A stretch of 43,132 bases of DNA, from positions 1 through 43,132 of the IMG/VR virus record IMGVR_UViG_3300032240_000991; one strand, written 5' to 3'. The notes under the pieces were generated by a model. That model made no database searches. It was not told the DNA's origin and saw nothing but the letters and a program-made list of their open reading frames with translations. The position numbers and the translations under genes are program-made. Of this stretch, positions 1 through 43,132 are shown one piece after another. Within the stretch, counting starts at the first letter, position 1; each line of letters starts with the position of its first letter. Source of the stretch: a virus.

Positions 1-123
1 AGCTCGTCGAACCCGCGCCCCGGTGCCAAGTCATTCGACTTGGGAAACGCCGAGGCAAATGGCTTGTAATACAAGCACCGGCCAAAGTCCTTGGCCAGTG
101 TCCGAGCAAAGCTCACGAACAGC
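1..123. repeat. Left copy of 123-bp terminal direct repeat
   Basis: These 123 bases are identical to 43010-43132. Exact overlap of the two contig ends is the usual signature of a circular or circularly permuted genome closed by the assembler. The ATP-grasp gene reads smoothly across the join, which supports true circularity over a physical terminal repeat. Confidence 0.95.
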
Positions 124-164
124 CCGTTGTCCACTACGCATACAGTTTTATTTTTTAAGTCCAT
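1..164 (-). CDS. ATP-grasp ligase, N-terminal part (gene continues at the right end of the window)
   Basis: On the circle this gene starts at the ATG complementary to 162-164 and runs leftward through base 1 into the right end of the window, stopping at 41917, for a total of about 418 residues. The start is supported by AAAGGA 8 nt upstream. The first residues are MDLKNKTVCVVDNGLFV, and the following residues match the frame at the right end exactly. A stand-alone start near 43125 would lose these 16 residues, so the wrapped start is preferred. Function is described under the main part of the gene. Confidence 0.85.
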   Translation of the reverse strand, partial: MDLKNKTVCVVDNGLFVSFARTLAKDFGRCLYYKPFASAFPKSNDLAPGRGFDE

Positions 165-184
165 TATCCACATCCTTTCGTTGT

Positions 185-259
185 TCAGTCTTCGTCACCT
201 TGCTCGTCGGGCAGTCCGCTGTCCTCGTCAAGTTCTTCATCGCCATAACCTTCTGGCAT
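185..259 (-). CDS. Candidate 24-residue acidic peptide
   Basis: A tiny frame of 24 residues, of which about half are Asp or Glu (MPEGYGDEELDEDSG, then LPDEQGDED). A textbook ribosome site, AGGAGGT, lies 9 nt before the ATG and is the best in this part of the genome. It sits between the giant virion gene and the ATP-grasp gene, 20 nt before the latter. Its frame is also the frame of the giant gene after that gene's TAA, with 22 sense codons and no stop between, so it could instead be the end of a readthrough extension. A competing 54-residue frame (148-312, AAGGA before ATG) overlaps it; that product is basic and unlike any protein I know, so I rank it lower. Confidence 0.45.
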   Translation of the reverse strand: MPEGYGDEELDEDSGLPDEQGDED

Positions 260-325
260 ATCCACCGCACCTCCTCTCGTTGAATCCACTTGGGCACTTG
301 CATTCCACGCATTGTTAATCCTTGG

Positions 326-3300
326 TTAGAATTTACCGAAGCCGCCAAAGCCACGGGGCTTCTTGGGTTGTTTACCGTAGATAGCGAAGTAGTTCTCCGA
401 TACCCGCGCTTGTTCCTCCATCATCTTGGCATACAACTCTTTCTGATGTGGCGTCAACTGCTTGACAAACGCCGCCTCATCCTCGTTGCTATTGCCTGAG
501 CCATGTGACTTAGCATACCGCTTGAAATACATCTCAATGTCTTTCTTCGCCTCGGCAACGGGGTCAGCCGCTGTGCTGTTCGCCTTCGCCTTCATTTCCA
601 GCAACTGCTTATACGCCGACCCAATCGCGTCCTTATCGCCGGTTGGCAGCACCGCCAGCAACTGCTTATACTCGCTAGGCGCGTAATCCGCTTCCTTCGC
701 CTTACCAATCTTGTAGAGGAACTGCCGACGCAGGTTAGACACAATCGCTTTGGGAGACGCGGCTTCCTTCACACCTACCAACGAGCCGAGCTTCTCTAGC
801 GTGCGCTTAGTCGTGCTTGTGCCCTTCGCACCTTCCGCGCCATACCCGGTGACCGGACCGACCAACGGATTCGCCGCACCTAACGCGGCACCCAAATACG
901 GCGGTCCCTTCTCACCCGGCGCACGCTGCTCATAACCCAATGCGCTTTTGCCGGTAAGCAATGTCGACGCCATGTTCACAGGCGGCCCAGCAAACGGCCC
1001 AGCCATTGTCCGTAACGCCTCAACACCACCCTCCCTCAGCGTCTGGCCAATAGCCGCTGGTTGTTCACCCCGCAAGCGAGGCATAACCTGCTGCTCCATC
1101 ACGGCACCCGCGCCAGTCGCACGCCCCGCACGGTTGAGCAGTGTCAGCTTCGTCATGTCCAGCACACGGGCACGTCCGTCATCAGCCTTGCCCAGATACA
1201 TCTGCCACGGCTCTACCTGCCCGTTGGCTGTTGGACTCCCCGTCGTGGCTGTGTTCACCGCCGTCGGCAGCACCAACGCGGCAGTCGCTAATCCCACCGC
1301 CATTGATAGTCGGAGCCGTAACGCCTCAGATGCCGATGCCCCTTTAACACCCGGCGCCATCAGCATGTTCCCCACGGCCAGCCGATTGAAGTTCCGGCCT
1401 GCCACGTTAAACGCCCCAATGCCAGTCTCCTGCATACCCTGCTGGAACCATGTCATGAAGCGTTTGTTATATTCACCAGCACGGCCACTCACATAACGAC
1501 GACGCTCAGCTGGTGTGTCCTTCACCGTGCCTTTCGCCACTAAGTCATCATACTCGCGATTCAGGATAAGCCGTGTGGCGGTGTCCGTAATCCGTAGTTG
1601 ATTAGCCGACCAACCGTCTTGACGGCCACGGAAGCTAACACCCTTCTCCGCCATCTTCGCCAGTTCCTCCACCACCGCTGGCGACTCGGCAACAACCTGC
1701 GCCCGTGTCTTGGCAAACTCCGAAGCCGACGTAACCGCACGCGACACTGCATCCGACTTCGCAAGCCCTTTCGGGCTGGTCAACACGGCTACATAATCAT
1801 TCATGCTATGCACGGCGAAGTCAATACCCGCTGCCACCTGCGTGTTGATGACAAACTGATTAACCTTGTTCAGCACCGGATGATTGCGTTCAAGCCAGTC
1901 GCCCCACCGCGTGTCAAGCTGAAACGCCTGATTGAACTCGCTGACCAGCTTTGGGTCAACGGCCAAACGACGACTCTGCTCGACGGTAACCATCTTGCCG
2001 GTTGCGTCTTTAATCATCAGCGTGCGACGACTGACCGGATTCTTCAGCACGGTCATGCCCGCCGGAGCGTCCTCACCCGGCTTGAGCAGCTTACCCATGC
2101 CAGCGTCTTCCAACGCCTTGTAAACCTCCAGCTTCTTGTTTTCAGCCCAGTTCCGAGTCATCATCCGAAACGCCATGTTCGCGGCATTCAGGTCATACTC
2201 GTCGCCAGAGAACTTACGTTCCTTGCTGAACGCCGAGCCTTTGCGTAGCGTCGCCATCGGGCCGGTAGTCAACCCCGAATACTCAGGGTCTTCCACGACA
2301 TTGCCGGTGGCATCACGCAGCACCGCCTTCAAGTTCGCGAACGCGCCAGTGGCCTGCCCCACGTCCGCAAGCTCGCCGCCCAACGCTTTATGCATCTTCT
2401 CCGCCGGTGCTTGGATTTCAGTCTTCCAACGAGCAAGCGCGGCCTGCATCTCGGGGTTAGCCATCGCTGCCTGCAACTGCGCAGCCGACGAGAACGGGCT
2501 GTTGCGGAGCGCCAACACGGGTGTGCCAGTGCCTCCGCTTGCTAACCGCATGTCCTCATACACGATGCCGCCAAACTGTTTCAAGAACTGCTCGTCCTTG
2601 ACCTTATCCCCGAACACCTTGTTGATGTTCGCATGTGCACGCAGCTCCGAGGCCGTCCGACTATTCGCAAACTCCGCCAGCTTGTTCGCCACGACCGGCG
2701 AGCGGGCTTCCGTCTGCGGGTAGCTATACCGCTGGAAGCCTAGTATGCCCGCCTTCACGGACGGCTGGTCAAACAACGCCGTCACCATGTCCTTGCCTTT
2801 ACGCAAAGCATCCATAATGTCAGGCGCGATGTTGATAATAAACCCCGCCTCGCCTTTGTTACCGCGCGGCTCGGTCAGGTCAACCGGCCCGACGAACTTA
2901 TCCTTGCCGAAGAAGCTGAAGTCGCGTGCCGGCTCTAGCGCGGACGGGATGTCATACATGCGCCCGGTGACAGAGGTCTTGGGCGTGCCGTCGGGATTGC
3001 GGAAGATGAGGTTTTTGCGGGGCACGGTCATTGCCTCATAAGTTCCATAGGGTTCAAACGCATTCTTATGTTTACCTAACTCCACCCTCTCACCCTTACT
3101 CCCTGTGAGTTCTTCTGCAATCTTTGGAAGGATGGTGTCGTAGTTGAGACGCATGCCTTGTTCTTGGGGAATAACTCCATATTGTTCCACAGCCCAAGCG
3201 TTGTCAAAGCCAACGACTTTACCACCACCATGCGACGCAGCCCAAGCCTCTGCCTGTGCTTTTGTAGTAAATTCAGGAGATGTAGTTATACCATGATTAA

Positions 3301-5839
3301 CGTCATGCCCCTCCGTCATCATCGCTGTCTCTGCGTCCGACACGACAATCTTCTTGGCACCCTCGGCACGCGCGTGCTCCACGGCGGCTTTCAGGGCGAG
3401 GCGGTTGTATTGGGTGAGGAGGGGATCGTTACCTTTATCTATTTCAGCTTGTTGTTTTTCATTACTCCAACCTTCCGGTGGAGTAACATTTAACTTTTCC
3501 TTCATTGCACGTTGCCGCTGCGCCCAATCGCTCTGCACTTCAATCACGTGGAACACCTTCTCGCCATTCACCGTCTCCATATACCCACGCACGAAGCCGA
3601 GGGTGTTCGGAGGGAAGTGGTGGGAAGAGGGGAATTGGTGCACAGATTCCTTGCCATAGCCCACACCTTTCACCGGCTTCACCACCGCAATTTCCACGTA
3701 ACCCGGCATGTCCTTCTCGGCTTTGGGTGCGACGAAGGACCAGTGGGCGGACTCGCCACCTTTTCCCTCACCGAGTTTACTGGTTAATTCTTTATAACGC
3801 TCTAGTTTTGCTCGTTCAGTTGGGGTCCAAGGAATAGACAAATTCGTATTTGGCTCTATGCCCTCGCCACGAATATATTTAGCGTAAGCTAACCGAGTAT
3901 GTGTTGGCCATTGACCAGACTTTGTATCCCACCAGTGGTTCAGTTTGTTATACTCACGTTGCTCAGGCGTCTGCGCACCCTCCCCAAACTTCCTTACCTC
4001 CACCTTCGGCCCGTTCGCCTCGACCCAAGACCGCAGTTCATCCGCGCTACGACGCTCGGATAAAAAGCCACTCAACCCCGCTTGCTGGAGCCACTTGAAC
4101 GCTTCACTACTATCCCCTAACACGTTCTTCAACCTGTTCATCATCTGCCCCGCGTCAATCTTCGTGCCGCCTTGAAACCCTAGCTTCTGCCAGACCGTCG
4201 GGGGAATCATGACAAAACCACTCTCCCCTGTCGTGCGGTGCGTGCGCGGGTCTACCGTCCGACCCTGCGAATCCACCATCTTACCAGGATGCACGCTGCT
4301 CGACAACGGATAGGTGGGAGGCTGCCCTGCGGTTGGGTTCAATTGTTGAACCGCACCTGGCAGGTCTTGACTATGCAACTTGCCCGCTTCTTTCTGCGTC
4401 GGCAAGCCAGTGCGCTCAGCCGCTTCCGTGCGACCCATCCACTTACCCGCGGCGTCCACAAACCCCCGCTCGACTTGGCTGTCACGCAGCCCGTGCTTAG
4501 CGAGCAACTGGTCATGCGTGACGCCCTGCTCGCCAACAAACATCCCACCGCCCTTTGTGCGCAACGCAGGGCGGGTCGTCAACGCCTCAGGCGTCAGCAC
4601 TCTTTGAGTGCCTTGGACATTACCGCCTCGTGCGCCTCCACTTCCTTGTCCGACAGGTGGGGATACTTTTCCTTGAGCTTTTGTTTCCGTGCCGACCGTT
4701 TTGCCTTGACCGACTTTAACGGCTGCTGGCTTGTTTCCTGATTGCTGTGTAACTTGAAGTGTTGCATCTGTTTTACCTTTCTTTGCTTCCGCCACCTGCG
4801 CGTCGATGGCTTGCTGGCGGAGTTGTTTTGCTTGTTCCATTACACCGGCAATATCGCCAGTATCGACGTAACGTTTCACCAAGGCTTGCCGGTCTTGCGG
4901 CTTTAGCCACGGCAGAAAACTATGACGCAGGTCTGCGGCCTCAGCGTCCATGAGGGTGCGGGTCACCGCAGCGGGCTTTGCCGTAGCAGGCATCTCCGTT
5001 TTGAACGGAGCCTCCATCGGCGCGGTCACTGGCCGCAATGCCTCCACATCCGGCACGAGTTTCGGCGCGATGTGTGACTGCCAACCAGCACTAACATTCG
5101 GCATGACCTTGCCACCGGCGAACGGGGAAGGTGTAAGCGGCGACGGCACAAAAGGAGCTATCGCGGCGGGTGGCTGGCCAAATCCACGGTCACGCAAGTC
5201 CGCATTGATAGACTCGAGAGTCGGCCGCAAGTCCGCTGGCGTAATACCCGACGGCGTTGGGCGAGGCGCACCTTCCAACAACGGCAAAGTCATCAACGCG
5301 TTCATTGTGCCTTCCGCCGCCACTGGTGCCATTTCTTTCGCTGGCGCACCTTCGAGATATTGCCGCGTTAACGTGTTCGCATTCCCCACACCACCCTGAA
5401 TAGCCTGCGACACCATCGGAGCCAGCGTCGCTGCACGGATGAAATCACCCATCAACGGGGCGGTCTTACCCACCGTGCTAGCGGCTTTCAACGCCAAGCC
5501 AAACGGCAATGCCATGCTAATCGTCTGCGGGTTGCTCACCGTCTCCAGCAACGCCTTGCCGTACAAACCCGGTGCGGACTCAGGCTTTAAGTCCTCCACC
5601 CACTTCGGCGGACGCGAGAAAGCCTCCAACACCTGACCGCCTAATGACGGCGTGGGCAACGGAGGCATAGAACCTAACTGGGCAAGCCGCGCTTGACTAG
5701 CAGCAGCTTGTTTGGCTACGGGGTCTTTGCTGGCAACGTGCTGCGCCCACAAACCAGCGGCTTCTTCGTTGGTTGGCGCACGTTCGCCTTCCACAATCAT
5801 CCAAACGCCTTGCGGGTTCTCAATACGAAATGATGGCAT
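326..5839 (-). CDS. Giant internal virion / polyvalent-type protein (1837 aa)
   Basis: The largest gene, next to three Gln/Ala-rich internal-protein genes, the position of the large ejected protein (T7 gp16-like) in podoviruses. Residues 1-40 resemble the short N-terminal domain of phage polyvalent proteins (fRI..PqGvw..vEG..APT). Around residues 690-800 is a block typical of large polyvalent proteins, with VEIAVVKP, a HHFPPNTLGFVRG segment and IEVQSDWAQ near 765. Residues from about 1450 are helical with a hydrophobic Ala/Leu stretch, as expected for a membrane-penetrating ejection protein. I cannot see a convincing lytic transglycosylase motif. The product ends GFGGFGKF. One copy of the 25-bp dyad is embedded at 4332-4356, encoding QQLNPT in a Gly/Pro/Gln-rich linker. 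Confidence 0.75.
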   Translation of the reverse strand: MPSFRIENPQGVWMIVEGERAPTNEEAAGLWAQHVASKDPVAKQAAASQARLAQLGSMPPLPTPSLGGQVLEAFSRPPKWVEDLKPESAPGLYGKALLETVSNPQTISMALPFGLALKAASTVGKTAPLMGDFIRAATLAPMVSQAIQGGVGNANTLTRQYLEGAPAKEMAPVAAEGTMNALMTLPLLEGAPRPTPSGITPADLRPTLESINADLRDRGFGQPPAAIAPFVPSPLTPSPFAGGKVMPNVSAGWQSHIAPKLVPDVEALRPVTAPMEAPFKTEMPATAKPAAVTRTLMDAEAADLRHSFLPWLKPQDRQALVKRYVDTGDIAGVMEQAKQLRQQAIDAQVAEAKKGKTDATLQVTQQSGNKPAAVKVGQGKTVGTETKAQGKVSPPVGQGSGGARGGNVQGTQRVLTPEALTTRPALRTKGGGMFVGEQGVTHDQLLAKHGLRDSQVERGFVDAAGKWMGRTEAAERTGLPTQKEAGKLHSQDLPGAVQQLNPTAGQPPTYPLSSSVHPGKMVDSQGRTVDPRTHRTTGESGFVMIPPTVWQKLGFQGGTKIDAGQMMNRLKNVLGDSSEAFKWLQQAGLSGFLSERRSADELRSWVEANGPKVEVRKFGEGAQTPEQREYNKLNHWWDTKSGQWPTHTRLAYAKYIRGEGIEPNTNLSIPWTPTERAKLERYKELTSKLGEGKGGESAHWSFVAPKAEKDMPGYVEIAVVKPVKGVGYGKESVHQFPSSHHFPPNTLGFVRGYMETVNGEKVFHVIEVQSDWAQRQRAMKEKLNVTPPEGWSNEKQQAEIDKGNDPLLTQYNRLALKAAVEHARAEGAKKIVVSDAETAMMTEGHDVNHGITTSPEFTTKAQAEAWAASHGGGKVVGFDNAWAVEQYGVIPQEQGMRLNYDTILPKIAEELTGSKGERVELGKHKNAFEPYGTYEAMTVPRKNLIFRNPDGTPKTSVTGRMYDIPSALEPARDFSFFGKDKFVGPVDLTEPRGNKGEAGFIINIAPDIMDALRKGKDMVTALFDQPSVKAGILGFQRYSYPQTEARSPVVANKLAEFANSRTASELRAHANINKVFGDKVKDEQFLKQFGGIVYEDMRLASGGTGTPVLALRNSPFSSAAQLQAAMANPEMQAALARWKTEIQAPAEKMHKALGGELADVGQATGAFANLKAVLRDATGNVVEDPEYSGLTTGPMATLRKGSAFSKERKFSGDEYDLNAANMAFRMMTRNWAENKKLEVYKALEDAGMGKLLKPGEDAPAGMTVLKNPVSRRTLMIKDATGKMVTVEQSRRLAVDPKLVSEFNQAFQLDTRWGDWLERNHPVLNKVNQFVINTQVAAGIDFAVHSMNDYVAVLTSPKGLAKSDAVSRAVTSASEFAKTRAQVVAESPAVVEELAKMAEKGVSFRGRQDGWSANQLRITDTATRLILNREYDDLVAKGTVKDTPAERRRYVSGRAGEYNKRFMTWFQQGMQETGIGAFNVAGRNFNRLAVGNMLMAPGVKGASASEALRLRLSMAVGLATAALVLPTAVNTATTGSPTANGQVEPWQMYLGKADDGRARVLDMTKLTLLNRAGRATGAGAVMEQQVMPRLRGEQPAAIGQTLREGGVEALRTMAGPFAGPPVNMASTLLTGKSALGYEQRAPGEKGPPYLGAALGAANPLVGPVTGYGAEGAKGTSTTKRTLEKLGSLVGVKEAASPKAIVSNLRRQFLYKIGKAKEADYAPSEYKQLLAVLPTGDKDAIGSAYKQLLEMKAKANSTAADPVAEAKKDIEMYFKRYAKSHGSGNSNEDEAAFVKQLTPHQKELYAKMMEEQARVSENYFAIYGKQPKKPRGFGGFGKF
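4332..4356 (+). repeat. 25-bp dyad, copy 1 (in coding sequence)
   Basis: Perfect arms GGTTCAA/TTGAACC around spacer TTG, with outer flanks GTTG and GCAC. It lies in a linker-like region of the giant virion gene. Confidence 0.8.
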
Positions 5840-5840
5840 A

Positions 5841-6626
5841 TTATTGTCCTACTTGGGTTATCTTAAACGGGGCGTTTGTAGCCCCTAACACGGGAGCAGC
5901 TATTGCATTCGTCATGACGGCCGGAGCCGCCTGCGGGAGTCCGAGTTGCGCGGGTTGCACCGCGGCTGAGGGCGGCGCACCGAAGTTCATTGGATACGGC
6001 GATTGAGCCTGATAAACTTTATTGGACAACATGCCTAAAAACTTTGGGTCAACTCGCGTAATATCCGGGTGGTTAGGGTCTTGGCTACCAACCGTGCTTA
6101 ACGCCGTGCCATACGCCTTAATAGCGTTTTCCCGTTCAGAGGCCGACTGCGGCACAATACGCCCACCCAAACTAGGCGCACCAGCATCTTCTTCCGCGTA
6201 ACGTTTCTTCCACCCTTGAGGTGTTTGTTCCATCCAATAAGTTTTACCGGTTTCTTTATCGGTAATAAAATCCGGCTTTGCGTGGTCCGCCATTTGCTTT
6301 TTCAAGTCCAGAATCTGACTCATTAAATCAGCCTTTGCCTGTGCCGCTTCAAGAATGCCTTGTTGACGTAGCATTTGCAATTCATGCAAACTTTTTTCAG
6401 CTTCTAAACGCGACTGCCCCAACCCCATCTCGTCAGCGTGAAACTGCTGCGCTTGCTGTAACTGCGCAAGCTGATGTTGTTGTTGCGCCGCCGCTTGTGC
6501 CTGCTGCATCGCAAGCTGCGCACGTTGCTGCGGCATCTGTATCATGGCCTCGCCGAGTGTCCGGCCTAAGCCTTCGCCGTAATTACCGGCGTCTGTCCAA
6601 GGGGAATAACCTACAAAGTTTGGCAT
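5841..6626 (-). CDS. Internal virion protein, coiled-coil rich (261 aa)
   Basis: Residues 30-115 are a long Gln/Ala/Leu-rich helix, probably a coiled coil (QQRAQLAMQQAQAAAQQQ and following). The C-terminal third is Pro/Ala-rich. It lies one base from the giant virion gene and follows two other Gln-rich genes, the usual cluster of ejected internal or core proteins in podoviruses. No catalytic motif is visible. The ATG is preceded by ATTATAACAT rather than a purine-rich ribosome site. Role inferred from position and composition only. Confidence 0.6.
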   Translation of the reverse strand: MPNFVGYSPWTDAGNYGEGLGRTLGEAMIQMPQQRAQLAMQQAQAAAQQQHQLAQLQQAQQFHADEMGLGQSRLEAEKSLHELQMLRQQGILEAAQAKADLMSQILDLKKQMADHAKPDFITDKETGKTYWMEQTPQGWKKRYAEEDAGAPSLGGRIVPQSASERENAIKAYGTALSTVGSQDPNHPDITRVDPKFLGMLSNKVYQAQSPYPMNFGAPPSAAVQPAQLGLPQAAPAVMTNAIAAPVLGATNAPFKITQVGQ

Positions 6627-6629
6627 ATG

Positions 6630-7358
6630 TTATAATCCGAAGTTAAGGGTTGGAAGGTTGTAACTCGGCGCTGGGTAACTAATCATATCACCCCAACCAG
6701 GCAACGCCGACACACCTGATTGAATAGGATTGTAAGCCGAGGCTAACGACAACTGCGGGTTAAACGCGTCAAACGACGCTAAGTTTGCTTGTCCGGCGGT
6801 CGGGGCGGAAGTCAATCCGCTTAACCCAATAAGCGAGCCACCGACATTAAGCAGCTTTCCAATGTTCGCCAGCATGTCTTGTGAATGCGCGGCTGACTGC
6901 AACTCCAACGGCAGCACGGCATTACTCGCTTGTGCTTGGTTGTTCAGCAAACCGAGCTGACTGCCCGCTTGCAAGTCCTTCAACCCCTGCTGCAAACCGA
7001 TATTCCCATAGCCACGCCAGTCCGCATTCTGCTGACTAGCCATGCGAGCACGGGCATCGTTGTTAGCCGCATCGCCCAACGCGGGAGCGGCGAGGGATAG
7101 TGGCGCGGCCTGTGCTTGCTGCACGGCATTCTGATACTGCTGTGCCCCCTGCTGCTGTTGACTAGCCACGGCATCCGGCGTTGACTGTGCCAGCGAGTGT
7201 TGGAACACGCCACGCTCCTTATCCCGATACTGCTTCTGCCGGTCAATCTCGGCTTGTGTAGCATTGTTCATGGCGGACTTCTCTTGCTCCGCCGCATACA
7301 TCTGCATGCCCGTGCCGCCGCCCAATAAGAGCGAACTTGCTATTGTTCCACATCCCAT
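6630..7358 (-). CDS. Internal virion protein, gp14-like (242 aa)
   Basis: It begins MGCGTIASSLLLGGGTGMQM, a glycine-rich hydrophobic N-terminus, followed by a charged helix with DRQKQYRDKER and a Gln-rich body. Small membrane-active N-termini of this kind occur in podovirus internal proteins of the T7 gp14 type. The upstream neighbour also starts MGCG, suggesting related export or ejection features. The start is in the context GGTAACATATG, without a clear Shine-Dalgarno. Assignment is by position and style, not by a diagnostic motif. Confidence 0.55.
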   Translation of the reverse strand: MGCGTIASSLLLGGGTGMQMYAAEQEKSAMNNATQAEIDRQKQYRDKERGVFQHSLAQSTPDAVASQQQQGAQQYQNAVQQAQAAPLSLAAPALGDAANNDARARMASQQNADWRGYGNIGLQQGLKDLQAGSQLGLLNNQAQASNAVLPLELQSAAHSQDMLANIGKLLNVGGSLIGLSGLTSAPTAGQANLASFDAFNPQLSLASAYNPIQSGVSALPGWGDMISYPAPSYNLPTLNFGL

Positions 7359-7361
7359 ATG

Positions 7362-8000
7362 TTACCTATATGAAGCGGTTTGCGGCATTGCACCGGCATA
7401 GCCAGTACCCAATGCGTTATACAAACCTGGGTTATTTGTTTGATTCAAGTAATTCTGCGCTAACGTGTTATACATATTAGCGTTCTGTCCAGCCAGATAC
7501 AACTGGCCAAACTGATTAAACATGTTCCCAATCGGCGCAAACGTCGATGGGGCTGCCGTGGCTGACGCTTGGTTAAGCGACTGCTGGATAAGCGCGGTCG
7601 GATTCGTCGTAGACTGCGCTTGCGAATACAACTGCGCCTGCTCGTCCGCAATGGACTTCTTCATGGCATTCTGCTGGCTAACCGCTTCGTTGCCCACCTG
7701 CTGCTGTGCTTGGCTCATTGCGCCTTGTAACGCATTGCCAGCTGTCTGTGCAACGCTGCTGTTCTGCAGTCCTTGCCCAGCCAGCTTATACCCAAGCTGA
7801 TTGGCGTTCTGTTGATACTGCTGCTGAACTTGCGGCAATGCGTAGTTCTGATACGCCTGCCCGATACCGGAGTAAAACGCGGGATTAAAACCGCTGAAGG
7901 ATTTATCAATACCCGCCACGGCTTGATTCGTCCACTTCTCTTGCTGCTGCTGTTGTTGCCGAGCGTAGCTGCTCGGGTCGCTAGAACCTCCACATCCCAT
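7362..8000 (-). CDS. Internal virion protein, Gln-rich (212 aa)
   Basis: It starts MGCGGSSDPSSYARQ and continues with runs of Gln, Ala and Asn throughout (QQQQQ near residue 16, QQQVGNEAVSQQNAM near the centre). No enzyme motif. It has a proper ribosome site, GAGGTGATTT, before the ATG, unlike its downstream neighbours. It shares the MGCG start with the next gene, and both probably belong to the internal or ejection protein set. Confidence 0.55.
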   Translation of the reverse strand: MGCGGSSDPSSYARQQQQQQEKWTNQAVAGIDKSFSGFNPAFYSGIGQAYQNYALPQVQQQYQQNANQLGYKLAGQGLQNSSVAQTAGNALQGAMSQAQQQVGNEAVSQQNAMKKSIADEQAQLYSQAQSTTNPTALIQQSLNQASATAAPSTFAPIGNMFNQFGQLYLAGQNANMYNTLAQNYLNQTNNPGLYNALGTGYAGAMPQTASYR

Positions 8001-8003
8001 AAA

Positions 8004-8357
8004 TCACCTCGCTTTGATAAAAAGTTTAACTGGTTTGGTGTATTCAACGTAACCCGCCTTCGGCAAGAAACGCATATAGGGCGACTCCGGGTCGCACGGA
8101 ATACAGATGAACGGCTGGGCGGCCAACGCGCCCTCGATGAACTTAATCTCCTGCACGCTGTCCAGCGAACCCATCCGCTTTGAGTCCTGCCAGCTTAGCA
8201 CCATCGGCACGGCCATTGAAAGATACCCTACAATCCGGCCTTCTTTCTCCAACACAAACTGCGGGAAGTAAACTCCGTGGTTATCCTCCGCCGCGTTTCG
8301 CAGCAACTCCGGCCCGTCCTCCGGCTTATACGGCCTAATGTTAATCAACGCATCCAT
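8004..8357 (-). CDS. GNAT-like acetyltransferase fold protein (117 aa)
   Basis: Sequence order resembles a short GNAT domain: an N-terminal strand and helix (INIRPYKPEDGPELLRNA), a strand pair ending EKEGRIVGYLSMAVP, and a C-terminal segment FLPKAGYVEYTKPVKLFIK like the final beta-alpha-beta of acetyltransferases (..f..k.GF....). The acetyl-CoA-binding R/Q-x-x-G-x-G/A loop is not seen, so it may be non-catalytic. Proteins of this type are common in the tail/internal gene region of podoviruses, sometimes as virion components. It overlaps the upstream nozzle gene at ATAATGG. Confidence 0.5.
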   Translation of the reverse strand: MDALINIRPYKPEDGPELLRNAAEDNHGVYFPQFVLEKEGRIVGYLSMAVPMVLSWQDSKRMGSLDSVQEIKFIEGALAAQPFICIPCDPESPYMRFLPKAGYVEYTKPVKLFIKAR

Positions 8358-9586
8358 TATTTTTCTCCTTTGTTTTGGTAATGCAGCACCATGCTGGAAA
8401 GCACGGCCGCGGTTGAGCCACTCGAAGCGGCTTGTAGTTTAACATGAAATCCGTCATCACTCCAAGCCACGCTACCGAGCTGAAAGCTAGGCGCGGATAC
8501 GGCGCCGCTGATGGTCTGCAGTGCCCCGCCACCGGTAACACCCTTCCAGTCCATGCTGCCTTTGAATGTCCATGTGCCGGTAATAGCAAAATCCAACTCC
8601 GTGGCTTGCTTGCGGGTGCCGGGTGTCTTAAGGTCAAGCCATGACGTGGCTGCCGTTGCCACCGACGCATCGAAGGTTGTGCCAGCCGTGCCGCCGAACA
8701 CAAGCAAACGCTCTGCCGAGTTAATCGTCACACGCGCATAGACCAGCGAGTTGAACGTCACAAACCTAGATGGAACGAACGTATAAGTAGTGCCAGCCAC
8801 CGTTGCCGTAGGCAAATACGTCGACCACGCCGCCATAATTTTCGCCGCTGGGAAGTAAGATAAAACATAAATCACACCATTAACATAATGCCAATAACGA
8901 TTCGCCGAGGGTTCCACAATGCTGCACGTGGCCGCTAGCTGCGCTGCCGTAAGACCGCTAATGCTCGCCTGCATGTTCAAGTCAATCGGCGAGCCAATGT
9001 CATTCACGAACGCATTAAGCGAACTATCCCGCACGCGTAGCGACCGGATGCCAGTCGTCGACGGGAACAGCACATCCAAATCCCCGAGTGACTGCGGGCC
9101 GAACGGACAGTAAGTCCCCATATTACTCAACACCTGCTGCAACGAGAAGTTATTCGGGTTCGCGTCAATCACCCATATCTGGGTGGTGCGGTTAGAGAAC
9201 ACCGCCATGCGCCCTTGATACGGAGCAAGGCTGATAAGATTCTCCGGTTCCTGCCATTGGTTAGCCACGTTGATATACCCCGCTCCTGTACCCTGCTCGG
9301 CGAACTCCGTGCTGTCCCCATTGTCAGAAAAATACCAGCCGGTGCCATACAAGAAATGCACACGGTCGTTAAGCGTTATCGCGTAGGTTGGGGCTGCGTC
9401 AGTCACCCGTGAAATGCCGCAGTTAAACGTCTGGGCGGCTGTCACGACATCAAACTTGAACTTATCGCCAGCTGTGTAAGCCCCGCCAAACGTCACACGA
9501 TACACCAGATTCTTGGCATCCGTGCCCGCCACGCCACCCGCAAAATTAGCTACCGTGGCATTATAACCTAGATATTGAGTTCCCAT
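8357..9586 (-). CDS. Tail nozzle / tubular protein, C-terminal propeller half (409 aa)
   Basis: Residues 40-230 look like the beta-propeller core of podovirus tail nozzle proteins (T7 gp12 or P22 gp10 class): repeated strands such as RVHFLYGTGWYFSDNGD, an ISLAPYQGRMAVFSNRTTQ turn, and SLGDLDVLFPSTTGIRSLRV. Such proteins are usually a single chain of about 600-900 residues that begins with the DTRR..PGAL segment. Here that N-terminal segment is in the separate gene upstream (9590-11485), so the nozzle appears split. The start is in the context AAATAACATATG. Four bases separate it from the upstream stop. Confidence 0.6.
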   Translation of the reverse strand: MGTQYLGYNATVANFAGGVAGTDAKNLVYRVTFGGAYTAGDKFKFDVVTAAQTFNCGISRVTDAAPTYAITLNDRVHFLYGTGWYFSDNGDSTEFAEQGTGAGYINVANQWQEPENLISLAPYQGRMAVFSNRTTQIWVIDANPNNFSLQQVLSNMGTYCPFGPQSLGDLDVLFPSTTGIRSLRVRDSSLNAFVNDIGSPIDLNMQASISGLTAAQLAATCSIVEPSANRYWHYVNGVIYVLSYFPAAKIMAAWSTYLPTATVAGTTYTFVPSRFVTFNSLVYARVTINSAERLLVFGGTAGTTFDASVATAATSWLDLKTPGTRKQATELDFAITGTWTFKGSMDWKGVTGGGALQTISGAVSAPSFQLGSVAWSDDGFHVKLQAASSGSTAAVLSSMVLHYQNKGEK

Positions 9587-9589
9587 ATG

Positions 9590-11485
9590 TTATTTATATC
9601 CAAACACAACCTCGACGTAACCTATCGCCACAAGGTTGAATGAGTCAGTCACCGTGCACGAGAACACCGCATTAAGCGTTGTGCCACTAGCAACGGCAGT
9701 GGTGTTAGAAAATGAAACTTGATTAGCGAACGCGGGGTCTGTCGGCACGTTCACCCGAATAGCTTGCTGCGAGAACTTCACCCCTGAATACGTCGAACCG
9801 CTAATCCACTTCCACACAAACGTATAATCAGGTGTTCCTCCCGTGACAATAGCGTTAGCCACTATCGAGCTATTCACAGTCCCGTTTAGGATTTGTAACG
9901 TCGCAGGGCTAGGGGTTATCAATACCGTCATAGGCCCTTGTGCCACCGGTGCGACCCCCGAGCCATCCGTTACGGAACCAGAGCTAAGCGTAATCGCAAT
10001 TTGATTACCGAATATCCCGTTGCTGGTCGTCACTTTCCGACTCACAATCAACTTATTGCCGCTTACGCCTGCTGTGTAAGCCGTGTTAAACGTGCGAATC
10101 TGCGCCGCTATCAACCCGGCAAAAGCCGCACTGCTAGTGGAAGCCGCTGTTATCGTCGCACCAAGAATATCGATGTAGGTATAAATAGTCGCTGTCACCA
10201 ACGCAGAGGCCGTGCCGTTCAACGTCGCGGTCGCTGCCGCCGTGCCGATGAAAGTGCCAGCAGCGGTTAAAGTAGTTGTCCCGCACACAAGGCTTGTATC
10301 ATTCGCACCGGGTTTCCAGTAATACGCTGTGCCGTTAGTCACCGCTTGCGAGTAAGTCCCACCTACCGCATAACTCGGCGTGCCGGATATTAGCTGCGTG
10401 CTATTAGTCGCCTTAACGCTTGTGCAGGTCGTGCCAGCCGTCACGCTACTCGCAAACTGCAACACGGTATTATCCACGCAGCAATCACCTGTGCAGGTAA
10501 TCCGCACCGCATTCCCATTGGGCGTTGTGCCTTGCGACACGTCATACGATAGCTTAACACTATCATTCACCACCACCGCAGTCACCGGAATCCCAGAAAC
10601 ATAAGTGGCTATCTGCGCAGTCACGTTGTTCGTGAACGTGCTCAACGTATCATACGATAAGAAATTAACTGGCACACCCAGAATATCCACCCAACCGCCG
10701 TTATCATACACCTCAATCTTGCTAACCCCCCCAGCGTTGGCAGACGAACCAGCCGTGATAGTAAAACCCGAAGTCGCGGACGTGCCAGTCACTCCCGCGG
10801 TAAACGCGCTAATGTTAGTCGCCTTAATAGTCCCGCTACCGGCATTCCCAGCTTTCACCGCGGCGACTGGCGTATACGAGAACCCAGCATCTGACCACAT
10901 GTCAAAGTAATAATTCCCGCCGCTCGACGCTACTGCTGATACATGCAAGCCCGTAATCGTGCTGATATAATCCGCAAGCTGTTGTGCAATCTGCTGCAAC
11001 GTGCTAAATCCGTTAAGCACAACCCCATTGTAAAAATTCTCAATCGGCACGCCATTCTGATAAACCCACACGCTGTTATCCACAAACTTTGCAACCACCC
11101 ATGCCGTGCCGCCAAACGAGGTCGAGCACAACACTCCCGTCATGCGGTGATATGCCGTGTTAAACGTCGCGCCTTTATACCAAGCCGGATGCTTGAGTTG
11201 CTGATATGTATAACCAGCCGTGGTCACCAAACTCTGAGGCACGTGCCCGAATACCGTAACGCCACTGGCCGTGACTTCCGCGCCCCAAGTCTGCCAGACG
11301 CCATACGTGTTGTCCGTGCCGCTTGGCAAAGCTGCCAAGTCCGCAAACGCTTTTCGCTTCTCAATCTCACCGCCTTGATTGATGTGCGCGTTCTCCAGCA
11401 CTTCCAACGCACCTGGCTGGGTGGTCAGCTCACTGCGGCGGGTATCTAACCCGTATTTGAAATTCTGTTGTTCAAAGTATGGCAT
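9590..11485 (-). CDS. Tail nozzle N-terminal half with Ig-like repeats (631 aa)
   Basis: The N-terminus has the hallmark of podovirus tail nozzle/tubular proteins: YGLDTRRSELTTQPGALEVL, then ENAHINQGGEIEKRKAF. The middle (about 200-500) is Thr/Ser/Val/Gly-rich with repeated beta-strand segments, as in inserted adhesion domains, and the last 100 residues resemble an Ig-like domain (ATVTGGTPDYTFVWKW type). The propeller part expected to follow in one chain is encoded by the next gene. The Ig-rich insert may decorate the tail and help receptor binding. Confidence 0.6.
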   Translation of the reverse strand: MPYFEQQNFKYGLDTRRSELTTQPGALEVLENAHINQGGEIEKRKAFADLAALPSGTDNTYGVWQTWGAEVTASGVTVFGHVPQSLVTTAGYTYQQLKHPAWYKGATFNTAYHRMTGVLCSTSFGGTAWVVAKFVDNSVWVYQNGVPIENFYNGVVLNGFSTLQQIAQQLADYISTITGLHVSAVASSGGNYYFDMWSDAGFSYTPVAAVKAGNAGSGTIKATNISAFTAGVTGTSATSGFTITAGSSANAGGVSKIEVYDNGGWVDILGVPVNFLSYDTLSTFTNNVTAQIATYVSGIPVTAVVVNDSVKLSYDVSQGTTPNGNAVRITCTGDCCVDNTVLQFASSVTAGTTCTSVKATNSTQLISGTPSYAVGGTYSQAVTNGTAYYWKPGANDTSLVCGTTTLTAAGTFIGTAAATATLNGTASALVTATIYTYIDILGATITAASTSSAAFAGLIAAQIRTFNTAYTAGVSGNKLIVSRKVTTSNGIFGNQIAITLSSGSVTDGSGVAPVAQGPMTVLITPSPATLQILNGTVNSSIVANAIVTGGTPDYTFVWKWISGSTYSGVKFSQQAIRVNVPTDPAFANQVSFSNTTAVASGTTLNAVFSCTVTDSFNLVAIGYVEVVFGYK

Positions 11486-11489
11486 AAAA

Positions 11490-12002
11490 TTAAGCAGTCA
11501 CTTGAGCGTAAATCACGTTAGAGGCGACATTGCCTTGTGGGTCGGTGTAATAAAAATACGAGGTAGCATCATACGAACCGTCTCCCATTGAAGCTAGCAC
11601 GGCCGTGACTTGCGTTGAACTAACGTAAGTAATCTGCATGCTTGGCCCGTTAGTATCAATCCCACCAACCGCATCCTCCACGCGGAACAAACCTGCCGCC
11701 ATGCTAGGTGCAAAGCCGGTGCCGAACACCGTGACAGTGTCATTCGCCAGAGAGAACGGCTGAGGAGCAACCGAGGCCAAGATAACCACGCCAGTATCGT
11801 AAATCGCCGTATACGACGCATTACCCGCCATTGCTTTACTAATCTGCGTCAGCACGTAATCAACATTATTAACCGTCACAGCGGGCGGAGTCGGGCCGCT
11901 CAGATTGCTAAACGTAATCACGTTTCCTTGCACGCTGATATTGCTAACAGTATCCAAGTTAATCCGCAAACCCAACCCTGTTTGAATGTTAATAACTCTC
12001 AT
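11490..12002 (-). CDS. IPT/TIG (Ig-like) domain virion protein (170 aa)
   Basis: Residues 80-165 read as an IPT/TIG Ig-like fold: PFSLANDTVTVFGTGF, SMQITYVSSTQVTAVLAS, DGSYDATSYFYYTDPQGNVAS and a closing strand NVIYAQVTA. The N-terminal 60 residues are a separate beta-rich piece. No enzyme motif. It lies between the lysis cassette and the nozzle genes, so a small tail or capsid decoration or adhesin role is plausible. Its start overlaps the stop of the nested lipoprotein gene. Confidence 0.55.
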   Translation of the reverse strand: MRVINIQTGLGLRINLDTVSNISVQGNVITFSNLSGPTPPAVTVNNVDYVLTQISKAMAGNASYTAIYDTGVVILASVAPQPFSLANDTVTVFGTGFAPSMAAGLFRVEDAVGGIDTNGPSMQITYVSSTQVTAVLASMGDGSYDATSYFYYTDPQGNVASNVIYAQVTA

Positions 12003-12196
12003 TTGTTTGTCACGCTCTGCGCGTTCAGCTTATGCAGCAAGTCCAGCATTACCGCTTTCGGCACGATATAATTCGTGCCATCAAATCGCACTACCCGGTC
12101 TGCCGGTATTACTATCGGACTCCGGCACCCCGTCATGCAAAATGCGATTGATAGTATCAACATCCCCACTAGCCACAGCTTTGTCGGATTTTTCAT
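11999..12196 (-). CDS. Small lipoprotein, o-spanin (Rz1)-like, nested start
   Basis: 65 residues starting MKNPTKLWLVGMLILSIAF and then CMTGC, a signal peptide with lipobox MTG-C. The mature part is about 40 residues and predicted to be periplasmic. The 5' part overlaps the upstream membrane-protein gene (12081-12302) in another frame, the arrangement seen in Rz/Rz1 spanin pairs that fuse inner and outer membranes at lysis. It lacks the high proline content of classical Rz1. A TTG 12 nt upstream is an alternative start; the ATG gives the cleaner signal peptide. Confidence 0.55.
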   Translation of the reverse strand: MKNPTKLWLVGMLILSIAFCMTGCRSPIVIPADRVVRFDGTNYIVPKAVMLDLLHKLNAQSVTNK

Positions 12197-12302
12197 TGAG
12201 TCGGTCAAGTTGTTGTTTGGTTGTGTTACGCGCCGCCACAGCGGTTAAAATCACCGGCAGTAGCAGCACAATAATCTGGATGATACCGCCGGTGATACCC
12301 AT
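12081..12302 (-). CDS. Small membrane protein, possible i-spanin partner (73 aa)
   Basis: One N-terminal membrane segment (IIQIIVLLLPVILTAVAA, residues about 7-24) followed by a charged helix (NTTKQQLDRLNEKSDKA) that could be periplasmic coiled coil. The C-terminal third overlaps the lipoprotein gene out of frame. Topology and overlap fit an i-spanin, though it is short for one. It is one base from the holin candidate. Other small phage membrane proteins also look like this, so the function is inferred from context. Confidence 0.45.
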   Translation of the reverse strand: MGITGGIIQIIVLLLPVILTAVAARNTTKQQLDRLNEKSDKAVASGDVDTINRILHDGVPESDSNTGRPGSAI

Positions 12303-12303
12303 A

Positions 12304-12558
12304 TCACTTAGCAGCTGTGGAGGCCGCGGTCGTAGTGGTGGTGACAGTCGCAGTCGGCGTTGTCTTATGAATCACGCTCCACACAGCGGTAATAACCGCA
12401 ATAGCCGTGCCGATGAACTGCGGGTCGGTAAGCTGAGTCGTCAGCGAAGCAACTTGGTCTTGAGTGATTTTGCCCTTTGACACCAAAATGCCACCGCCAA
12501 AAGCGAGCAGGGTGCGAAGGATTCCTTGAACCGTGTTAATATTTAGCCAGCTTAACAT
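12304..12558 (-). CDS. Putative holin (84 aa)
   Basis: Two hydrophobic helices, residues 12-25 (LRTLLAFGGGILVSKG) and 47-64 (FIGTAIAVITAVWSVIH), separated by a polar turn DQVASLTTQLTDP, with a Thr/Ala-rich tail. Spacing and the GGG..V.KG motif resemble the small two-helix phage holins of the Pam3 gp28 type. It sits directly upstream of the spanin-like pair. The start is in the context AAATAAACATATG. Confidence 0.65.
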   Translation of the reverse strand: MLSWLNINTVQGILRTLLAFGGGILVSKGKITQDQVASLTTQLTDPQFIGTAIAVITAVWSVIHKTTPTATVTTTTTAASTAAK

Positions 12559-12562
12559 ATGT

Positions 12563-12844
12563 TTATTTTACTTTCTTTTCTGAACTCGTTAGTGTTTCAT
12601 GGACTAAAGCAACATCCGAGTTCAAGATGTTACGTTTAGATTCTTGCCGCCCGTCAGAGCGGTGCTCGGATGGCTCGTAGGGAACAATGCCTAGCTTGTA
12701 GTAAAGCGCGGTGTTAATCGCGTCAATCTTTTTGTCCTCCGTGGCATTGGACTGATAATTAACATAACAAAGCCAAGTGACTACCACTAGAAGCAATGTG
12801 TTAATAACTGTCAGCCCGTTGTTGTTTTTAAGCATCCGTTCCAT
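12563..12844 (-). CDS. Single-pass membrane protein in lysis region (93 aa)
   Basis: The start was set at the ATG preceded by a perfect AGGAGG (AGGAGGCACCATG); an upstream in-frame ATG would overlap the lipoprotein gene and lacks a site. One membrane helix at about residues 12-28 (VINTLLLVVVTWLCYVNY), then a charged soluble tail of about 65 residues (DKKIDAINTALYYKLG and onward). The N-in/C-out topology could also suit an i-spanin or a holin regulator. No family recognised. Confidence 0.6.
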   Translation of the reverse strand: MERMLKNNNGLTVINTLLLVVVTWLCYVNYQSNATEDKKIDAINTALYYKLGIVPYEPSEHRSDGRQESKRNILNSDVALVHETLTSSEKKVK

Positions 12845-12879
12845 GGTGCCTCCTAGTAAAGTTTCGAGCAGTAGTTTTA

Positions 12880-13140
12880 TCATTTGATGGTTACAATGTT
12901 AGACTTCTCACCACTCACTTGCGATTCAACAAATACCGTATCGCCACTCTGAAGTGATAACACGCAAGTTGTATTCGTAGTAGTCGCAGCGATTTGGTCG
13001 TTGACATAAATGTTACAAGGTTGTTGGTCACCGTCCCATGCTAGCGTTATTGCGTGAGGAACTATAACTGTTGGTGTTGGGTGTTGGCCGTTGTCACAAC
13101 CAACTAGCACCAGCAACAATAACGCTAACAAAGGTTTCAT
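12880..13140 (-). CDS. Small lipoprotein with FnIII-like body (86 aa)
   Basis: The signal peptide MKPLLALLLLVLVGC ends in lipobox LVG-C, followed by DNGQHPTPT. The rest has a beta-sandwich pattern with the fibronectin III-like phrase HAITLAWD and two cysteines (QPCNIYV..TTTCVLSL) that could form a disulfide. Probably exported and outer-membrane anchored. In a lysis cassette it may be an o-spanin or a superinfection-exclusion lipoprotein; the sequence does not decide. Confidence 0.6.
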   Translation of the reverse strand: MKPLLALLLLVLVGCDNGQHPTPTVIVPHAITLAWDGDQQPCNIYVNDQIAATTTNTTCVLSLQSGDTVFVESQVSGEKSNIVTIK

Positions 13141-13168
13141 GGCAAGTTAGTCCAAACCGCCAGTCTCC

Positions 13169-13456
13169 TCATTTCATCAAGAACGAAACAGTATAGCCAC
13201 CATACGGATTTTTATTTACCACAATCCGTTGTAAGTTGTTTGTGGTAATCTGCACACTAGCAGTTACCCCCGTAGCTTGAACACTGGCAATAATACCAGC
13301 AAGTTGCTCATCGGTCAGCTGCAACGGCTGAACAGTTGTAACAACATTGGTTACGCTGGTAATCTTGATAGTAGGGATTTCATCAGTAACGTCAGTGTTT
13401 TGTGCGTTAAGAACGAACGCCAGCGCTAGGCTGGTTAGGATAAGTATTTTTTTCAT
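13169..13456 (-). CDS. Secreted small protein with Sec signal peptide (95 aa)
   Basis: Clear Sec signal: MKKILILTSLALAFVLNAQ (charged start, hydrophobic core, NAQ end). The mature part of about 76 residues is Thr/Val-rich with the phrase LQLTDEQLAGIIASVQATG. No cysteine lipobox and no known domain. It overlaps the stop of the fibre-like gene upstream by 4 bp. An exported protein in the late region could act at the envelope during lysis or block re-infection. Confidence 0.6.
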   Translation of the reverse strand: MKKILILTSLALAFVLNAQNTDVTDEIPTIKITSVTNVVTTVQPLQLTDEQLAGIIASVQATGVTASVQITTNNLQRIVVNKNPYGGYTVSFLMK

Positions 13457-14277
13457 TGGATAGCAATTGCGTTAAGGATTCCGGTGTAAGCCGTAAAGGT
13501 TATCACCACCGAGTTAGTTGTTTTTGCGCCGATGATTGGGGCAACCAGAGTTGCCGCTCCTCCGCTGACGCTAACGGAGAAATTGGTATTAGCAAACGAG
13601 TTAATAAAAGTCCACGTGTAAGTTGATGCAGCAGACAAACTAACATTTGTTGAGTTAAACTTAGTTGCTCCTAAAGAACCTAGTGGAACATAGTTCGTCG
13701 AGATAGCTAGTTTCCTATCACCCGTAACAGTTACGCCAGTCGCATTTGTTGGATAGGCGTTTGTAAATCCAACATAAGGCAACAGCGTTATGGGAATCGA
13801 CCCAACCAATGCGCCAGATTGTAGTAATGTGAGTGAAGCACCACTACCTACTGGAGGATAGTCAAAAGTAAGAATACCAGTAGCGTCAATGATAAATCCG
13901 CCATCAGTAGTATGCACCTGAATTGTCTGGTCAGGCTGGCATGAAATACGACTTCCATTACCCGTTTCCAGGGTAGTTTGTGACGGAGAGTAAAAGTCAA
14001 TGAAAGGGTCTGGTGTTGTGGTAAAAGCATTACCAGACGAATCTACGAATCCAATCCCGCCAGTAGTAGACGTCCAAAGAAACCTACCAGAACCATTGTC
14101 TGAAGCAGTTACTGATGCCGCTCCAACAGTCATTTTATTAACGTTGATATTACTAAAGGTAACGTTACTTTGATTGTTAGTCACCGCATTAGCAGTAAGA
14201 CTACCGCTAGGATACGGGCCGTTCGGACCCGCTGCCGCCACCATTGCCGTGCAAAGTAATAAATAAAAGTATTTCAT
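13453..14277 (-). CDS. Fibre-like secreted protein (274 aa)
   Basis: The start was set at the ATG giving MKYFYLLLCTAMVAAAGP, a good signal peptide; the open frame upstream begins only with a TTG. The body is Asn/Thr/Ser/Gly-rich with short beta repeats (VTNNQSNVTFSNINVNK, GGFIIDATGILTFD) like trimeric fibre shafts. The C-terminal 70 residues (TKFNSTNVSLSAASTYTW and onward) resemble a fibre tip domain. A signal peptide on a fibre-like protein is unusual. It starts 2 nt from the upstream stop. Confidence 0.55.
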   Translation of the reverse strand: MKYFYLLLCTAMVAAAGPNGPYPSGSLTANAVTNNQSNVTFSNINVNKMTVGAASVTASDNGSGRFLWTSTTGGIGFVDSSGNAFTTTPDPFIDFYSPSQTTLETGNGSRISCQPDQTIQVHTTDGGFIIDATGILTFDYPPVGSGASLTLLQSGALVGSIPITLLPYVGFTNAYPTNATGVTVTGDRKLAISTNYVPLGSLGATKFNSTNVSLSAASTYTWTFINSFANTNFSVSVSGGAATLVAPIIGAKTTNSVVITFTAYTGILNAIAIQ

Positions 14278-14278
14278 A

Positions 14279-15064
14279 TTAGGAAATGTCAATGTAGTTG
14301 GCCAAGATGCTTACAGGCGTAATGCCAGAAGCTGTATACACCGTCGGCGTAGAACTTGTCGAGATAATGCAGCCGTAATGCGGAACGTAATTCGCGGCAC
14401 TCTGCACTAACGCTAGGCCAGAGCCAAAGTGTTTTGTGATGATACCACCAGCCGGCACGGGCAAACTAATCAAAGGGATAGTGCCTGCGCTAGGCGAGAA
14501 CGTTGAAAGCTGAACAAAGCACGCAGCGTTAGAGCCCGTAGCGTCAAACGTGAAGTTCATCAGCCGATACTTGGTGTTCGCTACATCATCAGCCCAAACA
14601 CCTAGCGTCGTGGTAAGGATGTTCGAGGCTTTGATGTAATTCGACCCCTCAGCCACGGACTGCTCGATATCAACCGCTAAATCCGTCGCGGCAGCCACCG
14701 CGGTATAAACCGTATCAGTGCTGCTGATAGCCGCGTAAACAGGCAACACGTTATTGCCGTTATTGCTCAACTGCTTCTTAACCGGGTCGGGGTTCTGCAT
14801 CCGAGCCGTGTCAATGCCATTGACATAAGTAAATGAAAAGCCATTGCCGCCAAGCACCTGCCGTGAATACAATGGCACAGTCGTTCCGCTTACCGCGCTG
14901 GCTTGTGACACACCCAGCAACTGCAGGTAATACTGAGTGCCCGCCGTGCCATTGACATACCCTTCAAGGTTAAACACCTTGCAAGGCAGCGTTGAGAGTT
15001 GCAGGAAATGCGTAGCATCCAACTGCTGCGCGTTCATAATCGTTGATATAGTTTTTGTTGGCAT
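14279..15064 (-). CDS. Virion structural protein, unknown (261 aa)
   Basis: Soluble, low-charge, Ala/Thr/Val/Leu-rich protein without signal peptide. It begins MPTKTISTIMNAQQLDATHF and contains repeated beta-strand phrases (GTQYYLQLLGVSQASAVSG, NTKYRLMNFTFDATGSNA). Composition and placement between the connector and the fibre-like gene suggest a tail or head-surface protein. I do not recognise the family. Confidence 0.5.
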   Translation of the reverse strand: MPTKTISTIMNAQQLDATHFLQLSTLPCKVFNLEGYVNGTAGTQYYLQLLGVSQASAVSGTTVPLYSRQVLGGNGFSFTYVNGIDTARMQNPDPVKKQLSNNGNNVLPVYAAISSTDTVYTAVAAATDLAVDIEQSVAEGSNYIKASNILTTTLGVWADDVANTKYRLMNFTFDATGSNAACFVQLSTFSPSAGTIPLISLPVPAGGIITKHFGSGLALVQSAANYVPHYGCIISTSSTPTVYTASGITPVSILANYIDIS

Positions 15065-15070
15065 AGGTCA

Positions 15071-15835
15071 TTATCTCCCACTTACTACCACCATAGGCAC
15101 GATACGTAAAGCACGCCGGTCTAGTGTGGAGCCGCCTCCGACAATTGTAGCGGGGCGTTCGATTAACGGATATGTAGCGCGGACTTGCGCCATTCTGGTT
15201 TGTGCTGACTGCAGTAAAAGTTTAGCCAAGTCGCTTTGCTGTTCGCGCAAAGCGTATTCGGCTGAGGCGTAATACGCCACCATCAAATCATCAAGATTGA
15301 CAACCGCGCTATCGTCCCAAGTGGGCGGCACGGCTATGTTCGAACGAAGCTCCGCAACAACGCGCTGACCTACAAACCGAAGAGTCGTGGCAGTCGCAGG
15401 CAACGGCCAAACCTCAAATTGATTCTCGTCGGCAAACTGCCACCGTTGAATCGGGTCAAGCACCTGCCCGCGGTCGGAGTCAATATAATTAAACTCCGCC
15501 ATTTCCCGTATGCCGTAGTTGACTTCCTGCCAGATGTTATTCCACTTAATATACACCTTAAGCTGGCCGGCACGCTCGAAGTTAATCGCTACGGTCTGCT
15601 GCGTGCCTTCGGTATCGGTGGTAGGAAATGAGGCGTAGCGACCCCCAACCGGAATCGCTACGTCCCACCGACCCTTCAAGAAAGGCCAGTCATACTCACT
15701 AGACAGCCATTGCTGGGTGTCAAAGATAATTTGGTTAATCTCTGCGTCTTGTGCCGTTGAGGTAGATTGCAAAGACTTACCTGTCTCCGCTTTTACCATC
15801 ATGCGCACCTGACCTAATGTGTTGTTTCTAGCCAT
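15071..15835 (-). CDS. Head-tail connector/adaptor protein (254 aa)
   Basis: The N-terminus TLGQVRMMVKAETGKSLQS and the helix EINQIIFDTQQWLSSEYDWPF resemble podovirus adaptor proteins that dock under the portal (T7 gp11-like or P22 gp4-like class). The second half has DDLMVAYYASAEYALREQQ and a long terminal helix, as in these adaptors. It is two genes downstream of the capsid region and upstream of the nozzle, the expected position. The start context is AACATATG, directly beside one copy of the 25-bp dyad. Confidence 0.6.
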   Translation of the reverse strand: MARNNTLGQVRMMVKAETGKSLQSTSTAQDAEINQIIFDTQQWLSSEYDWPFLKGRWDVAIPVGGRYASFPTTDTEGTQQTVAINFERAGQLKVYIKWNNIWQEVNYGIREMAEFNYIDSDRGQVLDPIQRWQFADENQFEVWPLPATATTLRFVGQRVVAELRSNIAVPPTWDDSAVVNLDDLMVAYYASAEYALREQQSDLAKLLLQSAQTRMAQVRATYPLIERPATIVGGGSTLDRRALRIVPMVVVSGR

Positions 15836-15837
15836 AT

Positions 15838-15862
15838 GTTGAGTTCAATTATTGAACCTTAC
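15838..15862. repeat. 25-bp dyad, copy 2 (intergenic)
   Basis: Arms AGTTCAA/TTGAACC around TTA, filling the gap between the 138-residue unknown gene and the connector start (15835). It overlaps the upstream stop codon. Confidence 0.8.
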
Positions 15863-16275
15863 TTTGCCGAAGGAACCGGCGCGGCAACTACGGGGGTTCC
15901 CGTAGCCAGGTTCAAAGGAGCCACTTCTACACCATCGTATGAAACATCCGCCCAGACAAGTTCCTTGAAAGTTTGCGGCAGTTTTACATTCAACCCCGCC
16001 CACACGAGCCCGACAATTTTGTCGCCTTTCTTGTTGACGCAGTGACCATACTTGGCCTTGAGACGTTTCAATTCATCGACGTCAGAACGAACCTTGTCAC
16101 CGTCCTTAGCCACGCCAGTGACGGTAATCTTGTCCATGTCCTCGCCGAAGGTCGAACCACCGTTGTTACCTTGATGCAGCAAGTGCAATAGCACCGCTTC
16201 TGCCGGCGTTGCATTCGTGACGGGCACATCACTCCCAACCTTGTTCAACCGCAACCGCAATGTTCCAATTTCCAT
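15859..16275 (-). CDS. Unknown late protein (138 aa)
   Basis: Small mixed-charge protein (MEIGTLRLRLNKVGSDVPVT...). It contains ATPAEAVLLHLLHQGNNGGS, a phrase seen in small phage capsid-associated proteins, and ends in a Pro/Ala/Val tail. It follows the hairpin downstream of the capsid genes and has a good ribosome site (AGAAAGG). Possible head-completion or decoration protein; no firm family. Confidence 0.5.
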   Translation of the reverse strand: MEIGTLRLRLNKVGSDVPVTNATPAEAVLLHLLHQGNNGGSTFGEDMDKITVTGVAKDGDKVRSDVDELKRLKAKYGHCVNKKGDKIVGLVWAGLNVKLPQTFKELVWADVSYDGVEVAPLNLATGTPVVAAPVPSAK

Positions 16276-16297
16276 ATTTAACCTTTCTATTTGTTAA

Positions 16298-16325
16298 AGG
16301 TGGGCGGCTATTACACCGCCCACCT
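16298..16325 (-). terminator. Hairpin downstream of the capsid genes, possible partial terminator
   Basis: Perfect 10-bp GC-rich stem AGGTGGGCGG/CCGCCCACCT with an 8-nt loop, in the 63-nt gap after the secreted protein gene next to the capsid gene. On the minus strand it is followed by TTAACAAA, so the U-tract is weak. Podoviruses often have a leaky terminator just after the major capsid gene to give high capsid and lower tail expression; that role is inferred. Confidence 0.6.
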
Positions 16326-16338
16326 AATTACGCAAGCC

Positions 16339-17043
16339 TTACGGCCTCCACTGACCAATCGACACCTGATTGATAATCGCCGCGTTCGTGCCGAAGTTAT
16401 AGACACTATGCATGCGAACTAACTCCGCGCCTTGCAAGAACGAAGTCGGAAGATTTGTAATCCCCGCTTGCGGCCCTGTTCCGGCTACTGTGAAGCTAAA
16501 CACATTCGTGGACGAATCCCAAATGTAATAAGGCTTCTCACCATTGAAGAACCTCCAGCCGCGCTGGAAGTTAAACGTCACGGCATTCGTCGCAGCCGCC
16601 GAAGGCAACGTCGGATACACGTTAGTGGTAGCCGGATACATATAGGTCGGCCAAACGCTGTTCAGCAACGGCCATGAGTTACTCACGAAATACTGACCCG
16701 CGCTATTGGTAATAGCAATCGGAATCAGGTTCGTATAGTTAAACATGTAATGAATTGCCGCGTTGGCATTCACGTCCGCGTTCACGTCCGAGTAAACGGT
16801 CTCAAAATCGTCAAATGCGTTAGGCGCAATGACGTTAGTCTGACCCATGTTGTTCGTCAGGGAGAAGAAAATCTCCCCGTGAATGTAGGTAAACAGCAAG
16901 TTCGTGTTGTTAATAACAGCGGAAGCGCCGTTAGTAGCATACAAGTTCCAGCCGTTAACAAAAGGCTGTTCGCTATACACAGCCGCCGAAGCAGCCATGC
17001 TGACGCCAGCCAACAAAGAAACGAGATATTTTTTCATGTTCAT
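16339..17043 (-). CDS. Secreted protein encoded next to the capsid gene (234 aa)
   Basis: It starts MNMKKYLVSLLAGVSMAASAA, a clear Sec signal with an ASAA cleavage motif. The mature part is Asn/Thr/Phe/Tyr-rich and beta-like (NNTNLLFTYIHGEIFFSLTN; PYYIWDSSTNVFSFTVAG). An AAGGA site lies before the first ATG, and a second ATG two codons on is also possible. It lies 7 nt after the major capsid gene, a place usually held by head decoration proteins, yet it looks exported. Either the signal-like segment is a cleaved propeptide or this is a periplasm/surface protein made at high level. Confidence 0.55.
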   Translation of the reverse strand: MNMKKYLVSLLAGVSMAASAAVYSEQPFVNGWNLYATNGASAVINNTNLLFTYIHGEIFFSLTNNMGQTNVIAPNAFDDFETVYSDVNADVNANAAIHYMFNYTNLIPIAITNSAGQYFVSNSWPLLNSVWPTYMYPATTNVYPTLPSAAATNAVTFNFQRGWRFFNGEKPYYIWDSSTNVFSFTVAGTGPQAGITNLPTSFLQGAELVRMHSVYNFGTNAAIINQVSIGQWRP

Positions 17044-17050
17044 TTAATCC

Positions 17051-18088
17051 TTACGCGATGGCATACACACCATTCGCATTGAGTTGAGTTGTGGTTTCCA
17101 CGCCTGTCCAGGTCATGTTGTGCAGAAACACCGCGTAGTTATACGGGCGCTCCGGAGTCAACACCTTGTCATCCTCGTCCTCCATCGGGCGAACTTTCAC
17201 GCGACGGGAATCGAGAATATAGCAACGCTTGCCTTCGCCGAGGTCGTCCAGCATCGGGTCCCACGTGAATGTGCCTAAGCCCATCAACGAGATTTCCGCC
17301 ATGCCAAACTTAGTCTGGCCTTTGTTCTGGAAGCCGGTCTGTGTGAGCACGCCTTTGGAATAGACTTCCAATTCAAGCGCGTTCAAGAAGTCCGAGCCGC
17401 ACACTGCGAAGTCCGGCTTGCCACCATACTTCTTCAACTGGCGCAATTCCGTTTGCAGGAACCGGCACAACTTCTGGTCGACCGCCGAGGACACCAGATT
17501 CAGATTCGTGCGATGCTGCCACCAGCTGTAAGTCGCACGGTTAATACCGCCAGTGGTGCCAACCGCGGGCGTGTCGGTCAAGATGCTCTTCAAACCGGGC
17601 ATCGCCTTTGGGTCTTGCGAGCCGTCCAAGAAGAACAAGCGAGCTTTGCCGCGAGTATACGACTCGGCAAAATCCGTCATGCGGTTCTTGAGAATCTCCA
17701 CGAGACGGAACAGCTCGGTTTCGCCGTGCTGTGTCACTTTCTGGTTGTCGCTGATGGTCACGCCATCGGCCTTCAACTCCGACCAGCTGATAATCAAGCC
17801 GTAGTTGTGTTCCTTCCACGGGAAGTTCGTGCGCTGAATGTTCATCGCCTGACCGAATTGCAACTGGTCATCAGACGAATAGCCTTGCAGCGTGCTCGTG
17901 TCACTCATGTAAGCGCCCTGCACGGGGTCACTAACATAGCCATTGCCACCGGGGAATGACTTCTTATTGGATTCGAACCACTTCAAAAGCGGTTTGTCTT
18001 CCATCGTTTGGGAAATGGTGTCGCCACGCGTATAAAGCGGGAGGAGACCATTTGCTAGGTCGGTTGCTGTAACATATCCAAGTGCCAT
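17051..18088 (-). CDS. Major capsid protein (345 aa)
   Basis: Size, position after portal and scaffold, and sequence style fit an HK97-fold major capsid protein. The N-terminal region (LLPLYTRGDTISQTMEDKPLL) is followed by an alpha/beta body with SWSELKADGVTISDNQKVTQ and a long helix with VEILKNRMTDFAESYTRG. The P-domain-like middle carries FAVCGSDFLNALELEVYSKG, and a C-terminal A-domain-like part ends YNYAVFLHNMTWTGVETTTQ. There is no N-terminal protease-cleaved delta domain, consistent with the separate scaffold gene upstream. Confidence 0.8.
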   Translation of the reverse strand: MALGYVTATDLANGLLPLYTRGDTISQTMEDKPLLKWFESNKKSFPGGNGYVSDPVQGAYMSDTSTLQGYSSDDQLQFGQAMNIQRTNFPWKEHNYGLIISWSELKADGVTISDNQKVTQHGETELFRLVEILKNRMTDFAESYTRGKARLFFLDGSQDPKAMPGLKSILTDTPAVGTTGGINRATYSWWQHRTNLNLVSSAVDQKLCRFLQTELRQLKKYGGKPDFAVCGSDFLNALELEVYSKGVLTQTGFQNKGQTKFGMAEISLMGLGTFTWDPMLDDLGEGKRCYILDSRRVKVRPMEDEDDKVLTPERPYNYAVFLHNMTWTGVETTTQLNANGVYAIA

Positions 18089-18090
18089 AA

Positions 18091-19158
18091 TTATGAATAC
18101 CGTAATTGGTGCGGCTTCTTACCGGCGAGGACGGCTCTTACGACGTCATCCGCCGACTTGACCACCGCGGAACTGTTCTGAGTTGATGTTTGTGACCGGA
18201 GTGCTTTCTTCACCGCGGTCGGTTTTACGAACGAACTAAAGAACTTGTTGGCTTCAGCATACGCTTTTTCCACCTGCGCCACGGCTTCTTGCGGGGTTTT
18301 CGGTGGCTGCTCCTGCCGCATAGTGCGCAGTTTCATATCCACGAATTCCCACTTGCCGTCAACCGCATTAGCATCAGCTTTGTTACGGGGACGGAAATCC
18401 GGGTCGCTCTGCATCTTGGACTGTGCCCAAGAATCTACGCTACCCTGAATCGCCTGCACCGCTTGTTGCTGCTGCTGCTCGGCTGTCAGCTTGCCTTGCC
18501 ATTGCTGGTGTTGCTGCGCTGCTTCTGCACGGACAATCTGCTTAGCCCGCTCTACCGAGAGCGTGCCAGCCGCGACTTCCGCTTCCAGTTCAGGAGTCAG
18601 CCGCTCGCCGGTATACAACGCCAACGCATCGTAATCCTGCTTAACAACCTGAAAGGCTTTAGCAGGGTCTTGACGGCGCAGGCGCAAATACTCAAGCGCG
18701 TTCTGCAGTTCCTGCGGGACAATCCCGTTGGACTGCATGTAGCTTTTTAACACCCGATTCGCTTCGGCTTCTGGCTTTAACGCCTCGGCTTCCTGCTTGA
18801 ACCGGGTTTTCTCCTGAACAAGTTCTTGAAAACGCGGATGCTTGTGAAACTCAAGTTTCGCGTCCTCTGGTTTGTCGGTATGCACAGGGGCTTCTTCAGC
18901 CTTCTTGTCCTTACCGGCTTCGGCGGTATTTTCTTCGGCTACCTCCGCGGTGGTTTCCTCACCAGCTTCTTCTGCCGTGGCCTCGGCGGGCGATTCCGTT
19001 TCCTCAGTGGCTGCGGTAGCTTCCGCTACTTCCGCCCCTGCTTCTTGTGCGCCCTGTTCAGCAGTTGACGACTCCTGCTCATTAGCGTCTGGCGTGGTGG
19101 ACGAGTCCCCGCCGGTGTTAGCGTCCGGCATCAATACGATGCGATGGTGTTTTAACAT
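18091..19158 (-). CDS. Scaffolding protein (355 aa)
   Basis: Located between portal and capsid genes. Residues 20-95 are extremely acidic and Ala/Glu/Thr-rich, the middle is long Gln/Ala/Glu helices (EAEALKPEAEANRVLKSYM, QQHQQWQGKLTAEQQQQ), and the C-terminus is basic (KPTAVKKALRSQTS...KKPHQLRYS). An acidic head, a helical body and a basic capsid-binding tail are typical of phage scaffolds. No ribosome site is obvious; an ATG nine codons downstream is an alternative start. Confidence 0.8.
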   Translation of the reverse strand: MLKHHRIVLMPDANTGGDSSTTPDANEQESSTAEQGAQEAGAEVAEATAATEETESPAEATAEEAGEETTAEVAEENTAEAGKDKKAEEAPVHTDKPEDAKLEFHKHPRFQELVQEKTRFKQEAEALKPEAEANRVLKSYMQSNGIVPQELQNALEYLRLRRQDPAKAFQVVKQDYDALALYTGERLTPELEAEVAAGTLSVERAKQIVRAEAAQQHQQWQGKLTAEQQQQQAVQAIQGSVDSWAQSKMQSDPDFRPRNKADANAVDGKWEFVDMKLRTMRQEQPPKTPQEAVAQVEKAYAEANKFFSSFVKPTAVKKALRSQTSTQNSSAVVKSADDVVRAVLAGKKPHQLRYS

Positions 19159-19161
19159 AAA

Positions 19162-21210
19162 TCAATGAGGCATTGGCGGCCGTATGCCTGACGGCTGCTG
19201 ACCGACCAAACCCGGATGTTGCGGGGCTGGCCGCTTACCGGCTTGCGGTTGCTGTGGTGCCTGCGGCATTTGCTCTGGTGCAAAGTCCTCGGCCTCTAAA
19301 TTCGCGTCCAGCACTTTAACATACTGACGAATTAACGCCCAAGGGTTAGCTCCGGCCTGCAGCATTAACGGTCCAATCTGTTGCCAGTTAGAAACGTCAA
19401 CCGCTTTATTCGGACGGCCGCTAGACGCCGCCACGACATCAAGGAAAATCTCATTCATGAAGTCCTCGCGGTTCTGCTCAGGCCACACGGCGCCTTGACC
19501 AGCAATCCGTTTGACCGTGGCTAATGCAAACTCCCGTAGCATAATCTCGCCGCCCGCACGGGCCAGCTCCGACAGCAAGTCATCAAGGTCATCAACATTG
19601 CTGTTAACGCCGCTGATACGAGCCTGCTCTTGGATAACAGCGGGTGTCGCTGCCACGTGCCGTTGAGGCTGCATTGACTGCGCGGTGTTCGTGCCAATAA
19701 CCAGCGAGGTATCCTCCAGCAACGGCTGAGTCTGATACAACGCTTGGTCAATCGGCGCGGCATGGAACGGGAAGATAGCATCCTGCAGTCTTCCACCCGG
19801 CGGCAGCCCTTTAACCCGCACAAGCTGATTCGACTCATGGTCGTTAATCGCGTCCATGTCCGGCTCGGTCAACCAACCTTCAACGGTCAGATACCACGGC
19901 CGGTTACTCTTGCGGTGTTTGCGCAACTCCTCACGCGTGCGATTCCATTCTTTTTGCGGATGACGAATCAGGTCAACGTCACTCGGCGGGTAGATATGCA
20001 CCTTGCCACCCGGCTCAACTTCAACGTCGTTAAACGTCAACGAGAATATCGGCCAGAAGCGGTTGATGGACGGCTCTACCGGTGCGGGGGCTTGCACCCA
20101 CTTACTCCAGCCATCCGCAATGAACAACGAGCTCTTCGTCGTAATATCAAAAATCTCCCACAGGCAAATCAACGGCTTCTCTTGTGGGTCGTCCTTGTCG
20201 TTGGGGTTAGCGGGCGAGGACTTCATCTTCTCGATGCCGTCTTCGTTATACACCGCCAGCTTACCGCCAGCTTTAATGTCCGTCTGGAAGTAAGCGTTCG
20301 CTTCGTCCAACGGGATAATGAACTGCTGAGCCACCCACCGTGCGCCAATAAACCCTTTTAAGCTCTTGCACTTGGGGTCGACGATAATGGAAGTCGCGGA
20401 CGGGAAATCAAACTCAAGCCGCTCTTCGATGTTAGTCGTATCGCCATTCGCCACGCTCGACTTCACACTCGCCATCAACTGCTCAAGCTGTTGGACGCGC
20501 GGGTCATCTTCGGTAATCTTGTCATCATCAATACTGTCCATTATCTGCTTGGCACGCTTGACCCGCATCGACAAGGTATCGTCGGTGCCGCTAGCCGTCA
20601 ACGCATGCTGCATCTCACGGGAGTAGTTCAGCCGGACGAACCCGACGCCGGTTGTCACCGTGCGCCGCACAAGCTGCTTCATCTGATACTTGAAATCAGG
20701 TGTCTGCGTATCACACTGATAATGATACAGCACTTCAAGCGTGCGACCAACCCGCTCGACAACCGCTTTCCATGCTTTGCCGTGCGTAATATCCGCAATC
20801 AACGCCTGAGCCGCAATCACCTTCGGGTCGTTCATGACCGCAGGGTTCTGCTGTGCCGCCTGACCAGCCTGCATGACTACCGCGTGTGCTTGCTGCATGG
20901 ATTCCACGCTGCCGTCCCACAACTGGTAATCGAGCCGCTGACGCCGCTTGAACACCGCCTTCGGGTCTTTAGCATACAGCGTCGCGACCTTCTGATTCAC
21001 CTCGCGGTTAACAAAGTTCGCAATATACTGCGTGCTGTCCAGCCCCGTCTGCGCGTCCCACTGAATGCCCGCTGCGAAGTTCATGGACTCCGTCATGCGC
21101 TTGAAGTCGGGTTCGAAATACTTCTTAGCGTCCTTCACGCGCTTCGTCCACAGCTTCACGCTATTCTCTTCGAGCAGCACGTCCTCCGCGTTGGTTTGTT
21201 CATCGGCCAT
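19162..21210 (-). CDS. Portal protein (682 aa)
   Basis: It begins with an acidic tip and then the portal-like stretch WTKRVKDAKKYFEPDFKRM..MNFAAGIQWDA and ANFVNREVNQKVATLYAKDP. The long central helix region carries RSSNRPWYLTVEGWLTEPD-like portal stem sequence, and the end is Gln/Pro-rich. Length matches P22-type portals (about 650-725). The portal forms the dodecameric DNA channel and binds terminase. Three bases separate it from the large terminase gene. Confidence 0.8.
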   Translation of the reverse strand: MADEQTNAEDVLLEENSVKLWTKRVKDAKKYFEPDFKRMTESMNFAAGIQWDAQTGLDSTQYIANFVNREVNQKVATLYAKDPKAVFKRRQRLDYQLWDGSVESMQQAHAVVMQAGQAAQQNPAVMNDPKVIAAQALIADITHGKAWKAVVERVGRTLEVLYHYQCDTQTPDFKYQMKQLVRRTVTTGVGFVRLNYSREMQHALTASGTDDTLSMRVKRAKQIMDSIDDDKITEDDPRVQQLEQLMASVKSSVANGDTTNIEERLEFDFPSATSIIVDPKCKSLKGFIGARWVAQQFIIPLDEANAYFQTDIKAGGKLAVYNEDGIEKMKSSPANPNDKDDPQEKPLICLWEIFDITTKSSLFIADGWSKWVQAPAPVEPSINRFWPIFSLTFNDVEVEPGGKVHIYPPSDVDLIRHPQKEWNRTREELRKHRKSNRPWYLTVEGWLTEPDMDAINDHESNQLVRVKGLPPGGRLQDAIFPFHAAPIDQALYQTQPLLEDTSLVIGTNTAQSMQPQRHVAATPAVIQEQARISGVNSNVDDLDDLLSELARAGGEIMLREFALATVKRIAGQGAVWPEQNREDFMNEIFLDVVAASSGRPNKAVDVSNWQQIGPLMLQAGANPWALIRQYVKVLDANLEAEDFAPEQMPQAPQQPQAGKRPAPQHPGLVGQQPSGIRPPMPH

Positions 21211-21213
21211 AAG

Positions 21214-22791
21214 TTAATTATCCTGCATCTGACGGATTAAAAGTTTTTGTTTTGCCCTGTGGCTATCTCGCAACCAGCCGTGCGTCGGTGTCCACGGCTT
21301 GTTCGGCTCGAACTGCGGGCGAGGCTTAGCCGGTGTTGCGCCAAACATCTTATGCACGCCCATGCCTAGCCACGCCAACGCATCTACAAAATCATCGTGC
21401 TTGGCATTCGGGAAGGTCAACAGCTCCTTCTTGGCTCGTTGCAGCCACTCCGCGTTAGCGGGGAACCGCACCATACCCATAGCCATCATGCCTTGCACCG
21501 TCTGCGCCCGCTGCATCTTGTCCTTCACCGGCTTGACCGGCACGATGTTGATGAATGTCCGTTCGTCCATGAGGCGGTCTTGAATCAACGGCAGTAACGA
21601 CTTCGTGATATGCCCGTCCTCCGCCCACCAGTAAATGAACTGCCGGCGTTTAGCTAGCGTCAGCATCGCCTCGATACACTCCTTACTGCCAATGCGCTTC
21701 CACACGACATCCGGCAGAATCCACAACTGCCCACGGCCGAAAGCCGCTGGTATGATGGCCGTGTTGTCCGCCGTCTGCCGCTCACTAACCGCATGGTCGC
21801 TCGCACAGTAAAACGAAAGCTCGTCGGCTGGTGGTAGTTCGTCAGGCCGGTATGTCAGGAAATGCTCCGCATCGAAGAACGCGCCTTTTAACGGCGCCGG
21901 TTCTTGCTGCTCAATGCCCGACGCGTAAACGTTCCCCATACGCTCGTTGACCTGCTGGCGAGTAAAATACTCAGGCCAGAGGTAATCACCAACCGCGCGT
22001 TGCAAAGGGTCTTGCTCGGCTTGTTCTTCCGTCTCGATAAGCAACCGCAAGCGGATAACCCGCCACTTCTCAGGCTCACGCTGCAACAGCCGCCCAACCA
22101 AGTCATCCTCGTTCCGATGATTCGCAATAATCACGCGAGCCGCAAACGGCTGCAAGCGAACCACAAAATCATTCACATACCAATCCCAAACCTTATCGTT
22201 GAACAGCTTCGACATGCTGTCCTCTTGTGACCCGCAGAAGTCATCAATCAGGCCAAGGTGCATACGGCGTCCGGCGATGCCTGCCCCGACGCCCGCTGCT
22301 TTGTAATACCCGCCATTCGTCGTAGCCCACTGCTCTGACGCCCGCGAGTCTTTCTTGAGTGCGTAACCCAACCAGCGTTCATTGCCTTCCACGATATTGC
22401 GAGCGGCGCGACCGAAGTCGGTGGCTAACCCCGCCTCGTGCGAGCAAGCCAGAATACCTAGCTCGCTTAACGGTATCCGGTGAAGCTGAGCCAAGAACCA
22501 CGGCGGGAACAGCTTACTGATATACGTTGACTTCGCCGAGCCGGGTGGCATCAGCACCATCAAACGCAAGCCGCTAACCTCTGTCTCGCGCGCTTCGGGC
22601 GTTAAGTTATTCAGCGTGGCTACCAGCTTATCCACCAACGCTTGCAACTCCGCAATCAACAGCCGGTGATGCTTCGCTGGCTTGAACCCAGCCTGCAAGC
22701 ACCAGTCCAAGAATGATTCACGCGCTTTTAACCGAGCAAGATACTCGGCCTTCGCGGTGCTAATTGGCGGTTGTGTTTGTTCTAAGCTCAA
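21214..22791 (-). CDS. Terminase large subunit (525 aa)
   Basis: ATPase: Walker A MPPGSAKST at residues 81-89, Walker B LGLIDDF near 175-181, and a coupling/motor segment VIIANHRNEDDLVGRLL. Nuclease: RNase H-like acidic residues in CASDHAVS near 335, an aspartate in WWAEDGHITKS near 395, and the final KHDDFVDALAWLG near 470. It packages DNA into the prohead using ATP and cuts concatemers. It overlaps the small subunit gene by 32 bp. Length is usual for the family. Confidence 0.9.
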   Translation of the reverse strand: MSLEQTQPPISTAKAEYLARLKARESFLDWCLQAGFKPAKHHRLLIAELQALVDKLVATLNNLTPEARETEVSGLRLMVLMPPGSAKSTYISKLFPPWFLAQLHRIPLSELGILACSHEAGLATDFGRAARNIVEGNERWLGYALKKDSRASEQWATTNGGYYKAAGVGAGIAGRRMHLGLIDDFCGSQEDSMSKLFNDKVWDWYVNDFVVRLQPFAARVIIANHRNEDDLVGRLLQREPEKWRVIRLRLLIETEEQAEQDPLQRAVGDYLWPEYFTRQQVNERMGNVYASGIEQQEPAPLKGAFFDAEHFLTYRPDELPPADELSFYCASDHAVSERQTADNTAIIPAAFGRGQLWILPDVVWKRIGSKECIEAMLTLAKRRQFIYWWAEDGHITKSLLPLIQDRLMDERTFINIVPVKPVKDKMQRAQTVQGMMAMGMVRFPANAEWLQRAKKELLTFPNAKHDDFVDALAWLGMGVHKMFGATPAKPRPQFEPNKPWTPTHGWLRDSHRAKQKLLIRQMQDN

Positions 22792-23335
22792 GCTCGACCT
22801 GCGCTTTCAGTTCAGCGTCCGTCATCTCCGACGGAGGCTTTTGGTTTTCCGTGATTGGCTGCACCGGCTTACCGAGGAATCGGTCTAACAAGCTGTTCGA
22901 CGCGGCGATAACATCGCTGCTGCGTGCGTCTTGGCTGTCCCGCACGGTGATAAGCCGCTTGATGCTGGGTAAAGCCTCGCTGGCCAGCAGTTCTTTAATC
23001 TCATCCTGCACGGTCTTTTTTGCTTCCTGAATCATGTATTTCCTTGCGTGAGGTTGTTTGATAGCCGTCGCCACGGTCGCTGGACTGTATCCGGTAAACA
23101 TCGCAATCTCGCGGTTTGTATAACCCGCCACCGCCATATTCACCATCGTGCGATGCACGGGAGTCTCGCGCCGCGCTATACGCACAGGGTCGATATCACC
23201 GGCGAGGGCTTCGGGCAGTGCCGCGTTTTCCCCACCCGCATTCTCATACAGCTTTGAATGCGGCTTAACCCACGACAGGCTCAAGTTCGCTAGACACGCC
23301 TTGCGTTGTTTCTCCGACATTATGTTTGTTGCCAT
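22760..23335 (-). CDS. Terminase small subunit (191 aa)
   Basis: Helix-turn-helix-like segment GYTNREIAMFTGYSPATVAT followed by a long helical region (RKYMIQEAKKTVQDEIKELL) and a linker ending PSEMTDAELKAQVELEL, matching DNA-recognition subunits of terminase. Start chosen at MATNIMSEKQRK, with GGAGG three nt upstream; a second ATG five codons later (AACATAATG) is also possible. The open frame extends 65 codons further upstream, but that part is Arg-rich, lacks a ribosome site and is unlikely to be translated. First gene of the leftward block. Confidence 0.75.
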   Translation of the reverse strand: MATNIMSEKQRKACLANLSLSWVKPHSKLYENAGGENAALPEALAGDIDPVRIARRETPVHRTMVNMAVAGYTNREIAMFTGYSPATVATAIKQPHARKYMIQEAKKTVQDEIKELLASEALPSIKRLITVRDSQDARSSDVIAASNSLLDRFLGKPVQPITENQKPPSEMTDAELKAQVELELRTNTTAN

Positions 23336-23605
23336 ACGCCTCCGCTGGTTGTAAATCCTGACGCGCGAGTAATGCTGCCAGCACTTCGCCGACCGCTCCG
23401 CGCTTTTCCTGCCCACCGCTTTGTGCCTTTTCCATGTGGACATCATAGCACGGCGGGGTGGCGGTGCAAGCGACAACCCGAAAATCTTTTCTTGCAAAAG
23501 CGCGGCTTGCGTCGCCCGACACGGTTTCAAGTCCTGCCGCCTACGGCTGGCGTGTATTGCCCGCTACTCCGCTAGGCCGCCCCGCCACGGCTATGCCGCC
23601 TCGCC

Positions 23606-23630
23606 GTCGCGTTCAACACTTGAACCTAAC
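23606..23630 (-). repeat. 25-bp dyad, copy 3 (control region)
   Basis: Arms CGTTCAA/TTGAACC around CAC, flanks GTCG and TAAC. It lies about 270 bp upstream of the terminase small subunit start. Confidence 0.8.
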
Positions 23631-23737
23631 CTGGCCAAAAGTGCCCTCAGCTAGTGCGGTTTGTAAGTGGGCTCTTTGTTCCCGCACGAGCACCAACTTC
23701 AAGGGGGTGGGGGGTGGGCGTGTCACGAAATGAGGCA

Positions 23738-23935
23738 TGTCCCGTGGACAGTGTCCTGAAATACGCTGGCATGGGGAATGCTCTATTATATACTAGCAAA
23801 GCGAGCCGGATTGCCCAGTAATTGGACAGCTCGATAACGGGACAGTTGTGTCCAGTTATTAGACAGAGCTGGCAGCGAGCTGGCAGCGTCCTGTTTCTGG
23901 ACATGTCCATTGGACACTTGTCTAGGAATGGGACA
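23738..23935. promoter_or_regulatory. Cluster of GGACA/TGTCC half-sites (putative activator sites)
   Basis: At least ten copies of GGACA or its complement in 200 bases, several as dyads: TGTCC-CGT-GGACA-G-TGTCC (23738-23756), GGACA-GTTG-TGTCC (23840-23853), GGACATGTCC (23899-23908), GGACA-CT-TGTCT (23912-23923) and a single GGACA at 23931. Those at 23824-23935 lie about 60-170 bases upstream of the start point expected from the 23966 promoter, the usual distance for sigma-54 enhancer-binding proteins. Confidence 0.6.
23767..23782 (+). promoter_or_regulatory. Sigma-54-like promoter element 1
   Basis: TGGCATGGGGAATGCT has GG at 23768 and GC at 23780 with exactly 10 bases between, the invariant -24/-12 geometry of RpoN promoters. 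It is followed by the A/T-rich CTATTATATA. Confidence 0.55.
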
Positions 23936-23965
23936 AAAGAGGCTAGGCTACAAGCTCAAATGGCT

Positions 23966-23981
23966 TGGCACGGGCAATGCT
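23966..23981 (+). promoter_or_regulatory. Sigma-54-like promoter element 2 (best match)
   Basis: TTGGCACG-GGCA-ATGCTATAAG agrees with the RpoN consensus TGGCACG-N4-TTGCW at all but one base; GG (23967) and GC (23979) are 10 bases apart. Directly downstream are the long inverted repeat and the first rightward gene, so it probably drives the early block with a leader of about 230 nt. Confidence 0.65.
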
Positions 23982-24040
23982 ATAAGAGAATTGCCTGCGA
24001 TTGAGCGGGCCGCGGTCGGTCTTTGACATTTTAATATCGC

Positions 24041-24180
24041 CTTTAGTGAATAGCTAAAAGCGGATTAGCATAGCGGCAGAACTTGCCTAGGCGCAAAGCC
24101 TACTTTGCCAAATGACAATTCGTCATCTTGCCTAAACTTGGCACGCTATAAGCTAATCCGTTTCTAGCTACTCACTAAAG
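24041..24180 (+). ncRNA. Long inverted repeat / structured leader element
   Basis: Left arm 24041-24075 and right arm 24144-24180 pair over about 35 positions with two A-C mismatches, one G-U pair and a 2-nt bulge. The 68 nt between hold smaller hairpins: GCAAAG-CCTA-CTTTGC (24093-24108), ATGAC-AATTC-GTCAT (24112-24126) and the palindrome GCCTAGGC (24085-24092). In RNA it would be a branched stem in the 5' leader of the first early gene. A replication origin, an RNase III site or a small RNA are all possible. A weaker GG-N10-GC element (24139-24154) overlaps the right arm. Confidence 0.55.
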
Positions 24181-24224
24181 TGGTGAAGTAGCATAAAACG
24201 AAACAATCAAACTAAAGAAACATT

Positions 24225-24557
24225 ATGCCTACTATTACGAATACTTCCGTCCTGAACCAAGCCAAGCGCGTTTGCAAAGTGCTGAAAGCGCGTGGCGAAA
24301 ATATGGCGGCAGAGCACACAGCGACAATCCTCGTTCGTTCCATCTTGGAAGAGCTTGGCGAAGTCGCGCTGCTTAACGGCACTGATGCCATTAGCATCGA
24401 GACGCGCAAAAGCTTGGTCACGTTAGCAAAGCAATTTTGCACGGCATCCAAGAATTGGCAGTCCGTATATGCGGCGAACACTAAAGGCGATGACGGGGAA
24501 ATGCTAATGCCGACGGCGAAGGGCAACGAGCAACGCATTGATGCGGAGTTCGTGTGA
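24225..24557 (+). CDS. First early protein, unknown, EFV-tailed (110 aa)
   Basis: Helical, mostly polar protein (AKRVCKVLKARGENMAAE; ATILVRSILEELGEVALL). It ends GNEQRIDAEFV, the C-terminal tail shared with several other early proteins. It is the first gene after the control region and is preceded by the purine-rich AAAGAAACATT. No family recognised. A host-takeover or regulatory role is plausible for a first-expressed small protein, but that is inference. Confidence 0.7.
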   Translation: MPTITNTSVLNQAKRVCKVLKARGENMAAEHTATILVRSILEELGEVALLNGTDAISIETRKSLVTLAKQFCTASKNWQSVYAANTKGDDGEMLMPTAKGNEQRIDAEFV

Positions 24558-24629
24558 CGAGCACAGCGTGCGGGGTTACTAAGCACGCTCTTCGCTTGGC
24601 GGGTTACGGCATGGTGCCGTGACTCGTCA
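24555..24629 (+). ncRNA. Three-way-junction RNA element between early genes
   Basis: Outer helix TGACGAG (24555-24561) with CTCGTCA (24623-24629). Inside are hairpin AGCGTGC/GCACGCT (24565-24589, 11-nt loop) and hairpin ACGGCA-TGG-TGCCGT (24606-24620). All 20 pairs are Watson-Crick. It starts at the stop codon of the first gene and ends a few bases before the ribosome site of the SprT-like gene. Could be a processing site, a translational switch or an mRNA stabiliser. Confidence 0.5.
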
Positions 24630-24647
24630 ACCGAGGAGTTATGTATT

Positions 24648-25064
24648 ATGATTATTACGGACGACATTAAGCAACGCGTGGCGGACGAGCGTGCGCGGTG
24701 CTACGCAATAGCGGACAAACATTTTGGGCGCGTGTTTCCACGATGCCGTGTGCATTTTGACGTGGACAGCGCAAGCGTGGCGGGGTTGGCGTGTTACCGC
24801 GAAAACCTCGTGCGGTTGAATAAGAGGTTCATGGCGTATGACCTTGACGAGGCGATTACGAACACGCTGCCCCACGAAATAGCGCATTTGTTGACGTGGC
24901 AGGTGTGGCGTTACGACCCGCACAACCCGCTTCGTGCGAATGGGCGCACAGAGCACCACGGCTGGCAGTGGAAGGCCATGATGGTGGTGCTGGGTCAGGT
25001 GCCGGACGTATACCATTCTATGCCACGGCAGACACGCGGGCGTGATATAAGTGAGTTTGTGTGA
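24648..25064 (+). CDS. SprT-like zinc metalloprotease, EFV-tailed (138 aa)
   Basis: Zinc-protease motif HEIAH at residues 76-80 (NTLPHEIAHLL) and a likely third ligand in TEHHGWQWKAMM (about 103-104), the order seen in SprT/Spartan-family domains, which cleave proteins including DNA-protein crosslinks. Upstream, RENLVRLNKRFMAYD fits the strand-helix before the motif. It has a strong ribosome site (GAGGAG). It ends RGRDISEFV, the shared tail. Early expression suggests action on host proteins or crosslinks on phage DNA. Confidence 0.75.
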   Translation: MIITDDIKQRVADERARCYAIADKHFGRVFPRCRVHFDVDSASVAGLACYRENLVRLNKRFMAYDLDEAITNTLPHEIAHLLTWQVWRYDPHNPLRANGRTEHHGWQWKAMMVVLGQVPDVYHSMPRQTRGRDISEFV

Positions 25065-25091
25065 TACGCGGCCCGCGCCTAAAGAATGCGG

Positions 25092-25294
25092 CGCACCCAC
25101 CGACCCACCTACTCTGCCTCCGCCAAGGGGCTAGTGCCTGTCGCTTCCGCAAAAGCGCGGAGGGGCTAGCCCCGTAAAAAAAAAAAAAAAAAAAAAAAAA
25201 TACGTGGTAAGCAATACGCCTTCGTGAGCTGCTTGTCGCTTTGAAGCGACAGCGGTGCCAGCCACCCGCCGCCTAGAGTAGGTGGGTTGGTGCG
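25092..25294. repeat. Nested hairpins with 25-nt poly-A tract inside an inverted repeat
   Basis: Arms ACCCACCTACTCT (25103-25115) and AGAGTAGGTGGGT (25275-25287), extended by CGCACC/GGTGCG, enclose CGCTT..AAGCG, the palindrome GGGGCTAGCCCC (25162-25173), a run of 25 A (25176-25200) and the hairpin TGTCGCTT-TG-AAGCGACA (25234-25251). No gene is credible here. The combination of A-tract and cruciform-forming sequence is compatible with a replication origin or a transcription boundary. The exact A count may be affected by sequencing error. Confidence 0.6.
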
Positions 25295-25334
25295 TCGGTC
25301 GCGCCTCGCTTGGCAGCTCGCGTAGAAAGTATTT

Positions 25335-25493
25335 ATGAGCAAGAAAAACGTCATCGTGATAGCAGTTAAGTGGCCGTGTGTGCGTGTGGTATTCACCTCC
25401 GCTAGCGGCGTCCGGTCAGCACGGCTACTGCCGCTGCCCGTCTACCATTTCATCGCCATGCGGCTAGCGTGTGCGGTGGCAACTAACAACTAG
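25335..25493 (+). CDS. Candidate small protein (52 aa)
   Basis: ATG preceded by AGAAAGTATTT. The product MSKKNVIVIAVKWPCVRVVF... is basic and hydrophobic, with a possible short membrane-associating N-terminus. It fills the otherwise empty stretch before the 25515 dyad. No family; coding is plausible but unproven. Confidence 0.35.
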   Translation: MSKKNVIVIAVKWPCVRVVFTSASGVRSARLLPLPVYHFIAMRLACAVATNN

Positions 25494-25514
25494 CCACGCG
25501 GATAACCAATGGTG

Positions 25515-25539
25515 GTTAGGTTCAATAGTTGAACCTGAC
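25515..25539 (+). repeat. 25-bp dyad, copy 4 (intergenic)
   Basis: Perfect arms GGTTCAA/TTGAACC around TAG, flanks GTTA and TGAC. It ends 21 bases before the next ATG, so a bound protein would overlap that gene's translation start region or promoter. Confidence 0.8.
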
Positions 25540-25560
25540 TGCCGCAAAGAAAAGGACAGT

Positions 25561-25803
25561 ATGACGACAACACCAGACAACCTCGCGTATCAGCGTCGTG
25601 AGGGCAACCTCGCACGCTTCGCCGCGCTGATGGGTGTGCGGGCAAAGCACCGTGCATTGTGGGCTAAGATGCACGTGACGCACACGGAAATACCCGTCGA
25701 CGGCAAGTGGCTTGATGCGTTCTGCGATAGCCGTTACAACCATACCGTGTTATACGACGCTACCGGCAAGCTGCTTTACAACAACATGGGGGTGGCCAAG
25801 TGA
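25561..25803 (+). CDS. Unknown early protein (80 aa)
   Basis: Ribosome site AAGGA before the ATG. Basic first half (QRREGNLARFAALMGVRAKHR) and a C-terminal strand pair (NHTVLYDATGKLLYNN). No known motif. First gene of a four-gene run in which every stop and start overlap (GTGA/ATGA), implying translational coupling. Confidence 0.65.
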   Translation: MTTTPDNLAYQRREGNLARFAALMGVRAKHRALWAKMHVTHTEIPVDGKWLDAFCDSRYNHTVLYDATGKLLYNNMGVAK

Positions 25804-25985
25804 ACGCCCAACCAAACATCCGCTGGGTTCGCGTGCAAGGCATTTTGCCCACGCATAATAAGTTCACAGTGTATGCCGTGATATTCGGTGACGAGTATAA
25901 CGAATACAAGCCGTGGCCGGTGCATGAGGAGGACTTAAACACAGTCACATTAGCGTGGATACGCGACGGACGGAGGCCTCAATGA
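25800..25985 (+). CDS. Unknown early protein (61 aa)
   Basis: GTG start overlapping the preceding TGA. The product (MNAQPNIRWVRVQGILPTHN...) is a small beta-rich domain with a DEYNEYKPWPVHEEDLNTV segment. No family recognised. It overlaps the next gene at ATGA. Confidence 0.6.
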   Translation: MNAQPNIRWVRVQGILPTHNKFTVYAVIFGDEYNEYKPWPVHEEDLNTVTLAWIRDGRRPQ

Positions 25986-26164
25986 ACGCCGACGACCACA
26001 GCTTCGAGTCATGGATGCGTGCAGTGGACGCTATCCTCACACACCGCATCGGGTTATCCCACGACGACCTGCCTGACCAATGCTGGCGTAATTGGTTCGA
26101 GAATGACCTCACACCCGCACAAGCCGCACAAGAGTGCCTTGACAACGAGGGCATTGACCTATGA
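25982..26164 (+). CDS. Small conserved-looking helical protein (60 aa)
   Basis: The pattern FESWMRAVDAILTHRIGLS, then DDLPDQCWRNWFEN and DLTPAQAAQECLDNE, looks like a compact three-helix domain widespread in phages and plasmids (W..aVd....GLs.dDLpD....w...G.tP.eAA). Its function is unknown to me. Coupled by ATGA overlaps on both sides, so the start is well determined. Confidence 0.65.
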   Translation: MNADDHSFESWMRAVDAILTHRIGLSHDDLPDQCWRNWFENDLTPAQAAQECLDNEGIDL

Positions 26165-26331
26165 ACCCCGCTGCCACACTCGCCGAGTTAATCCGGCAGT
26201 TTCCGGACTACACCGTGCGCCTTGCAGAATCCAACGTGCACGCAAAGCCACCACACAAGACCTCCGAGCTGATGGAGGTTGTGTGCAATCACACCAACCG
26301 AGAAATCTGGGCTTGGTGCTACCATAGTTAG
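26161..26331 (+). CDS. Unknown small early protein (56 aa)
   Basis: ATG overlaps the preceding stop (ATGA). The product begins MNPAATLAELIRQFPDYTVR and ends with a Trp-rich tail, EIWAWCYHS, with Cys/His residues (CNHTN, WCYH) that might bind metal. It is the last gene of the coupled run before a regulatory spacer. Confidence 0.55.
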   Translation: MNPAATLAELIRQFPDYTVRLAESNVHAKPPHKTSELMEVVCNHTNREIWAWCYHS

Positions 26332-26488
26332 CCACGTATGCCAGCCAGCCTGTCCAACTTTGAGACTGTCCAATTCCTAGGCAATTCTGCCTCATTTATG
26401 GACACTTTATCGTTAAAGACAGGCTGGCATGGCAAATGCTATAAGAATGCCAGCGGTGGCGATGATGCTACCACATACCATTATAAAA
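26332..26488 (+). promoter_or_regulatory. Regulatory spacer with half-sites and promoter
   Basis: 157-base gap with TGTCC at 26351 and 26367, GGACA at 26400 and AGACA near 26418. The stretch CCAATTCCTAGG (26370-26381) is the complement of a CCTAGGAATTGG motif that closely matches CTAGGAATGGG in the 23.9-kb cluster. These lie just upstream of the third sigma-54-like element, so the same regulator probably acts at both places. Confidence 0.55.
26425..26440 (+). promoter_or_regulatory. Sigma-54-like promoter element 3
   Basis: TGGCATGGCAAATGCT with GG (26426) and GC (26438) 10 bases apart, followed by ATAAGAATGCC. It is nearly the same as element 2 over about 20 bases, including the TATAAGA after the -12 box. 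It would start transcription about 40 bases before the 26489 gene. Confidence 0.6.
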
Positions 26489-26704
26489 ATGAAATACCGC
26501 ATTAAAAACACCGTCGACACGGCACGGCGGCTCTACCGTGACTCCGTGCCAGCACCCGTCATCGACCAGATTCTCGGTCGTGAGTTCGAGCATACCGGCA
26601 CACCTATCAAGGTGCACGCCACGTTCCTCGGCCAAGACACAAGCTGGGAGATTGCACCCGATTGTATCGAGCAAATACCCGAAACCCTTAACCCCGTATC
26701 CTAA
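26489..26704 (+). CDS. Unknown early protein (71 aa)
   Basis: The start was set at the ATG after ATTATAAAA; the frame is open further upstream, but that would run into the promoter. Product MKYRIKNTVDTARRLYRDSV...: helix-rich N-terminus, then a strand region (IKVHATFLGQDTSWEIAP). It contains PAPVIDQILGREFEHTGTP. Function unknown. First gene behind sigma-54-like element 3. Confidence 0.6.
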   Translation: MKYRIKNTVDTARRLYRDSVPAPVIDQILGREFEHTGTPIKVHATFLGQDTSWEIAPDCIEQIPETLNPVS

Positions 26705-26705
26705 C

Positions 26706-27035
26706 ATGGCACGCTTAACCACGCTACAGACTTTCACGTCAATCGCTGAACTCCGCACGACCACCGGCCATGTGCTGCCTGCGCCGTTTGAATGGCGTTT
26801 GCTACCACTCCAAGTCATCGGCCAGATAAACGGCTTACCAGGCTACCACGGCACGGCAGTAGCCACCAACGGCATTCACGTAGCCATCATGCAAGCTGAC
26901 CGTCTGCTAATCGGCCACTTTGACTACTTCATCGCCGACGAGCAATCCGAGATGCCTGCGTTGACGAAAGCGGTCAAACAACCACGCGCCGTGGCGGTTG
27001 CTAAGCCCACCGTCGACATATCCGAATTTGTGTGA
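26706..27035 (+). CDS. Unknown early protein, EFV-tailed (109 aa)
   Basis: The body has beta-strand character (FEWRLLPLQVIGQINGLPGY; GIHVAIMQADRLLIGHFDYF), followed by a basic, flexible linker (KAVKQPRAVAVAKPT) and the terminal VDISEFV. The layout of globular domain, unstructured linker and conserved last six residues is the clearest example of the tail. No family recognised. One base separates it from the upstream stop. Confidence 0.7.
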   Translation: MARLTTLQTFTSIAELRTTTGHVLPAPFEWRLLPLQVIGQINGLPGYHGTAVATNGIHVAIMQADRLLIGHFDYFIADEQSEMPALTKAVKQPRAVAVAKPTVDISEFV

Positions 27036-27070
27036 GGCAATTCGCTTTGCACGCAACACCACATAACACA

Positions 27071-27298
27071 ATGAACGCAAAACAAATCCAGCAAGTCGAT
27101 GCAATCAGCCGTAAAATCGTCGCCCTCTACGAGGAACTCGACGGCATCCGTGAAGACGCACAAGACGCCTTCGACAATATGCCGGAGTCACTCCAGCAAG
27201 CCGAGCAAGGTGAGCGTGCCGACTCCCACATCCAAGCGGCTGACCAAGCCGTAAGCGACTTACAAGGCATCGTCGACACGCTTGCGGAAATCCAATAG
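27071..27298 (+). CDS. Small helical coiled-coil protein (75 aa)
   Basis: Almost wholly helical and acidic (MNAKQIQQVDAISRKIVALY, ..SHIQAADQAVSDLQGIVDTL). A two-helix hairpin or dimeric coiled coil is likely. No enzymatic motif. Leader is A-rich (ACATAACACA) without a clear Shine-Dalgarno. Confidence 0.6.
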   Translation: MNAKQIQQVDAISRKIVALYEELDGIREDAQDAFDNMPESLQQAEQGERADSHIQAADQAVSDLQGIVDTLAEIQ

Positions 27299-27301
27299 CC
27301 C

Positions 27302-27326
27302 GTTGGGTTCAATAATTGAACCGCAC
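27302..27326 (+). repeat. 25-bp dyad, copy 5 (intergenic)
   Basis: Perfect arms GGTTCAA/TTGAACC around TAA, flanks GTTG and GCAC, matching copy 1 over all 25 bases except two in the spacer. It begins 4 bases after the upstream stop and lies about 100 bases before the next gene. Confidence 0.85.
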
Positions 27327-27340
27327 GGCAATCCACTTTC

Positions 27341-27387
27341 GCCACGCAGTGTGGCAAATGCGTAACGGCTGGCGCATGATACCAGCC
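27341..27387 (+). promoter_or_regulatory. Two small hairpins in the leader of the 241-aa gene
   Basis: GCCAC-GCAGT-GTGGC (27341-27355) and GGCTGG..CCAGCC (27367-27387) follow the dyad and precede the purine-rich AAAGAAAG site. Leader structure of this kind can stabilise or gate mRNA; the effect is unknown. Confidence 0.35.
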
Positions 27388-27422
27388 ATTGTTAACAACA
27401 AGCAAAAGAAAGATACAAACAA

Positions 27423-28148
27423 ATGAAACTTAACCTCGCATCCTCGGCAGGCGTCAAAGCTCGCGTCATGGAATACGAAGACGCTGACGTCCTTGCCCTC
27501 GTGCAAGCCGGTAAGGTGGCGGAACTCACCATCGCCATCAACGCTGACCGTCGCCAGAAAGTGGCACTCGTCGAATTCCGTTCCGACCTGTCTGACAAGC
27601 TGACCGCACTCGGCTTTGCCCGCCTCGCCGAGAACGTCGTCAAAGACGGCGAAACCATCAGCGTGCCGTCCGAAACCGAAGGCGACCACATCAAGCGTTT
27701 CATCGACGCGTTGGTGCAAGGCACCTTCACCCACGCGGATATCACCATCTCGTCCGGCGACGAGAAGGCGAAAGAAACGTCCGCATACGCGGCTCTGCAA
27801 GCCATCGCGTTCACCTGCGGCGACCAGAAAACCACCGACGGCCAGCCGTGCTATGTGCTGGATGTTTCTCGTCCTGTGCGTGTTGGTGGCAGCAACCTCC
27901 TGCCGAAGTGGGCACTTGACGCCGCTGGCAAAATCATCGAGAACAACAACCAAGCTGCTTGGGCGTCCAAGTTCGCCACGGGCTTCACCTCGCCCGAAGG
28001 TATCGCCATCGACCCGATTGTGCACGCGACGTTCGTGGCACCCGGCACCGATGAAGCGACCCTCACGGCCAACAAGAAAGCACTCGCCCGTGCGCTCGTC
28101 GATTACGACAAGCAGAAACGCGCCAAGACACAATCCGAGTTCGCCTGA
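27423..28148 (+). CDS. Unknown early protein, QSEFA end (241 aa)
   Basis: Well-framed soluble alpha/beta protein with an own leader (dyad, two hairpins, AAAGAAAG). Segments include VAELTIAINADRRQKVALVE, EGDHIKRFIDALVQGTFTH and NNNQAAWASKFATGFTSPEG. It ends RAKTQSEFA, a weaker form of the shared tail. I cannot place it in a family. Its long 5' region and codon usage suggest strong expression. A nucleic-acid-binding or structural role would be speculation. Confidence 0.65.
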   Translation: MKLNLASSAGVKARVMEYEDADVLALVQAGKVAELTIAINADRRQKVALVEFRSDLSDKLTALGFARLAENVVKDGETISVPSETEGDHIKRFIDALVQGTFTHADITISSGDEKAKETSAYAALQAIAFTCGDQKTTDGQPCYVLDVSRPVRVGGSNLLPKWALDAAGKIIENNNQAAWASKFATGFTSPEGIAIDPIVHATFVAPGTDEATLTANKKALARALVDYDKQKRAKTQSEFA

Positions 28149-28172
28149 TACGGCGTTCGTCGGTTCCTCAAC

Positions 28173-28200
28173 GTGCGCATCTGGGCAACTGGGTGCGCAC
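28173..28200 (+). terminator. Intergenic hairpin
   Basis: GTGCGCA (28173-28179) pairs with TGCGCAC (28194-28200) around a 14-nt loop, in the gap between two early genes. There is no U-tract, so RNA processing or attenuation is more likely than strong termination. Confidence 0.4.
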
Positions 28201-28238
28201 CCATGAGTAACTGGTTAACAACAAAGCAAACTAATAAA

Positions 28239-28598
28239 ATGAACATCAAGACAAAGCTAGTCCCTATCACGTGGCTCCACGGCATCCCTCACGGCCATTC
28301 ATGTGGTTACGTCGGCGTGCCTGCTGGCCACCCGTGGCACGGGTTGGATTACTACGGCACCACGCTTGTCGGCGATATTACTATCCACGGTGGCGTCACA
28401 TGGGCTGATGACTATGTACCACACCAGCCGGACTGCGACTCCGCGCTTGGCTATTGGTGGGTTGGGTTTGACACAGCACATGCCCGCGACAACGCCACTC
28501 GCTGCAACGAGTCATACTGCCGTGCGGAGCTTGACTCGCTAACCAAGCAAGCTGTCAACGCCGCGCTCGGCTGCGTCTGCACCATCGAACCGCTATGA
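28239..28598 (+). CDS. Conserved-type phage protein with HGG and GFDxAH motifs (119 aa)
   Basis: The motif order CGYVGVPAGHPWHG, ITIHGGVTWADD and YWWVGFDTAHARDN is one I know from many phage hypothetical proteins; its biochemical function is not established to my knowledge. His and Asp conservation suggests a metal-binding or hydrolytic site. Start chosen for the leader TTAACAACAAAGCAAA, which matches the leader of the 27423 gene. Overlaps the next gene by 4 bp. Confidence 0.65.
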   Translation: MNIKTKLVPITWLHGIPHGHSCGYVGVPAGHPWHGLDYYGTTLVGDITIHGGVTWADDYVPHQPDCDSALGYWWVGFDTAHARDNATRCNESYCRAELDSLTKQAVNAALGCVCTIEPL

Positions 28599-28864
28599 TT
28601 ACCACCGACCAAGTCGTCACCGCCATCTATCGCGTAGAAGGCGGCAGCGCAACCCACTACCCTTATGGTATTAAATCCATCCGCACTAGCGACCCGCGGC
28701 GCGTATGCGAGAACACCGTGCGCCATGCGTTGCACGACTACACGCCACACCGCATCGACCGTGGCTTTATTGTCTTTCTGGCCAACCGCTACTGCCCTCC
28801 TAGCGTGGACGCTACGGGCAATCGCCATTGGCAAGCTAACATGGTAAACATCCTGCACCTCTGA
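28595..28864 (+). CDS. Small phage protein, EGG-PYGI family (89 aa)
   Basis: Pattern AIYRVEGGSATHYPYGIKSI, RRVCENTVRHAL, then GFIVFLANRYCPPS and HWQANMVNIL. This order (EGG, PYGI, NTV, FL..RYCP, W..N) recurs in small phage proteins that have been labelled structural or lysozyme-like. The early Glu in VEGG could be catalytic in a lysozyme-like fold, which would matter because no other endolysin is visible, but it is coded among early genes. Confidence 0.55.
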   Translation: MITTDQVVTAIYRVEGGSATHYPYGIKSIRTSDPRRVCENTVRHALHDYTPHRIDRGFIVFLANRYCPPSVDATGNRHWQANMVNILHL

Positions 28865-28866
28865 CT

Positions 28867-29310
28867 ATGCAAACTTTCCTACCATACCCCGACTTCGCAG
28901 CGTCAGCCGCGTGCCTTGACTACCGGCGACTCGGCAAGCAGCGTGTTGAATGCTTGCAAATTCTCACCGCGCTTAACGTGCCGACCTACGGCTGGCAGAA
29001 TCATCCCGCCGTGCGGATGTGGCGTGGCTATGACGCTGCCCTTATTTGCTACGGCTTGGCTGTTTGCACCGAATGGGTTAAGCGAGGCTACAACGACACA
29101 TGCTTCACCAAGATTCATACGTTCTTCAAGCCGGATGGCGATGACACGCTGCACGACTGCATGACCGGCAATATCCCGCCGTGGCTCGGCGACAACGCCT
29201 TCCACGCGTCTCACCGCTCTAATCTGTTGCGTAAAGACCCTGCGCACTACCAGCAGTTCGGCTGGACTGAACCCTCAACATTACCTTACATATGGCCGCT
29301 CACGAATTAG
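28867..29310 (+). CDS. Pyrimidine-dimer glycosylase-like DNA repair protein (147 aa)
   Basis: Strong family signature: MQTFLPYPDFAASAACLDYR, RLGKQRVECLQIL, GWQNHPAVRMWRGYDAALI and the late WVKRGYND, typical of the MSMEG_6728 / pyrimidine-dimer DNA glycosylase-like family common in phages and actinobacteria. Such proteins are thought to act in UV-damage repair. Length is normal. It lies 2 nt after the preceding stop, and its 3' end overlaps the next start by 19 bp. Confidence 0.75.
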   Translation: MQTFLPYPDFAASAACLDYRRLGKQRVECLQILTALNVPTYGWQNHPAVRMWRGYDAALICYGLAVCTEWVKRGYNDTCFTKIHTFFKPDGDDTLHDCMTGNIPPWLGDNAFHASHRSNLLRKDPAHYQQFGWTEPSTLPYIWPLTN

Positions 29311-29558
29311 CCCAAGAAATACGCCACGGTTTAATATGGCATCAACACCAATTCAAAGCTGAGACTGGTAAAGATTACCTAGAATCTACCATTGCTCGCA
29401 TCCAACTCGACGCCATGAAAGAAGGTATGCGTCGGGCGACTGATGTGCTAACTGTGCACAATCGCAAGAAGTATCCAACACATGTGATGAATGAAGAACT
29501 GGTGCAAGTAGATGCTATCCTCACCGCAGCTGAACAATTAACCGAGAAAGACTTGTGA
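29292..29558 (+). CDS. Unknown helical early protein (88 aa)
   Basis: Starts inside the end of the previous gene (ATG in CATATGGCC). Helical and charged, with DYLESTIARIQLDAMKEGMR and a tail rich in Glu/Leu/Thr (DAILTAAEQLTEKDL). No recognised motif. Confidence 0.55.
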   Translation: MAAHELAQEIRHGLIWHQHQFKAETGKDYLESTIARIQLDAMKEGMRRATDVLTVHNRKKYPTHVMNEELVQVDAILTAAEQLTEKDL

Positions 29559-29590
29559 TATGAACACCCAAACCAAGAAAAGAAAGTGAA

Positions 29591-29908
29591 ATGAAAATCT
29601 CCTCAATATCCCCAGAACAGAAAACCAAATTGCTTGCGAAGTTGGATGGATACAAGAACATCACACAAAATAAATACTCACCAACTGGACTTGGCGAAAA
29701 TAAGCCAAACAGCCGTGAATGCTTAAGGTTCGTCCCTGATTACCTCACTTCCTACAACGCAATCATTCCGCTGGTTCAGAAGTTAAACTTTGCTGACATT
29801 GTTGATGACCAGTTATTAACCTTGTTTAATATAGAATGGCCATTAAGTGCAACCGCATCCCAACTCTGCGATGCCGTTCTTATCGCTACCGGAAAGGCTG
29901 AATTGTGA
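29591..29908 (+). CDS. Phage Ile/Lys-rich early protein, unknown (105 aa)
   Basis: Strong purine-rich site (AAGAAAAGAAAGTGAA). Product MKISSISPEQKTKLLAKLDGY resembles many short phage proteins that start with such a helix and a late LTLFNIEWPLSATASQLCDA segment; function unknown. Base composition here is more A/T-rich than in the neighbours, a possible sign of recent acquisition. Confidence 0.55.
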   Translation: MKISSISPEQKTKLLAKLDGYKNITQNKYSPTGLGENKPNSRECLRFVPDYLTSYNAIIPLVQKLNFADIVDDQLLTLFNIEWPLSATASQLCDAVLIATGKAEL

Positions 29909-30177
29909 GCCGTTCACCTTTCGGATGGGACCTTCCACCAGGCTGTTCACACGCCGATATCGAACGCGCAATGGGCGGGGACGAACCAACAAAACGCTGC
30001 CCCGAGTGCAAAGGCAGTGGCGGTAAGGACGAGCCGTGCGCCATGTGCGATGGTGATGGCGAGGTGCCCTGCGACGAGGACGATGCACAAGCCGAGGCCG
30101 AGCGTGCTGCGGAAGCCGCCGAGGACGAGGCTGACCGCAAACGCGACGACGAATGGTTCACCAAAGGACACGAATGA
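29905..30177 (+). CDS. Zinc-ribbon protein with DnaJ-type CxxCxGxG repeat (90 aa)
   Basis: GTG start overlapping the previous TGA. Residues 32-56 carry CPECKGSGGKDEPCAMCDGDG and EVPC, two CxxC knuckles in the CxxCxGxG style of the DnaJ zinc centre. The tail is an Asp/Glu/Ala-rich helix ending GHE. Probably a small zinc adaptor; partner unknown. ATGA overlap with the next gene. Confidence 0.65.
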   Translation: MSRSPFGWDLPPGCSHADIERAMGGDEPTKRCPECKGSGGKDEPCAMCDGDGEVPCDEDDAQAEAERAAEAAEDEADRKRDDEWFTKGHE

Positions 30178-30530
30178 TTATGGCACAATACGAGGGACTG
30201 CCGTCCGTCAATATGAACCCTGCCGCCCACATGGGCAGCGGCTGGCGTGCCGCTATCGGCAAGCCGCTCACCAACCACGCTATCACCAAGCGTATGAAGG
30301 AAGGCTATTACGGCGAACTAGCCAAACAAGTCGCGCTTGGCAAGTGCAAAGCCAACGGCTTCATCGACCGCTGCGAGTGCGGGGAGACACGCGGCGTTGA
30401 GCACCGGTCATTCAGCTATCTACCCAAAGCGGGCTTTTACTGCCCTGCGTGCCTTGAACGCCACCGCGGAGGCCGTCCACGCGAACGGCAGCACGGCAAA
30501 CCACCCCGCGACTTAAGTGAATTTGTATGA
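30174..30530 (+). CDS. Zinc-finger-like early protein, EFV-tailed (118 aa)
   Basis: Start MIMAQ at the ATGA overlap; MAQ two codons on is possible. Helical N-terminal half (NHAITKRMKEGYYGELAKQV), then cysteines DRCECGETRG and FYCPACLERH (CxC..CxxC) suitable for one zinc. A basic linker (GGRPRERQHGKPP) leads to the terminal RDLSEFV tail. DNA- or RNA-binding is plausible. Confidence 0.65.
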   Translation: MIMAQYEGLPSVNMNPAAHMGSGWRAAIGKPLTNHAITKRMKEGYYGELAKQVALGKCKANGFIDRCECGETRGVEHRSFSYLPKAGFYCPACLERHRGGRPRERQHGKPPRDLSEFV

Positions 30531-31261
30531 GTAACACACAACCACCCATCGGCGAGTCCGGTTCAACACTTGAACCCAACCCGCCTATCATCGGCCCTAA
30601 CACCACGGGCCTCATCCGCACGGAACGCGGCCATCGCCTCGTCCGAGTGGAATTCATTTCTACGTTGCTGCCGTTTGTATACGTCCGCGACATTGAAACT
30701 AACAAACCTCACGTCATATACCGAAACGACCTTAAAATGACACAAAACATACCCGCTAAATACCGAGAGGAGCGATTCCAACGCGTCGCTCATGTCTGGG
30801 GTGCTGCGCTTAACGCGTATCCCAACGCTATTGAAGTCAACCCGTCACCGCTTAGCTTCTTTGCGTATGCACGGCTGCTGCGCGACGCACGAACGGCTAA
30901 GGACAAATACGGCTGGCAGCATCCCGCCATCCGTGAGTCGCTCTGGCAACACGCCGCGAGCATCACCGTAACCGAAGCTGAAAGCGGCATCGGTGTGTTG
31001 CTCGGGCCGACGGAAGCCAAGTTCCCGCCACGCGCCCTACCCGCTGGCGTCGTCGCGGAAACCGACATGCTGGAGTTTCGCTGGTCGAACGAAGCAGAGC
31101 TTGAAGCGTTCTGCTTACTGCACGACAAGAAATGCGTGTGGCCTCGGCAGTCGTTCTACACCACCGGCCTCACCACCGCCCTCGTCGCCTCGTTGGAAGA
31201 ACGCTACGACATCGGCTTTGTGCCGCACGAATCCGACGCAACCAAATGGCTTATCGTATGA
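30527..31261 (+). CDS. Unknown early protein (244 aa)
   Basis: The first 25 residues are Pro/Ser-rich and unstructured and contain the dyad (copy 6), encoding GSTLEPN. From residue 30: a beta segment (RGHRLVRVEFISTLLPFVYV), a helix-rich middle and an alpha/beta C-terminus (TDMLEFRWSNEAELEAFCLL; GLTTALVASLEERYDIGFVP). The LLPFVYVRDIETNKPHVIY segment suggests a small-molecule or nucleic-acid binding fold, but I recognise no family. Confidence 0.6.
   Translation: MSNTQPPIGESGSTLEPNPPIIGPNTTGLIRTERGHRLVRVEFISTLLPFVYVRDIETNKPHVIYRNDLKMTQNIPAKYREERFQRVAHVWGAALNAYPNAIEVNPSPLSFFAYARLLRDARTAKDKYGWQHPAIRESLWQHAASITVTEAESGIGVLLGPTEAKFPPRALPAGVVAETDMLEFRWSNEAELEAFCLLHDKKCVWPRQSFYTTGLTTALVASLEERYDIGFVPHESDATKWLIV
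30556..30580 (-). repeat. 25-bp dyad, copy 6 (in coding sequence, N-terminal linker)
   Basis: Perfect arms GGTTCAA/TTGAACC around CAC, flanks GTCC and CAAC. It falls in the flexible Pro/Ser-rich start of the 244-residue protein. Confidence 0.8.
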
Positions 31262-31644
31262 AATTTGAAAACCAGTTTATCGCCGTGCCAGCAGCCGACC
31301 GCCTCCGCACGACAGTCGAAATGCCATTCGCTATCGACGCTAAAATCAAAGCTCTGGAACCTAAAACCGGAGTCCTTCAAACCACCATATCAATCCTTGT
31401 AACAAAACTTATCAATGAACTTGCAGCATCCACCATCAAACCCGGCGAACGATACGAGTATCAAGACGCCATCGCTAATCTCACCCTCCGTCTCCCAGAA
31501 CGCTACTATCCCGTTGCCGTTAGCAGCCCAGAACGAGTCACCGCTGCTAAGCCTGCCACCGGGAAAAAGCGCAATCGCACCGCCAAAGCCGCTAGTGGAA
31601 ATGACGGATGCGGAGCTAGCGGCGTGGCACAGCCAGCTGCGTGA
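31258..31644 (+). CDS. Unknown early protein, probable frameshift partner (128 aa)
   Basis: ATGA-overlap start, MKFENQFIAVPAADRLRTT. Residues 1-105 look like a proper folded protein (LQTTISILVTKLINELAAST; DAIANLTLRLPERYYPVAV). After TAAKPATGKK the frame becomes basic and Ala/Gly-rich (NRTAKAASGNDGCGASGV) and ends abruptly, while the +1 frame continues in protein-like fashion and ends in the EFV tail. A +1 shift at GGGAAAAAG (31561-31569), programmed or a sequencing indel, would join them. Confidence 0.55.
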   Translation: MKFENQFIAVPAADRLRTTVEMPFAIDAKIKALEPKTGVLQTTISILVTKLINELAASTIKPGERYEYQDAIANLTLRLPERYYPVAVSSPERVTAAKPATGKKRNRTAKAASGNDGCGASGVAQPAA

Positions 31645-31747
31645 TTACAAGAATCACATGACGTTCACCGCCGCTGTATTCCCCGTCGCCGAGAAGAAGG
31701 AACCCACCACAAAACGCGTCCCCAAGAACCTTGACGAATTCGTATGA
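31601..31747 (+). CDS. EFV-tailed C-terminal piece or small gene (48 aa)
   Basis: Reads MTDAELAAWHSQLRDYKNHM, a typical phage helix, then FTAAVFPVAEKKEPTTKRVP and the terminal KNLDEFV. As a stand-alone gene it would start at an ATG without a good ribosome site. In the +1 frame relative to the 31258 gene it continues upstream as KSAIAPPKPLVEMTDAEL, which fits as that protein's natural end. It overlaps the next gene at ATGA. Confidence 0.5.
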   Translation: MTDAELAAWHSQLRDYKNHMTFTAAVFPVAEKKEPTTKRVPKNLDEFV

Positions 31748-32697
31748 CACCTACCGAAATCCCGCTAGTTGATGGCGCGTTCATCATCGACAACTCCGGC
31801 CTTGAGAAGCTGAAATGCCCGCGTGCCTTCCAATACTCCGAACTCGCCCGCCGCACACCATGCTCAGCTCGTGCTGGAGCGAACTTCGGCTCGACCATCC
31901 ACAAAGCCTTGGAGACCCGCTACAAGATGCGTGGCAACCTCGAAGTCGACGAGCTGACAACCCTCAAATGCCGTGCAGAAATGCTCGCGTGGCTGACCGA
32001 CCACCCACAACCCGACATGGACTTCCGCTCATACGAGCATGCGTGTAAGCTGTTCGACGTGTATAACCGAATCTACCGCAACGAGCAGTTTCGTATTGTC
32101 ACCACCCCCGCTGGTGTGCCAATCATCGAGGCGTCCTTTTGCTTGCCGTTTGGACACATCACCACTCGCAATGGCCGCGAAGTGCCGGTCTACTACTCCG
32201 GCAAAGTCGACCTCGGCATTGAGGACAACAACGGCCTCTGGAGCTTCGACCATAAGACCGCGTTCCAATTCGGCGAAGCGTTCGATAAGCAAATGGCTAT
32301 GGACGGTGGGCAGCTCGGCTACTGCTGGGCACTTGGCCAAGTCACCGGCAAACGCCCCTGCGGCTACATCATCGACGCTATCCGCGTCCGCCGACCGACC
32401 AAGAAAGACGAGTTCACCGGCGCATCGTGCATCGACGCGACTGACTTCAAGCGCATCCCGCATTACGTCAGCGACGATATGTTGGACGAATGGCAGCGGG
32501 ATGTTATCGCGTTAATCAAGAACATCTTCGATTACAGCGAGGCAGCCATGTTCCCACGGCACCGCTGGCAATGCACAAACAAATTCGGGCTGTGCGACTT
32601 CTATGACGTCTGCTCATCGCCCCGCGAACAACGCGAAATGCTTTTAGCCTCGGGTATGTTCGAAGCTAACACATGGACAAAAGGAATGAAACAATAA
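31744..32697 (+). CDS. Cas4/RecB-like PD-(D/E)XK nuclease with Fe-S cysteines (317 aa)
   Basis: PD-(D/E)XK motifs in order: FGSTIHKALE (His motif near 50-60), YYSGKVDLGI (Asp, near 150-160), WSFDHKTAF (D-x-K, near 166-174) and MDGGQLGYCWAL (Q-L-x-x-Y). Cysteines at about residue 25 (KLKCPRAFQ) and a C-terminal triad QCTNKFGLCDFYDVC match the 4Fe-4S arrangement of Cas4 and AddB. Such phage nucleases trim DNA ends for recombination or degrade host DNA. It stands next to the Sak4-like ATPase and the SSB-like protein, a recombination module. Confidence 0.8.
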   Translation: MTPTEIPLVDGAFIIDNSGLEKLKCPRAFQYSELARRTPCSARAGANFGSTIHKALETRYKMRGNLEVDELTTLKCRAEMLAWLTDHPQPDMDFRSYEHACKLFDVYNRIYRNEQFRIVTTPAGVPIIEASFCLPFGHITTRNGREVPVYYSGKVDLGIEDNNGLWSFDHKTAFQFGEAFDKQMAMDGGQLGYCWALGQVTGKRPCGYIIDAIRVRRPTKKDEFTGASCIDATDFKRIPHYVSDDMLDEWQRDVIALIKNIFDYSEAAMFPRHRWQCTNKFGLCDFYDVCSSPREQREMLLASGMFEANTWTKGMKQ

Positions 32698-32716
32698 CAA
32701 CGAGAAAGCGAATAAC

Positions 32717-32908
32717 ATGGAATACAAAATAACAATAACGTTCAAGCACTTTGATGCCAAGCCGTTGGTTGTGTTAAGCAACAGCAACGTGCAAACTGAA
32801 TACGACAAAGAACGCCGCGAGCCTGTTTACACATCCGGCTATCCAGCCGCTTTTGTTGTGGCCTGCGCTGACGTGCTGCATATTACAACGGAGAAAGCCA
32901 CGCCATGA
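32717..32908 (+). CDS. Small unknown protein in recombination module (63 aa)
   Basis: MEYKITITFKHFDAKPLVVL... has a beta-strand start and a C-terminal helix (GYPAAFVVACADVLHITTE). Purine-rich leader GAGAAAGCGAATAAC. ATGA overlap with the ATPase gene. Function unknown; possibly an accessory to the nuclease/ATPase pair. Confidence 0.6.
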   Translation: MEYKITITFKHFDAKPLVVLSNSNVQTEYDKERREPVYTSGYPAAFVVACADVLHITTEKATP

Positions 32909-33720
32909 AATACATCCGAGAAGCCCGTATGGGCTTGCCAAAGCAGTTCAAAACCGGAGCCGTCGTCGGCTCGTATCCCAAGCCGTTGCTCTACCTCGGC
33001 TTTGACCGAGGCGGGCTGGACGTCATCCCGAACAAAGGCGCACAGCGCGCGACCACGGACTTCCAGATGGACGTGACCTACGACGAAATCAAGTTCATCA
33101 AGCCGGGTGACCTGACTGCCCAACTTGCCATTCCCGTCGAGCAGCAACCCAAGATAGTCGCGATTGACTTCACGCTGCTGATGGACGGCGCATTCACCCT
33201 CGACGCTGGCGCGGCAAAGTGCCAAGCACCGATGCTGGAGTTCCAACGCGCTTATAACCTCATCGTGGCGTGCAAGGCGTTGCCGTTCAAGACCATCGTG
33301 TTGGACAGCGTGACGGGTTATACGGATGCTTGTCTGTCTTACATCTCGTCGGCCAACCCCAACGCAATGGCCGATGCCCGTCAATGGGCGTCACAAGCTG
33401 GCGGGTTGGTGCGTAAGATTGTGCTCTCTATGACGTGCCTTCCCGCTCATGCCGTTGTGCTGCTGCACAGCTTCATCGACAAGAACGAGATTACACAAGA
33501 AGTTCGTGAGCACCCTAACGTCTACGGGCAGATGCTCCGCGACGACTTCTTTGGGATGTTCTCGCAGGTGTTTTACTCCACCAAGAACATGTCCGGCCAG
33601 CCTATTATCCTGCCGTCGGACAAGTATCCGGTCAAAGGCATCGGTCCACGCTGGCCACAAGGCCTACCCAAAGAATGCCCACCGGACTTCAAGTCCATCT
33701 ACGGAAAGGAACTGCCATGA
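32905..33720 (+). CDS. Sak4-like (AAA_24) RecA-family ATPase (271 aa)
   Basis: The N-terminal region GLPKQFKTGAVVGSYPKPLL followed by YLGFDRGGLDVI aligns with the Walker A and first-strand region of phage Sak4/AAA_24 ATPases. Here Walker A reads GLPKQFKT, with Phe where the second glycine of GxxxxGKT is expected. Walker B is TIVLDSVTGY near 130-139. Downstream, VVLLHSFIDKNEITQEV and PIILPSDKYPVKGIGPR fit the RecA-like core. These proteins act as single-strand annealing recombinases or accessory ATPases with the phage SSB. Confidence 0.7.
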   Translation: MKYIREARMGLPKQFKTGAVVGSYPKPLLYLGFDRGGLDVIPNKGAQRATTDFQMDVTYDEIKFIKPGDLTAQLAIPVEQQPKIVAIDFTLLMDGAFTLDAGAAKCQAPMLEFQRAYNLIVACKALPFKTIVLDSVTGYTDACLSYISSANPNAMADARQWASQAGGLVRKIVLSMTCLPAHAVVLLHSFIDKNEITQEVREHPNVYGQMLRDDFFGMFSQVFYSTKNMSGQPIILPSDKYPVKGIGPRWPQGLPKECPPDFKSIYGKELP

Positions 33721-34043
33721 GTCCCGAAGCGCAACGTGACATGATTAACGCGGCGGTGCGACAAGCCGAGGCGGAAATTATGTCGAAGGCCCCAAAGCCC
33801 GTCCTCACACCCGAGCAGCAATGCCTTGCACGGGCGAACACTCATATCCTCGCGGCACGGCAAAAGTTCATCGCGCAGTTCCGGCTGATGCCGATGCGAC
33901 CGTCTTACGAACAAGCCGTGGAAATGATTTATCCGCTGCTACGCGCCGAGCTTGCCTCGTGGTCAAAGGATGACTTTGCCACGCTCGCGTGCATGGCAAT
34001 AGCGATAACCGCGGCTGAATCACTACGCGACGAACTCGCGTGA
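33717..34043 (+). CDS. Unknown helical early protein (108 aa)
   Basis: ATGA overlap with the ATPase gene. Almost all helix (RDMINAAVRQAEAEIMSKAP; HILAARQKFIAQFRLMPMRP; ACMAIAITAAESLRDELA). No motif recognised. It could be a small partner of the recombination proteins. Confidence 0.6.
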   Translation: MSPEAQRDMINAAVRQAEAEIMSKAPKPVLTPEQQCLARANTHILAARQKFIAQFRLMPMRPSYEQAVEMIYPLLRAELASWSKDDFATLACMAIAITAAESLRDELA

Positions 34044-34138
34044 ACACCATCGGAATCTTGCTGATGTGCGTGCTAGTAGCATCAGCAATCCACGAAACGC
34101 TAGCTAAAAACAAAAACAACAAAAACAAAAGAAAGTAA
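34040..34138 (+). CDS. Micro-membrane protein (32 aa)
   Basis: GTG start overlapping the previous TGA (GTGA). MNTIGILLMCVLVASAIHET is one membrane helix, followed by the basic tail LAKNKNNKNKRK. A short single-pass peptide with a positive tail could be a membrane effector, toxin-like peptide or holin-like protein. Coding is supported by the coupled start and the clean signal-like hydrophobicity, but its size keeps confidence low. Confidence 0.4.
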   Translation: MNTIGILLMCVLVASAIHETLAKNKNNKNKRK

Positions 34139-34143
34139 ATAAT

Positions 34144-34602
34144 ATGGAAAACCTCACAGTATTGCCTCTTGACCTCGACTTGAACAGCATCGACACGAGC
34201 TACCCGCTCATTGAGAACGGTGCTATTCTGGACTTCAACATCGACAAGGTCGAGCCTCGCCAGACTGCTGGCGGCTCGCCGATGATTGCGTTGACGTTCA
34301 AGTCCACCACCCCTGCGCGTGCCGTCAAAGGCGATGTGCTGCAACCCGGCGTGTCCGTGTTCCACAACATCAATCTGGCGGCCACGGGCAAAGCCACTCC
34401 GCAGATGGTGACACAGAACATCGCGCAGCTGACGCAAGCCGTCGGCTGGACTGGCACGCTCGGCGAGTTCGTCAATGGCGGTTACATGGGCTTGCAAGGA
34501 CGCCAAGTCCGCGCCAAGGTCGCTTACATCCCCGAAGGACCGGACAAGAAGGGCGTTGTCCGCCGCGCCAAGAACGAGATTGCTTTGTTCATTAAGCAAT
34601 AA
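34144..34602 (+). CDS. DUF669/SSB-like single-strand binding protein (152 aa)
   Basis: Architecture like DUF669 phage proteins: N-terminal acidic strand (LPLDLDLNSIDTSYPLIEN), strands PMIALTFKSTTP and SVFHNINLAATG, a helical insert with MVTQNIAQLTQAVGWTGTLG, then LQGRQVRAKVAYIPEGP and the closing RRAKNEIALFIKQ. Such proteins act as phage SSBs beside Sak4-type ATPases. The C-terminus lacks the acidic DxxF tip of bacterial SSB. Strong leader AAAAGAAAGTAAATAAT. Confidence 0.6.
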   Translation: MENLTVLPLDLDLNSIDTSYPLIENGAILDFNIDKVEPRQTAGGSPMIALTFKSTTPARAVKGDVLQPGVSVFHNINLAATGKATPQMVTQNIAQLTQAVGWTGTLGEFVNGGYMGLQGRQVRAKVAYIPEGPDKKGVVRRAKNEIALFIKQ

Positions 34603-34618
34603 GTGGTAACCCGCCGCT

Positions 34619-34640
34619 GGCAGACCGGCTAATGTCTGCC
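34619..34640 (+). terminator. Hairpin after the SSB-like gene
   Basis: GGCAGAC (34619-34625) pairs with GTCTGCC (34634-34640), loop CGGCTAAT, followed by GCTTTAT. The short U-rich end allows weak termination. Position suggests limiting readthrough from the highly expressed SSB-like gene. Confidence 0.45.
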
Positions 34641-34647
34641 GCTTTAT

Positions 34648-34968
34648 ATGTTGAATCTTAACCAAATAATGCTCGAGTTAAACGAGATGAAACGCCGCAT
34701 GGATAATATCGTGCGGCTGCTTTACGAGTATGAGCAGGGCGCGCCGTTGCCTCCCGCACCGGCACCAGTCAAAACTGCCCATGATGAAGCCACGGCATAC
34801 ACGGATGAAACGCCGATGCCGTTCGGCAAATGGAAAGGCACACCACTCGGCAAGCTGCGCTCGGACTACCGCGCGTGGCTAGCCTCACAAGACAATCTGT
34901 CCGACAAGCGTTTGCACGCTTACCTGCATAACAACGAAACCGAAGAAACCTGCATTGACCGCACATGA
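34648..34968 (+). CDS. DUF3820-like protein with N-terminal coiled coil (106 aa)
   Basis: The N-terminal 30 residues form a leucine-spaced helix (LNQIMLELNEMKRRMDNIVR). After a Pro/Ala linker, the C-terminal half MPFGKWKGTPLGKLRSDYRA then WLASQDNLSDKRLHAYL matches the small DUF3820 pattern (MpFGKykG.pl..ip..Yl.WL). That domain is common in phages, sometimes fused to exonucleases; its biochemical role is not settled. ATGA overlap with the ParB-methyltransferase gene. Confidence 0.65.
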   Translation: MLNLNQIMLELNEMKRRMDNIVRLLYEYEQGAPLPPAPAPVKTAHDEATAYTDETPMPFGKWKGTPLGKLRSDYRAWLASQDNLSDKRLHAYLHNNETEETCIDRT

Positions 34969-36347
34969 AAATTAAATTATCCGACATTGTAATTGGCGAA
35001 CGCCAACGCGTAGACCTCGGCGATATTGAGGAGTTAGCTGAGTCCATAGCCCGACTTGGTCAGATTCATAACATCGGTGTGAGAGCCGAGGACATGCAGT
35101 TGATATGGGGCATGCGGCGTTACACCGCCATGAAGATGCTTGGCTGGACGGAATGCGAAGCCACGCTCCGCGAGGGGCTGTCGCTGGAGCAGGAACAAGA
35201 ACTCGAGCTTGAGGAAGATGTCAAACGCAAGGACCGCACATGGCAAGAGAAGTGCCTTGCGGTGGCGAAGCTGTTCCGTATCAAAGCCCGCAACGCCCGT
35301 GCTGTCGGCGAAACATGGACGCTGCAAATGATGGCGTCGTTCACTGGCCAGTCGAAAGCAACGATGTCTAACTACATCTACACGCTGGCCGATGCGCTTG
35401 CCGTGACGCCCCGCGACGAGGCGCTCTGGACGGCTGGCTCGTATGTCGAGGCGTTAGGCGTGCTACGTGACCGCCGCTTTGCCGAGGCTAACGCCGAGCT
35501 AGAACGTCGTCGCGCCGTGAACAACGCCTTCGCCGCGACACCGCTTGTCATGCCGACAGAGCTGAAGGTCGGTGGCATTCGCTTGCCCTCACTCGCCGAG
35601 GCTTGCGGCACGGTAGTTGGCCAGCCAAGTCCGATTCAACAGTTGAACCCAACTCGCCCTGCGCTGCCCACCAAAGTAGGCATGACGCATGTGACGCTCC
35701 GTGACCGCGCTCAGTTCTTTAATAAGAAATACGAGCACTTATGGAAGCAGCAGCTATCGTTCCGTGTGAACCCGAAAGACCCCACCGAGCAGTTCATCGA
35801 GGGCTGGTGGTTTGTCGGTGGCGGCAACATCAGCGACTTGTATGGCTCGTATCAAACCGAGTATCTTGAACGCATTGCCGTGCTGTTCCCTGACGCGGTG
35901 AAAGTCGTGCATCTGTTTGTCGGCAGCCTGCCACCGTCACCGAACTACGTGCGCGTCGGCTTGCCGCAAGGCGATACAAAACCCGACATTGAATGCGACG
36001 CACATCATCTGTCGTCCAAGCTGCCGTTCAAACCCGACCTTATCTATGCCGACCCGCCATACAGCATCGAGGACAGCGAGCACTATGCCAACAGCATGGT
36101 AAACCGCGAACGCGTCATCCAAGAGTGCGCGCTTGTGCTGGAACCCGGTGGCTTCCTCGTCTGGATGGACCAAGCACTGCCGTTGTTCTCCAACAATGAC
36201 CTCCGGCTTGTCGGCGGTATATCCTACATCCGGTCTACCGGCAATCGTTTCCGCGTCGTAACCATATTCCAAAAACCATGTCTACCTACCAAATCATCAC
36301 CGGCACCGGCACCTGCGAACTCAGCGAATCTGGCGGAGTTTGTGTAA
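34965..36347 (+). CDS. ParB-DNA methyltransferase fusion, EFV-tailed (460 aa)
   Basis: Residues 1-60 are a ParB/Srx-type domain (LGDIEELAESIARLGQIHNI, then WGMRRYTAMKMLGWTE). Residues 80-145 include a KorB-like helix-turn-helix (MMASFTGQSKATMSNYIYTL). The C-terminal part has the adenine methyltransferase catalytic motif LIYADPPYSIED near 358-369 and a Rossmann-like end (GGFLVWMDQALPLF). A canonical FxGxG SAM motif is not evident. Between them is a linker holding dyad copy 7. The end SSPAPAPANSANLAEFV is the shared tail on a Pro/Ala spacer. It may mark or silence DNA, protect against restriction, or bind the 25-bp dyads. Confidence 0.75.
   Translation: MKIKLSDIVIGERQRVDLGDIEELAESIARLGQIHNIGVRAEDMQLIWGMRRYTAMKMLGWTECEATLREGLSLEQEQELELEEDVKRKDRTWQEKCLAVAKLFRIKARNARAVGETWTLQMMASFTGQSKATMSNYIYTLADALAVTPRDEALWTAGSYVEALGVLRDRRFAEANAELERRRAVNNAFAATPLVMPTELKVGGIRLPSLAEACGTVVGQPSPIQQLNPTRPALPTKVGMTHVTLRDRAQFFNKKYEHLWKQQLSFRVNPKDPTEQFIEGWWFVGGGNISDLYGSYQTEYLERIAVLFPDAVKVVHLFVGSLPPSPNYVRVGLPQGDTKPDIECDAHHLSSKLPFKPDLIYADPPYSIEDSEHYANSMVNRERVIQECALVLEPGGFLVWMDQALPLFSNNDLRLVGGISYIRSTGNRFRVVTIFQKPCLPTKSSPAPAPANSANLAEFV
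35629..35653 (-). repeat. 25-bp dyad, copy 7 (in the linker of the ParB-methyltransferase)
   Basis: Arms GATTCAA/TTGAACC around CAG, flanks GTCC and CAAC. It encodes PIQQLNPTR between the ParB and methyltransferase parts, and the QQLNPT reading recurs at copy 1 in the unrelated giant gene. Confidence 0.8.
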
Positions 36348-36589
36348 GCGCAACAGGCTGGCTCGACTGGGCAGTCGGGCTGCCCTACAATCACGTTCGG
36401 CATTACGCCGAGCTTAAAGGCTGGGTCATCGTGCCGCAGCTTGCTAACGAACCTACGCAAACCGACTTCGAGTTTCACAACTGCGATTACGTTTTGACGT
36501 GGAAGAACAACAAGGTGATACGTATCACCAAGGACGGAGAGCCTATCACATGGCGTGAGCTTCCCGACCAACTGAAAGGATTGCTATAA
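36278..36589 (+). CDS. Unknown early protein (103 aa)
   Basis: Starts 70 bp inside the end of the methyltransferase gene in another frame and ends at the polymerase start. MSTYQIITGTGTCELSESGG... is beta-rich, with a C-terminal EPITWRELPDQLKGLL. Two cysteines lie in the first third. No family recognised. The long overlap suggests genome compaction and translational coupling. Confidence 0.55.
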   Translation: MSTYQIITGTGTCELSESGGVCVSATGWLDWAVGLPYNHVRHYAELKGWVIVPQLANEPTQTDFEFHNCDYVLTWKNNKVIRITKDGEPITWRELPDQLKGLL

Positions 36590-39213
36590 TGTCAGTGCCG
36601 AATTACATACCGTCATGGACAGGCACCGGCCGCGTCGCGCTAATCAGCGACGCGGCTTCTGCCGATGACGAAAAAAACATGCAGCCGTTGTCCGGTCGTG
36701 ATGGCCGGTTCATGGCGGCATTGCTTGGCCGTGCGGGCATCGTGCGGGAGAACTGTTTCCTCGGTTGCGTGGCACCGTATAAGCCGGTGTCCGGCAAAGC
36801 CGAGGAGTTCTCGTGGAGCGGGGATGAAATACAGGAAGGCCTGTATCAGCTAGGCGTTGACCTAGCGGCATTCAAACCTAATGTCGTTGTGCTATTCGGC
36901 GATGTGTCGCTGCGAGCCGCCAAAGACCCGCTGGCCACAAAGCCCGCTAAGTATTACTCGTGTGCCAAGTGGCGCGGCTCGTTGTTCTACGGGGCTGAGG
37001 GCGGACCTTTCGCGGGGCTGAAGTGCCTCGTCGCATACCACCCGACCTACTGCCTACGCGACTACGAAGCTGTGCCGCTGCTCCAGTTCGACCTGCGGAA
37101 AGCCGCACGCGAAGCGGCATCCCCGCTACTCAACCTCCCGACCCGCGTCATTGACACGACGCTGTCAGAGGACGCCATCATTGCACGGCTCGCGGCTATC
37201 CGCCGTGACCGCATTCCCGTCGCCATCGACATTGAGGGTGGCATCGACACGATGTCGTGTATCTCATTCGCGGAGTCACCGACCTCCGCATTCATCGTGC
37301 CGATATACACGAAAGCGGGTCACGTTGTCATCACACCCGCAATCTGGCGTGCACTCGCCTTAACTCTTGAAGACCCGTATGTCCCGAAGATACTCCAAAA
37401 CAGCCTCTACGACCGATTCGTCCTGCACTACTCCTACGGCATTCGAGTGCGCAATGTGGCTCACGATACTATGCTTAAGCATTGGGAGTTATATTCTGAA
37501 CTCGAAAAGAACCTCGGAGTCCAATGCAGCATCTACACCGACCAGCCTTACTACAAAGGCGACCGCAAGTCCGATGACGACCGGACATTCTACGAATACT
37601 GTTGCCTCGACTCATGCGTCACGCTAGAGATTAGCAACAAGCTGGAGCAGCTTATCACGGGTTGCAGCCGCCAGCAATACGACTTAAACATGGCTCTGCT
37701 GAATCCGTTCTTATACATGGAACTACGAGGCATGCGGTATGATGTGCGTGGAGCAGCGGAACGCCGTAGCAACCTGCGTGACCAACTGCACATCGCGCAG
37801 GCACGGCTTAACGCGGCTTGCGGCTTTGGCTTTCCGTGCACGTCACTCGCAGCTATTAAACAGCGCGCGCATGACGTGTTCTACACGAAAGACGGCTCTC
37901 GACCGCGCAAGGAATATATACCGGCCGTCGCCCGCTATCACGAGCTGATGAAGGAGCCACGTCCCACGCTCGCCACGCTAGGCGAGCTTGAGGATTTGTG
38001 TGAGGTATCCCTCAACGTCGGCTCGCAGAAACAATTCATGGCGTATCTCTATGACACCATCAAGCTGCCCGTGCAAATGTCCAACATCCGTGGCAAGGTG
38101 CCGCATCCGACTGCGGACTATGAGGCACTGCTCAAGCTCTCGAAGTGGTGCATTCAGAATCAACACAGCCACGGCTTCCTCGTATGCCAAGCGGCGTTGG
38201 AACTACGGGCATTACAAACCCGCCAACAGATGCTGGCTATCTCAGCCGACCGTGATGGTCGTATCCGCTGCGGGTATAATCTTGTCGGCGCCAACACCGG
38301 CCGCATCACCTGCTACGAGTCGCCGACTGGCTCTGGCTATAACCTGCAAACCATCCCGAACTACACGGTCGAGAAAGAAGCACCGGGTGGGCTGCTAGGC
38401 GACCGTGACTTATTCCTCGCGGATGACGACCATTACATATTCCAGTGCGACCTGGCGGGCGCGGATGGCTGGACGGTGGCCGCTTACTGCGCTATGCTGG
38501 GTGACAACACCATGATGGAGCATTACTTGTTTGGTATCAAGCCCTACGCGGCGATTGCCCTAAAGCTGGCCGGACGGGACGTTGACTTCAAAGACAAGGT
38601 CGCTATCAAGGAGGCCGTGAAGAAGTATAAGATGACCGACATTGAGAAGCTCGTCGCGAAACGCACGCAGCATGGCGGCGCATACCTCGAAGGTGGGCTG
38701 ACGATTAGCCGCAACGTCCTGAAAGACTCCGAGGGCAAGACATACATCTCGCCCGCTGAATGCGACAAACTCAAGAACTGGTATCTCCGTGAGATGTATT
38801 GGGGCATACCGAAGTGGCACGACTGGATTGCCCGTCGCATGAAAGAGAAGCCCGTCCTCACCGCGGCAAGCGGCCAAGTCCGTCAGTTCTTTGGCCGCCC
38901 TGACGATGTGCTGACCAAGGCAGTCGCGTTCGAACCACAAGCTAACACCACCTATGCCACTAACCTCGCAGCGCACAAGCTCTGGTGCGACCCGGATAAC
39001 CGCAAGCCTAACGGCGGTTTTCACATTGAGCCGCTTCATCAAGTCCACGACGCCTTGCTCGGTCAATTCCGACGCGAGCGGAGCGAATGGGCAGCCCGTA
39101 AGATTCAGAGCTACTTTAATAACACGCTCGTCATCGCAGGACAAAACATCACAATCCCTTTCGAGGGTGCCTATGGCATCTCGTGGGGCAACACCAAAGC
39201 AGGAACCATATGA
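36589..39213 (+). CDS. Family A DNA polymerase with UDG-like N-terminal domain (874 aa)
   Basis: Residues 1-190 resemble the uracil-DNA glycosylase-like domain known at the N-terminus of some phage PolA enzymes, such as SPO1 (KNMQPLSGRDGRFMAALLGR; NVVVLFGDVSLRAA). A 3'-5' exonuclease follows with VAIDIEGG near 210. Polymerase motifs: motif A QCDLAGADGWTVAAYC near 618, O-helix AKRTQHGGAYLEGG near 690, and motif C QVHDALL near 817. The usual Phe762 (E. coli numbering) is His and the last residue of HDE is Ala. It replicates the phage genome, and the UDG-like part may sense or bind uracil or be structural. Confidence 0.85.
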   Translation: MSVPNYIPSWTGTGRVALISDAASADDEKNMQPLSGRDGRFMAALLGRAGIVRENCFLGCVAPYKPVSGKAEEFSWSGDEIQEGLYQLGVDLAAFKPNVVVLFGDVSLRAAKDPLATKPAKYYSCAKWRGSLFYGAEGGPFAGLKCLVAYHPTYCLRDYEAVPLLQFDLRKAAREAASPLLNLPTRVIDTTLSEDAIIARLAAIRRDRIPVAIDIEGGIDTMSCISFAESPTSAFIVPIYTKAGHVVITPAIWRALALTLEDPYVPKILQNSLYDRFVLHYSYGIRVRNVAHDTMLKHWELYSELEKNLGVQCSIYTDQPYYKGDRKSDDDRTFYEYCCLDSCVTLEISNKLEQLITGCSRQQYDLNMALLNPFLYMELRGMRYDVRGAAERRSNLRDQLHIAQARLNAACGFGFPCTSLAAIKQRAHDVFYTKDGSRPRKEYIPAVARYHELMKEPRPTLATLGELEDLCEVSLNVGSQKQFMAYLYDTIKLPVQMSNIRGKVPHPTADYEALLKLSKWCIQNQHSHGFLVCQAALELRALQTRQQMLAISADRDGRIRCGYNLVGANTGRITCYESPTGSGYNLQTIPNYTVEKEAPGGLLGDRDLFLADDDHYIFQCDLAGADGWTVAAYCAMLGDNTMMEHYLFGIKPYAAIALKLAGRDVDFKDKVAIKEAVKKYKMTDIEKLVAKRTQHGGAYLEGGLTISRNVLKDSEGKTYISPAECDKLKNWYLREMYWGIPKWHDWIARRMKEKPVLTAASGQVRQFFGRPDDVLTKAVAFEPQANTTYATNLAAHKLWCDPDNRKPNGGFHIEPLHQVHDALLGQFRRERSEWAARKIQSYFNNTLVIAGQNITIPFEGAYGISWGNTKAGTI

Positions 39214-39407
39214 GAGTTAAAGAATTACTTGAACAGATACAACGCAACGCGGGCTTCAATCACGAGATGGAGGTTGAGTTTCACGTGGATATTGAGTTCA
39301 GCATCGACACGGTGGCGGACAGCCACAAGTCTTACACGACAGTCAAGTGCTGTGACGTCGAAGTCTCCACCCACCACCCTAAAGTCCTTACCATCGCACT
39401 AAAATAA
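39210..39407 (+). CDS. Small acidic protein after the polymerase (65 aa)
   Basis: ATGA overlap with the polymerase stop. MRVKELLEQIQRNAGFNHEM has a helix start, then a beta-strand repeat (EVEFHVDIEFSIDTVADS; KSYTTVKCCDVEVSTHH). No known family. It is coupled between polymerase and ligase genes, so a replisome accessory role is plausible. Confidence 0.6.
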   Translation: MRVKELLEQIQRNAGFNHEMEVEFHVDIEFSIDTVADSHKSYTTVKCCDVEVSTHHPKVLTIALK

Positions 39408-39408
39408 T

Positions 39409-40353
39409 ATGGCTAATCTACGCGCAGTCATGAAAGGACCGAACGAGGTTCTGCCGTTTACACACCCCGCTATCCGGTATCCGCAGCTAGCGTCCGAGAA
39501 ACTGGATGGGTTCCGTCTCCTCAACATCTGCGGCGAGCATCTTGTGTCGCCCGCGTTGAAGCCGTTCCCTAACGAGAACATGGCCAGCCACTTGGATGAA
39601 CTACTCACCTACTGCCGCTTGCATCGCCTCGTCACCGACGGCGAGTTCTATTCACCGGAGATTACCTTCCAAGAACTGCAGAGCATCACGCGGTCACACC
39701 ACAAGCCCATCCCCTCGCATGTTCGGTATCATATCTTCGACGTCATGACCGAAGCCGAATGGGACAATGGCACGGAGAAACCGTTCATCAACCGCTACCT
39801 CGAATGCCAACAAACGATGGTGGGCTTTCCGAACACCACGCTAGTCGAGCAATGGCACGTGCAAGACGCTAACGAGGCCGAGCATTACTTCCGTGGCTTC
39901 ATCGACACCGGCAAAGAAGGCATCATCTTGCGTCAGCATCAAGCCCGCTATAAGCACGGTCGCTGCACCGAGAACGAAGATGGCATGTGGAAGTTCAAGG
40001 AGTTCATCACCCACGACGCCGTCATCCTTGGTGTTGAGCAACAAGAACGCATGAAGGATGGCGTCGAGCGCACACGCAATGCCATCGGCCATCTTGAACG
40101 TCGCTACGAGCAAGACCTCTACGAGCCAGCGGGCATGGTCGGTGCATTCATTGTTTCATGGGGTGATGGGACGGTCAAGGTGAAACCCGGCAAGGGGCAT
40201 GACCACAGCATCAAGGCCGCTTGGTGGGCGCAGCACGCGGCTAACCAGCAACGCTTCATCGGCAAACATGTTGAATTCAAATACATGCCGCATGGCACAA
40301 TGGACAAGCCGCGTATCGGCTCGCTTGTGCGGTTTCGCCCTGACCTTGATTAA
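39409..40353 (+). CDS. ATP-dependent DNA ligase (314 aa)
   Basis: Nucleotidyltransferase motifs: motif I SEKLDGFR with the AMP-accepting Lys at 31, motif III-like region HYIFDVMTE, DGEFYSPEITF upstream, motif IV KEGIILR, and motif V MWKFKEFITHDAVIL, followed by an OB-fold region (GTVKVKPGKGH; KHVEFKYMPHGTMDKPRIG). It seals nicks in lagging-strand or repaired DNA. Two bases separate it from the small gene upstream; the stop abuts dyad copy 8. Confidence 0.85.
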   Translation: MANLRAVMKGPNEVLPFTHPAIRYPQLASEKLDGFRLLNICGEHLVSPALKPFPNENMASHLDELLTYCRLHRLVTDGEFYSPEITFQELQSITRSHHKPIPSHVRYHIFDVMTEAEWDNGTEKPFINRYLECQQTMVGFPNTTLVEQWHVQDANEAEHYFRGFIDTGKEGIILRQHQARYKHGRCTENEDGMWKFKEFITHDAVILGVEQQERMKDGVERTRNAIGHLERRYEQDLYEPAGMVGAFIVSWGDGTVKVKPGKGHDHSIKAAWWAQHAANQQRFIGKHVEFKYMPHGTMDKPRIGSLVRFRPDLD

Positions 40354-40378
40354 GTCCAATTCAATAGTTGAACCTAAC
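40354..40378 (-). repeat. 25-bp dyad, copy 8 (fills the ligase-helicase gap)
   Basis: Arms AATTCAA/TTGAACC around TAG, flanks GTCC and TAAC. It begins directly after the ligase stop and ends two bases before the helicase ATG, so the 27-base gap is essentially one binding site covering the translation start region. Confidence 0.85.
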
Positions 40379-40380
40379 CT

Positions 40381-41631
40381 ATGGCAACATTCCTTAAAGA
40401 TTACATCTACTACTCCTCTGGCAACGAGACTCCGCAAGAATATCTAGCGTGGGGCGGGCTGTCCATCCTCGGTCATATCCTAGGACGCAAGACCGCTATC
40501 GCACATGGCGATTACTTCAAGTTCCACCCGAACCTGCTTGTCTGTCTTGTCGGCGAGGCTGGCGCGGGTAAGAACACAGCACTCTCCGTCAACATGGATA
40601 TTATGCACGAGCACTTCACCGGCCATCTTGTCTCCGCGTCGATACAAAGCCGCGAGGACATTACCTACCAGATGGCAGACGATATCACGTGCCTTCGCAC
40701 CTACAACCTACCCGGCCAACCCATCCAAGACTTCCGGCCATTCTACATCCTGAACAACGAGCTCGCGTCCTTCCTCTCCGTGGACAAGATGAAGATGGTA
40801 GAGTTCCTTACCGACGTCTATGACGGCAAGCGATTCGGCACGGGCTTCAAGAAAGAGCGTATCGAGAATCCCAACCGCAAGCAGTGGTTCAGCAACCCGC
40901 ACTTATCCATGATAGCCGGTGCTGTGCCAAGCTGGTTCATGAACTCGTTAAAAATGGACTTGTTCTCGGGTGGCCTCGGCCGCCGTATGATTATCGTGAA
41001 CGCCGTGCGCGACAAGGTAATCCCGTTTCCTACGAAGCCGCAGGGAGCCGACGCAGCATTAGCGCGGGTCGTCCAGCACTTGAAAGAAGCCGAGCAATAC
41101 GTTGGCACCATCCGCTTATCACCCGGCGCAATGAAATGGTGGGAGAACTGGTATCGGCTTTACCGGAAAGAAATGCCGGAAGACCCTATCATTTACCAAT
41201 TCCACCAGACGAAGTCCATGCAGGTTCTTAAAATAGCATTGCTACTCAAGCTCTGCGAGTCACTCGACCACGACCCGCTGCACGAGGATTACCTAGCGGC
41301 CTCCGACGCAATGTTCTCGTCGCTGATGACGCCTATCCAGCGGCTCACCTCCGGCATTGGGCGTAACGAGCTAGCCGGTATCGGAGCACAGATTGTGGAT
41401 TTCCTTAACCGCACAGACGGCATGGCGAGCGAGATACAGATAAAGAAGTATTTCTACCGCTACACGAAAACACCGGAGTTCCTTGAAGTCATCAATCACT
41501 ATGCCAGCACCGGCCAAATCCTAATCAACGCGTGGGAGGACTCCACCGGCGTCACCCGCACATTCTACTTTACGCCAGAAGGCATTGAGCGGTTAGCCAA
41601 GCTGCGAGCGGCTGGCGATACGAAGAAGTAG
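40381..41631 (+). CDS. DUF3987-type replicative helicase/ATPase (416 aa)
   Basis: Walker A GEAGAGKNTA at about residues 58-67 (LLVCLVGEAGAGKNTALSVN), then a Walker B-like FYILNNELASFLSV near 122-135 and a sensor-type IAGAVPSWFMN. The start FLKDYIYYSSGNETPQEYLAWG and the C-terminal winged-helix-like segment (FYRYTKTPEFLEVINHYAST) are typical of DUF3987 phage helicases that unwind the fork or load polymerase. There is no separate primase gene in the window. Its translation start lies 2 nt after dyad copy 8. Confidence 0.7.
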   Translation: MATFLKDYIYYSSGNETPQEYLAWGGLSILGHILGRKTAIAHGDYFKFHPNLLVCLVGEAGAGKNTALSVNMDIMHEHFTGHLVSASIQSREDITYQMADDITCLRTYNLPGQPIQDFRPFYILNNELASFLSVDKMKMVEFLTDVYDGKRFGTGFKKERIENPNRKQWFSNPHLSMIAGAVPSWFMNSLKMDLFSGGLGRRMIIVNAVRDKVIPFPTKPQGADAALARVVQHLKEAEQYVGTIRLSPGAMKWWENWYRLYRKEMPEDPIIYQFHQTKSMQVLKIALLLKLCESLDHDPLHEDYLAASDAMFSSLMTPIQRLTSGIGRNELAGIGAQIVDFLNRTDGMASEIQIKKYFYRYTKTPEFLEVINHYASTGQILINAWEDSTGVTRTFYFTPEGIERLAKLRAAGDTKK

Positions 41632-41633
41632 CC

Positions 41634-41664
41634 TGTCGCTTTCCTTGCCGCCTAGAAAGCGACA
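41634..41664. terminator. Hairpin after the helicase gene
   Basis: Perfect 10-bp stem TGTCGCTTTC/GAAAGCGACA with an 11-nt loop, directly after the helicase stop. TGTCGCTT also forms the hairpin at 25234, so this octamer may be a reused element. No U-tract; the effect on transcription is uncertain. Confidence 0.45.
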
Positions 41665-41690
41665 CTGTCGCTTATCCACCCATCACCCTT

Positions 41691-41927
41691 ATGACTATGC
41701 TATCCACAAAACAAAGCGACACAATCGCTCCGACCCCAGACATGGAAAAAGCCGTGGCCAAGTTCGGCCACGGCATTTGCTCTTACTGCAAAAAAGAATT
41801 CGTCAAGCGGCGGACGGCGCAAAACGCCTGCTCCACCCGCTGTCGGAATCGCCAATACTGGGTGCTTCACCCAAAGCCCTCGAAGGCGTTGGATTCAACT
41901 ATTGAACTCAACGGGGTTAAAACTTAA
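41691..41927 (+). CDS. Small zinc-finger protein (78 aa)
   Basis: Central C-x2-C...C-x3-C knuckle: GICSYCKKEFVKRRTAQNAC then STRCRNRQYW, the pattern of small treble-clef or MYND-like zinc proteins found in phages. The tail includes dyad copy 9, encoding DSTIELN. Its 3' end overlaps the convergent ATP-grasp gene by 11 bp, so the two transcription blocks meet here. Possible DNA-binding regulator. Confidence 0.6.
   Translation: MTMLSTKQSDTIAPTPDMEKAVAKFGHGICSYCKKEFVKRRTAQNACSTRCRNRQYWVLHPKPSKALDSTIELNGVKT
41888..41912. repeat. 25-bp dyad, copy 9 (end of rightward block)
   Basis: Arms GATTCAA/TTGAACT around CTA, flanks GTTG and CAAC. It lies at the convergence of the two gene blocks, in the C-terminal tail codons of the zinc-finger gene. 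Confidence 0.75.
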
Positions 41928-43132
41928 TCCCGTAACGCTCGCCTTCCTTGATAACATCCAAGCCCTTATCAATCGCTTCGGTGTTCACCTTAACCTGAAA
42001 CCCCTTCACGGCCTCGGCACGCTCCTTGCATTGTTTAACCGCTGCATCGAGCGTTGCCCCCGTGCCGATGACGCATCCGACATCCGGTAGGCCGATGGCC
42101 TGCGGCACAACATAATCCTTCTCGCCGCGTCGGACGTGGAATCGCAACTTAACCGCGTCATCAAGCTCCCTTGGATACTGCACATGCAACCAATCGTTGA
42201 TAGCCCATTCACTGTTTATCATGGCAAGGCAACCGAACTTGGCTTTTGCCTTCGGGGTAGTGCAAACACCCTCGGCCCCGTCCCAACACACCTGCGCCCA
42301 GTTATCAAACAAGCCCTGCAAGAGTTCATTGCTGGGTGTTCCGAGCCGACAGCAGGGGTCAATCATGAACGGCTCTTTCTTTTTGGTGTAACGTATTTCC
42401 GAACTAAAGAACCCACGGTATCCCGAGTCCTTAAATCCCGGTGCGAGTTTGCCATTCACAACTTTCACTGGTTCAGCGAGTTGCTGATACGGCTTAACGA
42501 CCCCGACCATGCCAGCGTCTTTAACCTCATAAGCCATCATTGCCAGTTCGGGGAATTTTCCATCGACGGTGAAACCATCATACCCAACTTCAACAGCATC
42601 TGGTATTTCGTCTTCGACGATGAATTCGTATGTCTCTTTCTTCGCACCGAGGACATGAGCAAGCTGGTCAAGCCGTGGCTCAACGATGGAAAAGTCTGAG
42701 CACTTGAAAGTCTCGAAGTCCCCACGCACGTAAGAGGTCTTAACATACACGGTTTTCTTCGTAGCCTTCAGGCACTTGCGGAGTGCCTCCAGTCCTTGCA
42801 CATGCTCGCAATGCTGCACGGGCAAGCCGAGCCGTTTCAACTCCTCCTTGAACTCCCAGCGGTGAAGCTCACGGTCCTCGCCTTCACCCGCACCCCACAC
42901 CCGCGCACCTTGCCGCCGAAGGAACACCTGCAAGCCGCTCTGATACAAGTCCAGAAACACCCACAGGTCAATCTCGTCGGCCAGCAACAACGGCTGCTCG
43001 CACCACTCCAGCTCGTCGAACCCGCGCCCCGGTGCCAAGTCATTCGACTTGGGAAACGCCGAGGCAAATGGCTTGTAATACAAGCACCGGCCAAAGTCCT
43101 TGGCCAGTGTCCGAGCAAAGCTCACGAACAGC
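41917..43132 (-). CDS. PurD-like ATP-grasp ligase, main part (wraps to 164)
   Basis: About 418 residues when joined to 1-164. The layout resembles ATP-grasp ligases of the PurD/carbamoyl-phosphate synthetase type, which use ATP to make acyl-phosphates and join them to amines. An ATP-binding strand-lysine KTVYVKTSY lies near residue 140. An acidic hinge segment, FIVEDEIPD, lies near 188. The metal-binding and arginine block near 250-278 reads SSEIRYTKKKEPFMID then CCRLGTP. In PurD the last motif is E-x-N-x-R; here it is D-P-C-C-R, so one metal-ligand position is changed. The substrate is unknown and de novo purine synthesis is not implied. It is last in the leftward block, 20 nt downstream of a tiny acidic peptide gene, and its 3' end overlaps the convergent zinc-finger gene by 11 bp. 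Confidence 0.7.
   Translation of the reverse strand, partial: LFVSFARTLAKDFGRCLYYKPFASAFPKSNDLAPGRGFDELEWCEQPLLLADEIDLWVFLDLYQSGLQVFLRRQGARVWGAGEGEDRELHRWEFKEELKRLGLPVQHCEHVQGLEALRKCLKATKKTVYVKTSYVRGDFETFKCSDFSIVEPRLDQLAHVLGAKKETYEFIVEDEIPDAVEVGYDGFTVDGKFPELAMMAYEVKDAGMVGVVKPYQQLAEPVKVVNGKLAPGFKDSGYRGFFSSEIRYTKKKEPFMIDPCCRLGTPSNELLQGLFDNWAQVCWDGAEGVCTTPKAKAKFGCLAMINSEWAINDWLHVQYPRELDDAVKLRFHVRRGEKDYVVPQAIGLPDVGCVIGTGATLDAAVKQCKERAEAVKGFQVKVNTEAIDKGLDVIKEGERYGIKF
43010..43132. repeat. Right copy of 123-bp terminal direct repeat
   Basis: Exact copy of bases 1-123. Unique genome length after removing one copy is 43,009 bp. Confidence 0.95.

Follow-up and report, generated by a model that had tools for sequence, protein, structure and literature searches.

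The replication arm of the phage examined here, which is known only from its sequence, appears to be started by host machinery. We propose that host sigma-54 RNA polymerase, acting with a host bacterial enhancer-binding protein (bEBP), initiates its expression, a reading to which we assign a probability of about 0.68, with activator binding and early timing inferred. For most phages the first promoters are of the sigma-70 type and work without an activator. Those of the sigma-54 type stay silent until an ATP-driven activator acts on them. A phage opening with sigma-54 promoters would therefore depend on the state of its host, and such a dependency could explain infections that stall in some physiological states. 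From the architecture described below it would seem that a borrowed host regulator, together with its signal, serves the phage to start infection.

Sigma-54-type elements ahead of the replication arm

In the window, by which we mean the whole 43,132-base stretch that was analysed, the head and packaging genes occupy the minus strand, and a plus-strand replication arm starting at 24225 encodes a SprT-like protein, a PD-(D/E)XK nuclease, a Sak4-like annealing protein, a ParB-like/methyltransferase protein, a DNA polymerase and a ligase (Table 1). The only basis for calling this arm early is the order of the genes. Three elements, P1, P2 and P3, are all intergenic, on the plus strand and oriented into the arm; P1 and P2 lie within the divergent region with no gene evident between them, and P3 lies 2.4 kb inside the plus arm. 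The region 23993-24224 contains a structured leader (z -6.6) without a match in Rfam. At P3, the start given by the ORF caller for the following gene, 26429, falls within the element.

Table 1 Features of the window around the predicted promoters
Feature	Coordinates	Strand	Remarks
Capsid	17051-18088	minus	
Portal-like protein	19162-21210	minus	
Terminase	21214-22791	minus	
Half-sites TGTCCCGTGGACAGTGTCC	23738-23756		Adjoin P1; spacing 3 and 1, not an N7 dyad
P1, TGGCATGGGGAATGCT	23767-23782	plus	Sigma-54-type; predicted start near 23793
Dyad TGCCCAGTAATTGGACA	23812-23828		Start -154 from first T of P2
Dyad TGTCCAGTTATTAGACA	23849-23865		-117 from P2
Dyad CGTCCTGTTTCTGGACA	23887-23903		-79 from P2
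Dyad TGTCTAGGAATGGGACA	23919-23935		-47 from P2; matches G001 (-46), G018 (-48)
P2, TGGCACGGGCAATGCT	23966-23981	plus	Sigma-54-type; head of rightward arm
Leader RNA	24041-24180	plus	32-nt inverted repeat (88%) enclosing 76 nt of more hairpins
First gene after P2	24225-24557	plus	110 aa, function unknown; 47% identity to G001 counterpart
Dyad TGTCCAACTTTGAGACT	26351-26367		-74 from P3
Dyad TGTCCAATTCCTAGGCA	26367-26383		-58 from P3; inverse of 23919 dyad
Dyad TGCCTCATTTATGGACA	26388-26404		-37 from P3
P3, TGGCATGGCAAATGCT	26425-26440	plus	Sigma-54-type; G001 (L003) counterpart at 4617, minus strand
Gene after P3	26489-26704	plus	MKYRIKNT..., function unknown

An earlier note on this DNA had described three elements with GG and GC 10 bases apart, the second of them one base off the RpoN consensus. 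All three are present with that separation, as the criterion TGGCAYR-N4-TTGCW requires, and each of them, not only the second, carries one mismatch to TGGCAYRNNNNTTGCW, an A instead of T at position 12. Compared with 200 third-order Markov shuffles, TGGCAYG-N4-ATGCT occurs three times in the window against 0.03 expected (maximum 1), and the looser TGGCAYG-N4-WTGCW three times against 0.155 (maximum 2). Because the sites had been picked by eye and the consensus for sigma-54 is a degenerate one, matches arising by chance from a 43-kb sequence had to be weighed; with three found for 0.03-0.155 expected, and with synteny in three further phages, we regard this explanation as negligible.

The elements could also be a phage-specific motif or the sites of another sigma factor, considering that most copies have A at position 12 where the consensus has T, that TATAAG, which could be -10-like, follows several elements, and that a weak sigma-70-like pair (9/12) overlaps P1. 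However, TTGGCA and TATAAG are only 10 bases apart, far too short for sigma-70, and a search for -35/-10 hexamers 16-18 apart found none at P2 or P3 and only the weak 9/12 pair at P1. Moreover, TTGCT variants occur in the same set (G001_13660 and G018_26236), and five such sites occur in an unrelated phage that has its own gene for a GAFTGA activator. A non-sigma-54 origin is accordingly improbable. P2 and P3 are probably genuine -24/-12 promoters, as P1 probably is, with sigma-54 use inferred in the absence of transcription data; support for P1 is weaker because only half-sites accompany it. Taken alone, the promoter type is very likely correct, although no transcription has been shown, and it is better supported than the identity of the protein that binds the dyads.

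Dyads of fixed spacing upstream of P2 and P3

GGACA/TGTCC half-sites are concentrated near P1 and P2, with 10 within 23738-23940 against 2.0 per kb across the window; the densest 200 bp contain nine and the next best 200 bp elsewhere three. They resolve to 17-bp dyads with a single favoured spacing, TGTCC-N7-GGACA. When spacings from 0 to 15 were scanned over six promoter-upstream regions of the window and its relative G001, this form occurred 14 times when up to two mismatches were allowed, where 0.65 were expected and the highest count in 100 shuffles was 4. Other spacings were far less enriched, the next ones reaching 5; among perfect-class dyads, two had spacing 3. A caveat is that the half-site was chosen first and the spacing scanned afterwards. 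Reading the spacing-3 sites as NorR-like GT-N7-AC was rejected, there being two instances only, not conserved, and a reading as PilR-type TGTC repeats, for which no literature support was found, was replaced by the fixed 17-bp dyad.

Four dyads with one mismatch lie upstream of P2 and three with two mismatches upstream of P3, whereas P1 has half-sites but no N7-spaced dyad upstream. Half-sites, many arranged as dyads, had been claimed beside each element; this holds for P2 and P3, where fixed-spacing inverted repeats upstream of a promoter, our criterion for a bEBP site, were found, and fails at P1. The stretch CTAGGAAT-K-GGACA, previously noticed in both clusters, is the dyad at 23919-23935, with its inverse copy at 26367-26383. 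In G001 and G018 the counterpart of this proximal dyad is perfect, at the distances from the first T of the element given in Table 1.

TGT-N10-12-ACA is the site class of 15 Clostridiales EBP groups, FhlA and NifA (PMC6615313), and TGTCC-N7-GGACA, being TGT-N11-ACA, falls inside it. The window resembles the bacterial sigma-54/bEBP promoters of that study in GG/GC spacing, intergenic position, upstream inverted repeats and TGT-N11-ACA geometry. Unlike them, its sites are in a phage and have a TGTCC core, several dyads are unusually close to the promoter, and no activator is recognisable in the phage.

In the mechanism that we propose, host sigma-54 RNA polymerase would read P2, P3 and probably P1 as -24/-12 promoters, which would drive the rightward arm. 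A host AAA+ enhancer-binding protein would bind the 17-bp dyads, whose centres precede the predicted starts by about 45-175 bp, and would open the closed complex, so that rightward-arm expression would depend on the signal sensed by the activator. Against this mechanism stand the lack of N7 dyads at P1, some dyads whose centres, at about -45 to -65, are nearer the promoter than is usual, near-dyads of G001 that lie away from sigma-54 sites, and promoters without dyads in the relative G016.

Another possibility is that the promoters are of the sigma-54 type but that a repressor or regulator encoded by the phage uses the dyads as its operators, overlaying the promoters, with the true activator acting from elsewhere or from solution. 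In its favour, a mere 10 bp separate one dyad from a promoter, perfect and near-dyads occur in G001 where there is no sigma-54 site (for example at 42817, 20477 and 33197), G001 also has a LuxR-type HTH gene, and our scan met the dyad-promoter architecture more often in viral contigs than in genomes. Conversely, the scanned early genes of the window include no recognisable DNA-binding regulator, the dyad geometry is that of a known EBP class, and the dyad was found beside cellular EBP genes and is common to unrelated phages. We consider a phage regulator at the dyads unlikely, and binding by a host activator remains the preferred reading.

Conservation in related phages and the search for the activator

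Three relatives were examined: G001 (L003, 42,965 bp) and G016 (L008, 24,966 bp), found together with short contigs by terminase search, and G018 (L012, 44,863 bp), found by the promoter-plus-dyad pattern. Their terminases are 53%, 58% and 42% identical to that of the window, respectively, and protein comparison showed them to be true relatives over many genes. G016 is a fragment. G001 contains four strict elements against 0.085 expected and G016 two against 0.01. Three of the four in G001 are intergenic or ahead of early genes, including elements in the right orientation at the equivalents of P2 and P3: behind the former lies a homologue of ORF 24225 with 47% identity, and behind the latter come the LuxR-type HTH gene and, after it, a homologue of ORF 26489. 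The third, with a perfect dyad, lies upstream of a GIY-YIG-like gene; this name is our own reading, Pfam giving only a weak zinc ribbon. The fourth strict match (26535) falls within a long ORF and could be accidental.

In the equivalent divergent region, G018 has one element with a perfect dyad and G016 two elements without dyads. Because the pattern itself led to G018, the site there cannot count as independent support for that pattern, but its position in the divergent region can. Sigma-54-type elements at orthologous positions, our criterion for conservation, were thus observed in L003, L012 and L008. Promoters and dyads are arranged alike in the viral contigs L013, with three elements and two perfect dyads, L045, again with two perfect dyads, and L047. 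No strict sigma-54 site was found in the control phages, which were the more distant RHph_N65 and Mae-Yong1326-1, MT121960 (human gut) and YuA, and L010, a relative at 33%, had no sites. Pattern matches in L005 and L006 look coding, and those of dyad and site in L015, L020, L022, L026 and L048 lie within long ORFs; all were taken as chance.

The earlier note had seen no obvious activator gene, and this absence was confirmed by a profile search of four related records: PF00158 (Sigma54_activat) is absent from the window, G001, G016 and G018. L013, L045 and L047 likewise encode no recognisable activator. Relative to G001, the window has its genes in a circularly permuted order, which indicates that each of the two is near complete and makes the absence informative. 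Since no recognisable sigma-54 activator is encoded in the four related phages, the best reading is that the dyad-binding activator is the host's, an origin inferred without binding data.

A scan of about 85,000 cellular species for a dyad plus site, restricted to gaps of 8-38 bp, returned 14 scattered loci against about 7 expected by chance by our estimate, and, as a further point against the proposed mechanism, revealed no clear host regulon built in this way within that gap range. At least two loci look real because an EBP gene adjoins each: in Bacillus sp. REN3 (L017) the dyad precedes an acetoin-dehydrogenase-like operon with a 664-aa EBP gene upstream, and in L028 a dyad and a sigma-54-like site precede a crotonase gene, next to which a 555-aa EBP gene is divergently oriented. 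The Bacillus locus shares with the window a TGTCC-N7-GGACA dyad upstream of a sigma-54-type element, in this case about 31 bp upstream of TGGCATGGAACTTGCA; it differs in serving a cellular metabolic operon, and binding of its adjacent EBP to the dyad is inferred from adjacency. Judged by these loci, the dyad is consistent with an EBP operator; they do not identify the activator of the host.

A terminase scan of the 85,000 species revealed no prophage relatives, and a plasmid search for the host yielded nothing. Matches of phage proteins pointed to distant phages of unrelated hosts (Microcystis and Rhizobium) and were set aside; neither of these two phage genomes has a strict sigma-54 site. The sigma-54 reading of the earlier note is upheld by sites above chance, synteny in three relatives and a fixed-spacing dyad; its dyads at P1 are not, nor is its link to nitrogen or stress, which is unsupported as stated and remains a guess, unproven because activator and host are unknown.

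A phage that encodes its own activator

Searching solely by promoter pattern also identified an unrelated phage, G002 (L007, 49,888 bp), in which five strict elements, all of them intergenic, compare with 0.05 expected. One of its genes (L037, 14525-15403, minus strand) codes for a 292-aa protein with a PF00158 domain (E 8e-55), in which we read Walker A GPTGTGKE, FLDEVGEL, GAFTGA and FREDLYAR; the protein thereby meets our criterion for a bEBP, namely PF00158 with Walker A and B, GAFTGA and an arginine finger. Its nearest PDB relatives are NtrC-family AAA+ domains (NtrC1-type), with FleQ and PspF lower down. The protein stops just past the AAA+ lid, without a recognisable HTH or DNA-binding domain. 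A phage-type DNA ligase near the gene makes contamination with host DNA unlikely. A partial literature search found no paper on a phage-encoded bEBP.

Enhancer-binding proteins without a DNA-binding domain exist in bacteria, FlgR of Helicobacter and CtcC of Chlamydia being examples. The G002 protein resembles these in having an AAA+ core with GAFTGA and no HTH, and differs in being phage-encoded, only 292 aa long and without a receiver domain. It represents a contrasting solution in a comparable system. Several phage lineages may use sigma-54 as an early route, through dyads for a widespread host activator or through a minimal activator of their own that lacks DNA binding, an idea that we hold tentatively, at slightly less than even odds. 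If it is true, the dyad route would gate infection by a host signal, whereas an activator of the phage's own would fire its sigma-54 promoters whatever the state of the host.

Sigma-54 promoters in a phage are not new, Pseudomonas phage YuA (AM749441) being a database precedent with annotated -24/-12 promoters and an activity of 2000 MU in its record. The three YuA promoters are in the structural/late arm, match the consensus poorly (best 9/12) and have no annotated enhancer dyads; the window sites, in contrast, head the replication arm and are strict, and P2 and P3 have dyads. The unusual points are that the sites stand ahead of replication genes, that enhancer dyads accompany them and that, in G002, a phage encodes the activator.

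One of the G002 elements lies directly downstream of the activator gene. Furthermore, an 89-aa protein is common to G002 and the window (52% identity) and in G002 is encoded directly behind an element; judged from this similarity, the shared protein suggests gene exchange and perhaps overlapping hosts.

Leader RNA and early region

The leader RNA that follows P2, the sigma-54-type element at the head of the rightward arm, gave a z of -6.6, and no Rfam family was found for it. A fourth, weaker sigma-54-like match lies inside this leader, at 24139. Between two early genes of the window runs a stretch of about 24 consecutive A residues (25177-25200), whose role is unknown.

Features downstream of P2 and in phage G002
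Feature	Position	Strand	Contig	Remark
Leader RNA after P2	24041-24180			32-nt inverted repeat, internal hairpins
89-aa protein	window 28595-28864			unknown function
Minimal sigma-54 activator, phage-encoded	L037 14525-15403	-	IMGVR_UViG_3300025574_000002	

Proteins of the window and of an unrelated phage

The 89-aa protein is 52% identical to a gene behind a sigma-54 element in the unrelated phage G002, and about 40% identical to genes of Manatee Spring phage records. The activator of G002, a phage with five sigma-54 elements, has an intact GAFTGA motif, lacks a recognisable HTH and matches PHROG 7998 (unknown function).

In the window, a single ORF (36589-39213) encodes a DNA polymerase with uracil-DNA-glycosylase-like N-terminal, 3'-5' exonuclease and family A polymerase domains, and at 34965-36347 a DNA methyltransferase-like region is fused to a ParB-like N-terminal domain.

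Regulatory oddities in relatives

In the related phage G001, a GIY-YIG-like gene inserted within the early arm (L003 5402-6067, minus strand) has its own sigma-54 element and a perfect dyad, as if it were a mobile gene bringing its own promoter. Another relative, G016, carries a different inverted repeat, AGTCTGTATT...AATATAGACT, in two copies close to promoters that lack TGTCC dyads (L035 250-800), perhaps pointing to another regulator.
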